A stretch of DNA of 64,000 nt from Clostridia bacterium (GTDB taxonomy: Bacteria > Bacillota > Clostridia > CAKSNL01 > HGM11501). Of this stretch, positions 1 through 64,000 are shown piece by piece. Every line of letters begins with the position of its first letter. The stretch's first letter is position 1. The notes under the pieces were generated by a model, which searched no databases, was not told where the DNA came from, and saw only the letters and a list, made by a program, of their open reading frames with translations. The stretch spans positions 1 through 64,000 of the forward strand of contig JAFQQJ010000016.1 in assembly GCA_017411325.1 (NCBI GenBank), in the 5' to 3' direction. A program made the position numbers and the translations under genes.

Positions 1-144
1 GAATGCATTTATCGGGTAAAACTTCAGACCTATGATGAAGCTCGCCTACTCATAAGTGAGTATATTCATTTCTACAACTATCAACGTATTCAATTAAAAA
101 CAAAACTGACACCACTTGAAAAGCGATGTCAGTATGTTGCTTAA
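1..144 (+). CDS. IS3-family transposase OrfB, C-terminal fragment
   Basis: The first 47 codons of the window are the end of an open frame whose start lies outside the window. The translation contains YIHFYNYQRIQ followed by LTPLEKR, the typical C-terminal end of the rve integrase core of IS3-family (IS150-like) OrfB transposases, which cut and join the insertion-sequence ends during transposition. The three catalytic DDE residues cannot be checked because most or all of them lie upstream of position 1. The frame ends with TAA and is followed by a recognisable right inverted repeat, so the right side of the element is intact. Whether the whole element is functional cannot be judged here. Confidence 0.85.
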   Translation, partial: ECIYRVKLQTYDEARLLISEYIHFYNYQRIQLKTKLTPLEKRCQYVA

Positions 145-206
145 ATTTTAATTTAATCTACCATAAAGGTCTTTTTTGTGCTGTCCGTACAAATTGGGGC
201 AGTTCA
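1..206 (+). mobile_element. Right end of an IS3-family insertion sequence
   Basis: The transposase fragment is followed by about 60 non-coding bases that end in GGGGCAGTTCA. Read inward from position 206 on the minus strand, the end is TGAACTGCCCC and continues AATTTGTAC, which fits the TGA/TGT-ACTG terminal repeats of IS3-group elements. Position 206 is therefore taken as the right boundary. The target duplication cannot be confirmed without the left end. The element sits about 20 bp beyond the 3' end of the minus-strand gene at 228-1046 and may have separated that gene from its original terminator. Confidence 0.75.
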
Positions 207-227
207 GGTGGGCGTTCAGCCTTTTTG

Positions 228-1046
228 TTATTCATTTTCGCAATTGCAGTCCGTCTGAACCTCGCACTTGTTGGGAGGGAAAAATTCCTCAATGGGGAAG
301 GATAAATCCCTGAACATATCGCAGGGGTCGTGGGGAGAGCCTTCCTCGTTATGGCAGGCAGAATCGGGAATGCAGAAGCTTGTTGCGGGAACGGAAAGCT
401 GCACCTCACGCTCCAGGCGTACCAGCATGAAAAGCCCCAAGGTTACATAGATGTTTTTGCCTTCAACCGTATCGCTGATTGCACCCTCGAAAACCCTCTG
501 TACACAGTCGGGAACGGCAGCTACATCGGTGTCGCAGGTGGGAATGGCGTCACCGTTTAATACGAGAGTATCAAGAACTATGGGATCAACCACTTCGACT
601 ACCGCATTTGGCATATTGGTCTTTTTCCAGGTGGAGAAATCAAAGCTGTCCTCTTTATACTTGGACTGGAAAATTTTCGCCTCTCCGGTGGAACCGAAAA
701 GTACAATCTTTTTATCAAACATTGCAAGACCGTCAACGGCTACGGGACGGCGAAGTCCTGTGTAGGCGTTTAATTCCACACGGAAGTAAAATTTTAAGTT
801 TACCGTGTAATAGCCCTTGTGAAAGGGAAGGGAATCCACATCGGAATAAATCCAGATAACCTCCGCCTTTTCGGCGGTGATTTTGCTTGCGGAATCAATA
901 ATTCCCTGACTTTCGGGACTTATGTAAACCCTTAAGTTTTCAAGACATTCCTTGGCTCTGCAGGAATCGTAAATCTGAGATGCATTTATGCAGACATTTT
1001 CTGTGCACGAAGAACATTCTGTTGCAGATAAAATTTTATCGTCCAT
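228..1046 (-). CDS. Conserved clostridial protein of unknown function, cysteine-rich ends
   Basis: Encodes 272 residues starting at an ATG 5 bases after an AAAAGGAGGA ribosome binding site. The N-terminus has five cysteines in the first 35 residues (pattern CSSC, then three single cysteines), and the C-terminus ends in a further cysteine-rich patch (CDMF, CEVQTDCNCE). The middle looks like a beta-rich soluble domain with a FDKKIVLFGS segment; there is no signal peptide or membrane segment. I recall closely similar proteins as widespread unnamed proteins of spore-forming Clostridia, but no reaction or partner is known to me. It is transcribed away from the T-box gene. The paired cysteine clusters could bind metal or be cross-linked in a spore layer; this is inference only. 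Confidence 0.75.
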   Translation of the reverse strand: MDDKILSATECSSCTENVCINASQIYDSCRAKECLENLRVYISPESQGIIDSASKITAEKAEVIWIYSDVDSLPFHKGYYTVNLKFYFRVELNAYTGLRRPVAVDGLAMFDKKIVLFGSTGEAKIFQSKYKEDSFDFSTWKKTNMPNAVVEVVDPIVLDTLVLNGDAIPTCDTDVAAVPDCVQRVFEGAISDTVEGKNIYVTLGLFMLVRLEREVQLSVPATSFCIPDSACHNEEGSPHDPCDMFRDLSFPIEEFFPPNKCEVQTDCNCENE

Positions 1047-1135
1047 AAAAATCCTCCTTTTATATGGGGCAAACTTTTATAAATGCTCCTTTTCAATACA
1101 TCTTATGAAAAAAATAAAAAAATGTGAAAAAATTA

Positions 1136-1164
1136 TTGACAAATGAAAAATAGTGTGCTATAAT
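1136..1164 (+). promoter_or_regulatory. Sigma-A promoter of the T-box transcript
   Basis: TTGACA (1136-1141) and TATAAT (1159-1164) are exact consensus hexamers separated by 17 bp. The expected transcript start, near 1171, lies just before the first T-box stem. Confidence 0.85.
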
Positions 1165-1169
1165 TCAGA

Positions 1170-1427
1170 AAAATTAATAATAAAGACTGTGACGAAGACG
1201 GTCGTACATCTGAGTTTTCAGAGAGTCTGCGTAAGGTGCGAGCAGATAACAGGATGATACAAGGACCCATCACTTCCGAGTCGGAGGGCTGAATAAAAAG
1301 TAGGCTTCTCCCGAGAATGCTGCGTCAGTGCATAGGGCTTGTTGGAGCCTGAAGAGTGGTGCGAAAGCACAAATTGAGTGGTACCGCGGGTAATGTAACT
1401 CGTCTCAAGTATGAGACGGGTTTTTTT
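1170..1427 (+). promoter_or_regulatory. T-box riboswitch leader with terminator
   Basis: T-box leaders bind uncharged tRNA and allow read-through of a terminator when the cognate amino acid is scarce. The hallmarks are present in order: a Stem I with AGAGAG (1220-1225) and the GGTG element of the distal loop, the AGTAGG element (about 1299-1304), the T-box itself GAGTGGTACCGCGGG (1376-1390), and a terminator with stem CGTCTCA/TGAGACG (1401-1418) followed by seven T. The best specifier codon is ATC at 1269-1271 (isoleucine): it is followed by a purine and lies at the usual distance before CCGAG. CCC (proline) is the main alternative. The downstream gene is an acyl-CoA ligase, not a tRNA synthetase, which is unusual. 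Confidence 0.93.
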
Positions 1428-1488
1428 GTTTTTACTTAGCTTAAAATTGAAAATTTTCAATATATAAAAAATTTTATGAGGTGATTAC

Positions 1489-3744
1489 ATGAACAGCAAA
1501 TTAAAAGAAATTGCACTCCGTGTGAAGGAGCTTCGCGAAATTAAGGGCTACACTACAGCCGAAATGGCAAGCTTTGCGGACGTGACAGAGGCAACATACC
1601 TTTCCTTTGAAAAGGGAGAGTCGGATTTCGGGTTCACCTTTATTTATAAGTGCGCCCAGGCTTTCGGCGTAGAAATTAAGGACCTTTTAGAGGGTTCAAG
1701 CCCAATGCTTTCCTTATACAACTATGTGAAAAAGGGAGAGGGAATGCCCATCGAAAGAAAATCAGGCTTTTACTATCAGCATCTTGCACCCTCCTTCAAA
1801 AATAAAACGGCTGAGCCTTTCTTAGTTAAAATACCTTATATCGAGGGCGAAACCTCTTATTCCTCCCACGCAGGTCAGGAGCTTGACATCGTTGTATCGG
1901 GAAGACTTAAGATAACAATAAACGAACGTACGGAAATCTTAGAGCCCGGCGACAGCATTTACTATGACAGCAGTGCGCCCCACGCCCTTTCCGCAATGGA
2001 TAACGCGCCCTGCGAAATTTACGCAATTGTTATGGCGGGCGAGGAAAAGGCGGAAGCTGAGAAAAAGACCGTTACAGTAAGAAAGAGCACAGGCAAAACC
2101 GTGGCAGACGACTTTATTGACTGCGTAACAAATGAAGACGGCGTGCTTCAGAAGATAAGCTTCAAAAATGCGGATAAGTTCAACTTTGCATTTGACTGTG
2201 TTGATGCAATTGCTGATAAAACTCCCGACAAGACCGCTATGATGTGGGTGTCCGGCGACGGTAAGGACAGGCGCTTTACCTTCGGCGATATGAAGAAATA
2301 TTCCAATATGACAGCAAACTACTTTGAAAGCCTCGGAATAAAGAGGGGCGACACCGTAATGATCGTTCTTAAGCGTCATTATCAGTTCTGGTTTACAATG
2401 CTTGCCCTTCATAAAATCGGTGCGGTAACAATTCCCGCAACAAATCAGTTAGTTGAACACGACTTTGAATACCGCTATAAGGCGGCAGGTGTTGCGGCAG
2501 TTATCTGTACCGCTGACGGTGAGGTATCAGACCACGCGGCAAAGGCGGCAGAGGGCAGAAACATCACCAAAATTATGGTGGGCGGATGTAAGGACGGATG
2601 GCACGACTTCAACGCCGAAATGGAAAAATGCTCCGACGTTTATGAGCGCACGGAAAATTCACCCTGCGGCGACGATACAATGCTTATGCTCTTTACATCA
2701 GGTACAACGGGCTATCCCAGAATTGCGGCACACTCTTATAAGTATGCACTTGGACACTACATCACAGCTAAATACTGGCACAATGTAAATCCCGACGGAC
2801 TTCACTTTACCATTTCCGACACCGGTTGGGGTAAGGCTCTCTGGGGTAAGTTCTACGGTCAGTGGCTCTGCGAAGCAGGTGTATTCACCTATGACTTTGA
2901 CCGCTTCAAGTCAGAAGAAATTCTTCCCATGTTTGCAAAATACAACATCACAACCTTCTGTGCACCTCCCACAATGTACCGCTTCTTCATAAAGGAAGAT
3001 TTGTCAAAGTATGATTTGTCTTCCATCGAATATGCGACAACAGCAGGGGAGGCGTTAAATCCCGAGGTAAGCAACAAGTTCCGCGAGGCTACAGGTCTTA
3101 CCATTATGGAAGGCTTCGGTCAGACGGAAACAACCCTTGCAATCGGCAACCTTGTGGGCACACATCCGAAGCTTGGATCTATGGGACTTCCCAGCCCCCT
3201 TTACGATGTAACCCTTCTTGATGCGGACGGCAAGGAATGTGCACCCGGTGAAGCAGGTGAAATCTGTATCAGAACAAGTGAAGAAGTTCCCGCAGGACTC
3301 TTCAAGGGCTATTATCTTGATGAAGCTAAGACAAAGGAAGCTTGGCACGACGGCTACTATCACACCGGCGATCAGGCAACAAGGGACGAGGAAGGCTACT
3401 TCTTCTATGTGGGCAGAATCGACGACGTTATAAAGTCCTCCGGCTACAGAATCGGACCCTTCGAAATCGAAAGCGTAATCATGGAGCTTCCCTATGTTCT
3501 TGAATGTGCAATCACCGCAGTACCCGACGAAATTAGAGGTCAGATTGTAAAGGCTACAATCGTTTTAGTAAAGGGCAAGGAAGGCTCTGACGAACTTAAG
3601 AAGGAAATTCAGGAATATGTAAAGAAGAGAACCGCTCCTTACAAATATCCCAGAATCGTTGACTTCGTGGCAGAGCTTCCCAAAACCATCAGCGGTAAGG
3701 TAAGACGAGTAGAAATAAGAGAAAACGATAAAAACAGAAAATGA
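1489..3744 (+). CDS. XRE HTH-cupin-AMP-forming acyl-CoA ligase fusion
   Basis: A 751-residue protein with three parts: an XRE-type helix-turn-helix (about 7-63), a cupin (about 105-190, with SSHAGQELDIVVSG and PHALS ligand-type histidines), and a complete acyl-adenylate ligase (about 220-750). The ligase has the ATP loop LFTSGTTGYPR (about 400-411), YHTGD (about 623), the hinge region GRIDDVIKSSGYRIGPFEIE, and the C-terminal catalytic lysine in ISGKVRRVE (about 736). It should convert a carboxylic acid, ATP and CoA to acyl-CoA, AMP and pyrophosphate; the C-terminal half resembles short/medium-chain ligases. The start follows GAGGTGATTAC. Control is by the T-box upstream. With an isoleucine-type T-box, a branched-chain acid such as 2-methylbutyrate is an attractive but unproven substrate. 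The HTH and cupin may sense a ligand or DNA. Confidence 0.9.
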   Translation: MNSKLKEIALRVKELREIKGYTTAEMASFADVTEATYLSFEKGESDFGFTFIYKCAQAFGVEIKDLLEGSSPMLSLYNYVKKGEGMPIERKSGFYYQHLAPSFKNKTAEPFLVKIPYIEGETSYSSHAGQELDIVVSGRLKITINERTEILEPGDSIYYDSSAPHALSAMDNAPCEIYAIVMAGEEKAEAEKKTVTVRKSTGKTVADDFIDCVTNEDGVLQKISFKNADKFNFAFDCVDAIADKTPDKTAMMWVSGDGKDRRFTFGDMKKYSNMTANYFESLGIKRGDTVMIVLKRHYQFWFTMLALHKIGAVTIPATNQLVEHDFEYRYKAAGVAAVICTADGEVSDHAAKAAEGRNITKIMVGGCKDGWHDFNAEMEKCSDVYERTENSPCGDDTMLMLFTSGTTGYPRIAAHSYKYALGHYITAKYWHNVNPDGLHFTISDTGWGKALWGKFYGQWLCEAGVFTYDFDRFKSEEILPMFAKYNITTFCAPPTMYRFFIKEDLSKYDLSSIEYATTAGEALNPEVSNKFREATGLTIMEGFGQTETTLAIGNLVGTHPKLGSMGLPSPLYDVTLLDADGKECAPGEAGEICIRTSEEVPAGLFKGYYLDEAKTKEAWHDGYYHTGDQATRDEEGYFFYVGRIDDVIKSSGYRIGPFEIESVIMELPYVLECAITAVPDEIRGQIVKATIVLVKGKEGSDELKKEIQEYVKKRTAPYKYPRIVDFVAELPKTISGKVRRVEIRENDKNRK

Positions 3745-3750
3745 TATTTT

Positions 3751-3780
3751 GCGGCTGTGAAATTCACAGCCGCTTTTTCT
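3751..3780 (+). terminator. Terminator after the ligase gene
   Basis: A perfect 11-bp stem, GCGGCTGTGAA with TTCACAGCCGC around a single A, is followed by a T-rich run. It lies 6 bp after the stop codon. Confidence 0.9.
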
Positions 3781-3833
3781 ATTCACACATTTTTCCTTTT
3801 TACATAATATGGTTTTGTAGGAGGGAGATTGAG

Positions 3834-3986
3834 TTGAAGAGAAGAAAAGGAACATCGTTATGTACCTGTGCCGTGGCATTTGCTCTCGGAGCGCTTCTTG
3901 CATTTATTATGCCCGTGTGGTTTATTGCCGCTATGGAGGCTGTTATAATTCTTATCTTCGGCTATATACTCTTTTTCGGATGTTAG
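3834..3986 (+). CDS. Small two-helix membrane protein, 50 aa
   Basis: TTG start (3834) placed 6-8 bases after the strong ribosome binding site GGAGGGA; an upstream in-frame extension lacks such a site and would overlap the terminator. The product has a basic N-terminus (KRRKG) and two hydrophobic stretches separated by MPVW, so it is probably a membrane hairpin with cysteines at residues 10 and 12 and a final cysteine. Small hydrophobic proteins of this kind are common and unnamed in Clostridia. It lies 10 bp before the spoVM-like gene and probably shares its transcript, so a sporulation role is possible, but no function is known. Confidence 0.65.
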   Translation: MKRRKGTSLCTCAVAFALGALLAFIMPVWFIAAMEAVIILIFGYILFFGC

Positions 3987-3996
3987 GAGGGTTTTT

Positions 3997-4068
3997 ATGA
4001 AGGTAGTAGTTATCAAACCGTCAAAATTCGTGGGTGCAATACTTAAGAAAGCATTTAAGATAAAATAA
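3997..4068 (+). CDS. spoVM: SpoVM-like amphipathic spore-coat anchor peptide, 23 aa
   Basis: The ATG follows TTAGGAGGGTTTTT. The 23-residue product begins MKVVVIKPSKFVGAILKK and fits the SpoVM pattern MKxxxIKxxKFxGxI; Bacillus SpoVM is 26 residues with the same basic-hydrophobic amphipathic helix. SpoVM sits on the convex forespore membrane, anchors SpoIVA at the start of coat assembly and inhibits the FtsH protease. In Bacillus the proline at position 9 is important for recognising membrane curvature; here the proline is at position 8 and serine at 9, a one-residue shift. It is placed directly before the spoIIIA operon but separated from it by a terminator. The gene is far below the usual length cut-off, so automated annotation would probably miss it. 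Confidence 0.8.
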   Translation: MKVVVIKPSKFVGAILKKAFKIK

Positions 4069-4104
4069 AAACATCTGCATACATAAGAAAAAATCAAAAG
4101 AGGA

Positions 4105-4136
4105 TTGGGGCTGTGAATTTTCACAGCTCTTTTTTG
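4105..4136 (+). terminator. Terminator after spoVM-like gene
   Basis: Stem GCTGTGA/TCACAGC around ATTT, followed by CTCTTTTTTG. It isolates the small genes from spoIIIAA. Confidence 0.85.
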
Positions 4137-4196
4137 TTCTAACTGTGAGGACATGCTAATATAATGAGGTAAGACTAAGATAAAGGCGGAGATTTA

Positions 4197-5120
4197 ATGG
4201 ACAAAGGACTTAAGTTTTTAGCCAGCAACTACTTCCCCGAAAGGCTTAAAAAAATTATGCTTTCGGATTTGGCATCACCGGAACGTACCGAGGAGATAAG
4301 GCTAAAGGCAAAGGGCGCTTTATGTGTTCTTAAAAAAAGCGGACTTTATTTCCTCGGAGAAAACGGTGAGAGTACGGAATACGAAAAGGCGGCGTTTTTT
4401 TCAAAGGAGGAGCTTTCTGAAACAGTGACTCTTCTTTGCGAAAATTCGGTATATTCAAACCAGGAGCACATTAAAAAAGGCTTTATTCCGCTTAGGGGCG
4501 GGCACCGCGCGGGAATAACGGGACGGTGCGTTACGGAAAACGGAAAAATAAAATACATAACGGATTTTTCTGCCGTAAATATAAGAGTTGCCGGGGAAGT
4601 TATAGGGGCGTCGGACAAGGCTTTTCATAAAATTTATAAGGACGGTACGGTAAGAAATACCCTCATAATTTCACCGCCGGGATGCGGAAAAACCACTATG
4701 CTCCGCGATATTGCAAGAAAGCTGGGAAGTCCTTACTGCATGAAAAAGGTGGCAATTGCAGATGAGAGAGGCGAAATTGCCGCCTGCTTTGAAGGAATCG
4801 CCGAAAACGACATCGGAAGCCTTTCCTTTGTTATGGACAACTGCCCCAGGGCAGAAGGTATTCTTGCTATGGTAAGAGCTATGAATCCCGATGTGGTAAT
4901 AACGGACGAAATCGGAACAAGAGACGATGCCGATGCCGTTATGCAGGCGGTCAATTCGGGCGTTTCTGTTATTACAACGGCACACGGATACTCGCTTTCC
5001 GACGTAAAGAAAAAGGCAGGCATAAAGGAACTGTTATCGGAAGGAGCCTTCAGGAAAGTGCTTGTTTTAAGCAGAAGGAACGGTCCCGGCACCGTGGAGG
5101 AAATAATTGATTTATGTTGA
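4197..5120 (+). CDS. spoIIIAA: Stage III sporulation protein AA, ATPase of the feeding-tube complex
   Basis: 307 residues, the same length as the Bacillus protein. SpoIIIAA is a secretion-type ATPase on the mother-cell side of the SpoIIIA-SpoIIQ channel that keeps the engulfed forespore active. The Walker A loop PPGCGKTTMLRD lies at about 160-171, and the Walker B stretch VVITDEIGTRDD at about 235-246, followed by a histidine-containing TTAHG switch. The start follows GGCGGAGATTTA. It is the first of eight consecutive spoIIIA genes and overlaps spoIIIAB by 7 bp. In Bacillus the operon is read by sigma-E; I found no convincing sigma-E promoter in the 60 bp between the terminator and this start. 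Confidence 0.97.
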   Translation: MDKGLKFLASNYFPERLKKIMLSDLASPERTEEIRLKAKGALCVLKKSGLYFLGENGESTEYEKAAFFSKEELSETVTLLCENSVYSNQEHIKKGFIPLRGGHRAGITGRCVTENGKIKYITDFSAVNIRVAGEVIGASDKAFHKIYKDGTVRNTLIISPPGCGKTTMLRDIARKLGSPYCMKKVAIADERGEIAACFEGIAENDIGSLSFVMDNCPRAEGILAMVRAMNPDVVITDEIGTRDDADAVMQAVNSGVSVITTAHGYSLSDVKKKAGIKELLSEGAFRKVLVLSRRNGPGTVEEIIDLC

Positions 5121-5536
5121 AACTTTGGGGTGCTGCAATCACAGTTATGGCTTTTTATGCTATGGGAGTAAAGGTGGCAGAAGAAAGACGAAGAAGGCTT
5201 GAATTTATCGAAAAAATGATAGTTTCTCTTTCGGATTTCAAAGAAGCGGTAACTTTTTTTGCGTTGCCGATTCCGAAAGCCCTTGAAAGAAGCGGGATAG
5301 AAAAGCATAAAAGTCTTATGGATAAGCTTTCTGACGGGGATAAAAAGGATTTTGCCCTTTTCTTAAAGGGTATAAGGTCGGAAACGGCGGAAGGTCAGCT
5401 TTCAAACATAGCCGCATATGAAAAAAAGCTTCTTTCAGAAGAGGTCGAGGAAAGGCTGAAATATAAAAAGGAAGCGAAGCTTGTAAAGGGTGGCTTTCTG
5501 CTTTTCGGACTTTTAATTACGGTTTTGCTTATGTAA
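5114..5536 (+). CDS. spoIIIAB: Stage III sporulation protein AB
   Basis: 140 residues, shorter than the roughly 170 of Bacillus. SpoIIIAB is a membrane protein of the SpoIIIA channel with similarity to type II secretion GspF. There is an N-terminal hydrophobic segment (LWGAAITVMAFYAMGVKVA), a long charged helical region (EERRRRLEFIEKMI) and a C-terminal hydrophobic segment (GGFLLFGLLITVLLM) that ends the protein. The ATG overlaps the end of spoIIIAA, indicating translational coupling. The shortening lies in the middle cytoplasmic helices; both membrane segments remain, so it is probably a compact but functional form. Confidence 0.93.
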   Translation: MLKLWGAAITVMAFYAMGVKVAEERRRRLEFIEKMIVSLSDFKEAVTFFALPIPKALERSGIEKHKSLMDKLSDGDKKDFALFLKGIRSETAEGQLSNIAAYEKKLLSEEVEERLKYKKEAKLVKGGFLLFGLLITVLLM

Positions 5537-5548
5537 TCGGAGGAATAA

Positions 5549-5743
5549 ATGGGAATAGAATTTGTCTTCAAGGTGGCGGGAGTAGGGCTTATCGTTGCCG
5601 TGCTTAATATGATTGTCGGAAAATCAGGCAGGGATGAACAGGCACTTCTTGTCACCATAGCGGGGCTTATTGTGGTTCTTGCACTTGTAATTCCTGAGAT
5701 AGGAAATCTTTTCGAAAGCATTAAAGCGGTGTTCGGACTATGA
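5549..5743 (+). CDS. spoIIIAC: Stage III sporulation protein AC
   Basis: 64 residues with two membrane segments and the conserved short connecting loop with GKSGRDEQA. SpoIIIAC is a small integral membrane subunit of the mother-cell side of the SpoIIIA-Q complex and is related to SpoIIIAD. The ATG follows ATCGGAGGAATAA. It lies 12 bp after spoIIIAB and overlaps spoIIIAD by 4 bp (ATGA). Length and order match the family. Confidence 0.95.
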   Translation: MGIEFVFKVAGVGLIVAVLNMIVGKSGRDEQALLVTIAGLIVVLALVIPEIGNLFESIKAVFGL

Positions 5744-6123
5744 TTGTAAAAATAGCGGGAATATGCATTCTGGGAAGCGTTGCGTGTATATTTTTCAGGC
5801 AGAGCGGCAGAAGTGAATTTGCCGTTCTTACGGCACTTGCCATCGGAGTGTATGTGCTTTTTGTAAGCTTTTCGGAGGTATCCGTTGTTATGGAAACACT
5901 TCGGAATCTGGCAGAAAAAACCGGTCTTGATACCGGAATATACAAAACAGTAATGAAAATAACCGCTGTTGCCTGCATAACCCAGAGTGCATCGGAGCTT
6001 TGCAGGGATGCGGGAGAAGGCTCGCTTTCGGGAAAGGTGGAGCTTTTCGGGAAAATTATTATATGTGCGGCAGCTATACCTGCTGTTACCGCCTTATTCG
6101 GGATAATAGCGGATTTGCTGTGA
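5740..6123 (+). CDS. spoIIIAD: Stage III sporulation protein AD
   Basis: 127 residues, close to the Bacillus length, with four hydrophobic segments. Its N-terminal half (VACIFFRQSGRSEFAVL) is visibly similar to SpoIIIAC, as known for this pair. It is an integral membrane component of the SpoIIIA channel. It starts inside the last codons of spoIIIAC and ends 15 bp before spoIIIAE. Confidence 0.95.
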   Translation: MIVKIAGICILGSVACIFFRQSGRSEFAVLTALAIGVYVLFVSFSEVSVVMETLRNLAEKTGLDTGIYKTVMKITAVACITQSASELCRDAGEGSLSGKVELFGKIIICAAAIPAVTALFGIIADLL

Positions 6124-6138
6124 TATACGGAGATTAAA

Positions 6139-7254
6139 ATGAAAATATTTATACTTGTTCTGAGCCTTTTGTGCTTCTCTTTTGTGCCGTCTTATGCCTC
6201 GGAAACGGCGGACATAACCGGGGTGGAAAACTCCATAAGTGAAAGGGCGATGGAAAATATAGTAAAAGCATCACCGGAGTTTTCTTTTTACGGAACGGTG
6301 GAAAAAATAAAAAACGGCAATTATGAATCAAACCTTAAAGGAATGCTTAGAAAGGGAGCCGATATGTTTCTTTCTGAGATACGGGCAAATGCCGTGATAA
6401 TGGGATGCGTAATGATGCTTGGGATTCTTTGCTCCTTTATATCAAATCTTGCATCCTCCTTTAAAAACGGCGGAGTAAGCGATGCGGCTTTTTTATGCTG
6501 TTATGCTGTTCTGGCAGGGCTTTCTGCAACAGGCTTTAAGGAAATATCGGAATGTGCAAAAGGAGCGATTGAGGATATGGGCTTTTTTATAAAGTCGCTT
6601 GTTCCGTTTTTATCTGTTCTTTCTGCGTCAGAGGGAAGGGTTATTACGGCATCGGTACTGCATACGGAAATCCTTGTGGCAACGGCTGTAAGCTCGTATA
6701 TAACGGAAAGGGTAATTCTGCCGCTTGTCTATGCTTCATTTGCACTGAAGTTTATAAACAATATAACGGAAAATAAAACACTTGCCAACTTTTCTGTAAT
6801 GGCAGATAAATTTGCCAGAAGAATTTTAAGCTTCACACTGCTTATATTTACTGCTGTATTAAGCCTTTCGGGCTTTGCGGCGGGAACGGTTGAAAATATG
6901 GGAATGAAAACAGCACGCTTTGCGGTAAGCAGCTTTGTCCCGGTGGCGGGAGGTGCTTTGGCAGACAGTGTTTCTGCGGTGACGGCTTCCTTCGGTATGA
7001 TTAAAAATTCGGCGGGGATTGCGGGGATAATGGCGATTCTTTTAATGGCGGCATATCCTGTAATAAAGTGTGCCGCAGTAAGCTTTATCTACAGCTTTAC
7101 GGGAGCCCTTATAGAGCCTTTGTGTGATACACGTCTTTCAAGGGCGGTAACTTCGGTGGGGGAGGTTATGGGTATGCTTTTCGGAATTGTATCAATTAGT
7201 GCTGCGCAGTATGTTATAGCCTCAGCCATACTTCTTTTTACATACGGAGGATAA
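6139..7254 (+). CDS. spoIIIAE: Stage III sporulation protein AE
   Basis: 371 residues starting with a cleavable-type signal (MKIFILVLSLLCFSFVPSYA) and containing about seven to eight membrane segments after residue 80. SpoIIIAE is the largest integral membrane subunit of the SpoIIIA complex, needed for sigma-G activity in the forespore. The extracytoplasmic N-terminal stretch (SERAMENIVK, KGMLRKGADMFLSEI) and the later PVAGGALADSVSAV segment are family features. The start follows ACGGAGATTAAA, and the stop is 2 bp before spoIIIAF. Confidence 0.96.
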   Translation: MKIFILVLSLLCFSFVPSYASETADITGVENSISERAMENIVKASPEFSFYGTVEKIKNGNYESNLKGMLRKGADMFLSEIRANAVIMGCVMMLGILCSFISNLASSFKNGGVSDAAFLCCYAVLAGLSATGFKEISECAKGAIEDMGFFIKSLVPFLSVLSASEGRVITASVLHTEILVATAVSSYITERVILPLVYASFALKFINNITENKTLANFSVMADKFARRILSFTLLIFTAVLSLSGFAAGTVENMGMKTARFAVSSFVPVAGGALADSVSAVTASFGMIKNSAGIAGIMAILLMAAYPVIKCAAVSFIYSFTGALIEPLCDTRLSRAVTSVGEVMGMLFGIVSISAAQYVIASAILLFTYGG

Positions 7255-7256
7255 CG

Positions 7257-7688
7257 ATGGAACAATATATTATGTCAATTACGGCATCGGCTCTGATTGT
7301 GACGGTGGCATCGCTTATTCTGCCCGAAGGAAATGTGAAAAAATATGCCCGTCTTGCAAGCTCGGTGGTCATATCGCTTGCGCTTGCTTCGCCTTTGAAG
7401 GCGGTATTTGATATATCGGATGCGTTTGATTTTTATGATATGTCATCCTATGAAATGACGCAGAAGGAAGCAGAAAAAATATATTCTGATAATTTGCGAA
7501 AAGAACTGGGAAAGCATATAGAGGAAGCACTTTTGCCCTATGGAAGAGCCTATGTGAAAATATCGGAGGACTTAAAGGTTGAAAGCATAGAAATATACGC
7601 GGAAAAAGCTATGGATGATGAGTCGGCGGAAGAAATACGGGAACAGTATATGCCGGAAAGGTTTGAGATTATATATGGACAGTATTAA
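7257..7688 (+). CDS. spoIIIAF: Stage III sporulation protein AF
   Basis: 143 residues, against about 206 in Bacillus. It has two N-terminal membrane segments (ALIVTVASLILPEG, SSVVISLALASPLKAVF) and a soluble C-terminal domain (about 60-143). SpoIIIAF has a ring-building fold like the EscJ/PrgK basal-body proteins and belongs to the channel on the mother-cell side. The ATG follows GGAGGATAACG, and the 3' end overlaps spoIIIAG by 14 bp. Confidence 0.9.
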   Translation: MEQYIMSITASALIVTVASLILPEGNVKKYARLASSVVISLALASPLKAVFDISDAFDFYDMSSYEMTQKEAEKIYSDNLRKELGKHIEEALLPYGRAYVKISEDLKVESIEIYAEKAMDDESAEEIREQYMPERFEIIYGQY

Positions 7689-8133
7689 AAGTCTGTTTGA
7701 AAAATTAAAGAATAATAAGCTTATATTAATCATATTGATTATAGGGGTAGCCTTTCTTTTTATCCCGGCAGAGAAGGAGGAAAAGGCTTCTTATGACGGA
7801 AGTTACGAAAAGGAGCTCTCGGAAAAAACAGAGGAAATTCTGGGCAAAATTGAAGGTGCGGGACGGGTTAAGGTTATGCTGAGCTTTTATGATAAGGGCA
7901 CGGGAATTCCTGTCACCGATAAAACGGAAAACCGCGAAAGCGTAAATGAAAAAACAGTATCCGCATCGGGAAAGGTGGTGCTTCTTAAAGAAATGTATCC
8001 ATCTGTCCGCGGGGCGGTTGTGGTATGCGACGGAGGGGAGTCGGAGCGTGTGAAAAATGATATATCGGAAGCGGTAGCTGCTCTTACAGGAGCACCTTTT
8101 CACAATATAAAAATATTCAAAATGGAGGGGTAG
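7675..8133 (+). CDS. spoIIIAG: Stage III sporulation protein AG
   Basis: 152 residues from the ATG at 7675, which gives the expected start (MDSIKSLFEKL) followed by one membrane segment (LILIILIIGVAFLFIP); longer in-frame extensions run into spoIIIAF and look non-coding. SpoIIIAG forms a large ring in the intermembrane space of the SpoIIIA-Q channel. The ring-building motif (EEILGKIEGAGRVKVMLS) and the C-terminal VRGAVVVCDG segment are conserved. It is shorter than Bacillus SpoIIIAG (about 229), mainly in the linker. Confidence 0.94.
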   Translation: MDSIKSLFEKLKNNKLILIILIIGVAFLFIPAEKEEKASYDGSYEKELSEKTEEILGKIEGAGRVKVMLSFYDKGTGIPVTDKTENRESVNEKTVSASGKVVLLKEMYPSVRGAVVVCDGGESERVKNDISEAVAALTGAPFHNIKIFKMEG

Positions 8134-8135
8134 GT

Positions 8136-8660
8136 TTGTTTAAGAAAAAGCAGGCGGTTTTGGCAGCACTTGTTTTTATGATAGGGCTGGCAGGGTATTT
8201 TAACTGGTCATATCAGCATTCGGAAAACGGTGTTGTAAGCGATACAGAGGATTCGTCGTTGGGTGAGGCGAGGCTTGTTTCGGGAACCAATATAATGAAA
8301 AATGAGGACTTTTTTGCAGACAGCAGAAGAGAAAGGGAGGAAGGACGGAGCAAGGCACAGGAAAGCCTCAGGGAGGTTTGCGAAAATCCGGGAAGCACTC
8401 CTGAAGCAAAAAAAGAAGCGGAAATAAGACTTATGGATATGGCGGGACGGATGGAAATGGAAGCGGCAGCTGAAGCTGAAATAAAGGCGAAAGGATTTTC
8501 CGACGCGGTGGTGTACATAAATTCGGGCTCTGCCAGCGTGATAGTGGAAAAGGACGGCGAGCTTACGGCAAGCGAGGCGGCAAAGCTTCAGGAAATTATA
8601 ATAAGGATAGCCGGCATTGACAGTTCTGCCATAGGAATTTCCGTGCATAAAAAGGTATAA
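8136..8660 (+). CDS. spoIIIAH: Stage III sporulation protein AH
   Basis: 174 residues from a TTG start directly after GGAGGGGTAGG. One N-terminal membrane segment (AVLAALVFMIGLAGYFNW) is followed by a low-complexity linker and the extracellular ring-building domain (about 85-174). SpoIIIAH faces the intermembrane space and binds forespore SpoIIQ, bridging the two cells. The FFADSRREREEGRSKAQE helix is typical. The stop codon TAA forms part of the -35 element of the promoter of spoIIR. Confidence 0.95.
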   Translation: MFKKKQAVLAALVFMIGLAGYFNWSYQHSENGVVSDTEDSSLGEARLVSGTNIMKNEDFFADSRREREEGRSKAQESLREVCENPGSTPEAKKEAEIRLMDMAGRMEMEAAAEAEIKAKGFSDAVVYINSGSASVIVEKDGELTASEAAKLQEIIIRIAGIDSSAIGISVHKKV

Positions 8661-8683
8661 AGCTTTTTTTGCAAGGGTATACT
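8655..8683 (+). promoter_or_regulatory. Sigma-F-type promoter of spoIIR
   Basis: GTATA (8655-8659) and GGGTATACT (8675-8683) match the sigma-F consensus GYATA-15 bp-GGNNANANT with a spacing of exactly 15 bp. There is no matching sigma-A -35 box for the TATACT. In Bacillus spoIIR is read by sigma-F in the forespore. The -35 element covers the stop codon of spoIIIAH. Confidence 0.75.
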
Positions 8684-8712
8684 TAAAGAAAAAACGAAAC
8701 GGAGAACTTTTT

Positions 8713-9312
8713 ATGAAAAAGCTTTTGATTTCCGGCACTTTTGTGTGCCTTGCCGCACTTTTTCTGCTTTTTGGCTATGCATCGAGGGAAAAGGCTGCCA
8801 TTGCTTCCTCGGTATTAAGGCTTCATATTGTTGCTGAAAGCAACAGTGAAGAAGACCAGAAGCTGAAGCTCAAGGTACGGGATACGGTTTTAAGGGAAGC
8901 TGCGGCAATTTTTGCGGGTGCGGAAAACAAGGAAGAGGCAATGTATCTCGCAAGAGAAAATGAGGAGCTTTTTATAAAAGCAGCTGAAGCAACATTGAAA
9001 AATGAAGGGTGCATATCGCCTGTTACATTAAGTATAGGAAAAACAGTTTTTCCCTGCAAGGAGTATGAAAATATCCGCCTTCCGGGAGGAATCTATGATG
9101 CTGTCAATGTGAAAATAGGAAAGGCGGAAGGAGAAAACTGGTGGTGCATAATGTATCCTATGCTTTGCTTTACAGACAGCGTTTCATCAAAGCTTGATAC
9201 CGGGGGAGAAGCGGCACTTAAAAAAGAGCTTGGCGAAGAGCGATTTTCTCTTATAAGTGAAACGGATGACAAAAAAATCAATATAAAATTTAAAATATTG
9301 GAACTATTTTGA
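8713..9312 (+). CDS. spoIIR: Stage II sporulation protein R
   Basis: 199 residues starting after GGAGAACTTTTT. There is an N-terminal signal-type segment (LLISGTFVCLAALFLLFGYA) followed by the SpoIIR hallmark VLRLHIVAESNSEEDQKLKL, with KVRDTVL next to it. SpoIIR is made in the forespore, exported across the septum, and triggers SpoIIGA to process pro-sigma-E in the mother cell. Finding it directly after spoIIIAH but behind its own sigma-F-like promoter fits its forespore expression, while the spoIIIA genes belong to the mother cell. It is shorter than some homologues that have an extra C-terminal domain. Confidence 0.95.
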   Translation: MKKLLISGTFVCLAALFLLFGYASREKAAIASSVLRLHIVAESNSEEDQKLKLKVRDTVLREAAAIFAGAENKEEAMYLARENEELFIKAAEATLKNEGCISPVTLSIGKTVFPCKEYENIRLPGGIYDAVNVKIGKAEGENWWCIMYPMLCFTDSVSSKLDTGGEAALKKELGEERFSLISETDDKKINIKFKILELF

Positions 9313-9343
9313 AAAACCGCCGAAAAAATCGGCGGTTTTTTTA
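9311..9343 (+). terminator. Terminator after spoIIR
   Basis: Stem AAAACCGCCGA/TCGGCGGTTTT with an A-rich loop, followed by a T-run. It overlaps the stop codon region of spoIIR. Confidence 0.9.
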
Positions 9344-9351
9344 AAAATATG

Positions 9352-9380
9352 TTGCAAGAACTGCTTTTTTTATGTATAAT
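9352..9380 (+). promoter_or_regulatory. Sigma-A promoter of the cysE operon
   Basis: TTGCAA (9352-9357), 17 bp, TATAAT (9375-9380). Confidence 0.7.
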
Positions 9381-9411
9381 AATATAGAGTATGTTATAAG
9401 GAGAAAATTTT

Positions 9412-10035
9412 GTGTTCAGATATTTCAAATCCATTAAAGAACGTGATCCTGCTGCAAGAAGTATTATAAGTATTTTCTTTAATTATCCTTGCGTTCACGC
9501 CATATTCTGGCACAGGATTGCACACTTTTTCTATAAAATACATTTCTATTTCCTTGCAAGATTAATCTCGCAGCTTGTAAGGTGGTTTACATTGATAGAA
9601 ATTCATCCCGGTGCCACCATCGGAAAGAATTTACTGATTGACCACGGCTGCGGAGTAATAATCGGTGAAACCACTGAAATCGGCGATAACTGTACAATCT
9701 ATCAGGGAGTAACCCTGGGCGGTACCGGTAAGGATACGGGTAAGCGCCATCCCACCATCGGTAACAACGTTATGATTGGTGCGGGTGCCAAGGTGCTTGG
9801 CCCCTTCAAAGTGGGGGACCGCAGTAAGATTGCGGCAAATGCCGTTGTATTAAATGAGGTTCCGCCTGACTGTACCTGTGTTGGTGTTCCCGGAAGAATT
9901 GTTAAAAAGGGCGAAAAGAAGGTTGACCTTGACCAGATTCACATTCCCGATCCCGTTTCACAGGAATTTTGCCGTATGCAAAAGGAAATAGACGATTTAA
10001 AAGCGATAATAAAAGAGCTGAAGGAGAATAAGTAA
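9412..10035 (+). CDS. cysE: Serine O-acetyltransferase
   Basis: 207 residues from a GTG start after ATAAGGAGAAAATTTT. CysE makes O-acetylserine from serine and acetyl-CoA, the first step of cysteine synthesis. The N-terminal helical region (about 1-60) is followed by left-handed beta-helix hexapeptide repeats with the family signature GVTLGGTGKDTGKRHPTIG (about 101-119) and catalytic histidines (DHGCG, KRHP). It is the short form usual in Firmicutes. It overlaps cysS by one base (TAATG), coupling cysteine supply to cysteinyl-tRNA formation. No T-box precedes this operon. Confidence 0.96.
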   Translation: MFRYFKSIKERDPAARSIISIFFNYPCVHAIFWHRIAHFFYKIHFYFLARLISQLVRWFTLIEIHPGATIGKNLLIDHGCGVIIGETTEIGDNCTIYQGVTLGGTGKDTGKRHPTIGNNVMIGAGAKVLGPFKVGDRSKIAANAVVLNEVPPDCTCVGVPGRIVKKGEKKVDLDQIHIPDPVSQEFCRMQKEIDDLKAIIKELKENK

Positions 10036-11420
10036 TGAGAGTATTTAACACAATGACCGCAAAAAAAGAAGAGCTTGTCCCGATTAAACCCGGTGAAGTA
10101 AGCATCTATGCCTGTGGCCCAACGGTATATAACTTTTTTCATATAGGAAATGCAAGAATGTTCGTTGTATTCGACACTCTTCGCCGTTATCTTGAATATT
10201 CCGGCTACAAGGTAAACTTCGTGCAGAACTTTACCGATATTGACGATAAAATGATAAAGAAGGCAAACGAGGACGGAACAACGGTAAAGGAAATTGCAGA
10301 AAAGTACATAGAGGAGTATTTCACCGATGCTAAGGGACTTAACATAAAGAAGGCAACGGTACATCCCAAGGCGACAGAAAACATCGATGCGATTATCGAA
10401 ATCGTTTCAGAGCTTGTGGAAAAGGGCTATGCCTATGAGGTGGAAGGTGACGTTTACTTCGAGGTGGAAAAGTGCGAAAACTACGGAAAGCTTATCCACC
10501 AGAGCCTTGACGATTTAAGAAGCGGGGCAAGAATTGACGTTGACGAAAGAAAGAAGTCACCTCTTGACTTTGCACTCTGGAAGGCTGTAAAGCCCGGAGA
10601 GCCTTATTGGGACAGCCCCTGGGGCAAAGGAAGACCCGGCTGGCACATTGAGTGCAGTGCAATGAGCACAAAGTATCTGGGTAAGACCATTGACATCCAC
10701 GGCGGTGCCATTGACCTTATTTTCCCGCATCACACCAACGAAATTGCACAGAGCGAATGCGCAAACGGCTGCAACTTCGTAAATTACTGGATGCACAATG
10801 CATATATAAATGTTGACAACAGAAAAATGTCAAAGTCACTTAATAACTTCTTTACTGTTCGTGATGTTGCGGCAAAATACAGCTACAACGTAATAAGATT
10901 CTTCCTTTTGAGTGCTCATTACAGAAGCCCCATGAACTTCTCAGATGAGCTTATGGAAGCATCAAAGAGCGGCCTTGAAAGAATCACAACCTGCGTTTCC
11001 AATCTGGAATTTTTAATGGGAAATGCAAAAGAAAAGGGCATAACAGAAGAATTCAGAGCAAAGATGGATTCCTTCAAAGAAGCTTTCAAAAAGGGTATGG
11101 ATGACGACCTTAACACAGCTGACGGTATTGCGGCTATTTTCGATGCCGTTAAGGAAGCAAATTCAAATGCAAACAATCTTTCAAAAGAAGACCTTGCATA
11201 TGCAAAGGAAACAATAGAAGAGCTTTGCTCTGTTCTCGGCGTAATCGTATCGGAAGAAAAGGAAGACTTATCCGAAAAGGTTGAAGCTTTAATTGCCGAA
11301 AGAACAAAGGCAAGAAGCGAGAAAAACTATAAGAGAGCCGATGAAATAAGAGACGAGCTTAAGGCTATGGGTATCGTTTTGGAAGATACTGCTCAGGGTG
11401 TAAAATGGAAAAAGGCATAA
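10035..11420 (+). CDS. cysS: Cysteinyl-tRNA synthetase
   Basis: 461 residues, the standard class Ia length. The HIGH-type motif HIGN lies at about 35-38 ([10 protein letters not shown]) and KMSKS at about 264-268. Zinc ligands are visible as CGPTVYN near residue 27 and in [10 protein letters not shown]. The enzyme charges tRNA-Cys. It starts on the last base of cysE and overlaps mrnC by 16 bp, the cysE-cysS-mrnC order common in Firmicutes. Confidence 0.97.
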
Positions 11421-11830
11421 GTGAAGCTTTAGGCTATATGCCGGAAAATGCAAAAAGCTATTCACCATTGGCCCTTGCCTACATAGGGGACTCGGTGCAC
11501 ACTTTGTATATAAGGACAAGGATAATGGCAGCAGGCGATAAAAAAGTGAATGAGCTTCATAAGCTTTGTTCGAGGTTTGTAAAGGCGAAGGCGCAAAGCG
11601 ATGCGATTCACGCCCTTTTACCGCTTCTTACCGAAGAGGAGGAGTCGGTGTATAAAAGGGGAAGAAATGCAAAAAGCTACACCACTGCCAAAAATGCAGA
11701 TGTAACGACCTATCGGCACGCAACAGGCTTTGAAGCGTTAATAGGATATTTATACTTAAGTAAAAATGAAGAACGGCTTAATTTTTTACTTGAACGTTCT
11801 TATGAATTTATTAATACGGAGGAAGAATAA
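11405..11830 (+). CDS. mrnC: Mini-ribonuclease III
   Basis: 141 residues consisting of an RNase III catalytic domain without a double-strand RNA-binding domain. The motif [18 protein letters not shown] (about 19-36) carries the catalytic acidic residue, and the second acidic site is in [11 protein letters not shown] near the C-terminus. In Bacillus MrnC processes the ends of 23S rRNA precursors. The start lies within cysS and the stop TAATG overlaps the start of glyA, so all four genes from cysE are translationally linked. Confidence 0.95.
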
Positions 11831-13068
11831 TGTTTACAGAGAGAGTTTCTAAAGTAGATCCCGAGCTTGCACAGGCTATAGAAAATGAAGTAAAAAGACA
11901 GCAGAACAAGATTGAGCTTATTGCATCCGAAAACTTTGTTACAAGAGAAGTTATGGAAGCAATGGGTTCCCCCCTCACAAACAAATATGCAGAGGGCTAT
12001 CCCGGCAAGCGTTATTACGGCGGATGTGAGCACGTTGACGTTGTGGAAGATCTGGCACGCGACAGAGCGAAGGAGCTTTTCGGTGCAAAGTTTGCAAACG
12101 TTCAGCCCCACAGCGGTGCTCAGGCAAATATGGCAGTATTTTTCGCACTTTTAGAGCCCGGGGATACCTATATGGGTATGAACCTTGCTCACGGCGGTCA
12201 TTTAAGCCACGGTTCTCCCGTCAATATGTCAGGAAAATATTTCAATGTTGTGCCCTATGGTGTTTCTGAAGAAACCGGTATGATTGATTATGACGAAGTA
12301 AGAAGAATTGCCCTTGAAGTAAAGCCCAAGATGATACTCGCCGGTGCAAGCGCATATTCAAGAACCATCGACTTTGCGCGCTTTTCCGAAATCGCAAAGG
12401 AAGTGGGCGCGTATTTGATGGTTGATATGGCACACATTGCAGGTCTTGTAGCGGCAGGGCTTCATCCCAATCCTGTAGAGTATGCGGATGTTGTAACAAC
12501 CACCACTCATAAGACCTTAAGAGGCCCCAGAGGCGGTCTTATCTTAACAAACGATGAAGAGCTTGCCAAGAGAATTGACAAGGCAATATTCCCCGGTATC
12601 CAGGGCGGCCCCTTAATGCATGTTATTGCAGGTAAGGCTATGTGCTTTAAGGAAGCACTTTCCGAGGGCTTTAAAGAATATCAGGCTCAGGTTATCAAAA
12701 ATGCAAAAACTCTTGCAGATAGCCTTATAGAAGAAGGCTTTGATATCGTATCCGGCGGAACGGACAACCATCTTATGTTGGTTGATGTGAGAAAGTTCTC
12801 ACTTACCGGTAAGGAGCTTGAGAGAAGACTTGACGATATCGGCGTAACCTGTAACAAAAATGCAATACCCTTCGATCCCGAAAAGCCCTTTGTAACAAGC
12901 GGTATCCGTCTCGGAAGCCCGGCTGTTACAACAAGAGGCTTTAAGGAAGAGGATATGAAGGAGGTTGCCAGAATCATAAAGATTGCGGCACTCGGGGATG
13001 AGTCGAAGTACGAAGAAGCAAGAGCAAGAGTTAAAGCTCTTTGCGACAAATATCCTCTCTATCAATAA
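11830..13068 (+). CDS. glyA: Serine hydroxymethyltransferase
   Basis: 412 residues of a fold-type I PLP enzyme that converts serine and tetrahydrofolate to glycine and methylene-tetrahydrofolate. The PLP lysine is at about 228 in [14 protein letters not shown], and [11 protein letters not shown] and [13 protein letters not shown] near the N-terminus are family signatures. The start follows GGAGGAAGAATA. Its position after cysE-cysS-mrnC connects serine use for cysteine and for one-carbon units. Confidence 0.98.
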
Positions 13069-13080
13069 TTGATGTTTTCT

Positions 13081-13106
13081 TTGCCAAAGCCAAAGGGCTT
13101 TGGCAA
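13081..13106 (+). other. Perfect 10-bp hairpin without T-tract
   Basis: TTGCCAAAGC and GCTTTGGCAA flank a six-base loop between glyA and rarA. No T-run follows, so it is not a standard terminator; it may stabilise the glyA mRNA end or modulate read-through into rarA. Confidence 0.6.
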
Positions 13107-13132
13107 AGCAGTTTAAGGAAAGGAGGCAATTT

Positions 13133-14395
13133 ATGGCATCAAGACCGCTGGCGGACAGAATGCGTCCGTCCGATATAGCAGATGTTGTGGGACAGGAGCA
13201 TCTTTTAGCTGAGGGAAAGGCCCTTCGCAATATCTTAGAGTCGGGAAATATTTCGAATATGATATTTTACGGGCCATCGGGAACCGGCAAAACCACAGTT
13301 GCCAATATTGCCGCCGAAAAGAGCAATAAAAGGCTTTACCGCTTAAATGCCACAACAGCAGGAGTAAGCGACATAAAAAGCATAATTAATGAGCTTGATT
13401 CCATGCTTGGAATGGATGGGGTTCTTTTATATCTTGACGAGATTCAGAACTTCAATAAGAAGCAGCAGCAGTCTCTTCTCGAATTTATCGAAAACGGTAA
13501 AATAACCCTTATTGCCAGCACCACGGAAAATCCCTATTTTTACATATACAATGCCATTTTGTCCCGTTGTACCGTGTTTGAGTTCAAGGAGGTTCCGCCA
13601 TCCGAAACAGAAAAGGCGGTAAGAAGGGCAATAGCTCTGGTTTCCGGCGAAAGAAACGTAATCTTTGACGATGATGCGATTACGCACATCGCCCATCTTT
13701 CGGGCGGAGATGTGAGAAAGGCCCTTAACTCAGTTGAGGTATGTATGCTTGCAGCAAATCCCGATTCTGACGGGAAAATTCACGTAACCATACAGACTGC
13801 GGAGGACTGCACGCAGAAAAAGGCGTTAAGATACGATAAGGACGGAGACAGCCATTATGATATAATAAGTGCTTTCCAGAAGTCTATAAGAGGAAGCGAC
13901 CCTGATGCGGCGATGCACTATCTTGCAAGACTTGTAGCATCGGATGATTTGCAGATTATTGCAAGACGTCTTTTGGTAATTGCAGCGGAGGATGTGGGAT
14001 TGGCTTATCCTCAGGCGATAAGCATAGTGAAATCCTGTGTTGACGCGGCTTTTCAGCTGGGCTTTCCGGAGGCAAGGATTCCGCTTGCAGAAGCAACACT
14101 GCTTCTTGCAACTGCACCTAAATCAAACAGTGCAATTATGGCCATTGATGCGGCTATGTCGGATTTGTCCGCGGGGAATACGGGGGACATTCCTCCTCAT
14201 CTTAAGGACTCGCACTACAGCGGAGCATCAAAGATGGGTAGAGGGCTTACCTATAAATATCCCCATAGCTATCCCAACCATTATGTGGCTCAGCAGTATC
14301 TGCCTGATGAGATAAAGCAAAGAAAATACTATGAGCCCGGAGATAACAAGTTTGAGCAGTCATTAAAGGCTTATTTTGATAAAATAAAAGGATAA
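13133..14395 (+). CDS. rarA: Replication-associated recombination protein A
   Basis: 420 residues from the ATG that follows GGAAAGGAGGCAATTT; an in-frame TTG 33 bp upstream lies in the hairpin and lacks a ribosome binding site. This is the AAA+ ATPase RarA/MgsA, which acts at stalled replication forks. The Walker A loop GPSGTGKTTVAN lies at about 46-57 and the Walker B LLYLDEIQ at about 98-105; sensor TTENPYF and the C-terminal tetramerisation region (YPHSYPNHYVAQQYLP) are present. It is probably co-transcribed from glyA or uses an unseen promoter. Confidence 0.95.
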   Translation: MASRPLADRMRPSDIADVVGQEHLLAEGKALRNILESGNISNMIFYGPSGTGKTTVANIAAEKSNKRLYRLNATTAGVSDIKSIINELDSMLGMDGVLLYLDEIQNFNKKQQQSLLEFIENGKITLIASTTENPYFYIYNAILSRCTVFEFKEVPPSETEKAVRRAIALVSGERNVIFDDDAITHIAHLSGGDVRKALNSVEVCMLAANPDSDGKIHVTIQTAEDCTQKKALRYDKDGDSHYDIISAFQKSIRGSDPDAAMHYLARLVASDDLQIIARRLLVIAAEDVGLAYPQAISIVKSCVDAAFQLGFPEARIPLAEATLLLATAPKSNSAIMAIDAAMSDLSAGNTGDIPPHLKDSHYSGASKMGRGLTYKYPHSYPNHYVAQQYLPDEIKQRKYYEPGDNKFEQSLKAYFDKIKG

Positions 14396-14400
14396 AAACA

Positions 14401-14436
14401 AAAAGAGTTCCTTGATTTAAGGAAACTCTTTCTGTT
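14401..14436 (+). terminator. Terminator after rarA
   Basis: Stem AGAGTTCCTT / AAGGAAACTCT with one bulged base and a GATTT loop, followed by TTCTGTTT. It has a shorter T-run than the other terminators in this window. Confidence 0.7.
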
Positions 14437-14560
14437 TACAGCCTTTGGCTGCAGGATATTGGAGAAGGGAATAATGAAAAAGACTTGTGTGTCACCACAC
14501 ATTTATTATAATACCCTTTTAGTTTGCTTTTATTCAAAAATATAAAAAAAGAGGTGTCCT

Positions 14561-16261
14561 ATGGGCAAAAATAAAAAAATGGGCTTTATTGAAGGCGCTA
14601 TGATTATTGCTGTAGCCAATATACTGGTGAAAATAATCGGGGCAGTTTTCAAGATTCCGCTGGATACATTTGTGCTTCAGACAGACGGAATGGCTCTTTA
14701 CAATACCTCATATATGATTTATAATCTGCTTTTCGTAATTTCCACGGCAGGTCTTCCCACAGCCATATCAAAGCTTGTGGCAGAATCCGATTCAACGGGG
14801 GATTATGACGGCTCAAAAAAGATACTTAAGGTTTCTTTGGTGCTTCTTTTATGCATTGGCGGAATCGGAAGTCTTGTGCTTTTTGCGGGAGCGAAATTTT
14901 TTTCAGGGCTCTTGGGATACCCCGATGCATATCTTACTATGATTGCAATGAGCCCCAGCCTTCTTTTTGTTGCGGGAATGAGCGCATTCAGAGGATATTT
15001 TCAGGGACACGGAAATATGTTTCCCACGGCGATAAGTGAGGTTATTGAAGCAAGCTGCAAGCTCTTTGTCGGTCTTTCACTTGCATATATGCTGCTTCCT
15101 ATGGGTAAGATGTATGCTTCCGCGGGTGCTATTTTTGGTGTTACGGTGGGAAGCATAATAGGAATAGCCTTCCTTTTTGCGTACTATATAAAGGGAAGAA
15201 AGAATGAGAAAAAATCAGAAAAGACAGCACTTTCATCAAAAAGAGTACTTATAAATATAGTTAAAATTGCTGTGCCCATAACCCTCGGCGTTTCGGTATT
15301 TACTTTAACCTCGTTTATTGATACGGCTATGGTTACCAACCAGATGAAGGGCTATATTGCAACAAGTGACGCGGCAGAAAATTCCGTCCTTTCAAACCTC
15401 AGCGAAGAAAGGGCAGAGGCGTATAAGGAAATTCCTTCCGTCATAGAGGAAAGCGGGGCGGAAAACAAGGCAGAAAAGCTTAAAGAAAATAAAGCAGCCT
15501 TTGTTTACGGCTATTTGGTCAGAGCAATTACACTTTTCAATATGCCTGCGGTTATCATTTCTGCAATTGCTACAAGTGCGGTTCCTGCCATTGCTTCAGC
15601 CAATGCTGAAGGGGACAGAAAAAAGAGCCGCAGTTTTACAAAATCGGCACTTCTGATAACGGTTGTGCTGGCGCTTCCCTGTGCAATGGGTATGAGCATT
15701 CTTGCAAAGCCCATCCTTTCGCTTATCTACGGAGACGGAAGCTTTTCCGTACTGCTTAATGTAATGGGAATTGCGGTATTGTTTTTGACACTGGTTCAGA
15801 TTGTGAATGCGCTTCTTCAGTCATGGGGCAAGGTGTGGATTCCGGTTATAAATATGCTCATCGGCGGTGCAGTCAAGATTTTTGTGAACCTTATCCTTGT
15901 GGGAAGACCGGAGATAAATATTATGGGTGCACCCATCGGAACACTTCTTTGTTATATTACCGTCGCAACTCTTAATATAACAGCTCTTTGCAAAAATTCG
16001 GGAATACGCCCTGATTTTAAGGGTTTTGTCTTGAAGCCTGTATTTTGCGGAGCGGTTATGGGTATATTTACATTTGGAGTGCAATATGCTCTTTCCGGAT
16101 TTGCAGGTGAAAAAATTGCAATGCTTATATCCATAGGAGTTTCTGTTATAGTATATTTCGCAGCAATTATTTTCACGAAAACACTCAAGAGGGAAGAAAT
16201 ACTTCTTCTTCCCAAGGGAGAAAAACTTTTAGCTGTGATGGAAAAAGCTCATCTCATATAA
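14561..16261 (+). CDS. SpoVB/YabM-like polysaccharide or lipid flippase
   Basis: 566 residues with about 14 membrane segments, a member of the MOP flippase superfamily (polysaccharide biosynthesis / SpoVB / MurJ relatives). The N-terminal GFIEGAMIIAVANILVKIIG and later LQSWGKVWIPV segments are typical of the SpoVB-like branch. These proteins move lipid-linked sugars across the membrane, for peptidoglycan or spore cortex. A hydrophilic loop of about 45 residues (around 270-315) is charged and variable. The start follows AGAGGTGTCC. The order flippase-mazG-rqcP matches yabM-yabN-yabO in Bacillus. Which lipid it moves cannot be said from sequence. Confidence 0.88.
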   Translation: MGKNKKMGFIEGAMIIAVANILVKIIGAVFKIPLDTFVLQTDGMALYNTSYMIYNLLFVISTAGLPTAISKLVAESDSTGDYDGSKKILKVSLVLLLCIGGIGSLVLFAGAKFFSGLLGYPDAYLTMIAMSPSLLFVAGMSAFRGYFQGHGNMFPTAISEVIEASCKLFVGLSLAYMLLPMGKMYASAGAIFGVTVGSIIGIAFLFAYYIKGRKNEKKSEKTALSSKRVLINIVKIAVPITLGVSVFTLTSFIDTAMVTNQMKGYIATSDAAENSVLSNLSEERAEAYKEIPSVIEESGAENKAEKLKENKAAFVYGYLVRAITLFNMPAVIISAIATSAVPAIASANAEGDRKKSRSFTKSALLITVVLALPCAMGMSILAKPILSLIYGDGSFSVLLNVMGIAVLFLTLVQIVNALLQSWGKVWIPVINMLIGGAVKIFVNLILVGRPEINIMGAPIGTLLCYITVATLNITALCKNSGIRPDFKGFVLKPVFCGAVMGIFTFGVQYALSGFAGEKIAMLISIGVSVIVYFAAIIFTKTLKREEILLLPKGEKLLAVMEKAHLI

Positions 16262-16274
16262 TAAGGAGAATTTT

Positions 16275-17048
16275 ATGAAAAAGAATGTGTATGAATTTGT
16301 GGAGCTTATGAAAACTCTCCGTGCACCCGGTGGTTGCCCCTGGGACAGGGAGCAGACACACGGTTCAATCAAAATGAATATGCTTGAAGAGGCATATGAG
16401 ACCTTTGATGCCATTGATGAAGGCAACGACGAAAAGACGATGGATGAACTGGGAGACGTTCTGATGCAGGTGGTTTTTCACGCCATTATTGCCGAGGAAG
16501 AGGGAAAATATGACCTTGATGATGTGGCAGGTAACGTTTTTGAAAAGATGGTAAGGCGTCATCCCCATGTTTTTAGGGAAAATGACGAAAAAACACTTGA
16601 CAAAAGCAGTGAAGTTTTGGTAAAATGGGAGAAGATAAAGAGTGTTGAAAAAGGCTTCACGTCCTATGCTCAGGATCTTAAGGATGTGGTCAAGGCACTG
16701 CCTGCGCTAACCCGTGCAGAGAAAATTCAAAAGCGTGCCGGTAAGGCAGGCTTCGACTGGAAAAATGCAGAGGCTGTAATTCCTAAAATCAAGGAAGAAA
16801 TAGCCGAAGTTGAAGATGCACTTTCGGGTAAAGGAAACGTGGAAGAGGAAATAGGAGATTTGCTCTTTGCGGTTGCAAACCTTGCAAGAAAGTTATCTAT
16901 AGATCCTGAAAAGGCTTTGATGGCTGCAAATAAAAAGTTCGTTTCCCGGTTTGAAAAAATGGAAAAGCTCTATGAGGGAAATGAGGACTTTGCATCATTG
17001 GATATGAAGATGAAGGATGAGCTTTGGGAAAAAGCAAAAAAAATATAA
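16275..17048 (+). CDS. mazG: Nucleoside triphosphate pyrophosphohydrolase MazG
   Basis: 257 residues with two MazG helical domains. The first contains LRAPGGCPWDREQTH and the metal-binding EEAYE...DELGD helices (about 37-66); the second repeats the pattern with EIAEVEDAL and EEIGDLLFA (about 175-205). MazG hydrolyses non-canonical or excess NTPs to NMP and pyrophosphate. The start follows ATAAGGAGAATTTT, 13 bp after the flippase gene, so both form an operon. It lacks the N-terminal tetrapyrrole methylase domain found in Bacillus YabN. Confidence 0.95.
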   Translation: MKKNVYEFVELMKTLRAPGGCPWDREQTHGSIKMNMLEEAYETFDAIDEGNDEKTMDELGDVLMQVVFHAIIAEEEGKYDLDDVAGNVFEKMVRRHPHVFRENDEKTLDKSSEVLVKWEKIKSVEKGFTSYAQDLKDVVKALPALTRAEKIQKRAGKAGFDWKNAEAVIPKIKEEIAEVEDALSGKGNVEEEIGDLLFAVANLARKLSIDPEKALMAANKKFVSRFEKMEKLYEGNEDFASLDMKMKDELWEKAKKI

Positions 17049-17130
17049 AAAAAGCCTTGAAAAAAAAGGATTTTCGCATTTAATGGCGAATTTACTTATA
17101 TAAATACTTATTATAAAGGAGGAAAAACAA

Positions 17131-17403
17131 ATGAACAAGACAGAACTTGTAATGGCAATGGTAGAAAAGACCGGTCTTTCTAAGAAGGACGCTGAAAAGG
17201 CTCTCGCTGCTTTCACAGATGTAGTAGCTGAAACTCTTAAGAAGGGTGACAAAATCGCTTTGGTTGGTTTCGGTACTTTCGAAGCTAGAAAGCGCGCTGC
17301 ACGCGTAGGTAAGAACCCCCAGACAGGCGCTGAAGTTAAGATTCCCGCAACAACAGTTCCCGCTTTCAAGGCTGGTAAGGCTCTTAAAGACATCGTAAAA
17401 TAA
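17131..17403 (+). CDS. hup: Histone-like DNA-binding protein HU
   Basis: 90 residues, the exact family length. It has the N-terminal helices MNKTELVMAMVEKTGLSKKD and the DNA-intercalating arm with the signature GFGTFEARKRAARVGKNPQT followed by GAEVKIPA. HU bends and packages DNA. The ribosome binding site AAAGGAGGAAAAACAA is very strong and codon use is enriched for GCT and AAG, as expected of an abundant protein. It is followed by its own terminator. Confidence 0.98.
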   Translation: MNKTELVMAMVEKTGLSKKDAEKALAAFTDVVAETLKKGDKIALVGFGTFEARKRAARVGKNPQTGAEVKIPATTVPAFKAGKALKDIVK

Positions 17404-17417
17404 GTTGTCATAAAAAT

Positions 17418-17447
17418 GTCGTCTGCCCTTGGGCAGACGATTTTTTT
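17418..17447 (+). terminator. Terminator after hup
   Basis: Stem TCGTCTGCCC/GGGCAGACGA with a TT loop followed by seven T. It separates hup from rqcP. Confidence 0.92.
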
Positions 17448-17465
17448 ACATGAAAGGAAAATATT

Positions 17466-17705
17466 ATGAGACTTGATAAATACCTTAAGGTATCCAGAAT
17501 TATAAAAAGAAGAACTGTGGCACAGGAGGCATGCTCAGGAAGCAGAGTTTCGGTAAACGGAAAAGTTGCAAAGCCGGGTGCCGATGTAAAGGTGGGGGAT
17601 GTGCTTGAAATCACCTTTGGTGAAAAAACTGTTAAGGTAAGAATTTTATCCGTTGCAGAAACTGTAAGAAAAGAAGATGCATCAGGTATGTACGAGGTTA
17701 TATAA
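17466..17705 (+). CDS. rqcP: S4-domain ribosome-quality-control factor RqcP
   Basis: 79 residues consisting of an S4 RNA-binding domain (RLDKYLKVSRIIKRRTVAQE, then GSRVSVNGKVAKPGADVKVG). RqcP (YabO, Hsp15-like) works with RqcH on stalled 50S subunits to add alanine tails to unfinished proteins. Start follows GAAAGGAAAATATT. Length, the position after mazG/hup and the absence of other domains support this over other S4 proteins. Confidence 0.93.
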   Translation: MRLDKYLKVSRIIKRRTVAQEACSGSRVSVNGKVAKPGADVKVGDVLEITFGEKTVKVRILSVAETVRKEDASGMYEVI

Positions 17706-17720
17706 TGCCTGTATATACCA

Positions 17721-17749
17721 TTGACTTAAACTTTGATATATGCTACAAT
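17721..17749 (+). promoter_or_regulatory. Sigma-A promoter of the GLUG-stalk protein
   Basis: TTGACT (17721-17726), 17 bp, TACAAT (17744-17749). Confidence 0.75.
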
Positions 17750-17784
17750 CTTTCAGGGGAAATAAATTATAAGGAGCATATATT

Positions 17785-19461
17785 ATGAAAAAAATTATAG
17801 CGTTGGCGACAGCACTTGTTTTTTCGCTTACTCTGACGGTTTCTTTTGCAAAAAGAGATTTTAAGGGAGCGGGAACAAAGTCTTCGCCTTATCTTATCGA
17901 AAGTGCAGAGGACTTGCTGCTTCTTTCTGACAGGGTATATGAAGGAGAAAGCTTTGAAGACAGATATTTTCTTCTTACAGAGGATATTACACTTAATGAT
18001 ACGGATAAATTCTATTCCTGGGAGGAAGATGCACCTGAAAATGTATTTAAGCCTATAGGGGCGGTGCACTCCTGCTTTAAGGGAAGTTTTGACGGAAACG
18101 GCAAAACCTTAACGGGGCTTTATGTATCAGATACCTCAAAAAATTACGCAGGGCTTTTCGGCTATGTAAAAGGCGGAAAAATAAAAAATCTTACCGTTGA
18201 AAAAGCATATGTAAACGGAAGAAGTAATGTAGGAGTTGTTGCCGGAATAGCGGTAAATTCTGAAATTGAAAATGTAAGGGCAGAGGGAATTGTTTTTGCA
18301 AAAGACAATTCGGGAGGAATTGCAGGAAGTCTTTCTGAAAGTAAAATTGTAAATGCCATAGCAGATGTGGAGGTTACATCCCTTGGTATGGCGGGCGGCA
18401 TAGCAGGCTACGCATACATTTCGGAAATAAATTCCGCAGCATCCAGGCTTGAGGTCTCGGGCATTCTTGCTTCCGGAGGCATTGTCGGCCATATGAAGGA
18501 CAGTAAGGTGAAAAATGCATACAGCGAGGGTGAAATAACGGCTGAAACCTATTCCGGCGGTATAGCGGGTTATATGGACGAATTCAGCACGGCAGAATAT
18601 GTTTACGCCCTCGGAAACGTTATTTCCGAAAAGGCGGCAGGCGGAATAGCCGCTTTAAGCTACGGAGATATAAAGTCAGCATATTTCAAGGGCTTTGTGT
18701 CCGGAGAATATAAAGGTGCGTTGGTTGGTATAAATTCTCCCTTGTCAGAGGAAAAAGACATTGATTACGGAGATATTGAAAATGCATATTATGCCGAGGA
18801 CAGGTGTGAAAATGCGGTGGGCTATACCGCTGCCGAAGAGGATGACCACGACATTCTTGCACTGAAAGCTTCGAAAATTGATAACTCATTTATAAAAAGC
18901 TATATCTTTAATTCCTTCTTATCTGTTGAAAATCTTACGGAATCACCGGATGATGTATGGGTATTTAAGGGAAAAAATCCCGCATTATGGATAGAATATC
19001 CTGAAGCTTATGAAAAACCGGAAAATGAAGAAAACGAAAAACCTTCCGTAAAGCCTGAAATCGGCATTAAAACCGGCGAAGTGATATCGACCGATATCCG
19101 CGCCTATATAGACGGATATGAGATTAAGGCGGTAAATATAGCAGGGAAAATGGCAATTGCCTTAAGAGATTTAAGGGAGTTTGGATTTGTTGTAAACTTT
19201 GACGAAGTAAAAAGGGCAGTAACGGTTTCATACAAGGGAGGGGAGATAACATCCTCTTATGAAAGCGAAGAAACGGATAAGGAAATAGGAAGCTATATTT
19301 CAGATGTGCTGTCAACGGATATAGAGGCATACCTTGAAGGTGAAAAAACAGAATCCTTCAATGCAGAGGGCTACACCCACGTGTATTTCAGAGACTTATA
19401 TCTTTTCGGAGAAGTAAGCTTTGATGAAGATAAAAGAGAAGCTCACCTTGAACTTAAATAA
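17785..19461 (+). CDS. Secreted GLUG-repeat protein with C-terminal stalk domain
   Basis: 558 residues. A signal peptide (ALATALVFSLTLTVSFA) is followed by a G-TKSSPYLIESAEDLLLLSD entry segment and about seven GLUG-type repeats (about 95-330) with the recurrent GGIAG / SGGIVGHM pattern, which form a right-handed beta-structure found in surface adhesins. After a glutamate/proline-rich linker (PENEENEKPSVKP) come two half-repeats of the copper-amine-oxidase-N-like (stalk) type (about 430-555), with DIRAYIDG...DLREFGF and DIEAYLEG...DLYLFGE. No LPXTG or transmembrane anchor is present. A role in cell-surface binding is likely; the ligand is unknown. It has its own promoter and terminator. Confidence 0.8.
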   Translation: MKKIIALATALVFSLTLTVSFAKRDFKGAGTKSSPYLIESAEDLLLLSDRVYEGESFEDRYFLLTEDITLNDTDKFYSWEEDAPENVFKPIGAVHSCFKGSFDGNGKTLTGLYVSDTSKNYAGLFGYVKGGKIKNLTVEKAYVNGRSNVGVVAGIAVNSEIENVRAEGIVFAKDNSGGIAGSLSESKIVNAIADVEVTSLGMAGGIAGYAYISEINSAASRLEVSGILASGGIVGHMKDSKVKNAYSEGEITAETYSGGIAGYMDEFSTAEYVYALGNVISEKAAGGIAALSYGDIKSAYFKGFVSGEYKGALVGINSPLSEEKDIDYGDIENAYYAEDRCENAVGYTAAEEDDHDILALKASKIDNSFIKSYIFNSFLSVENLTESPDDVWVFKGKNPALWIEYPEAYEKPENEENEKPSVKPEIGIKTGEVISTDIRAYIDGYEIKAVNIAGKMAIALRDLREFGFVVNFDEVKRAVTVSYKGGEITSSYESEETDKEIGSYISDVLSTDIEAYLEGEKTESFNAEGYTHVYFRDLYLFGEVSFDEDKREAHLELK

Positions 19462-19463
19462 AA

Positions 19464-19500
19464 AATATGCTGAACCTTTGGTTCAGCATATTTTTTTATT
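19464..19500. terminator. Bidirectional terminator between convergent genes
   Basis: Stem TATGCTGAACC/GGTTCAGCATA with a TTT loop, A-run on the left and T-run on the right. It serves the GLUG gene and the minus-strand discoidin gene. Confidence 0.9.
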
Positions 19501-21556
19501 CTTCGGGAGCGGTTATTTTAATGGTCTGTGTTTCTCCGATCCACTCTACATTATAGCCAAGCTGCTCCGATACAAATCTTAAGGGGATAAATGTACGGGA
19601 ATCCTTTATCACGGGGTAGGTCAAAAGGGTATACATAATATTTCCGTAGCGGTTATCCTTAACGTATACACGCTTGTTCCATATCTGAAGCCTGATTTCC
19701 TTGTTCTGAGCCTTTATGGTAACCTCGCTCTTTTCGCCGTCCCAGGAAATTTCGGCACCCATTTCTTCAAGCAGTCCGCGTAAGGGAATAAGGGTTGTGC
19801 CGCCCACAATGAAGGGAGCTACATCAATTTCCTTTTCGGTAACATTTCCACTCTTTTCGATTACTATGGAATTTTTGCCTATTGTAAGCTCATAGTTTCC
19901 GAAGGCTCCGACACCGGATGACTCATAGGCTTCCCTTGTCTGATAGAAGGTAAGCTCTGCACAGGAAACTCTTCTGTTGTGGAAATTTGTTACGTTGATC
20001 TCAAGATATCTTACGCTTATTTCTTCATCGAATATAAGGGAGTGGGTAAGAAGGCTCTTTTCGTTATTTACATTGGTTTTAACGTCAAACCAGGTCTCGC
20101 CGTCAATGCTTCCGAAAACATCGTAGGTATACCAGAAGCCGTCAAAGTCTTCTGTCTGACGGGGAGTATAGTCCATACGGATGAGCCTCTGAGTTTTGCC
20201 GAAATCAACCAAAATGGGAGGAGCATAAGCTTCTTCGATGGTGTCTGTCTGCCATATGCTTGTGGTAAGTCCGTCTGTTACCTTGGCGATGTTGTTGGTG
20301 GACCATATGGGATAGTCGCACTCAACCTTGACGGATGATTTATCAACAACATACAGCTTGTTTTTCTTTTCGTTTTCAAGGAACTCTTCAAAGCTTACGG
20401 TGTTGTAATCATCGCTCTTTTCGATGGCGTAAAACTCAGCAAGTGTTCCTTTACCGCCGCTTCCGTTTGTTATGGTCATTTTAATCTTTTTTACCTTTAT
20501 GTTGGAGGCGAAAACCACTTCCTGCTGATTTGCGCTGGTTTCAAAGGAAAGCTCGTCTGTAATCCTGAAATATTCCGAAGTGTCGCTTTCGGCAACTTCA
20601 AAGTAAGCGGAGGCTATTCTTCCTATATTGAGGTCTGTTCTGGGAAACAACATAAAGCCTGATATTTCCGCCTCCTCGGGAAGAATGAATTCAAGTGTAA
20701 AGGGAGCCTCGTCGGATGAAACAACAGCCTCATTGGAGGTTTCAAAGTTGGAATGCCAGTAGGTCGACTTATCACCGTCAAGCATTCTTTCTGCGGTGTT
20801 GGGACGGGCGGAATCAACCTTTACAATCCAGCCGGTTCTGTCCACAGAGGAAAGGCCGTTAAGCGCATTGACAGGGGGCTGATTATCGGCTGCTTTGCCT
20901 GTAACGGTTTTATCTACGGGAAGGGTTACCTCGCCCTTTAACACTTCGCTGTAGGAGGCAACGTCCTTTTTGCTGTCGGCACTTATTGCGTAAAATTCAG
21001 CAAGTGTTCCGTAGCCCTTATCGCCCTCTAAGATGGTCATTTTAATCCTTCTTGCCTTAATGTTTGAGGGAAGAATTATTTCCTTGTTGTGGGCTCCTAA
21101 GGTGATGTCTTCCGTGATTCTTTCAAATTCTCCGTATTCTGTATCCGAGGCTTCAAGATAAAGGGATGTTATTTTTCCGGTTGTTCCGTCGGGACGGGGA
21201 AGTAAAATAAAGCCTGAAATAACAGTGTCCACAGAAAATGTAAATTCCATGGTGTAGGGGGCATCATCCTTAGCTGTTATTACACCGCCCTCATCAAGAT
21301 AGTTAGAATGCCAGAAGCTTTTATCGTCACCGTCAATTACTCTTTCGGCACAGCGGGGGCGGGTAGAGCTTACGGTAACGGTCCAGAAGGTTCTGTCAAC
21401 CGTGGGAAGGCCTGTAATTGACATAATGGGGGACTGTCCTTCCTTTGCCGTAGCCGTTGTGGTGGTATCGGGCATATCGCCCTCGGCGAAGGATGAAAAT
21501 GTGCATAAGGATAAAACAAGGGCAAGTGCGATAATAACAGATATTGCTTTTTTCAT
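19496..21556 (-). CDS. Secreted protein with three discoidin (F5/8 C-like) domains and a stalk domain
   Basis: 686 residues with a signal peptide (ISVIIALALVLSLCTFSSFA). Three discoidin-like beta-sandwich modules follow at about 45-190, 225-370 and 395-535. The first two are near copies (VDRTFWTVTVSSTRPRCAER and VDRTGWIVKVDSARPNTAER). The C-terminal part (about 575-684) is a copper-amine-oxidase-N-like domain with GTTLIPLRGLLEEMGAEISW and SRTFIPLRFVSEQLGYNVEW. Discoidin modules bind sugars; there is no catalytic domain, so this is probably a binding or adhesion protein. The start follows TAAAGGAGGCGAAGATT. It lies 14 bp after the GH99-like gene and is its operon partner. Confidence 0.85.
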   Translation of the reverse strand: MKKAISVIIALALVLSLCTFSSFAEGDMPDTTTTATAKEGQSPIMSITGLPTVDRTFWTVTVSSTRPRCAERVIDGDDKSFWHSNYLDEGGVITAKDDAPYTMEFTFSVDTVISGFILLPRPDGTTGKITSLYLEASDTEYGEFERITEDITLGAHNKEIILPSNIKARRIKMTILEGDKGYGTLAEFYAISADSKKDVASYSEVLKGEVTLPVDKTVTGKAADNQPPVNALNGLSSVDRTGWIVKVDSARPNTAERMLDGDKSTYWHSNFETSNEAVVSSDEAPFTLEFILPEEAEISGFMLFPRTDLNIGRIASAYFEVAESDTSEYFRITDELSFETSANQQEVVFASNIKVKKIKMTITNGSGGKGTLAEFYAIEKSDDYNTVSFEEFLENEKKNKLYVVDKSSVKVECDYPIWSTNNIAKVTDGLTTSIWQTDTIEEAYAPPILVDFGKTQRLIRMDYTPRQTEDFDGFWYTYDVFGSIDGETWFDVKTNVNNEKSLLTHSLIFDEEISVRYLEINVTNFHNRRVSCAELTFYQTREAYESSGVGAFGNYELTIGKNSIVIEKSGNVTEKEIDVAPFIVGGTTLIPLRGLLEEMGAEISWDGEKSEVTIKAQNKEIRLQIWNKRVYVKDNRYGNIMYTLLTYPVIKDSRTFIPLRFVSEQLGYNVEWIGETQTIKITAPEE

Positions 21557-21570
21557 AATCTTCGCCTCCT

Positions 21571-24330
21571 TTAATTAAGATGTGCCAAAACGGCATTTAC
21601 AAGATTTAAGTCAGCCTCATTCTTTGAAACGGTATAAATTCCGTCCCCCCGGCTTGCTACGGTAAAGCCAAAGGCTTCAGATAAAATGGAAAGGGGAACA
21701 TAGATTATTCCGTCCTTTGATGTTATGGGAGCGCTTAAAGAAAGTGTCTTTCCGTCAACATATACATTCTTGGAATTAAGCTCGCTCATTAAAAAGCGGT
21801 TTGTTGTAACTTCGGTAAGAGCATCGTTCATTTCATAATAATAAATGAAATAGCTGTTATAGGAAGGATCGTATTCAACCTTGCTTCTTCCGTAACCTAA
21901 AATTTCAAGGAGTGAATCGCCGGGCACATAAAGGGTTCCCTCTGCTTCGTATGCCTTAACTCGTAAATCGGGCTCGTAAATCTTCATTTTAGCACCTGAA
22001 ACAATCATTTCATCGGCATTTGCTTTAAGGATTGTTGTCCCCTTAAGTGCACTTCTTTCATCGGCAGAAAGGCAGGTTTCTTCAATTTCAGTGAAAAGAT
22101 AGTTAAAGCGGCCGTAGGGAGCACAGGAGCCGGTCTCGTAGAAGCTTAAAAGGTCGCCCTCATTTTTGATTCCGTCCGTCCACTTAAATTCAAGCTCAAT
22201 TTTGTCTGTTTCTCCGATTAAAGCTCTCGGAAGAGAAATCATAATGTAATTTACATCTTCCTTGTATACTGCATTTCCGATTGTCTCGGGGCTGAAAGCG
22301 GAAGTTTCAAATTTTGAAATTACACCCTTGCCCGAAAGGTTTACGGCATAGTCGTAGCCTTCCCAGCCTGTAGCATAGTTTCTGTCGGTATTGATATAAA
22401 GGTTCATATGACCTTCGGAATCCTTTACGGCATCCTTGGTCTTTGCAAGGAAGTATATGTTGTCTTTATCAAAGGAAGCCTTCGCTGTCATTATGGCATT
22501 GGGAACTTTTGTGGTATAACGAACCTGTTCAGTAGTTCCCTGAGCATAGTATCCCAATGAATCGCGCTCATAGCTCTGGTCGAAATTATGGAAGGTGGGG
22601 CCTACGGTGTTCCACTGGGTTGCATCGCCCGTCATATCAATGGTCTTTGCACCAATAGCTACGGGAGCGGGACGCACGCCCTTGTATTTTCTTGAAAAAT
22701 CGACTAAAAGATTGAAATAGTCATCCTTAAGAGGGCCTTTCGAAGGCTCAAAGTCACGGCTGTTTTCCGAGTCAAAGCTGTCAACGAAAATGTTTCCGCC
22801 CGAGAAAACTCCGTAGGATGAGAATCTTGTTGCACGCCATTCGTTCCAGCCGTCAACAAGTATAAATTCGGGATCGGCACTAAGAGCCAAGGCTGCCTGC
22901 TCGCGGAAGAAATATCCCATTCTCTTTCCGTTTTCGGAATAGTCCTCGCCGAAAACCTCGGAAAAGCCTCTGCCCTTGGAATAGGGATCGGATAAAACTC
23001 CGGTTATGCCCGTACCGTAAATGGTGGACTGATTGATTGCGGCACCTACAACGACAAAGGCAGGTCTGCCGTTTTCGGTTGTGCCTCTTACGGGCTGAGG
23101 GAAGTTTTCAAGCCAGAACCAGGTTTCGTCCTCATAATCCGTGCCGTCGGGTACGGGAGTATATACGTTTCTGGAACTGCTCTTTCTGTATGTAAAGAAT
23201 TCTGATAATGTTTTGGTAAGCTCTGCCTCATAGGTATCTCCCTTCTGGGCAGAACGCATAACATTGTTGTAGGTATATACCATAGGCTTTCCGTCCATAT
23301 AGTACCAGAGGTCGGAATAGTCATTTTCCGTAAAGAAAATGTGATAGGTGGCAGATAAGCTTTTGATATTGTTTTCGGAATCGTCGCCTATTGCGTACAT
23401 TCCCGTTATCTTAGGAACCTTTACGCCCGCTCTTTTTGCATCCCTGAAGGCTTCTGCAAGAATCTCAACGGCGTCGGAATATACTATGCCTGAGTTTGAG
23501 TAGTCAAAGAGTATTACATCAACATCAGCCATTGAAAGCATTTCGGCGTGCTTGCGGTAAACCCAGTAATCGTGGGAATTGTAGGTGCCGAATACCGGCT
23601 CACTCCACCAGTAGGGTGCACCCTTTATCCAGGAGGGATGATAGAAATCGTCCATCGCATCGGGGTGGGCATCTCTTAAATGCTCAAGAATGCCGACTTC
23701 CTCATCGCCTCTGCCAAACCAGTTCCAGTATAATACACCAAGATGCCTTGTGCCTTCCTTGACGGGACCTGCCTCGGCATAGTCTGCAACTTTGCGGCCG
23801 AGGGAGTCAGTGGAAACCCAGGTGTCGAGATAAAAATCCTTTACTAATGAGTCAGGTGCCTGCTCATTTTTGGGATCAGGTTTTTTATATTCTTCTTCGG
23901 AAAAGACGATTTTTTCGATAAATACATCCATTGCATAATTGTCTCTTCCGTAAAGACCCTTAAAGTAAACATCATGGACACCGCTTATTCCGGAAACAGA
24001 TGTTGTAAGGTATTCGCTTTCGTGGTCACCTGTTATGGTGATTGTTCCAAGAACCTTACCTGAAAGGTGGTCATCTGCTTTTATAACGATAGTTTCGCCG
24101 TTTGCCAGTGTCCTTGATGTCACAAGAAGGGAGATGGAATTTATTCCGGTAAGGTCAACGCCCTTGATTCCGAAATATTCTCCTCTCTTTAAATGGGTAA
24201 GCTGATTTCCTGATATTTTAAGCCCTTCGTTTATTGTCACGTCGGCTGCTGAATACTCTCTTCCTTCCGCAAAGGAATTTAAGGGAGCAATCATAAGGAA
24301 AACCAGTAATAAAGCAAGCAGTTTTTTCAA
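21571..24330 (-). CDS. Secreted GH99/WbsX-like glycosidase with carbohydrate-binding and stalk domains
   Basis: 919 residues from a TTG start that follows AAAGGAGGAATAATT and gives a proper signal peptide (KKLLALLLVFLMIAPLNSFA); a farther ATG would add 32 unsuited residues. Domains: CBM6-like sandwich (about 30-155), a TIM-barrel region (about 200-570) with ADVDVILFDYSNSG and VDGWNEWRATR near 494, the WNEW motif of GH99-like and WbsX families, a CBM9-like domain (about 600-740), and a stalk-type C-terminus (about 810-915). The WNEW glutamate is a candidate catalytic residue. The substrate is unknown; an alpha-mannan or related glycan is possible. It is divergent from an AraC regulator. Confidence 0.8.
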   Translation of the reverse strand: MKKLLALLLVFLMIAPLNSFAEGREYSAADVTINEGLKISGNQLTHLKRGEYFGIKGVDLTGINSISLLVTSRTLANGETIVIKADDHLSGKVLGTITITGDHESEYLTTSVSGISGVHDVYFKGLYGRDNYAMDVFIEKIVFSEEEYKKPDPKNEQAPDSLVKDFYLDTWVSTDSLGRKVADYAEAGPVKEGTRHLGVLYWNWFGRGDEEVGILEHLRDAHPDAMDDFYHPSWIKGAPYWWSEPVFGTYNSHDYWVYRKHAEMLSMADVDVILFDYSNSGIVYSDAVEILAEAFRDAKRAGVKVPKITGMYAIGDDSENNIKSLSATYHIFFTENDYSDLWYYMDGKPMVYTYNNVMRSAQKGDTYEAELTKTLSEFFTYRKSSSRNVYTPVPDGTDYEDETWFWLENFPQPVRGTTENGRPAFVVVGAAINQSTIYGTGITGVLSDPYSKGRGFSEVFGEDYSENGKRMGYFFREQAALALSADPEFILVDGWNEWRATRFSSYGVFSGGNIFVDSFDSENSRDFEPSKGPLKDDYFNLLVDFSRKYKGVRPAPVAIGAKTIDMTGDATQWNTVGPTFHNFDQSYERDSLGYYAQGTTEQVRYTTKVPNAIMTAKASFDKDNIYFLAKTKDAVKDSEGHMNLYINTDRNYATGWEGYDYAVNLSGKGVISKFETSAFSPETIGNAVYKEDVNYIMISLPRALIGETDKIELEFKWTDGIKNEGDLLSFYETGSCAPYGRFNYLFTEIEETCLSADERSALKGTTILKANADEMIVSGAKMKIYEPDLRVKAYEAEGTLYVPGDSLLEILGYGRSKVEYDPSYNSYFIYYYEMNDALTEVTTNRFLMSELNSKNVYVDGKTLSLSAPITSKDGIIYVPLSILSEAFGFTVASRGDGIYTVSKNEADLNLVNAVLAHLN

Positions 24331-24371
24331 AATTATTCCTCCTTTGATTAAAATGATGATCTCTTTGCTTA

Positions 24372-24418
24372 AGTATATCATAAATGCAATTGACATTCCA
24401 ATAAAAAAACGATATAAT
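24372..24418. promoter_or_regulatory. Overlapping divergent promoters of the AraC and GH99-like genes
   Basis: Plus strand: TTGACA (24390-24395), 17 bp, TATAAT (24413-24418), toward the AraC gene. Minus strand: TTGGAA (24396-24401), 18 bp, TATACT (24372-24377), toward the glycosidase. The two -35 boxes abut, so polymerase or regulator bound for one direction would affect the other. Confidence 0.65.
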
Positions 24419-24489
24419 ATAATCAAAAAGTTAGGTTTTAAGTGTAAAAACGTGGAAAAGGTTTGGTTTTTTATAAAGGCGGATTATAT

Positions 24490-25278
24490 ATGATAGTATA
24501 TCAGAATCAGAATTCGGGCAGAAAATATCATTTCTGGAGCTCTTCTCACGAAAACTATTCTATGGCGGCACATCTTCACAACAATACGGAAATTATTTAT
24601 GTTAAATCGGGATGTCTTACTGTCAAGATAGACGGAGAAAGATATGATGCCGGGGAGGGGGAAGCGGTGATAGTGCTTCCTCACCGTATCCATGAATACA
24701 TAAACGAAAGCGGAAATTCTGTGTGCGGAGCAATTTTTTCAAATGACTTTGTTCCGATATTTTTTGAAAAAATAGGAGACACTCTTCCCGAAAGTCCTGT
24801 ATACAGGGTGAGTGACAAAGCACTGTGGACAGAAAGGCTTTTAAGGATAAAGCACAGCGATTATTTAAGCATCGCTTCCTTTCTTTACGAAGCATTGGGA
24901 GATGCAGAAAAAAGCATAACCTGGGCTGAAAAGAAAACAGGAAACGGGGAGCTTATACAGGAGGCAATAAACTTTATTTCGGATAATTTCCGTGATAACA
25001 TAACCCTTTATGATATGGCAAAAAAACTTGGGTATAACGAAAAATACCTTTCCTATACACTTCACAATGTTACCAATATGAATTTCAGGAGACTGCTTTC
25101 CTCTTACAGGATAAATTTTGCAAAAGAGCTTATTTCAAAAAATGTAAAAAAAGTTTCAATGGTTGATGTGGCATTAATGTCGGGCTTTTCGTCACTTGCC
25201 AGCTTTAACCGCAATTTTAAGGATATAGAAGGTATTTCACCCAGCGAATACAGAAAAAAACTTGGAATCAATTTGTGA
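24490..25278 (+). CDS. AraC-family transcriptional regulator with N-terminal cupin
   Basis: 262 residues starting at the ATG that follows AAGGCGGATTATAT. The N-terminal cupin-like sensor (about 15-85; HLHNNTEIIYVKSGCLTVKI, GEAVIVLPHRIHEY) is followed by a double helix-turn-helix AraC domain (about 160-260) with AKKLGYNEKYLSYTLHNVT and the signature ALMSGFSSLASFNRNFKDIE plus SPSEYRK. Such regulators usually bind a sugar. It is transcribed divergently from the secreted glycosidase/discoidin operon, the likely target. It ends in its own terminator. Confidence 0.93.
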   Translation: MIVYQNQNSGRKYHFWSSSHENYSMAAHLHNNTEIIYVKSGCLTVKIDGERYDAGEGEAVIVLPHRIHEYINESGNSVCGAIFSNDFVPIFFEKIGDTLPESPVYRVSDKALWTERLLRIKHSDYLSIASFLYEALGDAEKSITWAEKKTGNGELIQEAINFISDNFRDNITLYDMAKKLGYNEKYLSYTLHNVTNMNFRRLLSSYRINFAKELISKNVKKVSMVDVALMSGFSSLASFNRNFKDIEGISPSEYRKKLGINL

Positions 25279-25291
25279 TTCCAAGTTTTTC
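25259..25291 (+). terminator. Terminator after the AraC gene
   Basis: Stem CTTGGAATCA/TGATTCCAAG, loop ATTTG, then TTTTTC. The stop codon of the AraC gene lies inside the hairpin. The stop codon of the convergent MATE gene begins right after it. Confidence 0.85.
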
Positions 25292-26719
25292 TTACAGTGT
25301 ATTATAAAGCCATTTTTCCTTGTGAAGCTTATAGGCATGGACAATTGTTCTCATTATGTAGTCGGCAAAAAGCCCGGTGATAAGACCGGTTATTCCGTTT
25401 GTGAAAACCGACTCTGCCATAGGGTATAAAAACGGAAATTCCGAAAAGATGCCTTCAAGAGCACCCCAGAGGGTACCGTTTTCTATGGTGGTAATTAATA
25501 TGTAGGCAAGGGGAATTCTTATTGCCCAGGGGCCCAGGATACTTGATGAAACAAGTGCTGCTGTTTCACCGCCGACTTTAAGTGTTCCCTGACTGCTCTG
25601 GTAATAGGTGGTGAAGGGAACGGTAAAGCACAAAATCCGAAGAAGATTTGTTGCCGCATCAAGGGTCGCCGCATCGCCGGAGCCAACAAAAAGGGAAGCG
25701 AAAAAGCGGGCAAAAATAAACATAATAACAGCCCATATAAAGCAAACTGCTTCCGATGTGTTAAGTAATTTATAGGAATAAAGCCTTGCTTTTTCCTTGT
25801 TACTTTCAGAAAGTGCGTTACCTACAAGGGTAATCTGCGCCGCCTCGATGCCGTGGGTGATGCAGTAGGTAAGCTTTAAGATATTGTTTGCAATCTGATA
25901 ACCTGCCATTGCAACGGCACTGATTAACGATGTAACCGCCTGAAGTCCAAGGAAGGCAAAGTTTATAAAGAATGCCTGAAGGGTTGAAGCCAATGATGCA
26001 TTAAGTATTCGCTTTATAAGAAGAAAATCAGGGCGGTGAAAGCCTTCAAGATGTATTACGGACTTTTTATTAAACAAAAGAGAAATTCGTACAGCGCAGC
26101 CTATAAGTGTTGATATGATATAGGAAACGGCGGCACCCTTTATTCCCATTTTAAGAAAGCCTATAAAGATAACACAGCAGATGGCGTTTATCACATTTAC
26201 CGCCGCGGTAACGTAAAAGGGAGTTTTGGCATCATGCGCACCGCGAAAGCAGGAGGATATTGCAACATCAACCGATGCAACTGCGGAAAAGGGGAGGATC
26301 ATATAGAGATAGGAAATTGCCCCGTTTGTAACGGAGGCTGTCTTTGATGAAAACATAAAGCCTAATAGCCCTTTTAAGAATATCATACATAGAAGCCCCA
26401 GTAAAAGACCGAAGGCGGCGTTTAAGTATATGGAATTTAAGGTTGCCTTATTGGTGAAAGACTTTTTGTGACTTTCATCTCTTGCGATAATAATGGATGC
26501 ACCGAATCCGAAACCGATGAAAACGCTCTGAAGTATATCGGTAATGGTTGTGGCAACGGTTAGTGAGGACATAGCCTCGCTTCCCACGGCTTTTCCTATC
26601 ACTATTGTGGATACGAGCCCTACAAGAGTGAGCAGAAGCTTTTCTAAAAAAGCGGGGAGAGCCAGGGATGTGATTTCCTTATAATAATCTCTTTTTGTTA
26701 TCGTGGTATTTATCTTCAC
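25292..26719 (-). CDS. MATE-family efflux transporter
   Basis: 475 residues with 12 predicted membrane segments and the MATE pattern in two halves (ALPAFLEKLLLTLVGLVSTIVIG near the N-terminus and LNTSEAVCFIWAVIMFIFA after residue 310). These antiporters expel cationic drugs or metabolites using Na+ or H+. The start is ATG with weak Shine-Dalgarno (AAGGTTTTTCCGTG). It has its own sigma-A promoter. Neither the substrate nor a link to the neighbouring glycan genes can be derived from the sequence. Confidence 0.92.
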   Translation of the reverse strand: MKINTTITKRDYYKEITSLALPAFLEKLLLTLVGLVSTIVIGKAVGSEAMSSLTVATTITDILQSVFIGFGFGASIIIARDESHKKSFTNKATLNSIYLNAAFGLLLGLLCMIFLKGLLGFMFSSKTASVTNGAISYLYMILPFSAVASVDVAISSCFRGAHDAKTPFYVTAAVNVINAICCVIFIGFLKMGIKGAAVSYIISTLIGCAVRISLLFNKKSVIHLEGFHRPDFLLIKRILNASLASTLQAFFINFAFLGLQAVTSLISAVAMAGYQIANNILKLTYCITHGIEAAQITLVGNALSESNKEKARLYSYKLLNTSEAVCFIWAVIMFIFARFFASLFVGSGDAATLDAATNLLRILCFTVPFTTYYQSSQGTLKVGGETAALVSSSILGPWAIRIPLAYILITTIENGTLWGALEGIFSEFPFLYPMAESVFTNGITGLITGLFADYIMRTIVHAYKLHKEKWLYNTL

Positions 26720-26751
26720 GGAAAAACCTTCTTCTTGATTTTGTCTTTAGA

Positions 26752-26780
26752 ATTATAGCATACTTATATGAGAATAACAA
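26752..26780 (-). promoter_or_regulatory. Sigma-A promoter of the MATE gene
   Basis: On the minus strand TTGTTA (26775-26780), 17 bp, TATAAT (26752-26757). Confidence 0.7.
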
Positions 26781-26904
26781 TAGCAAAAACAAACGAAATT
26801 TTGTGAAAAACAACTTTTGTAAAAAATTGGTAAACGTGAATAATAATTAGCATACACGGGAAAATTACATAATCTAAAAATAATCTAAAGATATTTTTAT
26901 AGAT

Positions 26905-27003
26905 GTATTATCCACCGCTGAAAGCCCCGATTTTGCAGTTATCAACAAGTTTTTCCACTTTTTCCACATCTAAAACAGGGGTAAATTACGGGGTTGTGGA
27001 AAA
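26905..27003. other. Cluster of four DnaA-box-like 9-mers in a 443-bp intergenic gap
   Basis: The gap between the MATE and GH28 genes holds no gene. Within 96 bp it contains TTATCCACC (26908-26916), TTATCAACA (26939-26947), TTTTCCACA (26960-26968) and, on the minus strand, TTTTCCACA (26995-27003), each one mismatch from TTATCCACA. An AT-rich stretch with repeated AATCTAAA (about 26870-26900) lies just to the left. There is no dnaA or dnaN nearby, so this is a candidate DnaA-binding locus and not a proven origin. The rest of the gap is AT-rich without further recognisable elements. Confidence 0.4.
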
Positions 27004-27118
27004 CTTTTGAAAGCCTATAACAGAGCCGTTTACGGAAAAAAATGTCATATAAAGTAAAAAGCCTTTATTTAGAGGAGGGACTTGACAAGCTTTATTCACA
27101 AAGAGACTTTTTATTCAT

Positions 27119-27155
27119 CAAAAAAGAAAAACAGCAAGAATTTTTCTTGCTGTTT
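27119..27155 (-). terminator. Terminator of the GH28 gene
   Basis: Stem AACAGCAAGAA/TTCTTGCTGTT; on the minus strand it is followed by a T-rich run (forward AAAAAAGAAA). Confidence 0.88.
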
Positions 27156-27162
27156 CTGAAAT

Positions 27163-28530
27163 TTATATTGGCCTTGCGGAAAATTCAACCTCAGCTTTTT
27201 TAACGAGGTCTTCCTCCTTTATGGGGGATTTTACGTTTGTAAGTTCAACAGTATCATCCGTCCAGGTGCGTACCAGACAGGGTGCGGTTGTGTTTTCAAC
27301 CGTAAAGTTTTCGAGTGTCAGCTTCTTGAAATTTCCCATATGGAATAAGGGGACATCGGAAAAACCTTCTCTCATGGAAATAGAGACGTTTTTGAAAACG
27401 ATATCTATTTTATTGTCACTATCTCCGTAAGCGGTCAGAGGCATTGAAATATCCGTTGCGGTGATGTTTTCAAAGATAACGGAAGTCAGCGGACGGTTTC
27501 GCTGCCAGGGCTCGTTTCCGGAGAAATTGAAATGAAGGAAGCGGTCGGCATAGTCTATTCTGCAATCCTTTATTATGATGTTTCCCGGGGTGTAGGGGAC
27601 TTCCACGGAAAAGTCGGAATAGTAAGTAAATGCAGAAAGCATATTGTTTCTGTGGCCGGAAAGCTCGGGCTTTATGCCTGATCTCTTTTCCTCAGGTGTT
27701 AAGCAGCCGCGGAATAAATAACGGCAGGGGCCGTACATATGACAGCCTTCGATTAAAGCGTTTGTGCCTCCGAAACGAAGAGCGCTGCAGGCAGAGTTCA
27801 GAACACAGTTTTTGACAAGCACATTAAGGTTGGCAAAGCCTGCCACACAGTCGTCTCCTGTGTAAAACTCCGAGTCTTCAATTATTATATTTCGGCAAAC
27901 GGTTGCGTGAATTCCGTCGTGTCCCGCTAAAACGGTGACATTTTTCATTGTTATGTTTTCAGAATAATATATGGCGTGTGCCCAGTTTGCGCTGTCCTTT
28001 GCCGTGTAGCCACAAAAGCTTACGTTTTTGCAGTAGAACATATTTATAAGGTGAGGACCGCGGTAGTCTTCTTCGCCCTTTTCATCAAAGCAGTCGCTTC
28101 CGTCAATTATGCTTCCTTCTTCGCCGATTATGGCAATGTTTTCTGCGTTTATTGCCTTTATAAGGCCGTGATTCCAACGGCTTCCGGGAAGGCGCATAAA
28201 GCGGTAGTCCCTTGTCCAGCCCGGACCGAAGCGGTTCCAGAGCCCGTCTGTAATCCATTCTTCGGGCAGAGGCTCAATTTTGTCATTTATGTATGAGGAG
28301 TAATAATCCTCGGGGTTCCTTGAGCCCTTAAGGCAGGCATTTTTTAATAAATGCAGGGTTACGTTGGAGCGAAGACGGATTGAACCTGTTATAAATACAC
28401 CTTCGGGGATTATTACCTCACCGCCGCCCTGTAAGAAGCACTCATCAATTGCCTCCTGGATTTTTTCTGTCTGCAATAAATCGATGCCCGGAACAGCGCC
28501 GAAATCAGTTATAGAAAATGTTTTAATCAT
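27163..28530 (-). CDS. Glycoside hydrolase family 28-like (polygalacturonase-type) enzyme
   Basis: 455 residues without signal peptide, thus probably cytoplasmic. It shows the parallel beta-helix of pectate-lyase-like proteins with the GH28 entry (DFGAVPG...TEKIQEAIDEC...GGGEVIIPEG) and the paired aspartates TGDDC at about 220-224, preceded by GHDGIHA. The usual catalytic GHG and RIK elements are not clearly visible, so activity on galacturonan is uncertain; related intracellular enzymes attack oligogalacturonides or other uronic or rhamnose-containing oligomers. The start follows AAGGAGGCATAAAT. It is divergent from an EEP hydrolase with a shared palindromic control region. Confidence 0.85.
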   Translation of the reverse strand: MIKTFSITDFGAVPGIDLLQTEKIQEAIDECFLQGGGEVIIPEGVFITGSIRLRSNVTLHLLKNACLKGSRNPEDYYSSYINDKIEPLPEEWITDGLWNRFGPGWTRDYRFMRLPGSRWNHGLIKAINAENIAIIGEEGSIIDGSDCFDEKGEEDYRGPHLINMFYCKNVSFCGYTAKDSANWAHAIYYSENITMKNVTVLAGHDGIHATVCRNIIIEDSEFYTGDDCVAGFANLNVLVKNCVLNSACSALRFGGTNALIEGCHMYGPCRYLFRGCLTPEEKRSGIKPELSGHRNNMLSAFTYYSDFSVEVPYTPGNIIIKDCRIDYADRFLHFNFSGNEPWQRNRPLTSVIFENITATDISMPLTAYGDSDNKIDIVFKNVSISMREGFSDVPLFHMGNFKKLTLENFTVENTTAPCLVRTWTDDTVELTNVKSPIKEEDLVKKAEVEFSARPI

Positions 28531-28559
28531 ATTTATGCCTCCTTGTTGAATATACTGAT

Positions 28560-28588
28560 ATTTTAGCGGTTAGGGGCCGGTTTGTCAA
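28560..28588 (-). promoter_or_regulatory. Sigma-A promoter of the GH28 gene
   Basis: Minus strand TTGACA (28583-28588), 17 bp, TAAAAT (28560-28565). The -35 box lies inside the palindrome. Confidence 0.7.
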
Positions 28589-28605
28589 GACTATCGTCTT
28601 GACAA
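28582..28605. promoter_or_regulatory. Perfect palindromic operator candidate
   Basis: TTGTCAAGAC, four-base spacer TATC, GTCTTGACAA: a perfect 10+10 inverted repeat. It contains the -35 hexamers of a promoter in each direction, so a dimeric repressor or activator bound here would control both genes. No regulator gene is adjacent. Confidence 0.7.
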
Positions 28606-28627
28606 TTACATTTTTTTGGAGTATACT
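28599..28627 (+). promoter_or_regulatory. Distal sigma-A promoter toward the EEP gene
   Basis: TTGACA (28599-28604), 17 bp, TATACT (28622-28627), with the -35 box inside the palindrome. Confidence 0.65.
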
Positions 28628-28650
28628 TGAATCTGCATAAAAAGTGTTGC

Positions 28651-28679
28651 TTGACACGGAATTGATGCGGGGTTATAAT
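28651..28679 (+). promoter_or_regulatory. Proximal sigma-A promoter of the EEP gene
   Basis: TTGACA (28651-28656), 17 bp, TATAAT (28674-28679): exact consensus, outside the palindrome. Confidence 0.85.
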
Positions 28680-28710
28680 TACAGAAAATAAGTTATGCAG
28701 GAGGTTTTTT

Positions 28711-29472
28711 ATGTCTTTTAATATAGTAACATTCAATATCCGTTACCGTTACAGAGGCGACGGCATAAATAGCTTTATAAACAGGGCAGGGATGATTTAC
28801 GACAAGGTGAAAAAGGAAATGCCAGACATTATCGCATTTCAGGAAATGGTTCCCGAATCCCTGGAATTTATGCAGAGGGTTTTCCCCGAATACATAATAA
28901 CCGGCCACGGAAGGACTAAGAACTATAATTCCGAAGGCGTTTTCACAGCAATTAAAACATCAACCCTTCAGCTTGTGGGAAATGAAGTGCTTTGGATAGG
29001 CCCTGATCCTTATGAGCCGGAGAGCAAATTCCCCGGTCAGAGTCCTTGCCCCAGAACGCTTAATATTACAACAGTAAGAAGAAAAGCTGACGGCAGAATG
29101 ATAAGGATTTTCAACGTGCATCTTGATGAGAAAACTGCCGAAGTTCGTGCTATGGGAATGAAAATGGTGCTTGATACCGTAAAATCCTTAAATGAAAAAA
29201 ACGAAATGGATTTTGTTATTTTGGGCGATTTCAACGCCACGGAAAAGGAAGAAACCATAAAGCTTTGCGAAAGCTTCCCCGGTATGGGAGATGTGACAAA
29301 GGGGCTTCCTTTTACCTTCCACGACTTCGGAAGACAGAGTGAAGCAAAAATAGACTACATTTATTTAAGCGATAATCTTAAAACCGAGTTTGAAAAGCTT
29401 ACCGTATGGGATGATGAGGAAAACGGAATTTATTTATCCGACCACTATCCCTTGTGTGCTGAACTTAAATAA
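28711..29472 (+). CDS. Endonuclease/exonuclease/phosphatase (EEP) family hydrolase
   Basis: 253 residues without signal peptide. Metal and catalytic residues of the EEP fold are visible: N in FNIVTFNIRYR (about 3-13), E in IIAFQEMVPE (about 45), the NVHLDE motif (about 135), LGDFNATEKEE (about 173-183) and the terminal LSDHYPL histidine (about 246). Members cleave phosphodiesters or phosphomonoesters in DNA, inositol or sphingolipid-type substrates; this intracellular small form is often called EEP family protein without known substrate. The start follows CAGGAGGTTTTTT. Divergence from the GH28 gene through a shared operator hints at joint induction. Confidence 0.9.
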   Translation: MSFNIVTFNIRYRYRGDGINSFINRAGMIYDKVKKEMPDIIAFQEMVPESLEFMQRVFPEYIITGHGRTKNYNSEGVFTAIKTSTLQLVGNEVLWIGPDPYEPESKFPGQSPCPRTLNITTVRRKADGRMIRIFNVHLDEKTAEVRAMGMKMVLDTVKSLNEKNEMDFVILGDFNATEKEETIKLCESFPGMGDVTKGLPFTFHDFGRQSEAKIDYIYLSDNLKTEFEKLTVWDDEENGIYLSDHYPLCAELK

Positions 29473-29507
29473 AAAAGAAGGTTGGATTTTTCCAACCTTC
29501 TTTTTTA
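29471..29507. terminator. Bidirectional terminator
   Basis: Stem AGAAGGTTGGA/TCCAACCTTCT with a TTTT loop and A/T runs on both sides, serving the EEP gene and the convergent zinc-ribbon gene. Confidence 0.92.
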
Positions 29508-29969
29508 TTACTTTAAGATTTTTATTTTTCCGATTAAGGGAAGCTCTTTTGCTTTACCTGTTGCGGCATTTACTATACCGATTATCGCAAGTATAAGCAA
29601 TATAGCAGATAATATTGTGCCGATAATTGTTCCTATAAAGGGGATGAAAGCGAGGATTGCGGATACAACTGAAAGTATAATCTCAGTAATCCATAAAACA
29701 AGTCCCTGGTTTGCATGGTAACGTGCATAGGCTGACTTGGGAGCTGCAAGAATCGGTATAAGAACTAAAATTCCCAAATAAGCCAATACTGCCATAACCT
29801 TGTTCTGCTGAATGTCCTCTGAAGCGAAGGAACCTGTGGTATCGGGAGTATCCAGGATGTTGTCCACTGTTTCCTTAACCGTTTCTGCAGGGTCTGCCTT
29901 TGCCTTGCACTCAGTGCAAAGAGTTAAGCCCTCCTCAATTTCTACGCCGCATTTTTCACAAAATGCCAT
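29508..29969 (-). CDS. Zinc-ribbon membrane protein with DUF4870-like region
   Basis: 153 residues. The N-terminus is a small zinc ribbon (FCEKCGVEIEEGLTLCTECK; cysteines in two CxxC pairs), followed by an acidic linker and a membrane part with three hydrophobic segments and the motif YARYHANQGLVLW, typical of DUF4870/Tic20-like proteins. The function of these proteins is not known. The start follows AAAAAGGAGGTATATTT. It lies 47 bp after trkH on the same strand, with a short hairpin (AATCAGC/GCTGATT) between; it may be read from the trk promoter. Confidence 0.85.
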   Translation of the reverse strand: MAFCEKCGVEIEEGLTLCTECKAKADPAETVKETVDNILDTPDTTGSFASEDIQQNKVMAVLAYLGILVLIPILAAPKSAYARYHANQGLVLWITEIILSVVSAILAFIPFIGTIIGTILSAILLILAIIGIVNAATGKAKELPLIGKIKILK

Positions 29970-30016
29970 AAATATACCTCCTTTTTATTATAATCAGCAA
30001 CAGCTGATTTATTTTG

Positions 30017-31456
30017 TTATTTCTTCCAGGTTGCGGGAGAAAACAGTACAAGCATCGGGAAAATTTCAAGTCGTCCGATAAGCATTGCTGCTGACAGGAC
30101 AAGCTTTGAAAAGGATGAAAATTCTGAAAAATTCATTGTGGGGCCGACTTTGGAAAGACCGGGACCTATGTTGTTTATGGTTGCCGCAACTGCTGTAAAG
30201 TTAGTGGTGAAATCAAAATTGTCAAGACTTATCAGAAGAAGAGTAAATACAAAGATTGAAAGATAAGCCACTGTGAATACATTTACGGAGCGGACTGTCT
30301 CGTGTTCAACAGGTCTGCCGTTCATAGTGATTTTAATTGTACTTTTCGGATGAGCAAGAATTTTGATTTCTTTTATAATACTCTTGAACAGAATTATTAT
30401 TCTGGAAACCTTCATTCCGCCGCCTGTGCTTCCGGCGCAGGCACCGATAAACATAAGCACCACAAGTATTGTTTTTGAAAGAGAAGGCCACAGGTCAAAA
30501 TCTGCAGTTGCAAAGCCGGTTGTCGTAATGATGGAGGCAACCTGAAAGCTGCTGTGGCGAAATGCTTCAGAAACAGATGGGAAAAGATGTCTTATATTAA
30601 ATCCGATTACAAGAATTGAAGAAAGAATGATTAAAAGATATGTTCTTACTTCGTTGGATTTAAGCACGGCGGAAAACTTTTTCATAAGTATAAGATAATA
30701 AATAGAAAAGTCTATTCCGAAAAATATCATAAAAATGGTAACTACATTCTGAATGTAGGGAGAATAACCGGCAAGGCTTGAATTCTTAATTCCGAAGCCG
30801 CCGGTGCCGGCTGTACCGAAAGCTGTGGTCAGTGCTTCAAATAAATTCATTCCGCCGAATAAGAGAAGCACAATCATTAAAAGCGTCATTGCAATATAAA
30901 TGGTATACAAAATTTTCGCTGTGGACTTAACCTTGGGAACAAGCTTTGAAACAGAGGGGCCGGGGCTTTCTGCTTTTATAAGATTAAGATTTGTTCCGCC
31001 GAAAAGGGGGAGGATGGCAACAAGAAAAACCAGAACTCCCATACCGCCTATCCAGTGGGTAAAGCTTCGCCAGAATAGTAAGCTTTTCGGAAGGGCTTCC
31101 ACATCAGAAAGGATGGATGCACCTGTTGTTGTGAATCCGGATACGGTTTCAAAAAAAGCATCAATGAAATTCGGAATATATCCCGAAAAAATAAAGGGGA
31201 GGCATCCGAAAAGACTTATTAAAATCCATGAAAGTGCAACCGTTATATAGCCTTCTTTGGCGAACATTGCTTTGTTGTCTGGAGGCTTGACTGTAAAAAG
31301 CACCCCTGTCAGAGTACAGAGCAATGCCGAAACGACAAATGAGCCCAAAATATAAGGTTCCTTATAGACAATGGAGCAGATTATCGGAAGAAGCATAAAC
31401 AAAGCTTCTATATAAAGCACGGTGCCCAGTGTGTAAAATATAATTTTGCGATTCAT
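30017..31456 (-). CDS. trkH: Trk-type potassium uptake channel subunit TrkH
   Basis: 479 residues with the four membrane-pore-membrane repeats of the TrkH/KtrB family. The filter-like loops are visible as SGFTTTGAS (about 102), AFGTAGTGGFG (about 215), ITTTGFATADF (about 311) and near the end AAATINNIGPGLSKVG. The protein imports K+ and needs the cytosolic TrkA ring. The gene lies 10 bp after trkA on the minus strand. Ribosome binding site GAGGATAAATT. Confidence 0.96.
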   Translation of the reverse strand: MNRKIIFYTLGTVLYIEALFMLLPIICSIVYKEPYILGSFVVSALLCTLTGVLFTVKPPDNKAMFAKEGYITVALSWILISLFGCLPFIFSGYIPNFIDAFFETVSGFTTTGASILSDVEALPKSLLFWRSFTHWIGGMGVLVFLVAILPLFGGTNLNLIKAESPGPSVSKLVPKVKSTAKILYTIYIAMTLLMIVLLLFGGMNLFEALTTAFGTAGTGGFGIKNSSLAGYSPYIQNVVTIFMIFFGIDFSIYYLILMKKFSAVLKSNEVRTYLLIILSSILVIGFNIRHLFPSVSEAFRHSSFQVASIITTTGFATADFDLWPSLSKTILVVLMFIGACAGSTGGGMKVSRIIILFKSIIKEIKILAHPKSTIKITMNGRPVEHETVRSVNVFTVAYLSIFVFTLLLISLDNFDFTTNFTAVAATINNIGPGLSKVGPTMNFSEFSSFSKLVLSAAMLIGRLEIFPMLVLFSPATWKK

Positions 31457-31466
31457 AATTTATCCT

Positions 31467-32825
31467 CTACTGGAGAATGTCCGAGATATCATCAAAGCCT
31501 GCTTCGGTTGTCACGATGATAACGGAATCTCCCTCTTTGATTATGTCATGACCTCTGGGAATGATGATCTGACCGCCGCGGGTTATGCAGGCGATTAATA
31601 TATTGGGTTTGAGATGAAGCTTCATAATAGGAATATCCGAAATGGGAGAGCCTTTTTTTATTCTGAATTCCAGTGCTTCGGCTTTGCCGTCAAGAATAAG
31701 GTGTACCGTCTCAATGTTTGAGCTTCTTGACTGATTTCTGGCACGCACAAACCTTAAGATGTATTCGGTGGTTATGTTTTTAGGATAGAAAATCGAGTCA
31801 AGCTCAAGGGAATTCAATACATTATCGTATTCAATACGGTTAACCTTGGTTACGATTTTTTTAACATCCTTGCTTTTTGCATAAAGGGAAAGAAGCACGT
31901 TCTCCTCGTCAATATTTGTGAGTGCAACGAAGGACTCCGCATATTCAAGCCCTGCTTCAAGTAATGTGGTCTTGTCTGTACCGTCGCCGTTTATTATAGT
32001 TGCTTTGGGGAGAAGCTGGAAAAGCTCATCGCAGCGCTTTTCGTCCTGTTCAATAATTTTTACGGAAATACCGGTCTGTATCAAGCGGTTGGCAAGATAA
32101 TATGCCGTGTCACCGCCGCCTACAATGATGGTATCTTTTACACTTGAAGTTTTGATGCCGATTTTCTTAAAGAAATAAGCACCGTTTGAAACAGAGGAAA
32201 CTATGCTTATATAGTCGCCTTCCTTAAGGACGAAATCACCGCCGGGAATAAAGGCTTCGTCATCGCGCTCAACTCCGCATACAAGGATGTCGCAGTTAAG
32301 CTTCGGAGTTAAATCCGCAATACGCATATTGTCAAGGGGAGAATCCTCGTGAATACGGAATTTTAAGATTTCAACTCTTCCTTTTGAGAAGGTATCTATC
32401 TGAATGGCGGACGGAAATCTTAAAACCCTCGCCATTTCGTGGGCAGCCGCCTGCTCCGGATTTATAACCATTGCAAGGCCTAAATCTTCCCTTATAAGAT
32501 GGATGTCCTTGTTGTATTCGGGACGCCTGATTCTTGCTATGGTTTTTAAATGACCGCATTTTTTCGCGATGAGACAGGTAATCAGGTTAAGCTCATCATT
32601 ACCTGTTACGGCAATTAAAAGATCGGCTTTTTCGATGCCTGCTTCTTTTAATGTTTCCTGGCTTATGGCATCGCCTGTAACGCCCATAACATCATACTGG
32701 TTAACGGCGTGCTCAATGTTCTGATATTTTAAATCTATTAAAGTTATGTCATGTTCATTTTCCTGACTCAGTTTTTCGGCAAGCTTTAAGCCTACTTTTC
32801 CTGCACCTACTATAATAATATTCAT
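31467..32825 (-). CDS. trkA: Trk potassium uptake regulator TrkA
   Basis: 452 residues made of two tandem RCK units, each an NAD-binding Rossmann domain plus a TrkA-C domain. The nucleotide loops are IIVGAGKVGLKLAEKL (about 3-18) and IIVGGGDTAYYLANRL (about 230-245). The ring of TrkA gates TrkH in response to nucleotides. The start follows GGGAGAAAGGACTTCAT. Two RCK units in one chain are the TrkA arrangement, not the single-unit KtrA. Confidence 0.96.
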   Translation of the reverse strand: MNIIIVGAGKVGLKLAEKLSQENEHDITLIDLKYQNIEHAVNQYDVMGVTGDAISQETLKEAGIEKADLLIAVTGNDELNLITCLIAKKCGHLKTIARIRRPEYNKDIHLIREDLGLAMVINPEQAAAHEMARVLRFPSAIQIDTFSKGRVEILKFRIHEDSPLDNMRIADLTPKLNCDILVCGVERDDEAFIPGGDFVLKEGDYISIVSSVSNGAYFFKKIGIKTSSVKDTIIVGGGDTAYYLANRLIQTGISVKIIEQDEKRCDELFQLLPKATIINGDGTDKTTLLEAGLEYAESFVALTNIDEENVLLSLYAKSKDVKKIVTKVNRIEYDNVLNSLELDSIFYPKNITTEYILRFVRARNQSRSSNIETVHLILDGKAEALEFRIKKGSPISDIPIMKLHLKPNILIACITRGGQIIIPRGHDIIKEGDSVIIVTTEAGFDDISDILQ

Positions 32826-32884
32826 ATGAAGTCCTTTCTCCCTTAGGGGAAAATTAAATTCTGTCCTGCAAGGTGTATAGGGAT

Positions 32885-32913
32885 ATTATAATAGATAGTT
32901 GTTAAAAAGTAAA
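32885..32913 (-). promoter_or_regulatory. Sigma-A promoter of trkAH
   Basis: Minus strand TTTACT (32908-32913), 17 bp, TATAAT (32885-32890). Confidence 0.7.
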
Positions 32914-32971
32914 GAAAAAAAGTAAAAATATACCTCTGTTTGTTAAATTGCCACAAAAATCAAAAAAAGCA

Positions 32972-33005
32972 TTGACTTTACCGCTCTGTCGTGTTACTAT
33001 AGTAA
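32972..33005 (+). promoter_or_regulatory. Promoter of the his operon with palindromic operator
   Basis: TTGACT (32972-32977), 17 bp, TACTAT (32995-33000). The perfect 12-bp palindrome TTACTATAGTAA (32994-33005) covers the -10 box, and an outer CTTTAC...GTAAAG pair surrounds it. The half-site resembles the CTAG-type half-site of TrpR repressors, so autoregulation by the first gene product is a reasonable reading. Confidence 0.65.
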
Positions 33006-33033
33006 AGTGATAAAGCGAAAGCGAGGTTAGTTT

Positions 33034-33327
33034 ATGAACAACGGTTATTTTGAATCAGCCGAAAAGCTTTTTAAGGCAATACTTATGCTTGAGAACGAAG
33101 ATGAGTGTAAGGAATTTTTTGAGGATATATGTACCGTAAAGGAAATTCAGGATATGTGCCTGAGGCTTACTGTGGCTATGGAGCTTAAAAAAGGAAAAAG
33201 CTATCAGGATATATCAAAGGAAACAGGTGCAAGCACCACAACCATAAGCCGTGTTAACCGTTGCCTTGTATACGGAAGCGGCGGCTACAGAAAAATGCTT
33301 GAAAAGCTGACAGAAGAGGATAAATAA
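33034..33327 (+). CDS. YerC/TrpR-like regulator of the histidine operon
   Basis: 97 residues with a TrpR-type helix-turn-helix: CTVKEIQDMCLRLTVAMELK, then GKSYQDISKETGASTTTISR (about 50-85). It belongs to the YerC/YecD family related to TrpR; in Firmicutes a member of this family has been proposed as histidine-pathway repressor (HisR). As first gene before ten his genes, with a palindrome on the promoter, it probably senses histidine or its tRNA-related status and represses the operon. Ribosome binding site GCGAGG is weak. Confidence 0.88.
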   Translation: MNNGYFESAEKLFKAILMLENEDECKEFFEDICTVKEIQDMCLRLTVAMELKKGKSYQDISKETGASTTTISRVNRCLVYGSGGYRKMLEKLTEEDK

Positions 33328-33339
33328 GGGGGCATAATA

Positions 33340-34449
33340 ATGAAGATTGACGATTCTGTTTTAAGAAATGACGAAAAGGCGGTTTTCGCCCTTCGAAGTC
33401 TCTATTCCAAATACGGATATTCCCGCTACAGAATGAGTAAGTTTGAGGAATATGATTTATATGTAAGAAACAAGGATTTTTTAATTTCTGACCATATCAT
33501 TACTTTCACCGATACCGACGGGAAATTAATGGCGTTAAAGCCCGACGTAACCTTGTCTATCATAAAAAACAGCAAGGATGACAATAAAGTGCAGAAGCTT
33601 TACTACAACGAAAATGTGTACAGAGTTTCAAAGGGAAGTCACGCTTTTAAGGAAATAATGCAGCTTGGACTTGAGTGCATCGGAAATTCCGACGACTATT
33701 CTGTTTATGAAGTCATCTGTCTTGCGGCAATGAGTCTTAAAACAATATCAGAGGATTTTGTTCTTGATATATCAAATCTCAATGTTATATCGGAGGTTCT
33801 CTTAAAAATGGGAGTTTCGGCATCGATTGAAAAAGACTTGCTTAAATGTATAGGTGAAAAGAACTCTCACGGAATCGGTGAGATATGTAAAAAAGAAGGA
33901 ATCGACGGCTCTGACCTTATGAAGCTTGTATCCTTATACGGCGCACCGTCTGATGTTTTGCCGGCATTAACTGAAATTCTCGGAGAAGAAACCGAAGCAC
34001 TTTTAAGACTTAAGAAAATTACCATGGCGCTTTCCGAGGCAGGTCTCGGCGGAAAAATCAATATAGACTTTTCAGTTATAAATGATATGAACTACTATAA
34101 CGGCTTTGTTTTCAAGGGCTTTATAAATGGAATTGCGACTGGCATTTTGTCCGGCGGTCAGTATGACAAGCTTATGAAGAAGATGGGCAAAAAAAGCGAG
34201 GCGATAGGCTTTGCCATATATCTTGACTCTCTTTACGCCCTTTCCGAAGGCGAAACGGCTTTCGATGTGGATACGGTTATTTTATACGATGACAACTGCG
34301 ATATGAAAGCACTTTCCGACACGGTAAAGCTTTTTACCGCCGACGGAAAAAGTGCAATGGCGCTTAAAGAAATTCCTGCTGATTTAAGATATAACAAGCT
34401 TCTTAAAATGAATGAGAGAGGGGTTGAAATCATTGAAAACCGTGCTTAA
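33340..34449 (+). CDS. hisZ: ATP phosphoribosyltransferase regulatory subunit
   Basis: 369 residues similar to the catalytic core of histidyl-tRNA synthetase but without tRNA-binding use. The motif ALKPDVTLSIIK (about 64-75) and YYNENVYRV (about 87-95) are HisZ features. HisZ forms an octamer with short HisG and carries histidine feedback inhibition. The start follows AAGGGGGCATAATA. It overlaps hisG by 17 bp, which fits assembly of the two proteins. Confidence 0.94.
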   Translation: MKIDDSVLRNDEKAVFALRSLYSKYGYSRYRMSKFEEYDLYVRNKDFLISDHIITFTDTDGKLMALKPDVTLSIIKNSKDDNKVQKLYYNENVYRVSKGSHAFKEIMQLGLECIGNSDDYSVYEVICLAAMSLKTISEDFVLDISNLNVISEVLLKMGVSASIEKDLLKCIGEKNSHGIGEICKKEGIDGSDLMKLVSLYGAPSDVLPALTEILGEETEALLRLKKITMALSEAGLGGKINIDFSVINDMNYYNGFVFKGFINGIATGILSGGQYDKLMKKMGKKSEAIGFAIYLDSLYALSEGETAFDVDTVILYDDNCDMKALSDTVKLFTADGKSAMALKEIPADLRYNKLLKMNERGVEIIENRA

Positions 34450-35080
34450 TGTTGCGCTTCCCAAGGGAAGACTTGGCGAAAAGGTTTATGATATGTTTGA
34501 AAAAGCGGGTTTTCCCTGTCCCTCAATAAAAGAGCAGAACAGAAAACTTATCTTTGAAAACGAGGAAAAGTGTGTAAGATATTTCTGGGTAAAGCCCTCG
34601 GATGTTGCAATTTATGTTGAGAGAGGTGCCGCTGATATAGGCGTTGCGGGAAAGGATATCCTGCTTGAATACGAGCCTGAGGTTTATGAGCTTTTAGACC
34701 TTGATATCGGAAAATGCCGTATGGCTGTTGCCGCAAAACGTGATTTCAGGGAAAACACCGAGCGCCCCTTAAGGGTTGCCACAAAGTTTTCAAATATCAC
34801 AAAGGCTTACTATGCGGCAAAGGGAAGGGATATTGACATAATTCACTTAAACGGCTCAATTGAAATTGCCCCGATTTTATCCTTGTCCGATGTAATTGTG
34901 GATATTGTTGAAACGGGCACAACCTTAAAGGAAAATGACCTTGAGGTAAAGGAAGAAATCGTTCCCATAAGCGCAAGGCTTATTGCAAATAAGTCAAGCT
35001 TCAAGTTCAAGGGCGATTTGATGGAAAAGGTTATTACATCGCTTAAAATACAGACAGCGGAGGGCAGAAAAAATGATTAA
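34433..35080 (+). CDS. hisG: ATP phosphoribosyltransferase, short catalytic form
   Basis: 215 residues from the TTG at 34433, which follows GAGAGGGG at proper spacing and gives the expected N-terminus (MKTVLNVALPKGRLGEKV); an upstream ATG would add seven residues without a ribosome binding site. The enzyme starts histidine synthesis by joining ATP and PRPP. The PRPP loop lies in VDIVETGTTLKEN (about 155-167). The C-terminal regulatory domain of long HisG is absent, consistent with HisZ next to it. Confidence 0.95.
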   Translation: MKTVLNVALPKGRLGEKVYDMFEKAGFPCPSIKEQNRKLIFENEEKCVRYFWVKPSDVAIYVERGAADIGVAGKDILLEYEPEVYELLDLDIGKCRMAVAAKRDFRENTERPLRVATKFSNITKAYYAAKGRDIDIIHLNGSIEIAPILSLSDVIVDIVETGTTLKENDLEVKEEIVPISARLIANKSSFKFKGDLMEKVITSLKIQTAEGRKND

Positions 35081-36350
35081 GATAATGAAATACGGAGAGG
35101 TTTCAAATTCTGAAATTTTCGCAAGAGTGGAGCCCAAGGTGGACGTTACCGCCATTGTTTCCGATATAATAGACAATGTAAGAAAAAACGGTGATAAGGC
35201 ACTTTTTGAGTATACCGAAAAATTTGACGGAGCAGTTCTTTCGTCGCTGATTGTTACTGAAGAAGAAATAAAGGAAGCGGTGGATGCCGTTGAGCCTGAA
35301 TTTATAAAGGTTCTTGAAAAAGCCGCAGCAAACATAAGGAAATTCCACGAAAAGCAGAAAAGAACAAGCTTTATCATAAATGACGAGCCGGGAATCGTAA
35401 TGGGACAGAAAATCATCCCCGTTGACAGGGCAGGACTTTATGTGCCCGGCGGTACGGCTGCATATCCTTCCACCGTTTTAATGGATTCCATCCCTGCGAA
35501 AATCGCAGGCTGCCCCGAGGTGGTTATGGTAACCCCTCCCGGTAAGGACGGAAAGGTAAATCCCGTAATACTTGCGGCGGCATATGTTGCGGGCGTTGAT
35601 AAAATTATAAAGGTGGGCGGAGCGCAGGCAATTGCGGCACTCGCCTACGGAACAGAGTCTGTGCCCAAGGTTGATAAAATAGTGGGCCCCGGAAATGCCT
35701 TTGTTGCAGAGGCTAAAAAGCAGGTATTCGGTATGGTCTCAATCGATATGATTGCAGGCCCCAGCGAAATACTGATTGTGGCTGACGGTGCATCTGATCC
35801 GGTATGCGTTGCGGCAGACCTTCTTTCACAGGCAGAGCACGATAAGCTTGCAAGCGCGGTTTTAGTTACGGATTCATCTTATCTTGCGGAAGCTGTAGCA
35901 AAGGAGCTTGAAAAGCAGATTCCTCTTCTTTCAAGATGCGAAATCGCAAGGGAATCCATTGACAACAACGGAAAAATCATTGTTGCGGAAAACCTTTTTG
36001 CGGCAATTGAAATTGCCAACGAAATAGCTCCCGAGCACCTGGAGCTTTGTGTGGACAATCCCTTTGACTATCTTGATTCAATCCGTCACGCGGGCTCTAT
36101 ATTTATGGGAAGAAACTGTCCCGAAGCACTCGGCGACTATCTTGCAGGTCCCAACCACACCCTTCCCACAAGCGGCACGGCTAAGTTTTCAAGTCCCCTG
36201 TCCGTTGACGATTTCATAAAAAAGACACAGTACACCTACTTTACAAAGGATGCCCTTAGCCGCGTGGCAAAGGACGTGGAGCTTTTTGCAAAGAAGGAAG
36301 GACTTACCGCTCATGCAAAAAGTGCGGTAAGCCGTACGGAGGAAGTATGA
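35073..36350 (+). CDS. hisD: Histidinol dehydrogenase
   Basis: 425 residues. HisD oxidises histidinol twice to histidine with NAD and zinc. The signature DMIAGPSEILIVAD (about 228-241), YVPGGTAAYPSTVLMD (about 124-139) and the metal/catalytic residues in LSQAEHD (about 256) and ELCVDNPF/SGTAKFSSPLSV are present. It overlaps hisG by 8 bp and hisC by 4 bp. Confidence 0.98.
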   Translation: MIKIMKYGEVSNSEIFARVEPKVDVTAIVSDIIDNVRKNGDKALFEYTEKFDGAVLSSLIVTEEEIKEAVDAVEPEFIKVLEKAAANIRKFHEKQKRTSFIINDEPGIVMGQKIIPVDRAGLYVPGGTAAYPSTVLMDSIPAKIAGCPEVVMVTPPGKDGKVNPVILAAAYVAGVDKIIKVGGAQAIAALAYGTESVPKVDKIVGPGNAFVAEAKKQVFGMVSIDMIAGPSEILIVADGASDPVCVAADLLSQAEHDKLASAVLVTDSSYLAEAVAKELEKQIPLLSRCEIARESIDNNGKIIVAENLFAAIEIANEIAPEHLELCVDNPFDYLDSIRHAGSIFMGRNCPEALGDYLAGPNHTLPTSGTAKFSSPLSVDDFIKKTQYTYFTKDALSRVAKDVELFAKKEGLTAHAKSAVSRTEEV

Positions 36351-37402
36351 GCAGATTTCAGAATGAAAGAATAAAAAGCCTTACGCCCTATACACCGGGG
36401 GAGCAGCCGAAGGAGCGTAAGTATATAAAATTGAATACCAACGAATCGCCTTATCCGCCTTCAGAAAAGGCTGTCAAGGCGGCAGGCGAAGCAGCGGAAA
36501 AGCTTATGCTTTATTCTGATCCCGAATGCAGGGCGCTTACGGAAAAAATGGCGGAGATACTGGGGCTTTCCTATGATGAAGTGCTTATGACAAACGGCTC
36601 CGATGAAATATTAAATTTTGCGTTTATGGCATTCTGCGACAAAAATACTCCTGCGGTATTTCCTGACATAACCTACGGATTTTACCCCGTATTTGCGGAC
36701 CTTAACGGAGTTCCGTATGAAGAAATTCCGCTGGAAGAGGATTTTTCAATTGATATAAAAAAATACTTCAATGCGGGAAAAACCGTTATCATTGCAAACC
36801 CCAATGCTCCGACGGGAATTTACCTGACACTTTCCGAAATTGAGGAAATAGTTAAAAATAATAAAGATAACGTGGTGGTAATAGACGAAGCCTATGTGGA
36901 TTTCGGAAATGAAAGTGCGGTTTCTTTGGTAAGAAAATACGACAATCTGCTGGTTACGGGAACATTTTCAAAATCCCGTTCCATGGCGGGTGCGCGCCTC
37001 GGCTTCGGATGCGGAAATCCGGAGCTTATACGCGACCTTAATACCATTAAGTATTCGACTAATCCTTACAATGTAAATATGATGACTCAGGCATCCGGCT
37101 TAGGCGTATTGAATGATGAAGAATACACTAAAGCAAACCTTGAAAAAATCGTTGATACAAGGGAATATACAAAGAAAGAGCTTGAAAAACTTGGATTTAC
37201 CCTTACGGATTCAAAGGCAAATTTCATTTTTGCAAAGCATAATGCTTTAAGCGGAGAAGAAATTTACACAAAGCTTCGTGAAAAGGGCATACTTGTACGC
37301 CATTTCACAAAGGAAAGAATAAAGGATTATAACAGAATAACGGTGGGAAGCATAGATGAGATGAAAGCTCTTTTATCGGCATTATCCGAAATAATTAAAT
37401 AA
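36347..37402 (+). CDS. hisC: Histidinol-phosphate aminotransferase
   Basis: 351 residues, class I/II PLP aminotransferase. The PLP lysine is in GTFSKSRSMAGARLGF (about 205-220), preceded by VVIDEAYVDFG and IANPNAPTGIYL. It converts imidazole acetol-phosphate to histidinol-phosphate with glutamate. It starts inside the end of hisD (ATGA) after CGGAGGAAGT, and hisB follows within 12 bp. Confidence 0.97.
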   Translation: MSRFQNERIKSLTPYTPGEQPKERKYIKLNTNESPYPPSEKAVKAAGEAAEKLMLYSDPECRALTEKMAEILGLSYDEVLMTNGSDEILNFAFMAFCDKNTPAVFPDITYGFYPVFADLNGVPYEEIPLEEDFSIDIKKYFNAGKTVIIANPNAPTGIYLTLSEIEEIVKNNKDNVVVIDEAYVDFGNESAVSLVRKYDNLLVTGTFSKSRSMAGARLGFGCGNPELIRDLNTIKYSTNPYNVNMMTQASGLGVLNDEEYTKANLEKIVDTREYTKKELEKLGFTLTDSKANFIFAKHNALSGEEIYTKLREKGILVRHFTKERIKDYNRITVGSIDEMKALLSALSEIIK

Positions 37403-37413
37403 GGGTGATAATT

Positions 37414-38001
37414 TTGAGAACAGCAGAAATAAAAAGAAAAACAAACGAGACAGATATTTGTCTTAAGATAGATTTGGACGGAAAGGGCGAAAGTAAAATT
37501 GATACGGGCTGTGGCTTTTTAGACCATATGATGACACTCTTTGCAAAGCACGGCAGATTTGATATTGAGCTTACCTGTAAAGGAGATACCTTCGTTGACT
37601 ATCACCACACCACGGAGGATATCGGAATCGCCTTGGGCGAGGCTTTTACAAGTGCACTTTCTGACAAAAAGGGAATATGCCGCTACGGCTCCATGATTCT
37701 TCCCATGGATGAAGCCCTGATTCTTTCGGCGGTGGATTTATCCGGCAGAAGCTATCTTGTGTTTGATGCAGGAATCCCCACAGAAAAGGTGGGGGACTTT
37801 GATACAGAGCTTGTGAGGGAGTTTTTCCTTGCGTTTTCCGACAATGCAAAGTGCAATCTTCACATAAAAATGCTTTCAGGCTTAAATTCTCATCACATAA
37901 TCGAGGGAATGTTCAAGTCCGTTGCAAGAAGCCTTAAGGCGGCGGTTAAAATTGACGAAGCGGCGAAAAACGAAATACCTTCAACAAAGGGAGTGCTTTA
38001 A
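37414..38001 (+). CDS. hisB: Imidazoleglycerol-phosphate dehydratase
   Basis: 195 residues from TTG (37414), 8 bases after AAGGGTG; the in-frame GTG at 37405 lies within that site. Two manganese-binding histidine clusters are visible: FLDHMMTLFAKHGRFD with DYHHTTEDIG (about 34-66) and GLNSHHIIEGMFKSVARSLK (about 160-179). It is the monofunctional dehydratase; the phosphatase step is supplied by hisJ. Length is typical. Confidence 0.96.
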   Translation: MRTAEIKRKTNETDICLKIDLDGKGESKIDTGCGFLDHMMTLFAKHGRFDIELTCKGDTFVDYHHTTEDIGIALGEAFTSALSDKKGICRYGSMILPMDEALILSAVDLSGRSYLVFDAGIPTEKVGDFDTELVREFFLAFSDNAKCNLHIKMLSGLNSHHIIEGMFKSVARSLKAAVKIDEAAKNEIPSTKGVL

Positions 38002-38615
38002 TGATTGCGATAGTTGACTACGGAGTGGGAAATCTCTTTTCCCTCAAAAGCTCCCTTGATATGATTGGAGCAAAAGCCTTTGTTACTGGGGATGCCAAAG
38101 AAATAAAAAATGCCGACAAGATAATTCTTCCCGGCGTAGGCGCTTTCGGAGACGCGGCAAAAAAGCTCCGTGATACAGGTCTTTTCGACGTGATAAAGGA
38201 AGAAGCCGCAAAGGGAAAGCCCATAATGGGAATTTGCCTCGGAATGCAGATGCTTTTTGAAAAAAGCTATGAGTACGGAGAACATGAAGGACTTGGATTA
38301 ATAAAAGGCGAAATCCGCCCCATTGAAGGAGTTATTCCGAAAGAGCTTAAAATTCCCCATATCGGCTGGAATGCTCTTAAGTTTACCAAAGATTCAAAGC
38401 TCTTTAAGTATATAAAGGATGGGGACTTTGTTTACTTCGTGCATTCTTATTACGGTGCGGAGTGCGACAGCGTAATTGCGGTAAGCGAATACGGTGCTCC
38501 CCTGACGGCGGCAGTGGAAAAGGGAAATGTATCGGGCTGTCAGTTCCATCCTGAAAAAAGCGGCGATGTGGGACTTAAAATACTTAAGGCTTTTTGCGAA
38601 AGTGAGGGATTGTGA
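38001..38615 (+). CDS. hisH: Imidazole glycerol phosphate synthase, glutaminase subunit
   Basis: 204 residues of a class I glutamine amidotransferase. The nucleophilic cysteine lies in GICLGMQMLFE (about 76), the histidine-glutamate pair in CQFHPEKSG (about 178-182), and the N-terminal VDYGVGNLFSLKSSL is typical. HisH passes ammonia to HisF. It starts on the last base of hisB (TAATG). Confidence 0.97.
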   Translation: MIAIVDYGVGNLFSLKSSLDMIGAKAFVTGDAKEIKNADKIILPGVGAFGDAAKKLRDTGLFDVIKEEAAKGKPIMGICLGMQMLFEKSYEYGEHEGLGLIKGEIRPIEGVIPKELKIPHIGWNALKFTKDSKLFKYIKDGDFVYFVHSYYGAECDSVIAVSEYGAPLTAAVEKGNVSGCQFHPEKSGDVGLKILKAFCESEGL

Positions 38616-39328
38616 TGCTTATATTTCCTGCAATAGATTTATACGGCGGCAAGGCTGTCCGCCTTTATAAGGGAAACTACGATGAAATGACGGTTTATAA
38701 CGAAAATCCGCTCCTTGTTGCAAAGGAGTTTGAAACCTGCGGTGCGACATGTATTCACCTTGTTGATCTGGAAGGTGCAAAGGACGGAACAACTCCAAAC
38801 CTTGAAACAGTTAAGGCTATAATTGAAAATACAAGCCTTTTTACCGAGCTTGGCGGCGGAATAAGAAATATGGAAACCGTTGATAAGTATATAAGCATCG
38901 GGCTAGACAGAGTAATTCTTGGTACTGCGGCAGTAAAGGATGAGGAATTCTTAAAGGCGGCGGTAGAGAAGTACGGTGAAAAAATTGCCGTCGGAGTTGA
39001 CATAAAGGACGGCTTTGTAGCAATATCGGGATGGACTGAAAAAAGCAGTCACGATGCCTTTTCCTTCTGTGAAAAAATGGAAAAAATCGGGGTTTCGACC
39101 CTTATCTGCACCGACATTTCAAAGGACGGTGCAATGCAGGGAACAAACCACGCTCTATATAAGGAGCTTTCGGAAAAGTTTTCTGTAAACATCACAGCAT
39201 CCGGCGGAGTTTCCTCTGTTGAAGATGTGAAAAAATTACGAGCACTTGACATTTACGGAGCCATAATAGGTAAGGCGTATTACATTGGTGCAATTGACCT
39301 TAAGGAAGCAATTGAGGTGGCAAAATGA
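38615..39328 (+). CDS. hisA: ProFAR isomerase
   Basis: 237 residues, (beta-alpha)8 barrel. The start ATG overlaps the hisH stop (TGATG) and follows GTGAGGG; an in-frame GTG three bases earlier is less likely. Phosphate-binding and catalytic parts visible: FPAIDLYGGKAVRLYKG (catalytic aspartate near residue 8), GGGIRNMETV (about 80) and TDISKDGAMQGTN with TASGGVSSVED. It isomerises the phosphoribosyl aminoimidazole intermediate before HisF. Confidence 0.97.
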   Translation: MLIFPAIDLYGGKAVRLYKGNYDEMTVYNENPLLVAKEFETCGATCIHLVDLEGAKDGTTPNLETVKAIIENTSLFTELGGGIRNMETVDKYISIGLDRVILGTAAVKDEEFLKAAVEKYGEKIAVGVDIKDGFVAISGWTEKSSHDAFSFCEKMEKIGVSTLICTDISKDGAMQGTNHALYKELSEKFSVNITASGGVSSVEDVKKLRALDIYGAIIGKAYYIGAIDLKEAIEVAK

Positions 39329-40083
39329 TAACAAAAAGAATAATTCCCTGCCTGGATGTTAAGGACGGAAGGGTGGTAAAGGGCGTTAATTTTAAAGGAC
39401 TTTCAGATGTTTCTTCGCCCGTTGAACTGGCGAAATATTACAGTGATATGGGGGCGGACGAGCTGGTGTTTTACGACATCACCGCATCCAGCGAGGGAAG
39501 GGCACTCTTTACCGATATACTTACCGAGGTGGCAAGAAAGATATTTATCCCTCTGACCGTTGGCGGAGGAATAAATACCGTGGCGGATTTTGACAGAGTG
39601 TTAAAATGCGGTGCCGATAAAGTAAGCGTAAATTCGGGAGCCATTAAAAATCCCGGGCTTATTGAAGAGGCGGCAAAGCTTTACGGCAATCAGTGCGTTG
39701 TAATTTCAGCTGACGTTAAAAGAGTTGACGGAGTTTTCCGTGTCTTTGCCAAGGGCGGACGGGAAAACACCGGGATGGAAGCCATAAGCTGGATTAAAAG
39801 ATGTGTTGATATGGGAGCGGGCGAGGTTGTGCTTAATTCCATAGATACCGACGGCGTTAAAAAAGGATTTGACCTTGAAATGCTTGATGCTGTATGTAAT
39901 GCCGTAAATGTTCCCGTTATCGCATCGGGCGGTGCGGGATCAATCGAGGATTTTACCACACTCTTTAAGACTCTGCCGAAAGTTGATGCAGGCCTGGCAG
40001 CATCAATTTTCCACTTCGGAGAGGTGGAAATTAAAGCGCTTAAAGAAGCACTTAAAAAAGAAAATATTCCCGTTAGATTATAA
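39325..40083 (+). CDS. hisF: Imidazole glycerol phosphate synthase, cyclase subunit
   Basis: 252 residues, a barrel homologous to HisA. IIPCLDVKDGRVVKGVNF (about 6-23) holds the first catalytic aspartate, and LNSIDTDGVKKGFDLE (about 171-186) the second; VGGGINTV and ASGGAGSIEDF bind phosphate. Together with HisH it makes imidazole glycerol phosphate and AICAR. AICAR is the precursor of ZTP, the ligand of the riboswitch found before pflA in this window. It overlaps hisA by 4 bp. Confidence 0.98.
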   Translation: MITKRIIPCLDVKDGRVVKGVNFKGLSDVSSPVELAKYYSDMGADELVFYDITASSEGRALFTDILTEVARKIFIPLTVGGGINTVADFDRVLKCGADKVSVNSGAIKNPGLIEEAAKLYGNQCVVISADVKRVDGVFRVFAKGGRENTGMEAISWIKRCVDMGAGEVVLNSIDTDGVKKGFDLEMLDAVCNAVNVPVIASGGAGSIEDFTTLFKTLPKVDAGLAASIFHFGEVEIKALKEALKKENIPVRL

Positions 40084-40098
40084 GAAAGGACGAAAACA

Positions 40099-40749
40099 AT
40101 GCTTGATATTAAAGAACTTAAATTTGACGAAAAGGGTTTAATTCCCGCAATAGTGGTGGATGCCGTAACAAAAAAGGTTTTAACCCTTGCATATATGAAT
40201 GAAGAAAGCCTTAAAATTTCCATGGAAAAGGGACTTACCTGCTTTTACAGCAGAAGCAGAAATGAGCTCTGGTTAAAGGGCGAAACCAGCGGAAACTATC
40301 AGCATATTGTGTCAATCACGGCTGATTGTGACAATGATGCCCTGGTTGTGATGGTGGAAAAGGACGGCCCTGCCTGTCATACGGGAACTGATTCATGCTT
40401 TACAAAGGAAGTGTGGGAAAGCGATGAGCTTAAGGAATTTTCCTACGAAGGCTTACTTGAGCTTATAAAAGGAAGAAAAACTGAAAAGAAGGAAGGCTCC
40501 TATACAACATATCTTTTTGAAAAGGGAATTGATAAAATTCTTAAAAAGGTGGGAGAGGAGTGCACCGAGGTTATAATCGCGGCAAAGGCAGAGGATAAAA
40601 AGGAGACAATTTATGAAATTGCAGACCTTTGCTATCACGTTATGGTATTAATGATTGAGGCGGGCATTTCTTTGGAGGACATCCATAAAGAGCTTGCCTC
40701 CCGTCACGTTATAGATAAAAAAGTCAAGCAGGAGAAGATGACAAATTGA
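40099..40749 (+). CDS. hisIE: Bifunctional phosphoribosyl-AMP cyclohydrolase / phosphoribosyl-ATP pyrophosphatase
   Basis: 216 residues. The N-terminal HisI domain (about 1-105) has [25 protein letters not shown] and the zinc cysteines in [13 protein letters not shown] and [12 protein letters not shown]. The C-terminal HisE domain (about 118-210) has [20 protein letters not shown] and [15 protein letters not shown]. It performs the second and third steps of the pathway. Start follows AAGAAAGGACGAAAACA. It overlaps hisJ by 4 bp. Confidence 0.97.
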
Positions 40750-41531
40750 TTAAAACTGATTATCATATGCACACAACCTTCTGTGACGGAAAAAATTCTC
40801 CCGAAGAAATGGTACAATCCGCCATTGATATGGGAATGGAGGAAATGGGTTTTTCCGTTCACGGAATTACATTTCATGACAACAGCTACTGCATGAAGCG
40901 CGAGAAAAAGCCTTTATACATAGAGGAAATAAAGGCGCTTAAGGAAAAGTACAGGGATAAAATAAAGATATATCTGGGTGTTGAAGGAGACTACTATTCC
41001 TCCGAGGATGTTTCAATGTACGATTATGTCATAGGCTCGGTTCATTATGTTAAAATAGAGGATGAATATGTGGTAGTTGACTCCAATGCGGAATGTCTGA
41101 AAAAAGCCTCCGATAAGTATTTCGGAGGGGATACGCTTTCCTTTGCGGAAAAGTATTATGAAGTGGTTGCAGATGTGGTAAATAAGCTTGACTGCGATAT
41201 AATAGGCCACTTTAATCTGCTTGAAAAGTTCCAGGAAAAAACACCTATATTCGATACGGAAAGCGAGCGCTACAAAAAAGCATGGAAAAAGGCGGTTGAT
41301 GCGCTTATTCCGTCTGGCGTTCCTTTTGAGATAAATACGGGAGCGATTTCCCGCGGCTACAGAACCGTGCCTTATCCTTCCTTTGAAATGATTGAATATA
41401 TAAAGGAAAAGGGCGGAAGCGTCATATTTTCAAGCGATTCCCACGCAAAAGATACAATTATGTATGAGTTTTCAAAGTGGGAAGATAAGGTCAGGGCAAC
41501 AGGCGTAAATATAAAAGAAAAATTAAGGTAA
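40746..41531 (+). CDS. hisJ: Histidinol-phosphatase, PHP type
   Basis: 261 residues from a TTG start overlapping the hisIE stop, after AGGAGAAGATGACAAA. The PHP metal site is visible: [15 protein letters not shown] (about 4-18), the GVEGDYY glutamate (about 79), IIGHFNLL and the final SSDSHAKD (about 227-234). It removes phosphate from histidinol-phosphate, the step missing from the monofunctional HisB, and so completes the pathway. It ends the his operon. Confidence 0.92.
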
Positions 41532-41533
41532 AT

Positions 41534-41559
41534 AAAGGCACCATAAGGGTGCCTTTTCG
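41534..41559 (+). terminator. Terminator of the his operon
   Basis: Stem AAGGCACC/GGGTGCCTT with an ATAA loop and a short TTTTCGTTT tail. Confidence 0.85.
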
Positions 41560-41560
41560 T

Positions 41561-41589
41561 TTGACATAAACCCAAATGAGTGCTATAAT
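41561..41589 (+). promoter_or_regulatory. Sigma-A promoter of the GH26-like gene
   Basis: TTGACA (41561-41566), 17 bp, TATAAT (41584-41589), exact consensus, immediately after the his terminator. Confidence 0.85.
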
Positions 41590-41623
41590 AGATACAATAA
41601 CATTAGAAACAGAGGTAATGAAA

Positions 41624-43573
41624 ATGAAAAAGCTTTTGCTTGCGATTTCGCTTATTGTTCTTATTGTTTCGGGGGCGGTTAATTCATCGGCAACGGATGT
41701 TTTTATTGATAATGTTCCTGTTCCTTTTTCTGATGCAACGGGTTATCCCTTTGTAAGCGCTGAGGGAAGGACAATGGTGCCCCTTCGCGTAACAATGGAG
41801 GCATTCGGGGCCGCAGTAAAGTGGGATGCGGAACAAAGCACGGCACTTGTAACAAAGGGGATAACTACAGTTGCCTGCAAAATCGGGGATAATGCGGTTT
41901 ACAGAAACGGAACAAAAATTCCCAATGATGCTCCCGCTGTTGTGGTTAACGGTAAAACCTATCTTCCGATACGTGCGGTTTTTGAAGCTCTTGATGCCAC
42001 CGTTTCCTGGGACGGAAGCGTCAGGGTGGACAGTCCCGGTGCAGGAAAATTGGTTTATGAAATAGAAAACAGCGGAATAAAGGTGTCAAACTACTGGAAG
42101 GTATGGACAGAGGCTCTTAATCTTGAAAAAAGCGGAAACTATACGGCGGCAGTTGCAAAGTTCCGTGAGGTTGCACCTGTATTTTTGCAGAAGAGCGATG
42201 CCCACAGCGATGCGATGCTCTATAACCATCTCGGAAACTGCTATAATGCCCTTGGTATGATAGATGAGGCTGTTGCCTGCTATAAGAGGGAATCTCACTA
42301 CTGGGAGATTGCAGGTCTTCCTCAGGCGGCGATTGATGCTTCGAGAAGAGGCGATTTAAGCGGAAGTACGGTGCAGATGTTTGTTACCACAAAAAACGAA
42401 AGTTATTGCGGAAGAAGAAGTATGGGCCCTCTCTATGAACCTGAGTCAGGCGTACTTCTGGGAGTTACCTTAAAGGGAAGCGATCCATATTATATGGATG
42501 TTTTCAATGAAACTGCAGGAAAGGAAATGGGTGGCTACTTATTATACGGTGACTATAATGTGTCGCCCTATCTTCATGCGTTCCGTGCAGCAGCAGAGAG
42601 GGGAAAGGTAATTCAGTATGCCCTGCAGGTTAGGGATGTGGCAGATCTTTTAAGCATCACCGCAGAGGATCCGAGATATGTCAAGCTTGCCGGAGATATA
42701 AATGCAACGGGCGCGAAAACCCTAATCCGCTTTGCCTGTGAGATGAACGACGATACAAGCAAGTGGTACACAAAGGACTATGCGGCATATATAGAAAGAT
42801 TCCGCTATGTAGCTGATATTTTCCATAAATATGCACCCAACTGCGCAATAGTATGGTCTCCGAACTTCTATCCTGCTGACACGATGGAGCTTTACTACCC
42901 GGGAGATAAATATGTTGATTACGTGGGAATTTCGCTTTATGCGGAATTTCAGCCTGAGACAGACCCGCTTGGAAAAGGTGTTGACAGAAGCCGCTTTTCA
43001 GCCATCCTTGATACAATAGTTTCTCTTTACGGACATAAGAAGCCGATTATCGTATCGGAATGCGGAGCCTCCTACATAAACCACAGAACAGGGGAGGATA
43101 TTACGGAGTTTGCATCAAGACAGCTTAATGACCTCTTTACCTATATTCCTGTAAAATATCCTGACGTGGTTGCGGTTTATCTTTTTGAAACCCAGGATAA
43201 AGGCGGACGCAGGTTTGAACTTAGCGGAAATGAAAAATACCGCGAAGCCTACGTAAATGGAATTAAGAGTGAAAGCTATGTTTCATCTGACGAAGAGGCA
43301 AGCGGAATATATTGCTTTGAGGTGGGAAACAATGTGTCCGTTCCCGGAGAAATGATTTCTCTTCATTCCTTTGTTAAAACATTGGAAAATGACTTTGCTT
43401 ATGTTGTTTATTCCTTAAACGGAGTTGATATCGGAACGGGATACGGCATACCCTATACACTTAATATAGACTTTTCACCGTATAAGGGCAAAACACTGGA
43501 TCTGACTTGCCGTGCCTTTGATTCAAAGGGCGCACTTTGTGCATCGAAAACCTACAAAATTAATGTTCTGTAA
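41624..43573 (+). CDS. Secreted stalk-TPR-GH26-like glycosidase
   Basis: 649 residues from the second of two close ATGs, which is 8 bases after AGAGGT and begins the signal peptide (KKLLLAISLIVLIVSGAVNSSA). Domains: copper-amine-oxidase-N-like stalk (about 25-130; RTMVPLRVTMEAFGAAVKWD and KTYLPIRAVFEALDATVSWD), one or two TPR-like helices (about 145-220; AMLYNHLGNCYNALGMIDEA), and a GH26-like barrel (about 230-530) with candidate acid/base in RFACEMN (about 368-374) and nucleophile in IVSECGAS (about 476-483). A C-terminal Ig-like domain (about 555-649) follows. GH26 enzymes cleave beta-mannan or related glucans; substrate here is not determined. Confidence 0.85.
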   Translation: MKKLLLAISLIVLIVSGAVNSSATDVFIDNVPVPFSDATGYPFVSAEGRTMVPLRVTMEAFGAAVKWDAEQSTALVTKGITTVACKIGDNAVYRNGTKIPNDAPAVVVNGKTYLPIRAVFEALDATVSWDGSVRVDSPGAGKLVYEIENSGIKVSNYWKVWTEALNLEKSGNYTAAVAKFREVAPVFLQKSDAHSDAMLYNHLGNCYNALGMIDEAVACYKRESHYWEIAGLPQAAIDASRRGDLSGSTVQMFVTTKNESYCGRRSMGPLYEPESGVLLGVTLKGSDPYYMDVFNETAGKEMGGYLLYGDYNVSPYLHAFRAAAERGKVIQYALQVRDVADLLSITAEDPRYVKLAGDINATGAKTLIRFACEMNDDTSKWYTKDYAAYIERFRYVADIFHKYAPNCAIVWSPNFYPADTMELYYPGDKYVDYVGISLYAEFQPETDPLGKGVDRSRFSAILDTIVSLYGHKKPIIVSECGASYINHRTGEDITEFASRQLNDLFTYIPVKYPDVVAVYLFETQDKGGRRFELSGNEKYREAYVNGIKSESYVSSDEEASGIYCFEVGNNVSVPGEMISLHSFVKTLENDFAYVVYSLNGVDIGTGYGIPYTLNIDFSPYKGKTLDLTCRAFDSKGALCASKTYKINVL

Positions 43574-43584
43574 GGAGAAATATA

Positions 43585-44394
43585 ATGCTTACGATAAAAC
43601 ACGATTTTCATATTCATACAGAAAGGTCTCTTTGCGCCTACCGTGATGCCTTTGCAAAGGACTATATCGAAAAGGCGAAAAAGATGGGGCTTAAGAAAAT
43701 AGGGTTTGCAGACCATTTCTGGGACAGCGCATATAAATGCCTCGACTTCCTTTTTTACGAAATACAGAACTATGAACATCTTGCAACAATAAAGGAAGAA
43801 ATAAAAAACGCCGACAAAGAGGGAATAGAGGTTTATTTCGGATGCGAGGCAGAATACAGCCCCGAGCACGGCGTTGCAATAACGGAGGAGTGCGCGGAGA
43901 AGTTCGATTTTATAATCGTCCCCAATTCCCACACCCATAAGACGATGCCGGCAGAGTATGCAAAGCCGGACTATAAGGCGGCACATCTTGAATTTATGGA
44001 AAGGGCGTATTACAATATTTTAAACAGCCCCGTAAGCGGAAAAATCCTTTCAATGGCACATCCCTTTGATGCGGTTTGCTGTCCCTATGACAATAACGAG
44101 CTTAAAAGGATGCTTACCGATGATAAGATGAAATATCTTTTCACTGCCACGGCGGAAAAGGGGATAGCCGTTGAAATAAACATCGGCTCAATGAAGGTTT
44201 ATGATGAGAAAACAATAGAAATGGCCGAGGAAATAAGAATGTTTAATATCGCTAAAGAGTGCGGATGTAAATTCGTTTTCGGAAGCGATGCCCACAATGT
44301 TCATAATTATGATGAATATTATATTCCAAAGTGCGAAATGATGGTAAAGGCTCTTTCCCTTAAGGAAGATGATATTCTTGAATTTGCACGATAA
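43585..44394 (+). CDS. PHP-domain phosphohydrolase, HisJ-like
   Basis: 269 residues with the PHP metal site: HDFHIHTERSLCAY (about 6-19), FADHFWD (about 41), GCEAEYS (about 94), LSMAHPFDA and VFGSDAHNVHN (about 232-242). It is a second relative of histidinol-phosphatase, but its core differs enough from hisJ that the substrate may be another phosphate ester. It starts 11 bp after the GH26-like gene (AAGGAGAAATATA), so the two are co-transcribed, which is an odd pairing of a secreted glycosidase with a cytoplasmic phosphatase. Confidence 0.85.
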   Translation: MLTIKHDFHIHTERSLCAYRDAFAKDYIEKAKKMGLKKIGFADHFWDSAYKCLDFLFYEIQNYEHLATIKEEIKNADKEGIEVYFGCEAEYSPEHGVAITEECAEKFDFIIVPNSHTHKTMPAEYAKPDYKAAHLEFMERAYYNILNSPVSGKILSMAHPFDAVCCPYDNNELKRMLTDDKMKYLFTATAEKGIAVEINIGSMKVYDEKTIEMAEEIRMFNIAKECGCKFVFGSDAHNVHNYDEYYIPKCEMMVKALSLKEDDILEFAR

Positions 44395-44401
44395 ACAAAA
44401 A

Positions 44402-44430
44402 TTGACAGAATGAGACTTTTGTGTTATACT
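44402..44430 (+). promoter_or_regulatory. Sigma-A promoter of the NSS transporter
   Basis: TTGACA (44402-44407), 17 bp, TATACT (44425-44430). Confidence 0.8.
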
Positions 44431-44460
44431 AAGTCGATAACAACTTTTGGAGGAGATTAA

Positions 44461-45816
44461 ATGGAAACTAAAAGAAGCAGCTTTTCCGGTAAAATCGGAT
44501 TTGTTCTTGCAGCAGCAGGCTCTGCGGTAGGACTCGGAAACATATGGCGCTTTCCTTACCTTGCGGCGCAGTACGGAGGAGGAATTTTCCTTCTTACATA
44601 TATAATTCTTGCATTAACCTTCGGATTTGCCTTAATGACAGCCGAAATTGCCATAGGAAGAAAAACGGGCTTAAGTGCAGTCGGCGCCTTCCGTGCCCTT
44701 GATAAGAGATTTTCTTTTATCGGATATTTAGGTGCGATTATTCCTATGATTATACTTCCTTACTATTCCGTAATAGGCGGTTGGGTAACAAAGTACCTTG
44801 CGGTTTATCTCTCGGGACAGGGACACGCGGCGGCAGATGACGCCTTTTTCGGAGACTTTATCGGTGGCGTTGGTGAGCCTATTTTATGGTTCGCTGTGTT
44901 TATGGGTGCAACTGCAATTGTTGTATTCTTCGGCGTTGAGAAGGGTATTGAAAAGGTAAGCAAGGTAATGATGCCTGTACTTGTCGTTCTCTCTTTGATA
45001 ATTGCGGTATATTCTGCATGTATGCCGGGAGCCTGGGAAGGTGTTTTATACTACATAACTCCCGATTTTTCAAAGTTTTCCTTCACAACCGTTCTTGCGG
45101 CTATGGGACAGCTCTTTTACTCGATGAGCCTTGCAATGGGTATTATGATAACCTACGGCTCATATATGAAAAAGGATGTAAACCTGGAAAGCTCAGTCAA
45201 GCAGATTGAAATTTTCGATACGGGAATTGCATTTCTTGCAGGTCTTATGATTATTCCTGCGGTATTTGTATTCTCAGGAGGAAATGAAGAGGCATTGGGT
45301 AAAGGCCCCGGACTTATGTTCGTTACACTTCCCAAAGTGTTTGATTCTATGCCCGGCGGAAATATATTGGGTGCGGCATTCTTCCTTTTAGTGCTTTTTG
45401 CGGCGCTTACATCTTCCATAAGCCTTATGGAAACCGTTGTATCAATATTCTGCGATAAGTTCAAGTGGAACAGAAGCTTTTCCTGCATATTCGTATTTTT
45501 GTTCTGCATACTTTTAGGTATTCCCTCATCCCTCGGCAACGGTATCTGGGCAGATATAAAGATTATCGGAATGGACTTCTTGTCATTCTTTGACTTTTTG
45601 AGCAACAGTGTGCTTATGCCGATTGTTGCATTCTGCACCTGCATTTTTGTAGGCTACGTCTTGAAGCCTTCAGCTTTGATTGAAGAGGTTGAGCTTACAG
45701 GCACATTCAAGAAAAAGAAAATGTTTTCATTTATCATAAAATATATAGCACCCATCTTTATTCTCCTCATTCTCGGATTTTCCGTATTGGAGGGTATGGG
45801 AGTTATTAAGGTCTGA
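44461..45816 (+). CDS. Sodium-dependent amino-acid transporter, NSS/SNF family
   Basis: 451 residues with about 11 membrane segments. The first helix has the family signature GFVLAAAGSAVGLGNIWRFP (about 11-30), where sodium and substrate bind, followed by YGGGIFLLTYI. Bacterial NSS proteins import amino acids such as tyrosine, tryptophan or leucine with Na+. The start follows TTTTGGAGGAGATTAA, with its own promoter and terminator. The substrate cannot be predicted from sequence alone. Confidence 0.94.
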   Translation: METKRSSFSGKIGFVLAAAGSAVGLGNIWRFPYLAAQYGGGIFLLTYIILALTFGFALMTAEIAIGRKTGLSAVGAFRALDKRFSFIGYLGAIIPMIILPYYSVIGGWVTKYLAVYLSGQGHAAADDAFFGDFIGGVGEPILWFAVFMGATAIVVFFGVEKGIEKVSKVMMPVLVVLSLIIAVYSACMPGAWEGVLYYITPDFSKFSFTTVLAAMGQLFYSMSLAMGIMITYGSYMKKDVNLESSVKQIEIFDTGIAFLAGLMIIPAVFVFSGGNEEALGKGPGLMFVTLPKVFDSMPGGNILGAAFFLLVLFAALTSSISLMETVVSIFCDKFKWNRSFSCIFVFLFCILLGIPSSLGNGIWADIKIIGMDFLSFFDFLSNSVLMPIVAFCTCIFVGYVLKPSALIEEVELTGTFKKKKMFSFIIKYIAPIFILLILGFSVLEGMGVIKV

Positions 45817-45825
45817 CAATAAAAA

Positions 45826-45857
45826 CTGCCGTGCCTTAAGGCACGGCGGTTTCTTTG
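45826..45857 (+). terminator. Terminator after the NSS transporter
   Basis: Stem GCCGTGCC/GGCACGGC with a TTAA loop, followed by GGTTTCTTTG. The T-run is interrupted. Confidence 0.75.
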
Positions 45858-45882
45858 CAAATTTTTGAGAGAAGGTTTTATT

Positions 45883-46590
45883 TTGGAGAACAACAGTTTT
45901 AAGAAAGGTTTACTTGCGGGAATCCCCATTTGCCTCGGCTATTTTTCAGTATCCTTTGCTTTTGGTATCTCTACCGTAGGACAAGGTCTTTCCGTACTTG
46001 AAGCTCTTTTCATATCAATGACAAATGTGACCTCGGCAGGTCAGGTTGCGGCAGTGCCCATAATTGCCGCAGGAGGGACACTTTTTGAGCTGGCGCTTTC
46101 CCAGATAATCATAAATTTAAGATATGCCCTTATGTCGATTTCCCTCTCACAGAAGCTTTCGGATAAGGTAAATCTTTTTGACCGCTTTGTGATTTCCTTT
46201 GTCAATACGGACGAGGTTTTTGCCGTGGCATCAAGCCTTAAAGGAAGTGTGGGAAAAAGGTTTTTATACGGTCTTATCATAACGCCTTACTTTGGCTGGA
46301 GCATAGGGACGCTCCTTGGCGCCTGGGCGGGGGATATACTTCCTGATTCTGTCACATCGGCACTCGGCATTGCAATTTATGCAATGTTTATCGCAATAGT
46401 TGTTCCGCCAAGCAAAAAGCATGGAGCAACGGCGCTGTGCGTGCTTTTTGCCATTGTATTAAGCTGTATGTTTAAATATGTACCGTTTTTATCAACTGTT
46501 CCCAATGGATTTTCGGTTATCATCTGCGCGGTTTTGGCAAGTGCGGTGTTTGCTGTTTTACATCCCGTTGACGTGGAAGAAGCGGCGTAA
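45883..46590 (+). CDS. azlC: Branched-chain amino-acid exporter, AzlC subunit
   Basis: 235 residues from the TTG at 45883, 8 bases after AGAGAAGG. About seven membrane segments; LLAGIPICLGYFSVSFAFG and the TNVTSAGQVAAVPIIAAGG loop with NLRYALMSISLS are AzlC signatures. AzlC with the small partner AzlD exports branched-chain amino acids or analogues in Bacillus. azlD follows after 12 bp. Another in-frame TTG lies 18 bp upstream and is less well placed. Confidence 0.93.
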   Translation: MENNSFKKGLLAGIPICLGYFSVSFAFGISTVGQGLSVLEALFISMTNVTSAGQVAAVPIIAAGGTLFELALSQIIINLRYALMSISLSQKLSDKVNLFDRFVISFVNTDEVFAVASSLKGSVGKRFLYGLIITPYFGWSIGTLLGAWAGDILPDSVTSALGIAIYAMFIAIVVPPSKKHGATALCVLFAIVLSCMFKYVPFLSTVPNGFSVIICAVLASAVFAVLHPVDVEEAA

Positions 46591-46602
46591 GGAGGCGGCA
46601 GT

Positions 46603-46911
46603 ATGAGTTTTTGGATTTATTTATTGGTAATGGCGGGAATCACTTATCTTATAAGAATGCTTCCCCTTGTTTTGTTCAAGAAAAAAATAAAATCGAGATT
46701 TGTTCTGTCATTTCTCTATTATGTACCCTATGCGGTACTTACGGTAATGACAATTCCGGCAATTTTCTATTCAACGGCTTCGTGGATTTCGGCGCTTTCG
46801 GGTTTTTTGGTGGCACTCATTCTTGCTTATATGGAAAAGAGTTTACTCACCGTTGCGGCGGCAGGTTGCATTGCGGTTTTTATTGCGGAAACAATAATGA
46901 AATTTATATGA
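46603..46911 (+). CDS. azlD: Branched-chain amino-acid exporter, AzlD subunit
   Basis: 102 residues with three to four membrane segments; ITYLIRMLPLVLFKKKIKSR is the typical N-terminal part of AzlD. It works together with AzlC. The start follows GGAGGCGGCAGT. Length and order are as in other azlCD pairs. Confidence 0.92.
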   Translation: MSFWIYLLVMAGITYLIRMLPLVLFKKKIKSRFVLSFLYYVPYAVLTVMTIPAIFYSTASWISALSGFLVALILAYMEKSLLTVAAAGCIAVFIAETIMKFI

Positions 46912-46969
46912 AACGTTAAAAAATGTCTAAATTCTTAGAAAAATAAAATAATTTGTCCCTAAACCTCCT

Positions 46970-46997
46970 TTGAGTTGTTTTATATATGAAATACAAT
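46970..46997 (+). promoter_or_regulatory. Possible promoter of the RHS gene
   Basis: TTGAGT (46970-46975), 16 bp, TACAAT (46992-46997). Spacing and -35 are off consensus. Confidence 0.45.
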
Positions 46998-47014
46998 CTA
47001 AGGAGGTTATTTTT

Positions 47015-50000
47015 ATGAAAAAAATAACAAGTTTAATTTTAAGTATCGCTGTTTTTACATCATGCATTACAAGTTTTGCATATAACAGAGATACGACAAC
47101 AAAAGTTTCTGCTGCGGATTTGCTGGAAATATTGGAAAGCGATACGACAAAGGAAAAAACAATAGAATCCAATGAAGAGTGGATTGAATATCTGAATAAT
47201 AATACATCAACAGATTCGCTGGTTCCTGGTGTATCCCTCAACACAAGTGATTTAAGCAGTACAAATTCTGCTGAAATTAATACAGACACGGCAGAAACCG
47301 AAGAAGCAAAAAAAGAGGAAGAAACTCTTTCACTGCAAGCAACATCGGCTGTAGCTACAGCATCAACAACAGAAGAAGAAATTTTGCTTGACCCGGTGAA
47401 TGCGCCGTTTAATATTGTGAATTATGGCAATGAAAATGTATCGCTTTCTACAGGAGGGCTAATTTATGAGCATTCGATTATTTCACTTCCGGGAAGAAAT
47501 GGACTTGACTTAAATCTTATGCTAAAATACAGCTCCGATGCATCAACCAGCAACGAAGCGGAATTTGAAAAGGGAAGAAGCGAGGCTGCAAAAAATGGAT
47601 ATTTTTTTGCAAACGGTTGGGGATTCGGATTCGATAATTTGCTTTTGAGCAAAAAGCACAAAGAAGATTCTCTTGTTTTATCTTCAGGAGAGACATATGA
47701 ATTGGAAACTGCTACATTGGGAACTACAGACAAGGATATAGAAATAAAAGGTTATCTGCTCACCGATATGAAGCTGACCGGAAACAAAAGTGAATATACT
47801 CTTAGCTTTAACGATGGTACGGTTGAAAAATTCGATACCGTTAGCGGTGTTATACTTTCTAAATCAGATAGGTTTGGAAACACTATAACATTTGAATATG
47901 ATACCATTGAATATTACCGAGGAACATTTACAGATTATTTTGTGATTCCGTCTGCATATATTCAAGATATGCAGGTATTGAAAACGATTACTGACAGTGC
48001 GGGAAGAAAAATAAATTTTGAGTACGAAACGGAAAGAAAAAAGGACGGAATTTTTATAAATTCCATTGAAATTACAATGGAAGAAAGCGGAGAAGATAAA
48101 AAGTTGGCTGAAATTAAGCTTGCTACGGATAAAAATTCATTTGGATATTATACATATGTCGACCAAATAAGTGAATATGTTAATGATAGCGAGAAATTAA
48201 CAACTTCTTTTGAATATGAAGAAAAAACAACGAAAATATATAATTCGGCGTTGAAAACATATACACTTTTTGGTGAGTGTCTTCTACTGACTAAAATTAA
48301 CTATCCTACAGGCGGATACAATGAATATACCTATACACAGCATCAGCGAGCATTGAAAACAGCGCACTATGATGTGTATAAAGTTACAAAAAGCGAAAAC
48401 AGTGAAGGTGTAATAAATAAATACGAATATGAAGGGGATTATTCGGGTTATCCGTATAGCTATCCTTCCGGTGATTATAATTATATTGATAGGAGTAGCG
48501 TGGAATATTTTACTACTGTAACAAGGTATCAAAACAAAGATTGCACTGAAGGGAATGTTACTGTATATAGATTTGACTGCTTCCATGATTTAATCAGCGA
48601 AACAACCTATGAGTTAAATAAGGCGTCATCCAGATATATAACGGCAGGAGGCATAGCGGAGAAAACCATATTGAAAGATGGGGTGTATTACAGTGCAACA
48701 ATAGATTATCCTTATCTTGTGCTTTATCGTTGGACAGAGAATGGGGAAAAGGAGTTCTTAAAACCATATGACGCAAGATATCTGAACGGTGACGCAACAG
48801 GGGAGGTTACCGGACTTAAATGTATAGGCGATGATTTATATGTATTTGCATATATGTCTAACTCAAATCATAAATCAATGGAAGTATATAAATATAATAT
48901 TCCGGAAAACTCTTGGACAGAGATGGATAACTACGGAAATTATGATAACCCCATGGGAGCGCTTGAAGCAAATTATAACGGAGAAGTTTTCTATTTTGCT
49001 AAAAGGCACTATTCGACCAGAGAACTCTATGTTTATGTATTTAATCCCGAAACAGATGTATGGAGATTGGATACATTTGGATACAGCCAGCTGGAAGATT
49101 ATGATATATATCATCTTGGATGTAATGAAGATTTCGCTTTTTTCGGAGCATATAATTCGATTTTGCAATATAATTTTGAAACAGGAGAAACAACCAAGAA
49201 ATCTTTTTCTGCTCTTACTAACGATAAACTGCGTAGCGGGTGTGTATTTAACGGAAAAGTTTATTGCACCGATTTTAATGATTGCATCAGAATTTACGAC
49301 ATTGAAACAAAAACTTTGAGCGATGCGTATGATTTACCGTATAACAGTGCAACTATAATTAATGCAGGCTCTGACGGGAAAATATATATGTTTGGAAACA
49401 AAGGTGAAATATATAGATTTAATCCCGAAAATTTAGATTATGAATTTGTTTCATACAGAATGTATCCTGATAGTGATGGTAGTGTATTATGGACCGATGA
49501 CCATATATATTTCAGAATGGAATATAATTCGGTGACAGACGATTCTAATTTCGGCGGATATGAGAAGATAAACATTCAGTCAAGCGATTTTGAACGTAAA
49601 ATTGAAGAAAATGTGTATAATTCAACAAGTCATTTATTGCAAAGTAAAACAGTCAAGCAATATAAAGGCAGTGAGCTTGTCGAGGATTATATTGAAAAAT
49701 GGCAATATAAGTCAGGAACAAAACTTGTTACAAAATATACAAATCCCGAAGGGTATATAAATAACTATACCTATGACTCAACATATTATCTGCCTACAAA
49801 AGATGTGTTATATTACGGAGAAGACGGGAAAATAACAATTAACTACACTCTGTCAGCCGAAAAGGATAAAATTATATCAAAAGAAGAAGTCTATGATGAC
49901 AGGCAAATACTCACGGAATATCTTTATGAAGATAGCAGTGGCGAGGGAGAAGAGCTCATATCCTATATAGGAAATGTTACCAATGAAACAATAACGGTTA

Positions 50001-52909
50001 CAAAGGGGACGACAACAGAAGAAATAAGCAATGTTTCGTATGTTTATGATGATACACACAGCTTTGTTGCCGAAAAAATAGTGGAAAATATCAGCACAAA
50101 CAATGAAAACTTCGCAGTTGCCGACAGCGCCGATGTGGTAACGGAATATACGTATAACAATTTGGGACTTCTTGCATCGGAAACAGATGCTAACGGAAAT
50201 ACGGCAAGCTATACCTATAACCGCAAGGGCTGGATTACATCGGCTGATTATCCCGGCGGAAAAAGCGTTGATATAACCTATAAAATAGGCGAAAATCAAA
50301 ACAAAACCACAATGAGCTATAATAACGGAGACTATATCACATTAGCTTATTATGACAACCTTGGGCGAGTTACAAAGGAAAGCGATAAAGGAACAGGAAA
50401 AAGTGAACGCATATTAAGAGAGTATACCTATGACGGATTAAACTTAGTGTCAACCGAAAGCATAGGCGATAACCTTGAAGTATATGGCTATGACGGATTC
50501 GGAAATATAATTAAGACCATTTCGCAAAATGCATTTGACACGAAGGGCGTTATAAGCTATAATGAATATGACAATGTTAAAAGAACCGTTACCGCTATAA
50601 CGAAAAATCTCGACTTTGACGGAACAGATGCGGAAGAAACCGAGGTTTCAAGAAGCGTTACAACCTATGACCTGATGGGACGTACCGTAAAGGTTGAAAA
50701 CGGATTTTCAAACGGAACGGCTCTTGAAACAAAAACCTTTACCTATGACTACATGGGTAATGTGCTGACGGAGACTGACGGCGAGGGCAACACCACAAGC
50801 TACGCCTATAATGATTTGGGACAGCTTTTGACGGTGACGGATGCGCTTTCGGGAATTACAAGCTATACTTATGATTTGGCGGGAAATGTGGCGTCTCTTG
50901 AAACGCCGGGTGAAAGTGTGACATCATACACCCATGACACTTTGGGAAGACTGATAAGCGAAACCGATGCTCTGGGAAAAACCGAATATTACCGCTATGA
51001 TGCAAACGGCAATGTTACAGGTATAAAGGACAGAAACTTAAATGTTATAACTACGGCATACGATGCGGCAAACAGACCTGTTTCAAAGGCTGGCGGAAGC
51101 CTTAATGTTTCATACAGCTATGATGCCTTTGACAACCTTACGGAAATGGTTGATGCGACCGGAACAACAGAATTTTCCTATACCTATGACAATCTTCTTG
51201 AAAGCATAAGCTATCCCGACGAAAAAACGCTGTTTTACAGCTATTCTCCCGAGGATAACACCGTAACGAAGGAAAACTATAGGGAGGAAGAAACGGTTTC
51301 ACACTTTGACTCCCTCGGAAGAGAGGTAGCGATATACGAAAACGAAGATGCAATAGCAGAATTCGTTTATAACGGCGGAACAATTGAAAAAGCGATATAC
51401 GAAAACGGCAGTACGGATTATTCTTATGATAATGCAATGCGCCTGACAGGTCTCACTTCTAGCCTTACGGGTGCTACCGGAAATATCGGGGAATATTCCT
51501 ATGAATATGACAACCGCGGCAATCAGACGAAGAAAACGGAGATTAAAAACGGCGAAAGCCTTGTAACCGAATACACTTACGATGCACTTTCCCGTCTTTC
51601 TTCCGTAACGGAGCCTGACGGAAGCGTAACAGGCTACAGCTTTGATGCAAACGGAAATATCTCTGCTAAAAGCATAACTCATCCGGAAGCATTTGTTTTC
51701 ACCTCTGGGGATATATCGGTGTCGGAGATAACAAGCCACACGGTGACTTATACCTATGATGCCAATAACAGACTGCTAACCGAAACCGAAGAAGTTGAAG
51801 GCGACACGGAGTTTGCTGGAACAAAAACCTATACCTATGACGATGCCGGAAACCTTATCGGAAAGACAACCGGGGGCGATTACGGAGCAAAAGCGGAAAA
51901 CTATGTATATGATGCCTTCGGCAGAATGACAGAGTATAAGGTGGGCGGAGAAACCGTCGCAAGCTATGGCTATAACGGAAACGGTGAGCGTGTTTCCAAA
52001 ACCGTGGGGGAAAGCCTTACCAAGTTCTACCTCGAAAACGGAAATGTAATAAACGAAGGAAACGGAACGGCGATAAATGTAACCAACTACTTCGGCGCAA
52101 CCGGTATATTCAAGCGTGTAACAGGTGATACGGAAAGCATACTTTATAGAAACGGACACGGGGATGTTGTGAGAAAAACTTCCGGCACATCTGTTTTGAG
52201 AGATTACGACTACGATGCATACGGAAAAGAAAAGACAGCAACGGCAGACGATAACCCCTTCCGCTATGCAGGGGAATACGCCGACGAAGAAACAGGACTT
52301 ATCTACTTACGGGCAAGATACTACGACCCCACCATCAGCAGATTTACGGCAGAGGACACCCACTGGACTCCCGATAATATGATTTACGGGGATAAGGAAT
52401 ACAAGGAGAATGAAATACGTATTCCTGACCTTGAAGCAATTATGCAGTCAAATGGATTGTATAATTATTGCATAAATAATCCAATAAAGTATGTGGATAC
52501 AAGTGGAGAGGATATCATAATAACTGCTGGGATAGTCGGAGTATTTAAGCTAATTGGTGCTGCGGTGGTGGCAATAGGTGCCACTTATGCCATTAAACAA
52601 ATTGTTAAGAATATAGAGGATAATAGGAAGCATCATATACTTCATGGAACTAATAGTTTGCATGAAAAAGGGTGGAAAAAATTTAACATTGATCCAAACG
52701 ATCCTAATGGCTTTGAAAAACTGTTGCCTATAATTAACGAAGTTGTTAAAAACGGAGATAAATCTGAATGGACTAAGCAATCTACAGGAGTATTAACAAG
52801 AACAATTACTTATTATTTTTCGGAAGTTGGAGAGACTGTTCAAGTTATTATAAATAAAGGCTTAGATGGAATAGAAAAAATAACAGATGCTTTTACGATA
52901 TTTAAATGA
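47015..52909 (+). CDS. RHS/YD-repeat (WapA-type) surface protein with C-terminal toxin-like tip
   Basis: 1964 residues from the ATG after TAAGGAGGTTATTTTT. Signal peptide (ITSLILSIAVFTSCITSFA), acidic linker, then an RHS N-terminal region (about 110-450; NVSLSTGGLIYEHSIISLPG). A Kelch-like beta-propeller segment (about 545-850, repeats such as DDLYVFAYMS, MEVYKYNIPENSW, YVYVFNPETDVW) is inserted. Numerous YD repeats (about 900-1740) lead to the RHS core RYAGEYADEETGLIYLRARY (about 1750-1769), where the shell closes and releases the variable tip. The tip (about 1828-1964) holds a hydrophobic segment and a small domain beginning KHHILHGTNSLHEKGW. Such tips are contact-dependent toxins; the target here is unknown, though it may be a Ntox-type nuclease. 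An immunity candidate follows. Confidence 0.9.
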   Translation: MKKITSLILSIAVFTSCITSFAYNRDTTTKVSAADLLEILESDTTKEKTIESNEEWIEYLNNNTSTDSLVPGVSLNTSDLSSTNSAEINTDTAETEEAKKEEETLSLQATSAVATASTTEEEILLDPVNAPFNIVNYGNENVSLSTGGLIYEHSIISLPGRNGLDLNLMLKYSSDASTSNEAEFEKGRSEAAKNGYFFANGWGFGFDNLLLSKKHKEDSLVLSSGETYELETATLGTTDKDIEIKGYLLTDMKLTGNKSEYTLSFNDGTVEKFDTVSGVILSKSDRFGNTITFEYDTIEYYRGTFTDYFVIPSAYIQDMQVLKTITDSAGRKINFEYETERKKDGIFINSIEITMEESGEDKKLAEIKLATDKNSFGYYTYVDQISEYVNDSEKLTTSFEYEEKTTKIYNSALKTYTLFGECLLLTKINYPTGGYNEYTYTQHQRALKTAHYDVYKVTKSENSEGVINKYEYEGDYSGYPYSYPSGDYNYIDRSSVEYFTTVTRYQNKDCTEGNVTVYRFDCFHDLISETTYELNKASSRYITAGGIAEKTILKDGVYYSATIDYPYLVLYRWTENGEKEFLKPYDARYLNGDATGEVTGLKCIGDDLYVFAYMSNSNHKSMEVYKYNIPENSWTEMDNYGNYDNPMGALEANYNGEVFYFAKRHYSTRELYVYVFNPETDVWRLDTFGYSQLEDYDIYHLGCNEDFAFFGAYNSILQYNFETGETTKKSFSALTNDKLRSGCVFNGKVYCTDFNDCIRIYDIETKTLSDAYDLPYNSATIINAGSDGKIYMFGNKGEIYRFNPENLDYEFVSYRMYPDSDGSVLWTDDHIYFRMEYNSVTDDSNFGGYEKINIQSSDFERKIEENVYNSTSHLLQSKTVKQYKGSELVEDYIEKWQYKSGTKLVTKYTNPEGYINNYTYDSTYYLPTKDVLYYGEDGKITINYTLSAEKDKIISKEEVYDDRQILTEYLYEDSSGEGEELISYIGNVTNETITVTKGTTTEEISNVSYVYDDTHSFVAEKIVENISTNNENFAVADSADVVTEYTYNNLGLLASETDANGNTASYTYNRKGWITSADYPGGKSVDITYKIGENQNKTTMSYNNGDYITLAYYDNLGRVTKESDKGTGKSERILREYTYDGLNLVSTESIGDNLEVYGYDGFGNIIKTISQNAFDTKGVISYNEYDNVKRTVTAITKNLDFDGTDAEETEVSRSVTTYDLMGRTVKVENGFSNGTALETKTFTYDYMGNVLTETDGEGNTTSYAYNDLGQLLTVTDALSGITSYTYDLAGNVASLETPGESVTSYTHDTLGRLISETDALGKTEYYRYDANGNVTGIKDRNLNVITTAYDAANRPVSKAGGSLNVSYSYDAFDNLTEMVDATGTTEFSYTYDNLLESISYPDEKTLFYSYSPEDNTVTKENYREEETVSHFDSLGREVAIYENEDAIAEFVYNGGTIEKAIYENGSTDYSYDNAMRLTGLTSSLTGATGNIGEYSYEYDNRGNQTKKTEIKNGESLVTEYTYDALSRLSSVTEPDGSVTGYSFDANGNISAKSITHPEAFVFTSGDISVSEITSHTVTYTYDANNRLLTETEEVEGDTEFAGTKTYTYDDAGNLIGKTTGGDYGAKAENYVYDAFGRMTEYKVGGETVASYGYNGNGERVSKTVGESLTKFYLENGNVINEGNGTAINVTNYFGATGIFKRVTGDTESILYRNGHGDVVRKTSGTSVLRDYDYDAYGKEKTATADDNPFRYAGEYADEETGLIYLRARYYDPTISRFTAEDTHWTPDNMIYGDKEYKENEIRIPDLEAIMQSNGLYNYCINNPIKYVDTSGEDIIITAGIVGVFKLIGAAVVAIGATYAIKQIVKNIEDNRKHHILHGTNSLHEKGWKKFNIDPNDPNGFEKLLPIINEVVKNGDKSEWTKQSTGVLTRTITYYFSEVGETVQVIINKGLDGIEKITDAFTIFK

Positions 52910-52921
52910 GGTGCTGATGTT

Positions 52922-53398
52922 TTGAATATTTTAGAAGATTTTTTAAAAGAAAAAAGTAAAATGTTGTTTGGTAAAGAAAATGATATTTTGGAAAAAAGTT
53001 ATGATTGGATAGAGAGTATCAATGGGAATTTTACCGGAATCAGCAGAGAGGTGCTATTGGCACAAGTCTATTATCTTAGGACGGCTTGTAAGCTAAAAAT
53101 TGAAGATTCCATAAAAGCTTGTGAACATTTTGAAAAGATTCCTGAGGATTGTTTTACAGAGGAACTTATAAAAAATTATATTTTTGTACTTAAGTTAAGC
53201 TATCAGTTTGAAAAAGTTGTTTTCATACTGAAAAATGTTATGAATACTCAGCCGTGGTTTGGGTTTGAATATTTTTGTTTGTACGAAATAGCGGATGAAG
53301 CAATGGTTGCAGACGGAGCTATTACATATGTTGAATATTTAGAATATAAAAAACAATTAAAAGCTCTGTTAAAAAAAGCGGCAGAACGCTTAAAGTGA
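52922..53398 (+). CDS. Probable immunity protein for the RHS toxin tip
   Basis: 158 residues from a TTG that follows GAGGTGCTGATGTT, only 12 bp after the RHS stop. It is mostly helical, acidic and soluble, without signal peptide (MNILEDFLKEKSKMLF, YYLRTACKLKIEDSIKACEH). I do not recognise the family. The inference of immunity comes from position: in RHS/WapA loci the gene right after the toxin tip protects the producer. Base composition is clearly AT-richer than in neighbouring housekeeping genes and equals that of the toxin tip, as expected of an exchangeable toxin-immunity cassette. Helical repeat-like regions could mimic TPR or Imm-type proteins. Confidence 0.7.
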   Translation: MNILEDFLKEKSKMLFGKENDILEKSYDWIESINGNFTGISREVLLAQVYYLRTACKLKIEDSIKACEHFEKIPEDCFTEELIKNYIFVLKLSYQFEKVVFILKNVMNTQPWFGFEYFCLYEIADEAMVADGAITYVEYLEYKKQLKALLKKAAERLK

Positions 53399-53465
53399 CA
53401 AAGGGGACGTACATTTTTGGGTACTACTCCTTACAGAAACAGCAAAGAACCATTCGGAATAAACC

Positions 53466-53494
53466 AAAATGCACCCGTCGGGTGCATTTTTATT
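53466..53494 (+). terminator. Terminator after the immunity gene
   Basis: Stem AAATGCACCC/GGGTGCATTT with a GTCG loop, followed by TTATTTG. Confidence 0.85.
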
Positions 53495-53505
53495 TGCTTA
53501 AAATA

Positions 53506-53534
53506 TTGCTATTTCAGAAAAACGGTGATATAAT
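53506..53534 (+). promoter_or_regulatory. Sigma-A promoter of the ycxB-to-M14 operon
   Basis: TTGCTA (53506-53511), 17 bp, TATAAT (53529-53534). Confidence 0.7.
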
Positions 53535-53561
53535 GGAGAATATCGTGAGGAGGTTTATCTG

Positions 53562-54092
53562 ATGCTTTATAAATTTGAAATCCAAATTAATGACAACGAT
53601 TATTATGAGTTTAACCGTTACCATATAACAGAATCGGCTGATAATAAAAAAGGTATGCTTTTTTACAGGCTGTATGTTCCACTGATTTTTATATGTATGT
53701 TTATATTATTTGCCCTTGGAAATCAGAGCCCCTTTATGCTGATATTTCTGGCAGTTTTTTACGGTATCATATCGCTGATATGGGTTTTAGCCACAAAGTT
53801 AATTTTATCATACTCCATAAAACGCAGAATAAAAAAGATGAAGAAAAAAGGAGATATGCTCTATACGGATTCTGCGGAGATGGAATTTTATGAAGAAGGA
53901 TTTACGGAAACAACAAAAAACGCAAAAAGCGAAATAAAATATGATGCTGTCTATAAGGTAAAGGTTAATGAAGGAAAGGCTGTATATATTTATCAGAATT
54001 CGGTGCAGGCATTTATTGTCCCGTTCTCAGCCTTTAAGTCTGATGAGGAAAGAAAAGAGTTTATCGCTTTTATATCAGAAAAGGCAAAATAA
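53562..54092 (+). CDS. YcxB-like membrane protein
   Basis: 176 residues. An N-terminal soluble part with NDNDYYEFNRYH is followed by two membrane segments (about 42-90) and a C-terminal domain (about 105-176) with EEGFTETT and IPFSAF-like ends (IVPFSAFKSDEERKEFI), typical of the YcxB-like family. Its function is not known. The start follows GTGAGGAGGTTTATCTG. It is the first gene after the promoter of a compact seven-gene series, but the 41-bp gap to the next gene is larger than the other gaps, so it might be a separate unit. Confidence 0.85.
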   Translation: MLYKFEIQINDNDYYEFNRYHITESADNKKGMLFYRLYVPLIFICMFILFALGNQSPFMLIFLAVFYGIISLIWVLATKLILSYSIKRRIKKMKKKGDMLYTDSAEMEFYEEGFTETTKNAKSEIKYDAVYKVKVNEGKAVYIYQNSVQAFIVPFSAFKSDEERKEFIAFISEKAK

Positions 54093-54133
54093 GGCTGATT
54101 TCCGTTGGCTGAAAAAACTTAAGGAGAAAAACA

Positions 54134-54877
54134 ATGACATTAGTTAAAGAATATATCAGAAGGGAAATAAAAGAAACAAAAATATTGCTTCGGTGCATTC
54201 CTGCAACGGTGGTAACCTTGTTTGTGGTAAGCGTAATTTGTATGAATCTTCTTGCGAATAAAACTCTTTACCAGAATGAATGGCTTGCCCTTGACGGCGG
54301 GATACTTATTTCCTGGCTTTCCTTTATGTGTATGGATGTGGTAACAAAGCATTTCGGGCCCAAGGCGTCAAACAAAATTTCGGTTTTGGCTGCGGGAATA
54401 AACTTACTTACCTGCCTGATATTTTTCGTTGCCAGCATAATTCCGTCAAATGCAAATGATTATGCCGCTTTCAACGGGATTTTCGGCGGAACCTGGTTTA
54501 TACTTTTAGGAAGTACCGTGGCATTTTTATCCTCTGCCTGCATTAATAATATACTTAACTGGTCTATCGGCAAGGCATTTAAGAAAAATCCCGACGGAAA
54601 AATGGCATTTGCGGCTCAGAGCTATATATCCACATTTATCGGGCAGTTCTGCGATAATTTTATATTTTCCGTAATAGTGTTTGTTTTCTTTGCACCGGTC
54701 TTCTGGGACGGCTTTTGCTGGACATATCTTCAGTGTGCAACCTGTGCGCTTACAGGGGCAATTGCCGAGCTTATTATGGAAATCGCTTTTTCTCCCATAG
54801 GTTTCCGCCTCGTGAGGAATTGGAAGAAAAACTCTGTAGGCAAAGAATATCTTGATTACATTTCCGAAGGAAGGTAG
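54134..54877 (+). CDS. VUT-family transporter
   Basis: 247 residues with six to seven membrane segments. LALDGGILISWLSFMCMDVV with the following TKHFGPKAS is the hallmark loop of the VUT family (queuosine-precursor transporters such as YhhQ and related vitamin uptake proteins). It is the only transporter of the operon, so its cargo may be linked to the enzymes downstream; a role in queuosine-precursor uptake is the default family assignment. Start follows TTAAGGAGAAAAACA, and the gene ends 4 bp before the SDR gene. Confidence 0.85.
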   Translation: MTLVKEYIRREIKETKILLRCIPATVVTLFVVSVICMNLLANKTLYQNEWLALDGGILISWLSFMCMDVVTKHFGPKASNKISVLAAGINLLTCLIFFVASIIPSNANDYAAFNGIFGGTWFILLGSTVAFLSSACINNILNWSIGKAFKKNPDGKMAFAAQSYISTFIGQFCDNFIFSVIVFVFFAPVFWDGFCWTYLQCATCALTGAIAELIMEIAFSPIGFRLVRNWKKNSVGKEYLDYISEGR

Positions 54878-54881
54878 TAAA

Positions 54882-55535
54882 ATGAGAATACTTATAACAG
54901 GCACGAGTCAGGGCATAGGAAAGGCAATAGCGGAGCTTTTCTTAAAAAACGGACACGAGGTTTTCGGGATAGACCGAAATGAAAGCACCGTTTCCTGCGG
55001 GAATTATACCCATTACAGGGTGGATATCCGCGATTATGAAAACCTTCCCGAACTTAATGATATCAACATTCTTATAAACAATGCGGGAACTCAGAACGAA
55101 GAGGATATTGACATAAACTTAAAGGCGCTTATTCATATAACGGAAAAATACGGCATACAGGAAAAAATAAAATCAATATTAAATATAGGTTCAGCCAGCG
55201 GACACACCGGATCGGAGTTTCCCGAATACTGTGCAAGCAAGGGCGGTGTTATGGCGTATACCAAAAATGTGGCAATGCGTGTTGCTCCCTTTGGTGCTAC
55301 CTGCAACAGCTTGGATCCCGGCGGAGTGCTGACACCTCTTAATGCCTGCGTTATAGAGGATAAAGAGCTCTGGTCAAAGATCATGGATGAAACTCCTCTT
55401 AAAAGATGGGCAACGAGTGAAGAAATAGCCGAGTGGGCATATTTCTTGACCGTAACAAACGGCTTTTGTACAGGACAGAGCATATTGGTTGACGGCGGAG
55501 AAGCTATAAACTATAACTTCATCTGGAAGGAATGA
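54882..55535 (+). CDS. Short-chain dehydrogenase/reductase
   Basis: 217 residues from the ATG after GGAAGGTAGTAAA. The classical SDR features are present: TGTSQGIGKA nucleotide loop (about 7-16), INNAGTQNEE (about 65-74), the serine in LNIGSASG (about 105), YCASKGG with catalytic tyrosine and lysine (about 117-123) and a C-terminal FCTGQSILVDGGEA. It should oxidise or reduce an alcohol/ketone with NAD(P). The acidic residue after beta-2 (GIDRNES) suggests NAD. The substrate is unknown. It is tightly packed with the M20 gene (5-bp gap). Confidence 0.92.
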   Translation: MRILITGTSQGIGKAIAELFLKNGHEVFGIDRNESTVSCGNYTHYRVDIRDYENLPELNDINILINNAGTQNEEDIDINLKALIHITEKYGIQEKIKSILNIGSASGHTGSEFPEYCASKGGVMAYTKNVAMRVAPFGATCNSLDPGGVLTPLNACVIEDKELWSKIMDETPLKRWATSEEIAEWAYFLTVTNGFCTGQSILVDGGEAINYNFIWKE

Positions 55536-55540
55536 AGAAA

Positions 55541-56674
55541 ATGGAAGAAGCAATAAAATGCTACATAGAAGATAATTATTCCGCTATGATGGAGCTTCTT
55601 AAGGAGCTTTGCCATATTCCCGCGCCATCTCATCACGAAGAAAAGCGGGCGGAATACTTAAAAGCCTATTTTGAAAAAATGGGTGCAAAGGGAACGTATA
55701 TTGACGAAGCACTTAACGTGATTTTTCCCATAAACTGTGAGGGAAGCAATGAAATAACGGTTTTTGCGGCGCATACTGATACGGTTTTTCCCGACAGTGA
55801 ACCTATGCCTTATACGGACGACGGCGAAAAAATTCACTGTCCGGGCTGTGCCGACGATACGGCAAGCGTCGCGGTGCTCACCTTTATGGCGAAGTTTTTC
55901 ATTGAAAAAGATATAAAGCCCGAAAAGGGGATTATGTTTGTATGTAACTCCTGTGAGGAGGGACTTGGTAACCTTAAGGGAACAAGAAAGCTTTTTTCAG
56001 ACTTTAGCGGAAGAATAAAGAACTTTATCACCTTCGACAGTACTCCCGAGGTGGCGTGCAACTTATCCGTGGGCTCTCACCGCTATGAGGTTACGGTAAA
56101 AACCGGCGGCGGTCACTCCTTCCAGGATTTCGGAAATCTCAATGCTATAAACGAGCTTTCGGGAATAGTGAGAAAAATATACGAAATAAAAGTGCCGGAA
56201 AAAGAAGGCGCTAAAACCACCTACAACGTGGGAGACATATCCGGCGGCACATCGGTCAACACCATAGCGCAGAGCGCAAGAATGCTTTGCGAATACCGCT
56301 CCGACGACAAGGACTGTCTTGCATTTATGGAAGAGCGCTTCAAAGCAATTTTTGAAGAAGCAAAGAGCGACAAGGTAGAAATAACAGTCGAAAAAGTAGG
56401 GGACAGACCTTGCGGAAATGTGGAAAGAAGCAAAATAGCATATCTTGAAGGAAAAATCATTCCGTTAATTGAAAAAATTATCGGAAAAGAAGTAAGGTTT
56501 GTAAGCGGATCTACAGACTGCAATATTCCACACTCCCTTGGCGTAGGTGCACTTTGTATAGGAGTTGATAACCACAAAGGCATCCACACAAGGGAAGAAT
56601 GGGTGGAGAAAGCATCGCTTAAAACAGGTCTTGAAATTGCCATAAAATCGGGGCTTGCCTTAATGGAGGGATAA
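55541..56674 (+). CDS. M20-family metallopeptidase
   Basis: 377 residues from the ATG 8 bases after AAGGAA. Zinc ligands of M20 enzymes are visible: AAHTDTVFP (about 77-85), CPGCADDTASV (about 107-117), NSCEEGLGN (about 142), the dimerisation-domain HSFQDFGN, and the C-terminal IHTREEW. The fold is nearest to PepT-like tripeptidases. It has no signal peptide, so it works on short peptides or acylated amino acids in the cytoplasm. It is followed after 2 bp by the CapA-like gene. Confidence 0.92.
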   Translation: MEEAIKCYIEDNYSAMMELLKELCHIPAPSHHEEKRAEYLKAYFEKMGAKGTYIDEALNVIFPINCEGSNEITVFAAHTDTVFPDSEPMPYTDDGEKIHCPGCADDTASVAVLTFMAKFFIEKDIKPEKGIMFVCNSCEEGLGNLKGTRKLFSDFSGRIKNFITFDSTPEVACNLSVGSHRYEVTVKTGGGHSFQDFGNLNAINELSGIVRKIYEIKVPEKEGAKTTYNVGDISGGTSVNTIAQSARMLCEYRSDDKDCLAFMEERFKAIFEEAKSDKVEITVEKVGDRPCGNVERSKIAYLEGKIIPLIEKIIGKEVRFVSGSTDCNIPHSLGVGALCIGVDNHKGIHTREEWVEKASLKTGLEIAIKSGLALMEG

Positions 56675-56676
56675 AT

Positions 56677-57966
56677 ATGAAATTTACGGCTGCAGGAGAT
56701 GCGATAATTCAGCAGAGAATATATGAGGATTTTCCGGGATTTTCGGAGCTTGGCGCTTTTATCGGAAAAGGAGATGCAAGATTTTTCAATCTTGAAACCA
56801 CCTTAAACCACGAGGGAGAAGCCTCTGCTTCTGCCTTTTCTGGAGGAACATACCTTCGTACAAATCCCGAGGTTTTGGATGATCTTATAAAATTCGGCTT
56901 CAATATGACCAGCTTTAACAACAATCACGCCATGGACTATGGCTATGACGGATTTCGATTAACATGGGAAGCGGTTGAAAAAAGCGGTCTTGTACATAGC
57001 GGTGCCGGCAGAAACTTAGCTGAGGCTTCGGCACCCAAATATCTTGAAACCAAAAACGGAAGAGTTGCGCTTATTTCGGTAAATGCAAATTTTGACCCTT
57101 CTATGATAGCGGGAGAGGCATCGCCAAGAGTTAAGGGACGCCCCGGAATAAACGCCTTAAGGCTTGATAAATATATTACTCTTCCCGAAAAAGAGCTTTC
57201 CGAAATTAAAAAAATCGCAAAGGCGACTAAAATAAATGCCGAAATGGATATTGTAAGAAAGGAAGGATACTTTCCTGAGCTTTCCGATAAAGAGGCAGAG
57301 CTTGGCTCACTTAAGTTTGTTCTTGGCGAAGAAATGCGCTATGTGATGAAGGCAAACGAAAAGGATATGGCGCGGATCGAAAAAGCGATTTACGAGGCCC
57401 GCCTTCAGGCGGATTACATAATGGTATCGGTGCATTCCCATCACATAAGCGGAGATGCAAAGGAAAATCCGGCAGAGTTTTTAAAAGAGTTTGCACACAG
57501 ATGTATTGATGCGGGGGCAAACGCCATCGTAGGTCACGGGCCCCATCTTTTAAGACCTATCGAAATTTATAAAAATTCTCCCATATTCTATTCGCTGGGC
57601 GACTTTGTGCTTCAGTTATACAGTGTTGAATTTGCGCCCGAGGACTTTTTTGACAAGCACGGACTTACCTCAGCATCTACCGTGCACGAGCTACTTAAAA
57701 AGCGCTCAAAGGACTTTACTGTAGGGCTTATGACGGATAAGAGAATGTTCCGCTCTGTAATTCCTTACTGGGAGACGGACGGTACACGCCTTACAAAATT
57801 AGTACTTATGCCGATAGAAATGAAAATGGACGGGCATAAGTCAGAAATCGGGCTTCCGCGAAGATGCGATAATATGGAAATTTTCGAATACTTAAGAGAA
57901 ATGTCGGAACCTTACGGAACGAAGATTAAAGTTAACGAAGACGGATTTTACGAGTGTGAGTGGTAA
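56677..57966 (+). CDS. CapA-like (poly-gamma-glutamate synthesis type) metallophosphoesterase
   Basis: 429 residues. The CapA superfamily pattern is clear: FTAAGDAIIQ (about 3-12), FFNLETTLNHE (about 35-45), NNNHAMDYGYDGF (about 85-97), VSVHSHHISGD (about 250-260) and VGHGPHLLRPIEIYKNSPIF followed by YSLGDF (about 287-312). Unlike capsule-associated CapA it lacks an N-terminal membrane anchor, so it is cytoplasmic. Such enzymes hydrolyse a phosphate or gamma-linked bond; the real substrate in this operon is unknown. Confidence 0.9.
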   Translation: MKFTAAGDAIIQQRIYEDFPGFSELGAFIGKGDARFFNLETTLNHEGEASASAFSGGTYLRTNPEVLDDLIKFGFNMTSFNNNHAMDYGYDGFRLTWEAVEKSGLVHSGAGRNLAEASAPKYLETKNGRVALISVNANFDPSMIAGEASPRVKGRPGINALRLDKYITLPEKELSEIKKIAKATKINAEMDIVRKEGYFPELSDKEAELGSLKFVLGEEMRYVMKANEKDMARIEKAIYEARLQADYIMVSVHSHHISGDAKENPAEFLKEFAHRCIDAGANAIVGHGPHLLRPIEIYKNSPIFYSLGDFVLQLYSVEFAPEDFFDKHGLTSASTVHELLKKRSKDFTVGLMTDKRMFRSVIPYWETDGTRLTKLVLMPIEMKMDGHKSEIGLPRRCDNMEIFEYLREMSEPYGTKIKVNEDGFYECEW

Positions 57967-57988
57967 AATATTCAAAAGGAGGATAATT

Positions 57989-59221
57989 ATGATGGATAAG
58001 ACAAAAGTTAAAGTAATTTACGAAGAGGTAATGGACAAAATCAAAAATGTGCATATTGCCTGCTTTAAGGATATGGAAAAGCCTCTGTTCTTAATTTCAG
58101 AGCAGTATCCGGGACTCTGGATGGAGCATACATATGATTCTGTGTTCTTTGCAAAAATGGAGCCTTCATATGTTGAGGTGGCAGAAAACGCGATAAATTT
58201 ATTTGTTGACAGACAGAAGGAAAACGGACAGATGCCCTTCACCGTAATGGACGGGAACAAGCGTCCCGGACTTCCGCCCGAAAAAATGGTGGGCTTCGGG
58301 CAGATTCAGGAGTGTGTATCATTTTTAACTCTTGCTCTTGAAGTTTATGAGATGAATAATAACAAGGCGTTTCTTGAAAAGGTGTATAATGCCGGAGTAA
58401 AGTGGAACAAGTGGTTTCGTACTTACAGAATGACCACGGGCAGAGGACTTATCGAAATGTTTGTAGGCTATGACACAGGCCACGACAACAGCGGAAGACT
58501 TACAGGGATGGCGTGCAAGGGAAATAACTCCGTAAACGGCGTTACGCAGACGGCTGACGTACTTCCTCCCGATGACGGAATCACACCCATTCTTGCGGTT
58601 GATATGAACTGCAACTTCTATGCAGATGAAGTTGCCCTTTCAAAAATGGCTGAAATCTTAGGAAAGAAGGAAGAATACGAGGCTTGGGCAAAGTCTGCCG
58701 CAGAGGTAAAGAAAAAGCTCTTCGAGCTTTGCTATGATGAAAAGGATGCCTTTTTCTATGACGTTGACAGAAACGGAAACAAGCGTAAATATAAGTCAAG
58801 CACCATTTTCCATCTTTTCCTTGAAAAGGTGCTTGATAAGGAAGAGGACAAGGATGTAATCGAAAGAATTTATAGGGAACACATTAAAAATCCCGAAGAA
58901 TTCTGGACAAATTATCCCTTCCCGTCAATGGCGATAAACGATCCTTCTGTTGAAGGTCACAAGGACTTTAACTGCTGGGGCTATTACACTCAGGGACTTA
59001 TTGTTCTCAGGTGCTCCCGCTGGATGGATTATTACGGCTGGAGCGGAGACTATGAATATATCTTAAGTAAATGGCTTGAAACCTGGACTGAGCATTATGA
59101 CGAAATTAAAATGGCTCAGGAAATCGACCCCATAACAGGCGTTCCCACAAAGTCATCGGAGTGGTATTCAAGCTGTATGCTTAACTATGTATATGCTGCG
59201 AGAAGACTTGGCCTGGTATAA
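57989..59221 (+). CDS. Six-hairpin glycosidase, MGH1/GH63-like
   Basis: 410 residues, starting at the first of two adjacent ATGs after AAAAGGAGGATAATT. It is an (alpha/alpha)6 barrel protein of the mannosylglycerate-hydrolase-like / GH63-related type, seen in repeated aromatic helices: GLWMEHTYDSVFFAKM, GYDTGHDNSGRLTG, DMNCNFYADEVALSKMAEIL, and PSMAINDPS near the end. In family members acidic residues such as those in YDTGHDNS and a later glutamate act in catalysis. No signal peptide. It probably cleaves an intracellular alpha-linked disaccharide or glycoside. Confidence 0.82.
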   Translation: MMDKTKVKVIYEEVMDKIKNVHIACFKDMEKPLFLISEQYPGLWMEHTYDSVFFAKMEPSYVEVAENAINLFVDRQKENGQMPFTVMDGNKRPGLPPEKMVGFGQIQECVSFLTLALEVYEMNNNKAFLEKVYNAGVKWNKWFRTYRMTTGRGLIEMFVGYDTGHDNSGRLTGMACKGNNSVNGVTQTADVLPPDDGITPILAVDMNCNFYADEVALSKMAEILGKKEEYEAWAKSAAEVKKKLFELCYDEKDAFFYDVDRNGNKRKYKSSTIFHLFLEKVLDKEEDKDVIERIYREHIKNPEEFWTNYPFPSMAINDPSVEGHKDFNCWGYYTQGLIVLRCSRWMDYYGWSGDYEYILSKWLETWTEHYDEIKMAQEIDPITGVPTKSSEWYSSCMLNYVYAARRLGLV

Positions 59222-59273
59222 ATATTTATAAAGCTGTAATGCAGGCAGCTTCAGGCTGCATATGGGAGTGTTT

Positions 59274-60311
59274 ATGGAAATAACTAAAGCTTTTCCCGGA
59301 GGAAATATCAGAATTATAAAAGAAGAAAAGGGCATATACATCCTTGACAATGAGCTTCGAGACAGCACGGAGGACTGGTTTTACTGGGCGTTTGCCGTTG
59401 ACGGTAAAAAGGGAGAAAAGGCAAAATTTTCCTTTCCTGATGTAAGGCTCGGCCCCTTCGGGCCTGCCGTAAGCTATGATTTATTTGAATGGGGCTGGCT
59501 CGGTAAAGACGGTAAAAACACTTTTTCCTACGAATTTAAGGAAGACGGAAGAGTGTATTTTGCCCACAGTATGTTGTATCTTCCCGAAAGGTTTTACGCC
59601 TTCTCTGAGAAGCAGAATCTTGAAATCAAAGAGCTGTGTAAAACAAAAAAAGGAAGAAGTGTTCCTGTTGTGACATTCGGAGACGGGGAGGAAATCATAC
59701 TTCTTACAGCGAGGCACCACGCCTGTGAAAGCACGGGAAGCTATGTGCTTGAAGGGGTGCTTGAGAGGCTGATAAGTAAGAATATACCTGACTTTAAGGT
59801 GATATGTATTCCCTTTGTTGACTTTGACGGAGTAACCGACGGAGATCAGGGAAAGGGAAGAGCGCCACATGATCACAACAGAGACTATGAAACTGACAAA
59901 GCGGCAATTTATCCGGAAACCGAAGCGATAAGAAAAATTGCTGATGGTAAAATCGCTTATGCTTTTGATTTTCATTCGCCCTGGCATATGGGAGGCAGAA
60001 ACGATAAATGCTTCATCGTTGAAAAAAGCCATCTGATAAAGGATAATGCGGAAGCATTTTCGTGTCTGCTTGAGAGAGAAATTTCAGATGACTCCTTTTG
60101 CTATAAAGCGGAAAATAATCTTTCTCCCGATACCGAATGGAATAAAAGCGATACGCCGTGCTTCACGACATATATGATAAACAGAGGAGCGAAAATGGCA
60201 TTTTCGCTGGAAACAGCTTACTTCGGGGAAGAAGGAAATGTGTTTTCGGGAAAAGACGGGGTTGCTTTGGGAAGATGCTTTGCAGAAGCACTTATGAAAT
60301 TTGCCAAATAA
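59274..60311 (+). CDS. M14-family zinc carboxypeptidase-like protein
   Basis: 345 residues from the ATG preceded by GGGAGTG; an in-frame ATG 12 bases upstream lacks a ribosome binding site. An N-terminal beta-domain (about 1-125) is followed by an M14 catalytic domain with the zinc pair in TARHHACESTG (HACE, about 147-150), HDHNRDY (substrate-binding asparagine-arginine), the third zinc histidine in FDFHSPWH (about 238), and the catalytic glutamate in FSLETAYFG. This layout is close to cytosolic-carboxypeptidase-like M14 enzymes that act on side-chain or C-terminal glutamates or on murein peptides. No signal peptide. Last gene of the operon, 52 bp after the glycosidase. Confidence 0.87.
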   Translation: MEITKAFPGGNIRIIKEEKGIYILDNELRDSTEDWFYWAFAVDGKKGEKAKFSFPDVRLGPFGPAVSYDLFEWGWLGKDGKNTFSYEFKEDGRVYFAHSMLYLPERFYAFSEKQNLEIKELCKTKKGRSVPVVTFGDGEEIILLTARHHACESTGSYVLEGVLERLISKNIPDFKVICIPFVDFDGVTDGDQGKGRAPHDHNRDYETDKAAIYPETEAIRKIADGKIAYAFDFHSPWHMGGRNDKCFIVEKSHLIKDNAEAFSCLLEREISDDSFCYKAENNLSPDTEWNKSDTPCFTTYMINRGAKMAFSLETAYFGEEGNVFSGKDGVALGRCFAEALMKFAK

Positions 60312-60342
60312 AAAAACGGTCGCATCAGCGACCGTTTTTTAT
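60310..60342. terminator. Bidirectional terminator between M14 gene and pflB
   Basis: Stem AAAACGGTCGC/GCGACCGTTTT with loop ATCA and A/T runs on both sides. Confidence 0.93.
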
Positions 60343-62571
60343 TTATACTGCATCGTGGAAGGTTCTGCTTATTACTTCAAGCTGCTGCTCCTTCGATAAT
60401 CTGTGGAAGTTTACGGCATAGCCTGAAACTCTTATTGTAAGCATAGGATATTTTTCGGGATGCTCATAGGCTTCCATCAATGTTTCTCTGTTCAATACAT
60501 TTACATTAAGATGCTGAGCACTCTGACAGAAATATCCGTCTAAAATATTCACAAGGTTTGTGATTCTGGAGCTTAAATCCTTTCCGAGAGCCTCGGGAAC
60601 GATGGAGAAGGTATTTGATACACCGTCCTGACACACATCTCTGTAGGGGATTTTTGCGACGGAGGAAAGTGAAGCAAGGGCTCCTGATATATCTCTTCCG
60701 TGCATAGGGTTAGCACCGGGAGCCAGAGGCTCTCCCGCCTTACGTCCGTCGGGTGTGCTTCCTGTTTTCTTTCCGTACATTACGTTGCTTGTGATGGTAA
60801 GAACGGAAAGTGTATGTTTCGCATCTCTGTAAAGCCTGTGCTTTTTAAGCTCGTGGATGAAACGTGTTACGATGTGAACACCGATTGAGTCAACATCATC
60901 GTCATTGTTTCCGTATTTGGGGAAGTCTCCCGTGATTTCAAAGTCAACTGCAATGCCGTTTTCATTTCTTATGGGATGTACCTTTGCAAACTTTATGGCA
61001 GACAAGCTGTCTGTTGCAACGGAAAGACCTGCCACACCGAAGGCCATAAGTCTTTCGGGATCGGTATCGTGAAGGGCAAGCTGACTTGCTTCATAAGCAT
61101 ATTTATCGTGCATATAGTGAATAATATTGTTTGCATTTACATAAAGCTTTGCGACTTCCTTAAGAACCTTTTTGTAGTTTACCCATACTGATTCAAAGGA
61201 TAAGTATTCATCGGTTATGGGTTCAATGCCGGGAACAACCAGAGCCCCGGTTTTTTCGTCAACACCGCCGTTTATAGCATATAAAAGGCTCTTTGCAAGG
61301 TTGCATCTTGCGCCGAAGAACTGCATCTGCTTGCCCATACGCATTGCAGATACGCAGCATGCTATGGCATAGTCGTCACCGTAGATGGGACGCATTACAT
61401 CATCGTTTTCGTACTGAATGGAGTCTGTCTTTATTGAAATTTCCGCACAGTATTTCTTGAAGTTTTCGGGAAGATGCTCATCCCATAAAACCGTAAGGTT
61501 AGGCTCGGGAGAAGAACCTAAGTTTATGAGCGTGTGAAGATAACGGAAAGAGTTTTTGGTTACTAAGCTCTGACCGTTTATTCCGAGGCCTCCGACAGAT
61601 TCTGTTACCCAGGTGGGATCTCCGCCGAAAAGCTCGTTATAGTCGGGGGTACGAAGGTGTCTTACAAGACGGAGCTTTATAATAAGCTGGTCAACCAATT
61701 CCTGTGCTTCCTCCTCCGTGATTATTCCGGCCTCCAGATCTCTTTCTATATAAATGTCAAGGAAGGTGGAGGTTCTTCCGAGGGAGGTTGCGGCACCGTT
61801 GTTTTCTTTTATGCCGGCAAGGTATGCCATATAAAGGGACTGGACAGCATCCTTTGCGGATACAGCGGCGTTTTTAATGTCAACGCCATAGCTTTCAGCC
61901 ATCTTTTCCATATCGGAAAGCGCTTTTATCTGCATTGCGATTTCTTCACGGAGTCTTATTGTGTGATCGTTCATTTCTCCGTCAAGCTCCAAAAGCTCTT
62001 TTTTCTTTTCTTCAATAAGTCTTGCTGTGCCGTAAAGAGCAACACGACGATAGTCGCCTATAATTCTTCCTCTGCCGTAAGCATCGGGAAGACCTGTTAT
62101 TAATCCTGCATGGCGTGCAACTCTTACAGATTCGGGATATGCATCAAAAACGCCCTGATTGTGGGTTTTTCTGTACTCGGAAAAATGCTCGTGTATTTTC
62201 TCATCCATTTCGTATCCGTAGGCAGCCAGGCTCTTTTCAACCATGCGCATACCGCCGTAGGGGTTTATCATACGCTTTAAGGGAGCATCTGTCTGAAGAC
62301 CGACAATAACTTCGTTTTCCTTATCTATATAGCCGGGCTCAAAGTTGCATATGCCTGAAATTCTTTCGGTATCAACGTCTAAAACACCGCCGTTTTCAAG
62401 CTCTTTGGCCAGAAGCTCAACGCATTTTGCCCACACCTTTCTGGTTTTTCCGGTGGGTGCGGCAAGGAATGAGGAGTCGCCTGTATATTCCGTATAATTT
62501 CTCTGTATGAAATCGCGCACGTCAATTTCGCGTTCCCATCTTCCGCCTTTAAATAATTTTCTTTCTGCCAT
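60343..62571 (-). CDS. pflB: Formate C-acetyltransferase (pyruvate formate-lyase)
   Basis: 742 residues from the ATG after TAAGGAGGTAGTTGCC; an in-frame extension runs back through pflA and is not used. PFL splits pyruvate and CoA to acetyl-CoA and formate in anaerobic metabolism. The adjacent active-site cysteines lie in [13 protein letters not shown] (about 405), and the glycyl-radical loop [13 protein letters not shown] at about 711-723 near the C-terminus. [15 protein letters not shown] and [14 protein letters not shown] are true PFL motifs, distinguishing it from glycerol dehydratase-like relatives. It lies 13 bp after pflA in the same transcript. Confidence 0.98.
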
Positions 62572-62584
62572 GGCAACTACCTCC

Positions 62585-63301
62585 TTATATGGTCGCAAAA
62601 TGCTTTTCATAAAGCATACTGCATTTATCTTTATCCATTGCGGGAATATCTTCCATAGGAATTTTGATTCCCATATTTTTATATTTATGCTGCCCCAAAA
62701 GATGATAGGGCAAAAGCTCAACACCCTTTGCTGAGGGGATATTTTCTTTTATGTATTCTTTTAAGGAAAGCATATATTCATCATTGTCATTGTATCCCGG
62801 AATTACAACCTGACGGACTATGGTTTTTGTCATAGCTTTCTTTAATGCCTTCTGAAACTCTTCGGTTTCTTTAATGTCTCTTCCGCAAAGCTCTTTATAC
62901 AGCTTTTTATCAATTGCCTTTACATCATATAAAACCAGATCGGTGAGGGAGAGAATCTCTTCATATCCTCCGGTTCCGACTCCGGCTGTATCAAGACAGG
63001 TATGAATATCTGCTTCTTTAAGTTTCTTGAATAAATCGATTAAAAAATCCTTCTGAAGGAGGGGCTCCCCGCCTGAAGCGGTAACTCCGCCTCCGCTTTT
63101 GTCAAAATAGGGTTTAAGCTTTATAAGCTTTTTGGAAAGTGATTCGGAATCAACCTCTGTCCCTGCATTTTTTTCCCAGCTTTCGGGATTATGGCAGAAG
63201 CGGCAACGAAGTAAGCATCCCTGAAAGAAAACCACGGCACGGATACCCGGGCCGTCAACAAGCCCCATTGATTCCATAGAATGTATTTTTCCCTTTACCA
63301 T
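62585..63301 (-). CDS. pflA: Pyruvate formate-lyase activating enzyme
   Basis: 238 residues. The radical-SAM cluster CLLRCRFC (cysteines 29, 33, 36) follows the family entry [15 protein letters not shown]. The enzyme makes the glycyl radical on PFL with SAM. The ATG at 63301 follows AAAGGACGGTCTTA; longer in-frame starts lie in the riboswitch. In contrast to E. coli, pflA precedes pflB here, so the riboswitch upstream controls both. Confidence 0.97.
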
Positions 63302-63325
63302 TAAGACCGTCCTTTCTTTTAAATT

Positions 63326-63357
63326 TTCCGGTTTTCTGCATAAAAAATGCAGGCCGG
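63326..63357 (-). promoter_or_regulatory. Expression-platform hairpin between riboswitch and pflA
   Basis: On the minus strand CCGG, then CTGCAT, loop of T, ATGCAG, AAAA, CCGG: an inner 6-bp stem with an outer CCGG pair. No T-run follows it; the six T of the loop could instead serve as tract of an alternative upstream hairpin. The switching mechanism is not resolved. Confidence 0.5.
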
Positions 63358-63360
63358 AGG

Positions 63361-63436
63361 ACATATGTTGTGCCCAGACGGTCGGCAAATAAAGTCATAC
63401 TCCCCGTGGTTACTCCACTTCCGTCAGTTATATGAC
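63361..63436 (-). promoter_or_regulatory. ZTP riboswitch (pfl motif) aptamer
   Basis: Read on the minus strand, the leader contains ACTGACGG, a small hairpin GTGG-AGTAA-CCAC followed by GGGGAGTATG, and then GCCGACCGTCTGGGCAC, which is the conserved 3' part (CCG..CTGGGCA) of the ZTP aptamer. Outer CATAT/ATATG arms close it. The class was first described as pfl RNA motif and senses ZMP/ZTP, the AICAR-derived signal of low 10-formyl-tetrahydrofolate. Control of pflA-pflB links formate production to folate one-carbon demand. Confidence 0.9.
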
Positions 63437-63442
63437 ATTCAT

Positions 63443-63471
63443 ATTATATACGACAAAAATCGATTTGTCAA
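63443..63471 (-). promoter_or_regulatory. Sigma-A promoter of pflA-pflB
   Basis: Minus strand TTGACA (63466-63471), 17 bp, TATAAT (63443-63448), exact consensus, ending a few bases before the ZTP aptamer. Confidence 0.88.
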
Positions 63472-63497
63472 TACATATTGTATGGTTTTTAAAAAAT

Positions 63498-63517
63498 AAA
63501 TACTATATATAGTATTT
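63498..63517. promoter_or_regulatory. 20-bp perfect palindrome upstream of the pfl promoter
   Basis: AAATACTATA followed by its exact complement TATAGTATTT, centred about 38 bp upstream of the -35 box. It could be a regulator site for anaerobic control. It does not match the Rex or CRP/FNR consensus I know. Confidence 0.5.
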
Positions 63518-63523
63518 TTGCAT

Positions 63524-63557
63524 AAAAATAAGGCACTTTAAACAAAGCGCCTTATTC
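63524..63557 (-). terminator. Terminator of the methyltransferase gene
   Basis: On the minus strand AATAAGGCGCTTTG/TTTAAAGTGCCTTATT (one G-T mismatch) followed by TTTATG; 16-50 bp after the stop codon at 63573. Confidence 0.8.
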
Positions 63558-63572
63558 TGAAGCCTTTGGTGA

Positions 63573-64000
63573 TTAATCCTCCTGCCATCTTCCGTATATA
63601 CCGCAGGGAAGAATGATGGGGGAGTTTTTAACGGGAAGTCCGACTTCTCCCGAGGAGATTGTGCCCTTGTACTTAGAACCAACGGTTATATGAAGTATAT
63701 TTTCAAGAACCGTGGGGGCAAGACCTGTTGTGTAGGAGTTGATGAGGAAAAAGAGCGGCTTGTCTGAAAGTACCTTTGCACAGAGGGCAACTAAGTCAAA
63801 TAAGTTTTCTTCCAGGCTCCACACTTCTTTTCCCGCACCTCGGCCGTAGGAAGGGGGATCCATAACGATGGCGTCGTATGTGTTTCCGCGCCTTATCTCA
63901 CGCTCAACAAACTTTCTTACATCGTCGATAATAAATCTCATGGGACGGTCGGAAAGTCCTGACAGGGCTACATTTTCCTTTGCCCAGGAAGTCATTCCCC
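63573..64000 (-). CDS. Class I SAM-dependent methyltransferase, C-terminal part (RlmI-like)
   Basis: At least 142 residues; the N-terminus lies beyond the right edge of the window, and the ATG near 63995 has no ribosome binding site. The visible part starts within the Rossmann fold (GMTSWAKENVALSGL, IDDVRKFVEREI) and has the motif IV VMDPPSYGRG, then FLINSYTTGLAP. This combination is typical of the SAM-dependent rRNA methyltransferase / RlmI-K like family (PF10672 type), with aspartate-proline-proline for target-base binding. Which RNA base is modified cannot be said. Confidence 0.85.
   Translation of the reverse strand, partial: GMTSWAKENVALSGLSDRPMRFIIDDVRKFVEREIRRGNTYDAIVMDPPSYGRGAGKEVWSLEENLFDLVALCAKVLSDKPLFFLINSYTTGLAPTVLENILHITVGSKYKGTISSGEVGLPVKNSPIILPCGIYGRWQED

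Follow-up and report, generated by a model that had tools for sequence, protein, structure and literature searches.

Branched-chain volatile acids have long been known as amino-acid precursors in rumen anaerobes. Isoleucine, valine, and leucine are also sources of lipid primers, and MbcS of Listeria provides acyl-CoA primers for branched-chain membrane lipids. PMC7356843 describes isoleucine and valine as being formed in the rumen from 2-methylbutyrate and isobutyrate, respectively. According to PMC10455477, the Macs enzyme of Methanosarcina acetivorans (structure 3ETC) prefers 2-methylbutyrate and adenylates C3-C8 acids. On the regulatory side, PMC2494555 reports that wherever experiments had verified a T-box of its survey, the specifier agreed with the established function, and this agreement supports inferring function from the specifier.

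Here, we analyze a T-box leader ahead of an acyl-CoA ligase gene in a 64,000-nucleotide stretch of a Clostridia bacterium genome (GCA_017411325.1, contig JAFQQJ010000016.1), hereafter the window. A preliminary description made from the letters of the window had proposed that the leader is a T-box with an isoleucine specifier, and that it controls a salvage pathway in which a short branched acid is activated and then reductively carboxylated.

A T-box leader precedes a single ligase gene

The features of the locus are, by position in the window:

1136-1164, forward strand: sigma-70-type promoter, TTGACA-N17-TATAAT with a TG extension
1180-1410, forward strand: T-box leader (RF00230 covariance model, cmscan; 85.5 bits, E 3e-19)
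1269-1271, forward strand: specifier codon AUC (Ile), from the specifier column of the covariance-model alignment
1379-1390, forward strand: T-box sequence UGGUACCGCGGG (sequence and covariance-model alignment)
1397-1422, forward strand: intrinsic terminator hairpin of 11 pairs followed by a T-run (-15 kcal/mol, z -5.4 versus shuffles)
1489-3744, forward strand: gene for a 751-aa XRE-HTH, cupin, and AMP-forming acyl-CoA ligase protein (Pfam)
2830-2832, forward strand: codon of the catalytic-domain residue Gly448, a position with Gly in Ile-type and Ala in Val-type ligases
3751-3773, forward strand: second intrinsic terminator, 3' of the gene

The leader is a canonical transcriptional T-box. 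It covers the RF00230 model in full length (positions 1-219 of 219) and has the complete feature set, i.e., the specifier codon, UGGN (UGGU at 1379-1382 on the forward strand), and the terminator. Both the T-box claim of the preliminary description and its reading of the specifier as ATC for isoleucine were thereby borne out, the latter by the covariance-model alignment. At 85.5 bits, the leader does not reach the Rfam gathering score of 93 and is therefore omitted from a default Rfam scan of the window; it was recovered by rescanning under an E-value threshold. Related ligase leaders at loci L084, L130, L191, L219, and L199 score 95-115 bits on RF00230, and others score lower. We read the gathering score as a strict threshold here and class the window leader as a real T-box on its remaining features. 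Over Stem I (1186-1296), plain minimum-energy folding gave a structure no more stable than shuffles (z 0.25), so the leader call depends on the covariance model and not on folding energy. The promoter matches the consensus at 12 of 12 positions; weaker sites in the same scan were about as frequent in shuffles as in the actual sequence. Between the leader and the terminator at 3751-3773, the ligase gene is the sole gene.

Other elements of the window were also recorded. By eye, a frame at the contig start (1-144) resembles the end of an IS3-type transposase. The divergent neighbor (228-1046, reverse strand) encodes 272 aa with no Pfam match, and a similar protein occupies the equivalent place in L019 (7551-8390). 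A ZTP riboswitch at 63365-63441 (reverse strand, 61.6 bits) is the only element in the default Rfam scan of the window.

Domains and nearest relatives of the ligase

Pfam assigned HTH_3 (aa 12-65), Cupin_2 (119-180), AMP-binding (241-609), and AMP-binding_C (659-737) domains to the 751-aa ligase. Its earlier identification as an acyl-CoA ligase was correct as to the AMP-binding domains and incomplete in that the HTH_XRE and Cupin_2 domains had been missed. The XRE-HTH and cupin region fused ahead of the ligase corresponds to positions 1489-2030 of the window. The HTH-cupin part is a separate upstream reading frame in three T-box-less paralogues (L017, L020, and L021). It is possible that the fusion provides a second, protein-level control of the ligase.

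The top NCBIfam profile for the window ligase was MbcS (NF047394), followed by profiles of acetate and fatty-acid ligases. Assignment to MbcS was rejected at 460 bits versus a cut-off of 850. The closest solved structure is 3ETC at 650 bits, with the next structure at 384, and the alignment spans the ligase half of the window protein (aa 228-749). The pocket Trp is kept as W430 in 125/125 Ile-type and 36/36 Val-type proteins, provided that the numbering is shifted by one residue so that W430 corresponds to Trp259. Judging from these sequence comparisons, the window ligase probably activates a short branched acid.

T-box ligases are shared among gut and rumen relatives

Ligase matches at E 1e-150 or better were present in 194 of 391 genomes of the class. 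Flanks were taken for part of these matches, best first, together with 80 named loci among the matches listed. The sampled loci belong mostly to metagenome-assembled gut and rumen Clostridia, Ruminococcus included. The sample holds 212 ligase copies, a few of them one gene recovered twice from different sources (4 pairs of identical proteins). Copies that include the N-terminus and have 250 bp or more of upstream sequence number 198. A pattern search among the matches listed placed a T-box motif at most 450 bp upstream of 166 of these 198 copies, which is no rate for the whole enzyme family because copies were picked by likeness to the window ligase. Three further T-box copies were recognized, one by cmscan (L072) and two by a variant motif (L093 and L154, pattern only). 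T-box ligases occur in at least 69 genomes from 22 coded families. A cultured carrier is Neglectibacter timonensis SN17, with an Ile-type T-box ligase in L176. The survey of homologous ligases called for by the preliminary description thus showed shared upstream T-boxes, with Ile or Val specifiers.

No cmscan T-box hit was found upstream of the orthologues at L079, L173, L194, and L205. One Ruminococcus clade has both states: L199 keeps a strong T-box (108 bits on RF00230), and L194, L205, L211, and their relatives are without one (by cmscan for L194 and L205 and by pattern for the rest). This is an apparent recent loss of the T-box.

Specifier and ligase clade correspond

Across the 165 ligase leaders that were aligned, the specifier columns hold AUC in 128 cases and GUA in 37, with no other codon; the columns were read without choosing a codon, and the aligner may favor agreement. 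Earlier calls by pattern had chosen ATC or GTA among several hits and were repeated codon-blind. The AUC/GUA pattern also holds for the 12 ligase leaders placed on the covariance model. On a ligase tree of 207 proteins, a single AUC/GUA label change suffices for the 161 rows labelled by specifier. All 36 GUA rows fall in one branch (support 100), together with three unlabelled rows.

Tandem ligases connect the two types to the predicted next step. In 15/15 adjacent tandem pairs among the matches listed, an AUC T-box and its ligase precede a GUA T-box and its ligase, with the gene for the alpha subunit of a VOR-type oxidoreductase (VORalpha) then following downstream on the same strand. The 15 loci include close relatives (L204/L220 and L209/L213), and L188 and L097 were excluded from the count for an unreadable leader or a truncated copy. 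This linkage of T-box ligases to the oxidoreductase in relatives favors the proposed pathway. L130 holds both ligase types in reverse order (GUA first) with a leucine unit between them, and no VOR was found in the L130 stretch examined.

A CbiA/ParA-type NTPase gene stands before VORalpha in L084 (7892-8566), L090, L096, and L191, as surveyed in four tandem loci with reading frames listed (Pfam for L084 only). A similar-looking gene lies ahead of VOR in the source genome, G000 (L034, 6600-7238).

Four alignment columns (50, 54, 106, and 448) were above the 85% rule in both specifier groups, and column 448 is the only one of them in the catalytic domain. Residue 448 is Gly in 125/125 Ile-type (AUC) and Ala in 36/36 Val-type (GUA) proteins, a match with the specifier that is a correlation found by looking. 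Rows called T-box-less have Gly in 27 of 39 cases, Ala in 10, and Met in 2, so the residue is no mark of T-box control. In E. coli acetyl-CoA synthetase (Acs), the residue aligned with position 448 is V310, which we take to be an acetate-pocket residue. The order 2-methylbutyrate, isobutyrate, acetate would be consistent with a bulkier side chain accompanying a shorter acid.

Gene complement of the source genome

The G000 assembly is a draft with 97.8% completeness and 5.1% contamination. Of its 8 T-box matches, the window leader and the ileS leader have the AUC specifier in common. The others precede a LeuA-like gene (CUC), thrS, pheST, asnB, trpB, and an SSS symporter, with all gene names except the LeuA-like gene assigned by eye from translations. 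The T-box before the SSS-family symporter (L002, 1501-1760) has a specifier that looks like UAC (Tyr). Of the 38 tRNA matches, 27 loci were scanned, and tRNA-Ile did not turn up in them.

Neither ilvC nor ilvD was found in G000 or three other members of its family (0/4 for ilvD), with the control positive in 14/14 genomes for each gene. An acetolactate synthase large subunit is above cut-off on contig C24 of G000 (L261, 8213-10388) and has an apparent small-subunit gene beside it. The retained pair implies that the classical route is only partly lost or that its other genes were missed in the draft. The check for missing ilv genes was favorable for ilvC and ilvD and mixed overall, given the acetolactate synthase pair.

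VorB (NF005507) scored 573 bits in G000, where beta and gamma subunits are also present, and 540 bits in operon L084, both relative to a cut-off of 399; NF005507 is a subfamily model, and the VOR substrate is thus predicted only. An expected 2-oxoisovalerate-type ferredoxin oxidoreductase was matched by these VorB-type genes in G000, with the mixed outcome that they are on a different contig from the window ligase. G000 further contains an indolepyruvate oxidoreductase alpha subunit above cut-off, two PF01063 aminotransferases not resolved to BCAT, and a second HTH-cupin and ligase pair, which is T-box-less, encoded in two separate reading frames, and has 44% identity.

Distribution of ilvC

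A first count placed ilvC in 9/68 T-box-ligase genomes versus 198/323 others, with a p-value of 1e-13 that ignores kinship and treats every unexamined genome as T-box-less. Among the 194 ligase-bearing genomes, ilvC was present in 9/69 T-box-ligase genomes versus 99/125 others. Flanks were taken from 21 of these 125, one of which (G048) was without upstream sequence, and 16 of the 21 have ilvC. Stratifying by family gave an odds ratio of 0.11 (10 strata, p = 5e-5) when counting 104 unfetched genomes as T-box-less, and 0.15 (5 strata, p = 0.048) with fetched genomes only. Many of the genomes are drafts, and part of the ilvC absences may therefore be gaps. Joint evolution of T-box control and ilvC loss was unsupported, as the ligase tree offered 2-3 independent pairs and the result was not significant. 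T-box presence changes only three times on this tree, which leaves independent pairs without power.

A leucine unit with its own T-box

The CUC T-box of G000 precedes the LeuA-like gene and an ~820-aa fusion protein (L022). The fusion protein (L022, 4227-6704) joins a xylose-isomerase-like TIM barrel (AP_endonuc_2) to an acyl-CoA ligase. Another 14 loci have whole or partial copies of the fusion ligase in one stretch with an Ile T-box ligase, where the leucine-unit loci L051 and L156 may be one genome. The fusion ligase of this unit is a candidate isovalerate ligase. In L130, Val, Leu, and Ile T-boxes fall within ~8 kb. Five distinct Leu leaders have GAACUC, and those of L204 and L220 read CUC by eye. 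Overall, the fusion ligase was seen, whole or partial, in L022 and 15 other loci, including L020, where it is beside VOR genes and a T-box-less ligase.

The LeuA-like protein was located in L022 (6688-8076, on contig C41 of G000), L130 (6242-7630), and L204. Two presumably catalytic stretches of E. coli LeuA, DTTLRDGEQ and HTHDDLG, are missing from it, and the LeuA_dimer domain is kept. The protein may be a leucine-binding pseudo-enzyme.

Proposed pathway and alternatives

We propose that the AUC T-box would sense uncharged tRNA-Ile, such that isoleucine shortage would lead to antitermination and transcription of the ligase. From scavenged 2-methylbutyrate, the ligase would then form 2-methylbutyryl-CoA, to which a VorB-type ferredoxin oxidoreductase would add CO2 reductively, yielding 2-oxo-3-methylvalerate, and an aminotransferase would complete isoleucine. 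The same route would lead from isobutyrate to valine in relatives that have a duplicated ligase under a GUA T-box. We put a probability of about 80% on this reading, in which isoleucine is made from 2-methylbutyrate by reductive carboxylation under tRNA sensing and a sister ligase serves valine synthesis from isobutyrate. Within it, we infer switching by tRNA-Ile, 2-methylbutyrate as the substrate, and the carboxylating direction of VOR. The specifier, the homologues, the failure to find ilvC and ilvD in G000, the VorB-type genes, and the 2-methylbutyrate preference of the closest solved structure all favor the salvage pathway with a tRNA-sensing switch that the preliminary description put forward. 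That account is supported, although it had noticed neither the valine paralogue nor the leucine unit.

The alternative that survives best, although we consider it unlikely, is that the ligases supply branched acyl-CoA primers for membrane lipids and are under T-box control since amino-acid shortage also halts primer supply from isoleucine, valine, and leucine. MbcS being the best NCBIfam profile, though under cut-off, points in this direction, as does the fact that the same three amino acids feed lipid primers. However, VORalpha follows the tandem T-box ligases in 15/15 cases, and an oxidative VOR would be wasteful in amino-acid starvation. The absence of detectable ilvC from 60/69 T-box-ligase genomes also argues against a role confined to lipids.

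Less credible still is a catabolic, energy-yielding role, wherein VOR would oxidize 2-oxoacids and the ligase would act on the products or in reverse. VOR-type oxidoreductases are generally known to be reversible in principle, and the XRE-cupin domains hint at additional ligand-responsive control, but T-boxes generally activate their genes in response to scarcity of the cognate amino acid, and pyrophosphate hydrolysis drives AMP-forming ligases forward. Equally improbable is a real T-box on a ligase for some other acid (e.g., propionate or a longer or aromatic acid) with an indirect isoleucine link, for which the C3-C8 range of the 3ETC enzyme (PMC10455477) and the acetate and fatty-acid profiles ranking after MbcS leave room, but against which stand the substitution at 448 and the correspondence, in both directions, between specifier and ligase clade.

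Returning to isoleucine synthesis from scavenged 2-methylbutyrate, we find a broader version somewhat better than an even bet. Many gut and rumen Clostridia would possess a tRNA-sensed regulon that turns scavenged branched acids into isoleucine, valine, and leucine, with Ile (AUC), Val (GUA), and Leu (CUC) T-boxes each governing their own ligase and with VorB-type carboxylation. The specifier and residue 448 (Gly to Ala, narrowing the pocket to suit a shorter acid) would have changed together after one duplication, and LeuA would have been left without its active site while keeping its leucine-binding domain.

Comparison with known systems

The window leader has its architecture, specifier logic, UGGN, and terminator in common with RF00230 T-boxes of aminoacyl-tRNA synthetase, amino-acid biosynthesis, and transport genes. 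It differs from known T-boxes in the gene under it, an acyl-CoA ligase. The term "acyl-CoA" was absent from the main text of the T-box papers searched for it, and none of the open-licence papers listed in a literature search, judged mostly from their listings, connected an acyl-CoA ligase with T-box control. The pairing may be new. If the proposed pathway is correct, T-box control would extend to a salvage pathway fed by the acids of other organisms.

Rumen reductive carboxylation (Allison and co-workers, cited in PMC7356843) shares with our proposal the conversions of 2-methylbutyrate to isoleucine and of isobutyrate to valine, and the available part of PMC7356843 describes neither a gene set nor tRNA-sensing control. 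The loci reported here provide candidate genes for the use of branched acids in the rumen, in which the T-box specifier would serve as a built-in label predicting the acid of each ligase. The Ile-type and Val-type ligases also offer a natural enzyme pair with a candidate specificity residue.

Among described enzymes, MbcS (NF047394) is the best profile yet under its cut-off, and the window ligase differs in having the HTH-cupin extension and a T-box. Macs (3ETC) is an archaeal chain of 580 residues that matches only the ligase half of the window protein, and the pocket Trp is common to both.

What the first reader, a model, noticed from the sequence alone, without database searches (positions are those of the whole stretch)
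52490..53398. RHS-delivered toxin tip with an unrecognised immunity partner
After the RHS core, residues 1828-1964 form a separate tip with KHHILHGTNSLHEKGW and a beta-rich end, and the next gene, 12 bp away, encodes an all-helical acidic protein of unknown family. Both are AT-rich compared with the RHS core, which fits cassette exchange. This is the strongest candidate for a new polymorphic toxin-immunity pair in the window.
Basis: partly seen in the sequence, partly recalled or inferred. Interest (0 to 1): 0.68.

Follow-up and report, generated by a model that had tools for sequence, protein, structure and literature searches.

The report
RHS toxin tip with immunity partner
A gut bacterium carries a large secreted protein whose swappable tail is very probably an RNA-cutting toxin aimed at rival bacteria, and the small gene right behind it very probably makes the matching antidote, from a family not in the libraries searched.

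Summary
Confirmed and narrowed. Residues 1828-1964 of a Sec-signal-bearing RHS protein (47015-52909) form a separate AT-rich tip, followed 12 bp on by a 158-aa all-helical gene. Pfam, NCBIfam and PADLOC name neither. A relative in another family of the class (G326, roe-deer-rectum Clostridia MAG) has the same tip (71% over 95 aa) on a different RHS core fragment, with the same partner next door (45% over 150 aa). In matched samples of 391 genomes, both occur only in these two genomes. Both genes are under purifying selection (dN/dS about 0.14 and 0.29). In G326, tandem RHS fragments share core DNA up to the DPSG codons and then carry different tip/downstream-gene pairs, so the pair moves as a cassette. 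The tip is not an unknown fold: a profile of three Pfam Ntox35 toxins picks it out of 1633 ORFs (E about 0.001-0.002; next 1.2), profile-profile alignment agrees (P 5e-7), and the predicted order (helices, then four strands) suits the BECR RNase fold. One His and the C-terminal Thr are kept; the second His is shifted. Ntox35's own HMM misses it, so it is a divergent relative. The partner matches no known immunity family. Toxicity and protection remain untested.

The parts
47015..52909 (+). RHS/YD-repeat protein, 1964 aa, Sec-type N-terminal signal (MKKITSLILSIAVF...), kelch-like part at residues 604-767, RHS repeats; delivery body
   Evidence: RHS_repeat 1.3e-48, YD_repeat_2x, Rhs_assc_core; signal peptide read from sequence, not tested
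52211..52507 (+). Rhs_assc_core (TIGR03696), residues 1733-1831, ending at YVDTSGED
52496..52510 (+). DTSGE: core/tip switch point; equivalent of DPSG where relatives change tips
52514..52582 (+). Hydrophobic segment (residues 1834-1856) between core and toxin domain; the most hydrophobic 19-mer of the whole protein, and a hydrophobic stretch in the same place in the relative
   Evidence: Kyte-Doolittle 2.39 at residue 1834; relative's stretch read from sequence
52604..52906 (+). Toxin domain, distant Ntox35/BECR-type RNase (predicted); H1873, H1874, H1877, H1883 near the N-terminus and T1957 in the last strand (ITDAF)
52908..52913 (+). GAGGTG, likely Shine-Dalgarno of the partner, overlapping the toxin stop codon
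   Evidence: sequence
52922..53398 (+). Partner gene, 158 aa, all-helical (TPR-like by fold, weak); predicted immunity protein
53466..53490 (+). Intrinsic terminator closing the RHS-partner transcription unit
   Evidence: 11-bp stem plus T-rich tail; no + strand terminator found between tip and partner
53396..53419 (+). TGACAAAGGGGACGTACATTTTTG, lone divergent copy of a short repeat that clusters around RHS cassettes in relatives (tentative)

Best explanation
The locus is a WapA/RHS-type polymorphic toxin with its immunity gene. The RHS protein is exported by its Sec signal (inferred) and displays or encloses its C-terminal domain. On contact with a neighbour, the ~100-residue tip enters and cleaves RNA, most likely tRNA or rRNA, through a metal-independent histidine/threonine active site of the BECR type related to Ntox35 (inferred from remote homology; the RNA target is unknown). 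The 158-aa helical protein made from the next gene binds the tip in the producer and its kin and blocks the active site (inferred). Tip and partner form one exchangeable cassette joined to RHS cores at the D(P/T)SG boundary (shown by comparison).
For: Same tip and same next gene on a different RHS core fragment in another family of the class: tip 71% over 95 aa, partner 45% over 150 aa, E 5e-46, gap 21 bp. Tip and partner occur in exactly the same two of 391 class genomes. Both are under purifying selection: dN 0.24/dS 1.76 and dN 0.45/dS 1.53. In G326 the DNA of two tandem RHS fragments is identical over the last ~60 bp to the DPSG codons, after which tip and downstream gene differ. In G019 the same core-end type carries another tip and another downstream gene. 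An HMM of three Pfam-confirmed Ntox35 domains ranks the tip loci next after its own members among 1633 ORFs, E 0.0011-0.0022, next 1.2. hhalign P 5e-7 over 80 columns, against a best score of 19.9 in 200 column shuffles (real 40.2). Predicted order H-H-H-E-E-E-E, pLDDT 80.6. PMC3482391 describes Ntox35 as predicted BECR with two N-terminal His plus S/T in the C-terminal strand. WapA of B. subtilis is a Sec-exported, contact-delivered tRNase with WapI immunity (PMC5566331, PMC3967940).
Against: Pfam Ntox35 itself does not hit either tip even at E 10. The second histidine is not in the Ntox35 position (H-E-K-G-W here, K-H-D-W there), and one accepted member, L034, lacks it. Foldseek against PDB gave no significant match to any BECR structure (best E 0.056, unrelated). 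Only two tips are known, so conservation of catalytic residues is poorly constrained. No delivery route was identified beyond a signal peptide read from sequence.
Confidence: 0.78

Rival explanations
1. It is a toxin-immunity pair, but the tip is not an RNase: it is a new fold or an HNH/AHH-type DNase using the HH motif.
For: The relative's tip gives a weak PF14412 AHH match (E 0.07, residues 2-37), and HHI plus further His residues are present. No fold match to BECR in PDB.
Against: The window tip gives no AHH match. Half of the domain is a four-strand sheet, which does not fit the compact HNH core. The full-length match to Ntox35 covers the strands and the C-terminal IT/S-D-A-F/W motif.
Confidence: 0.12
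2. The partner is not immunity but a tip-specific chaperone or secretion adaptor (TPR-like), and immunity lies elsewhere.
For: The AF2 model resembles TPR repeats in PDB (many matches with TMq 0.5-0.6, all E above 0.1), and TPR proteins often act as chaperones or adaptors.
Against: It lies 3' of the toxin and follows the tip rather than the RHS core. No other gene in the transcription unit could be immunity; a terminator follows at 53466. Other Ntox35 tips are likewise followed directly by helical-looking genes.
Confidence: 0.08
3. The tip is a decayed or chance C-terminus and the partner a passenger gene, with no current function.
For: Only two copies were found, and orphan RHS fragments in relatives are often frame-broken.
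Against: dN/dS of 0.14 and 0.29, and intact frames in both genomes; conserved gene order across families.
Confidence: 0.03

Closest known systems
WapA/WapI of Bacillus subtilis (RHS-type, Sec-exported tRNase toxin and immunity; PMC5566331, PMC3967940)
   Same: Large YD/RHS-repeat protein with a Sec-type signal, variable C-terminal toxin, small immunity gene directly downstream in a Gram-positive-type lineage
   Different: Shorter body (1964 aa against 2200-3600 given in PMC3967940); no direct sequence comparison of tip or partner with WapA/WapI was made; no wall-binding domain found by Pfam
Ntox35 (PF15534), predicted BECR-fold RNase toxins (PMC3482391); e.g. SAR2788-family toxin of Alkalihalophilus pseudofirmus plasmid pBpOF4-02 (L048)
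   Same: N-x-x-HIL start, W, helix with I-I-x-x-V-x-x-G, strands with ETV-V, final I-S/T-D-A-W/F; helices then four strands
   Different: Two insertions (after HIL and before the second helix), longer beta hairpin, second His shifted by two residues, aromatic F for W at the end; not detected by the Pfam model
Rhs main/orphan cassettes of Salmonella (PMC3967940)
   Same: Displaced core fragments with a tip and its own immunity gene; recombination boundary at DPxG
   Different: Those are T6SS-linked; here no secretion-system genes are adjacent; in the window there is a single main RHS with no orphan
YxiD-YxxD of B. subtilis 6633 and MafB2/MafI2 (Ntox50, BECR, solved complexes; PMC12700104)
   Same: BECR-type RNase toxin blocked by a downstream partner
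   Different: Different BECR clade, LXG/Maf delivery, and the immunity YxxD is Sm-like with a beta sheet, not all-helical

Membership tests
RHS/WapA polymorphic toxin system | RHS/YD repeats ending in the Rhs-associated core | tested here: met
RHS/WapA polymorphic toxin system | Variable C-terminal domain replaced at a fixed boundary while core is conserved | tested here: met
   G326 tandem fragments and G019 core with other tips
RHS/WapA polymorphic toxin system | Small gene directly downstream that travels with the tip | tested here: met
RHS/WapA polymorphic toxin system | Tip is toxic and the downstream gene protects specifically | not testable with these tools
   bench test needed
Ntox35 (PF15534) | Score over the curated Pfam cut-off | tested here: not met
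   no match even at E 10
Ntox35 (PF15534) | Homology by profile comparison | tested here: met
   HMM of three members: E 0.001-0.002 among 1633 ORFs; hhalign P 5e-7, shuffles far lower
Ntox35 (PF15534) | First N-terminal His (xHIL) | tested here: met
   H1874 aligns
Ntox35 (PF15534) | Second His in KH-x-W | tested here: not met
   His present two residues further from W (HEKGW); also absent in accepted member L034
Ntox35 (PF15534) | S/T in C-terminal strand | tested here: met
   T1957 in ITDAF aligns with ISDAW
BECR fold | N-terminal helices followed by a four-strand meander | tested here: met
   AF2 order H-H-H-E-E-E-E, pLDDT 80.6
BECR fold | Structural match to a solved BECR protein | tested here: inconclusive
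   no significant Foldseek match of any kind
AHH (PF14412) nuclease | Match to the AHH profile | tested here: not met
   window tip none; relative's tip E 0.07, below cut-off
Known Imm families (Pfam, NCBIfam) | Partner matches any immunity model | tested here: not met
Immunity-like genes beside other Ntox35 toxins (L048, L033, L034, G324) | Homology to the partner | tested here: not met
   hhalign probability 9% or less

The most novel reading that the evidence does not exclude
The pair defines a new Ntox35-related toxin subfamily with a rearranged histidine site and a new all-helical immunity family. Ntox35-type toxins would then have recruited at least four apparently unrelated antidotes, and the cassettes would be moved between RHS genes with the help of a short palindromic repeat (ARGGGACGGTTCT type) found at cassette edges in several genera.
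Probability: 0.15. Interest if true: 0.55.

Novelty: new member of a known kind. Interest (0 to 1): 0.36.

Why it matters
It adds a testable toxin-immunity pair to the thinly studied RHS arsenal of gut Clostridia. It extends the reach of a predicted RNase family for which I found no experimental paper in the held library, and it supplies an immunity family absent from Pfam, NCBIfam and PADLOC. It does not change the general picture of polymorphic toxins.

Tried and rejected
Pfam CRISPR_Cas9_WED on the tip (E 0.005, below cut-off): not reproduced by the 71%-identical relative, so chance. NIPSNAP and other PDB sequence matches: chance E-values. Tip or partner in phages, plasmids and IMG/VR: nothing convincing. 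A hit with three stops, L007: unrelated DNA. L037 and L038: unrelated genes. Foldseek of the tip against PDB and BFVD: nothing significant. Partner against the immunity-like genes of other Ntox35 loci: no homology. Tip-only HMM against held ORFs: Ntox35 member L033 at E 0.005 was mixed with pre-selected chance hits, so uninformative; the reverse test was clean. The L033 Ntox35 tail may be truncated at its start, so in the final alignment it was used only from EHDW on.

Full report
What is there. The window holds one RHS gene, 47015-52909, coding for 1964 residues that begin with a Sec-type signal sequence (signal read from sequence). Pfam and NCBIfam find RHS and YD repeats and an Rhs-associated core at residues 1733-1831. 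The finding's tip starts at D1828 (52496), exactly at the end of that core, and ends at 52906. The partner is TTG 52922-53398, 12 bp behind the stop, with GAGGTG over the toxin stop codon. A strong intrinsic terminator follows at 53466-53490 and none lies between the two genes on this strand. GC falls from 44% in the last 1.5 kb of the core to 30% in the tip domain and partner. This is the most AT-rich 0.9 kb of the window, although parts of the N-terminal half of the same gene are nearly as AT-rich.

Is it a real, conserved pair? No library names the tip or the partner. In 391 genomes of the same class, one other genome, G326 (JAFUPN010000029.1, Clostridia bacterium from roe deer rectum), carries the tip, 71% identical over 95 residues. 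Its next gene, 21 bp on, is a 45% identical partner. A partner profile finds the same two genomes and no other convincing one in the same sample. Codon comparison gives dN/dS of about 0.14 (tip) and 0.29 (partner), with saturated dS near 1.5-1.8, so both proteins have been kept under selection over a long time. The two RHS cores around them are clearly different.

How the cassette moves. In G326 two short RHS fragments lie in tandem. Their DNA is nearly identical up to the codons for DPSG and then diverges into different tips, each with its own downstream gene. In G019 a core end very like that of the window (62%, including MIYGDKQYKEDEIKIPDMSAIMQ) carries an unrelated tip and downstream gene. 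In G324 a main RHS is followed by orphan fragments with Ntox35-like tails, both split between frames, each followed by an immunity-like gene. This is the main/orphan arrangement described for Rhs (PMC3967940). The window's own genome has only this one RHS core of its type.

What the tip is. The standard Pfam model for Ntox35 does not see it. Three sequences that Pfam does accept as Ntox35 (L033, L034, L048) were turned into a profile without the tips. Among 1633 ORFs from all loci held, that profile ranked the tip loci directly after its own members at E 0.0011-0.0022; the next ORF was at 1.2. hhalign of the two tips against the three gave P 5e-7 over 80 columns with a score of 40.2, where 200 column shuffles reached at most 19.9. 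The alignment reads VKNIEDNRKHHIL... against VKNIDANKRAHIL..., then W, II-x-x-V-x-x-G, ETV-V and ITDAF against ISDAW. AlphaFold2 from only two sequences gave helices followed by four strands at pLDDT 80.6, the order described for BECR RNases. Ntox35 is described as a predicted BECR RNase with two N-terminal histidines and a C-terminal S/T (PMC3482391). Here the first His (H1874) and the Thr (T1957) are kept. The second His is displaced by two residues (H1883), or its role is taken by H1877; two sequences cannot decide this. PDB and viral fold searches were not informative.

What the partner is. AlphaFold2 predicts nine helices at pLDDT 87. The PDB matches are mostly TPR proteins but none is significant. 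The genes directly behind other Ntox35 tips also code for mostly helical proteins by inspection, but none is detectably related to this partner; L033's is related to one in G324, and L048's only marginally to the other. So the partner looks like a separate immunity family. The chaperone rival is disfavoured because the gene tracks the tip, not the core.

Mechanism. Shown: conserved pair, cassette boundaries, purifying selection, remote homology to Ntox35. Inferred: export by Sec, contact delivery as for WapA (PMC5566331), entry helped by the hydrophobic segment at residues 1834-1856, RNA cleavage, and neutralisation by direct binding. RHS toxins of the T6SS type cut themselves at DPLGL-type motifs (PMC8636562). 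The window has DTSGE at this place, so self-cleavage here is uncertain.

A side observation. A short repeat, ARGGGACGGTTCT inside variable palindromic arms, sits around RHS cassettes. In G326 4 of 5 genomic copies lie in the RHS array. In G029 all three sites lie within about 1.5 kb of an RHS core. In G011 only some do. None of 117 kb of non-RHS loci had the looser motif. The window has one divergent copy starting on the partner's stop codon, unique in its genome. The repeat has no Rfam match. Whether it takes part in cassette exchange is untested.

Verdict. The tip is best called a divergent Ntox35-related BECR RNase toxin rather than an unknown fold. It is a good, testable new pair of a well-known kind.

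Noticed in passing
53396-53419; L039 (nine copies), L053, L067, L074, L076: Short repeat ARGGGACGGTTCT, often inside variable palindromic arms (AACACGA...TCGTGTT, TGTCAA...TTGACA), concentrated around RHS cassettes in G326 and G029 and partly in G011; the window has a single divergent copy at the partner's stop codon. No Rfam family; could be a cassette-linked mobile repeat.
   Followed up: partly
L084 (G324:C36) 4382-13685: Main RHS followed by two orphan RHS fragments, both ending in Ntox35-like tails that are split between reading frames, each followed by its own immunity-like gene.
   Followed up: partly
L039 (G326:C12) about 120346-121549: Neighbouring RHS fragment with a LysM-like stretch and a tip ending NHGGANHEFPHEHEW..., followed by a 169-aa ORF that shares a YDGFHD motif with the gene behind the unrelated tip in L050.
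   Followed up: no
47015-52909, residues 604-767: Kelch-like segment inside the RHS protein (weak Kelch matches) before the RHS repeats, an unusual insertion in an RHS body.
   Followed up: no
L033, L034, L048, L084: Ntox35-type toxins appear to be paired with several mutually unrelated immunity-like proteins that look helical by inspection.
   Followed up: partly
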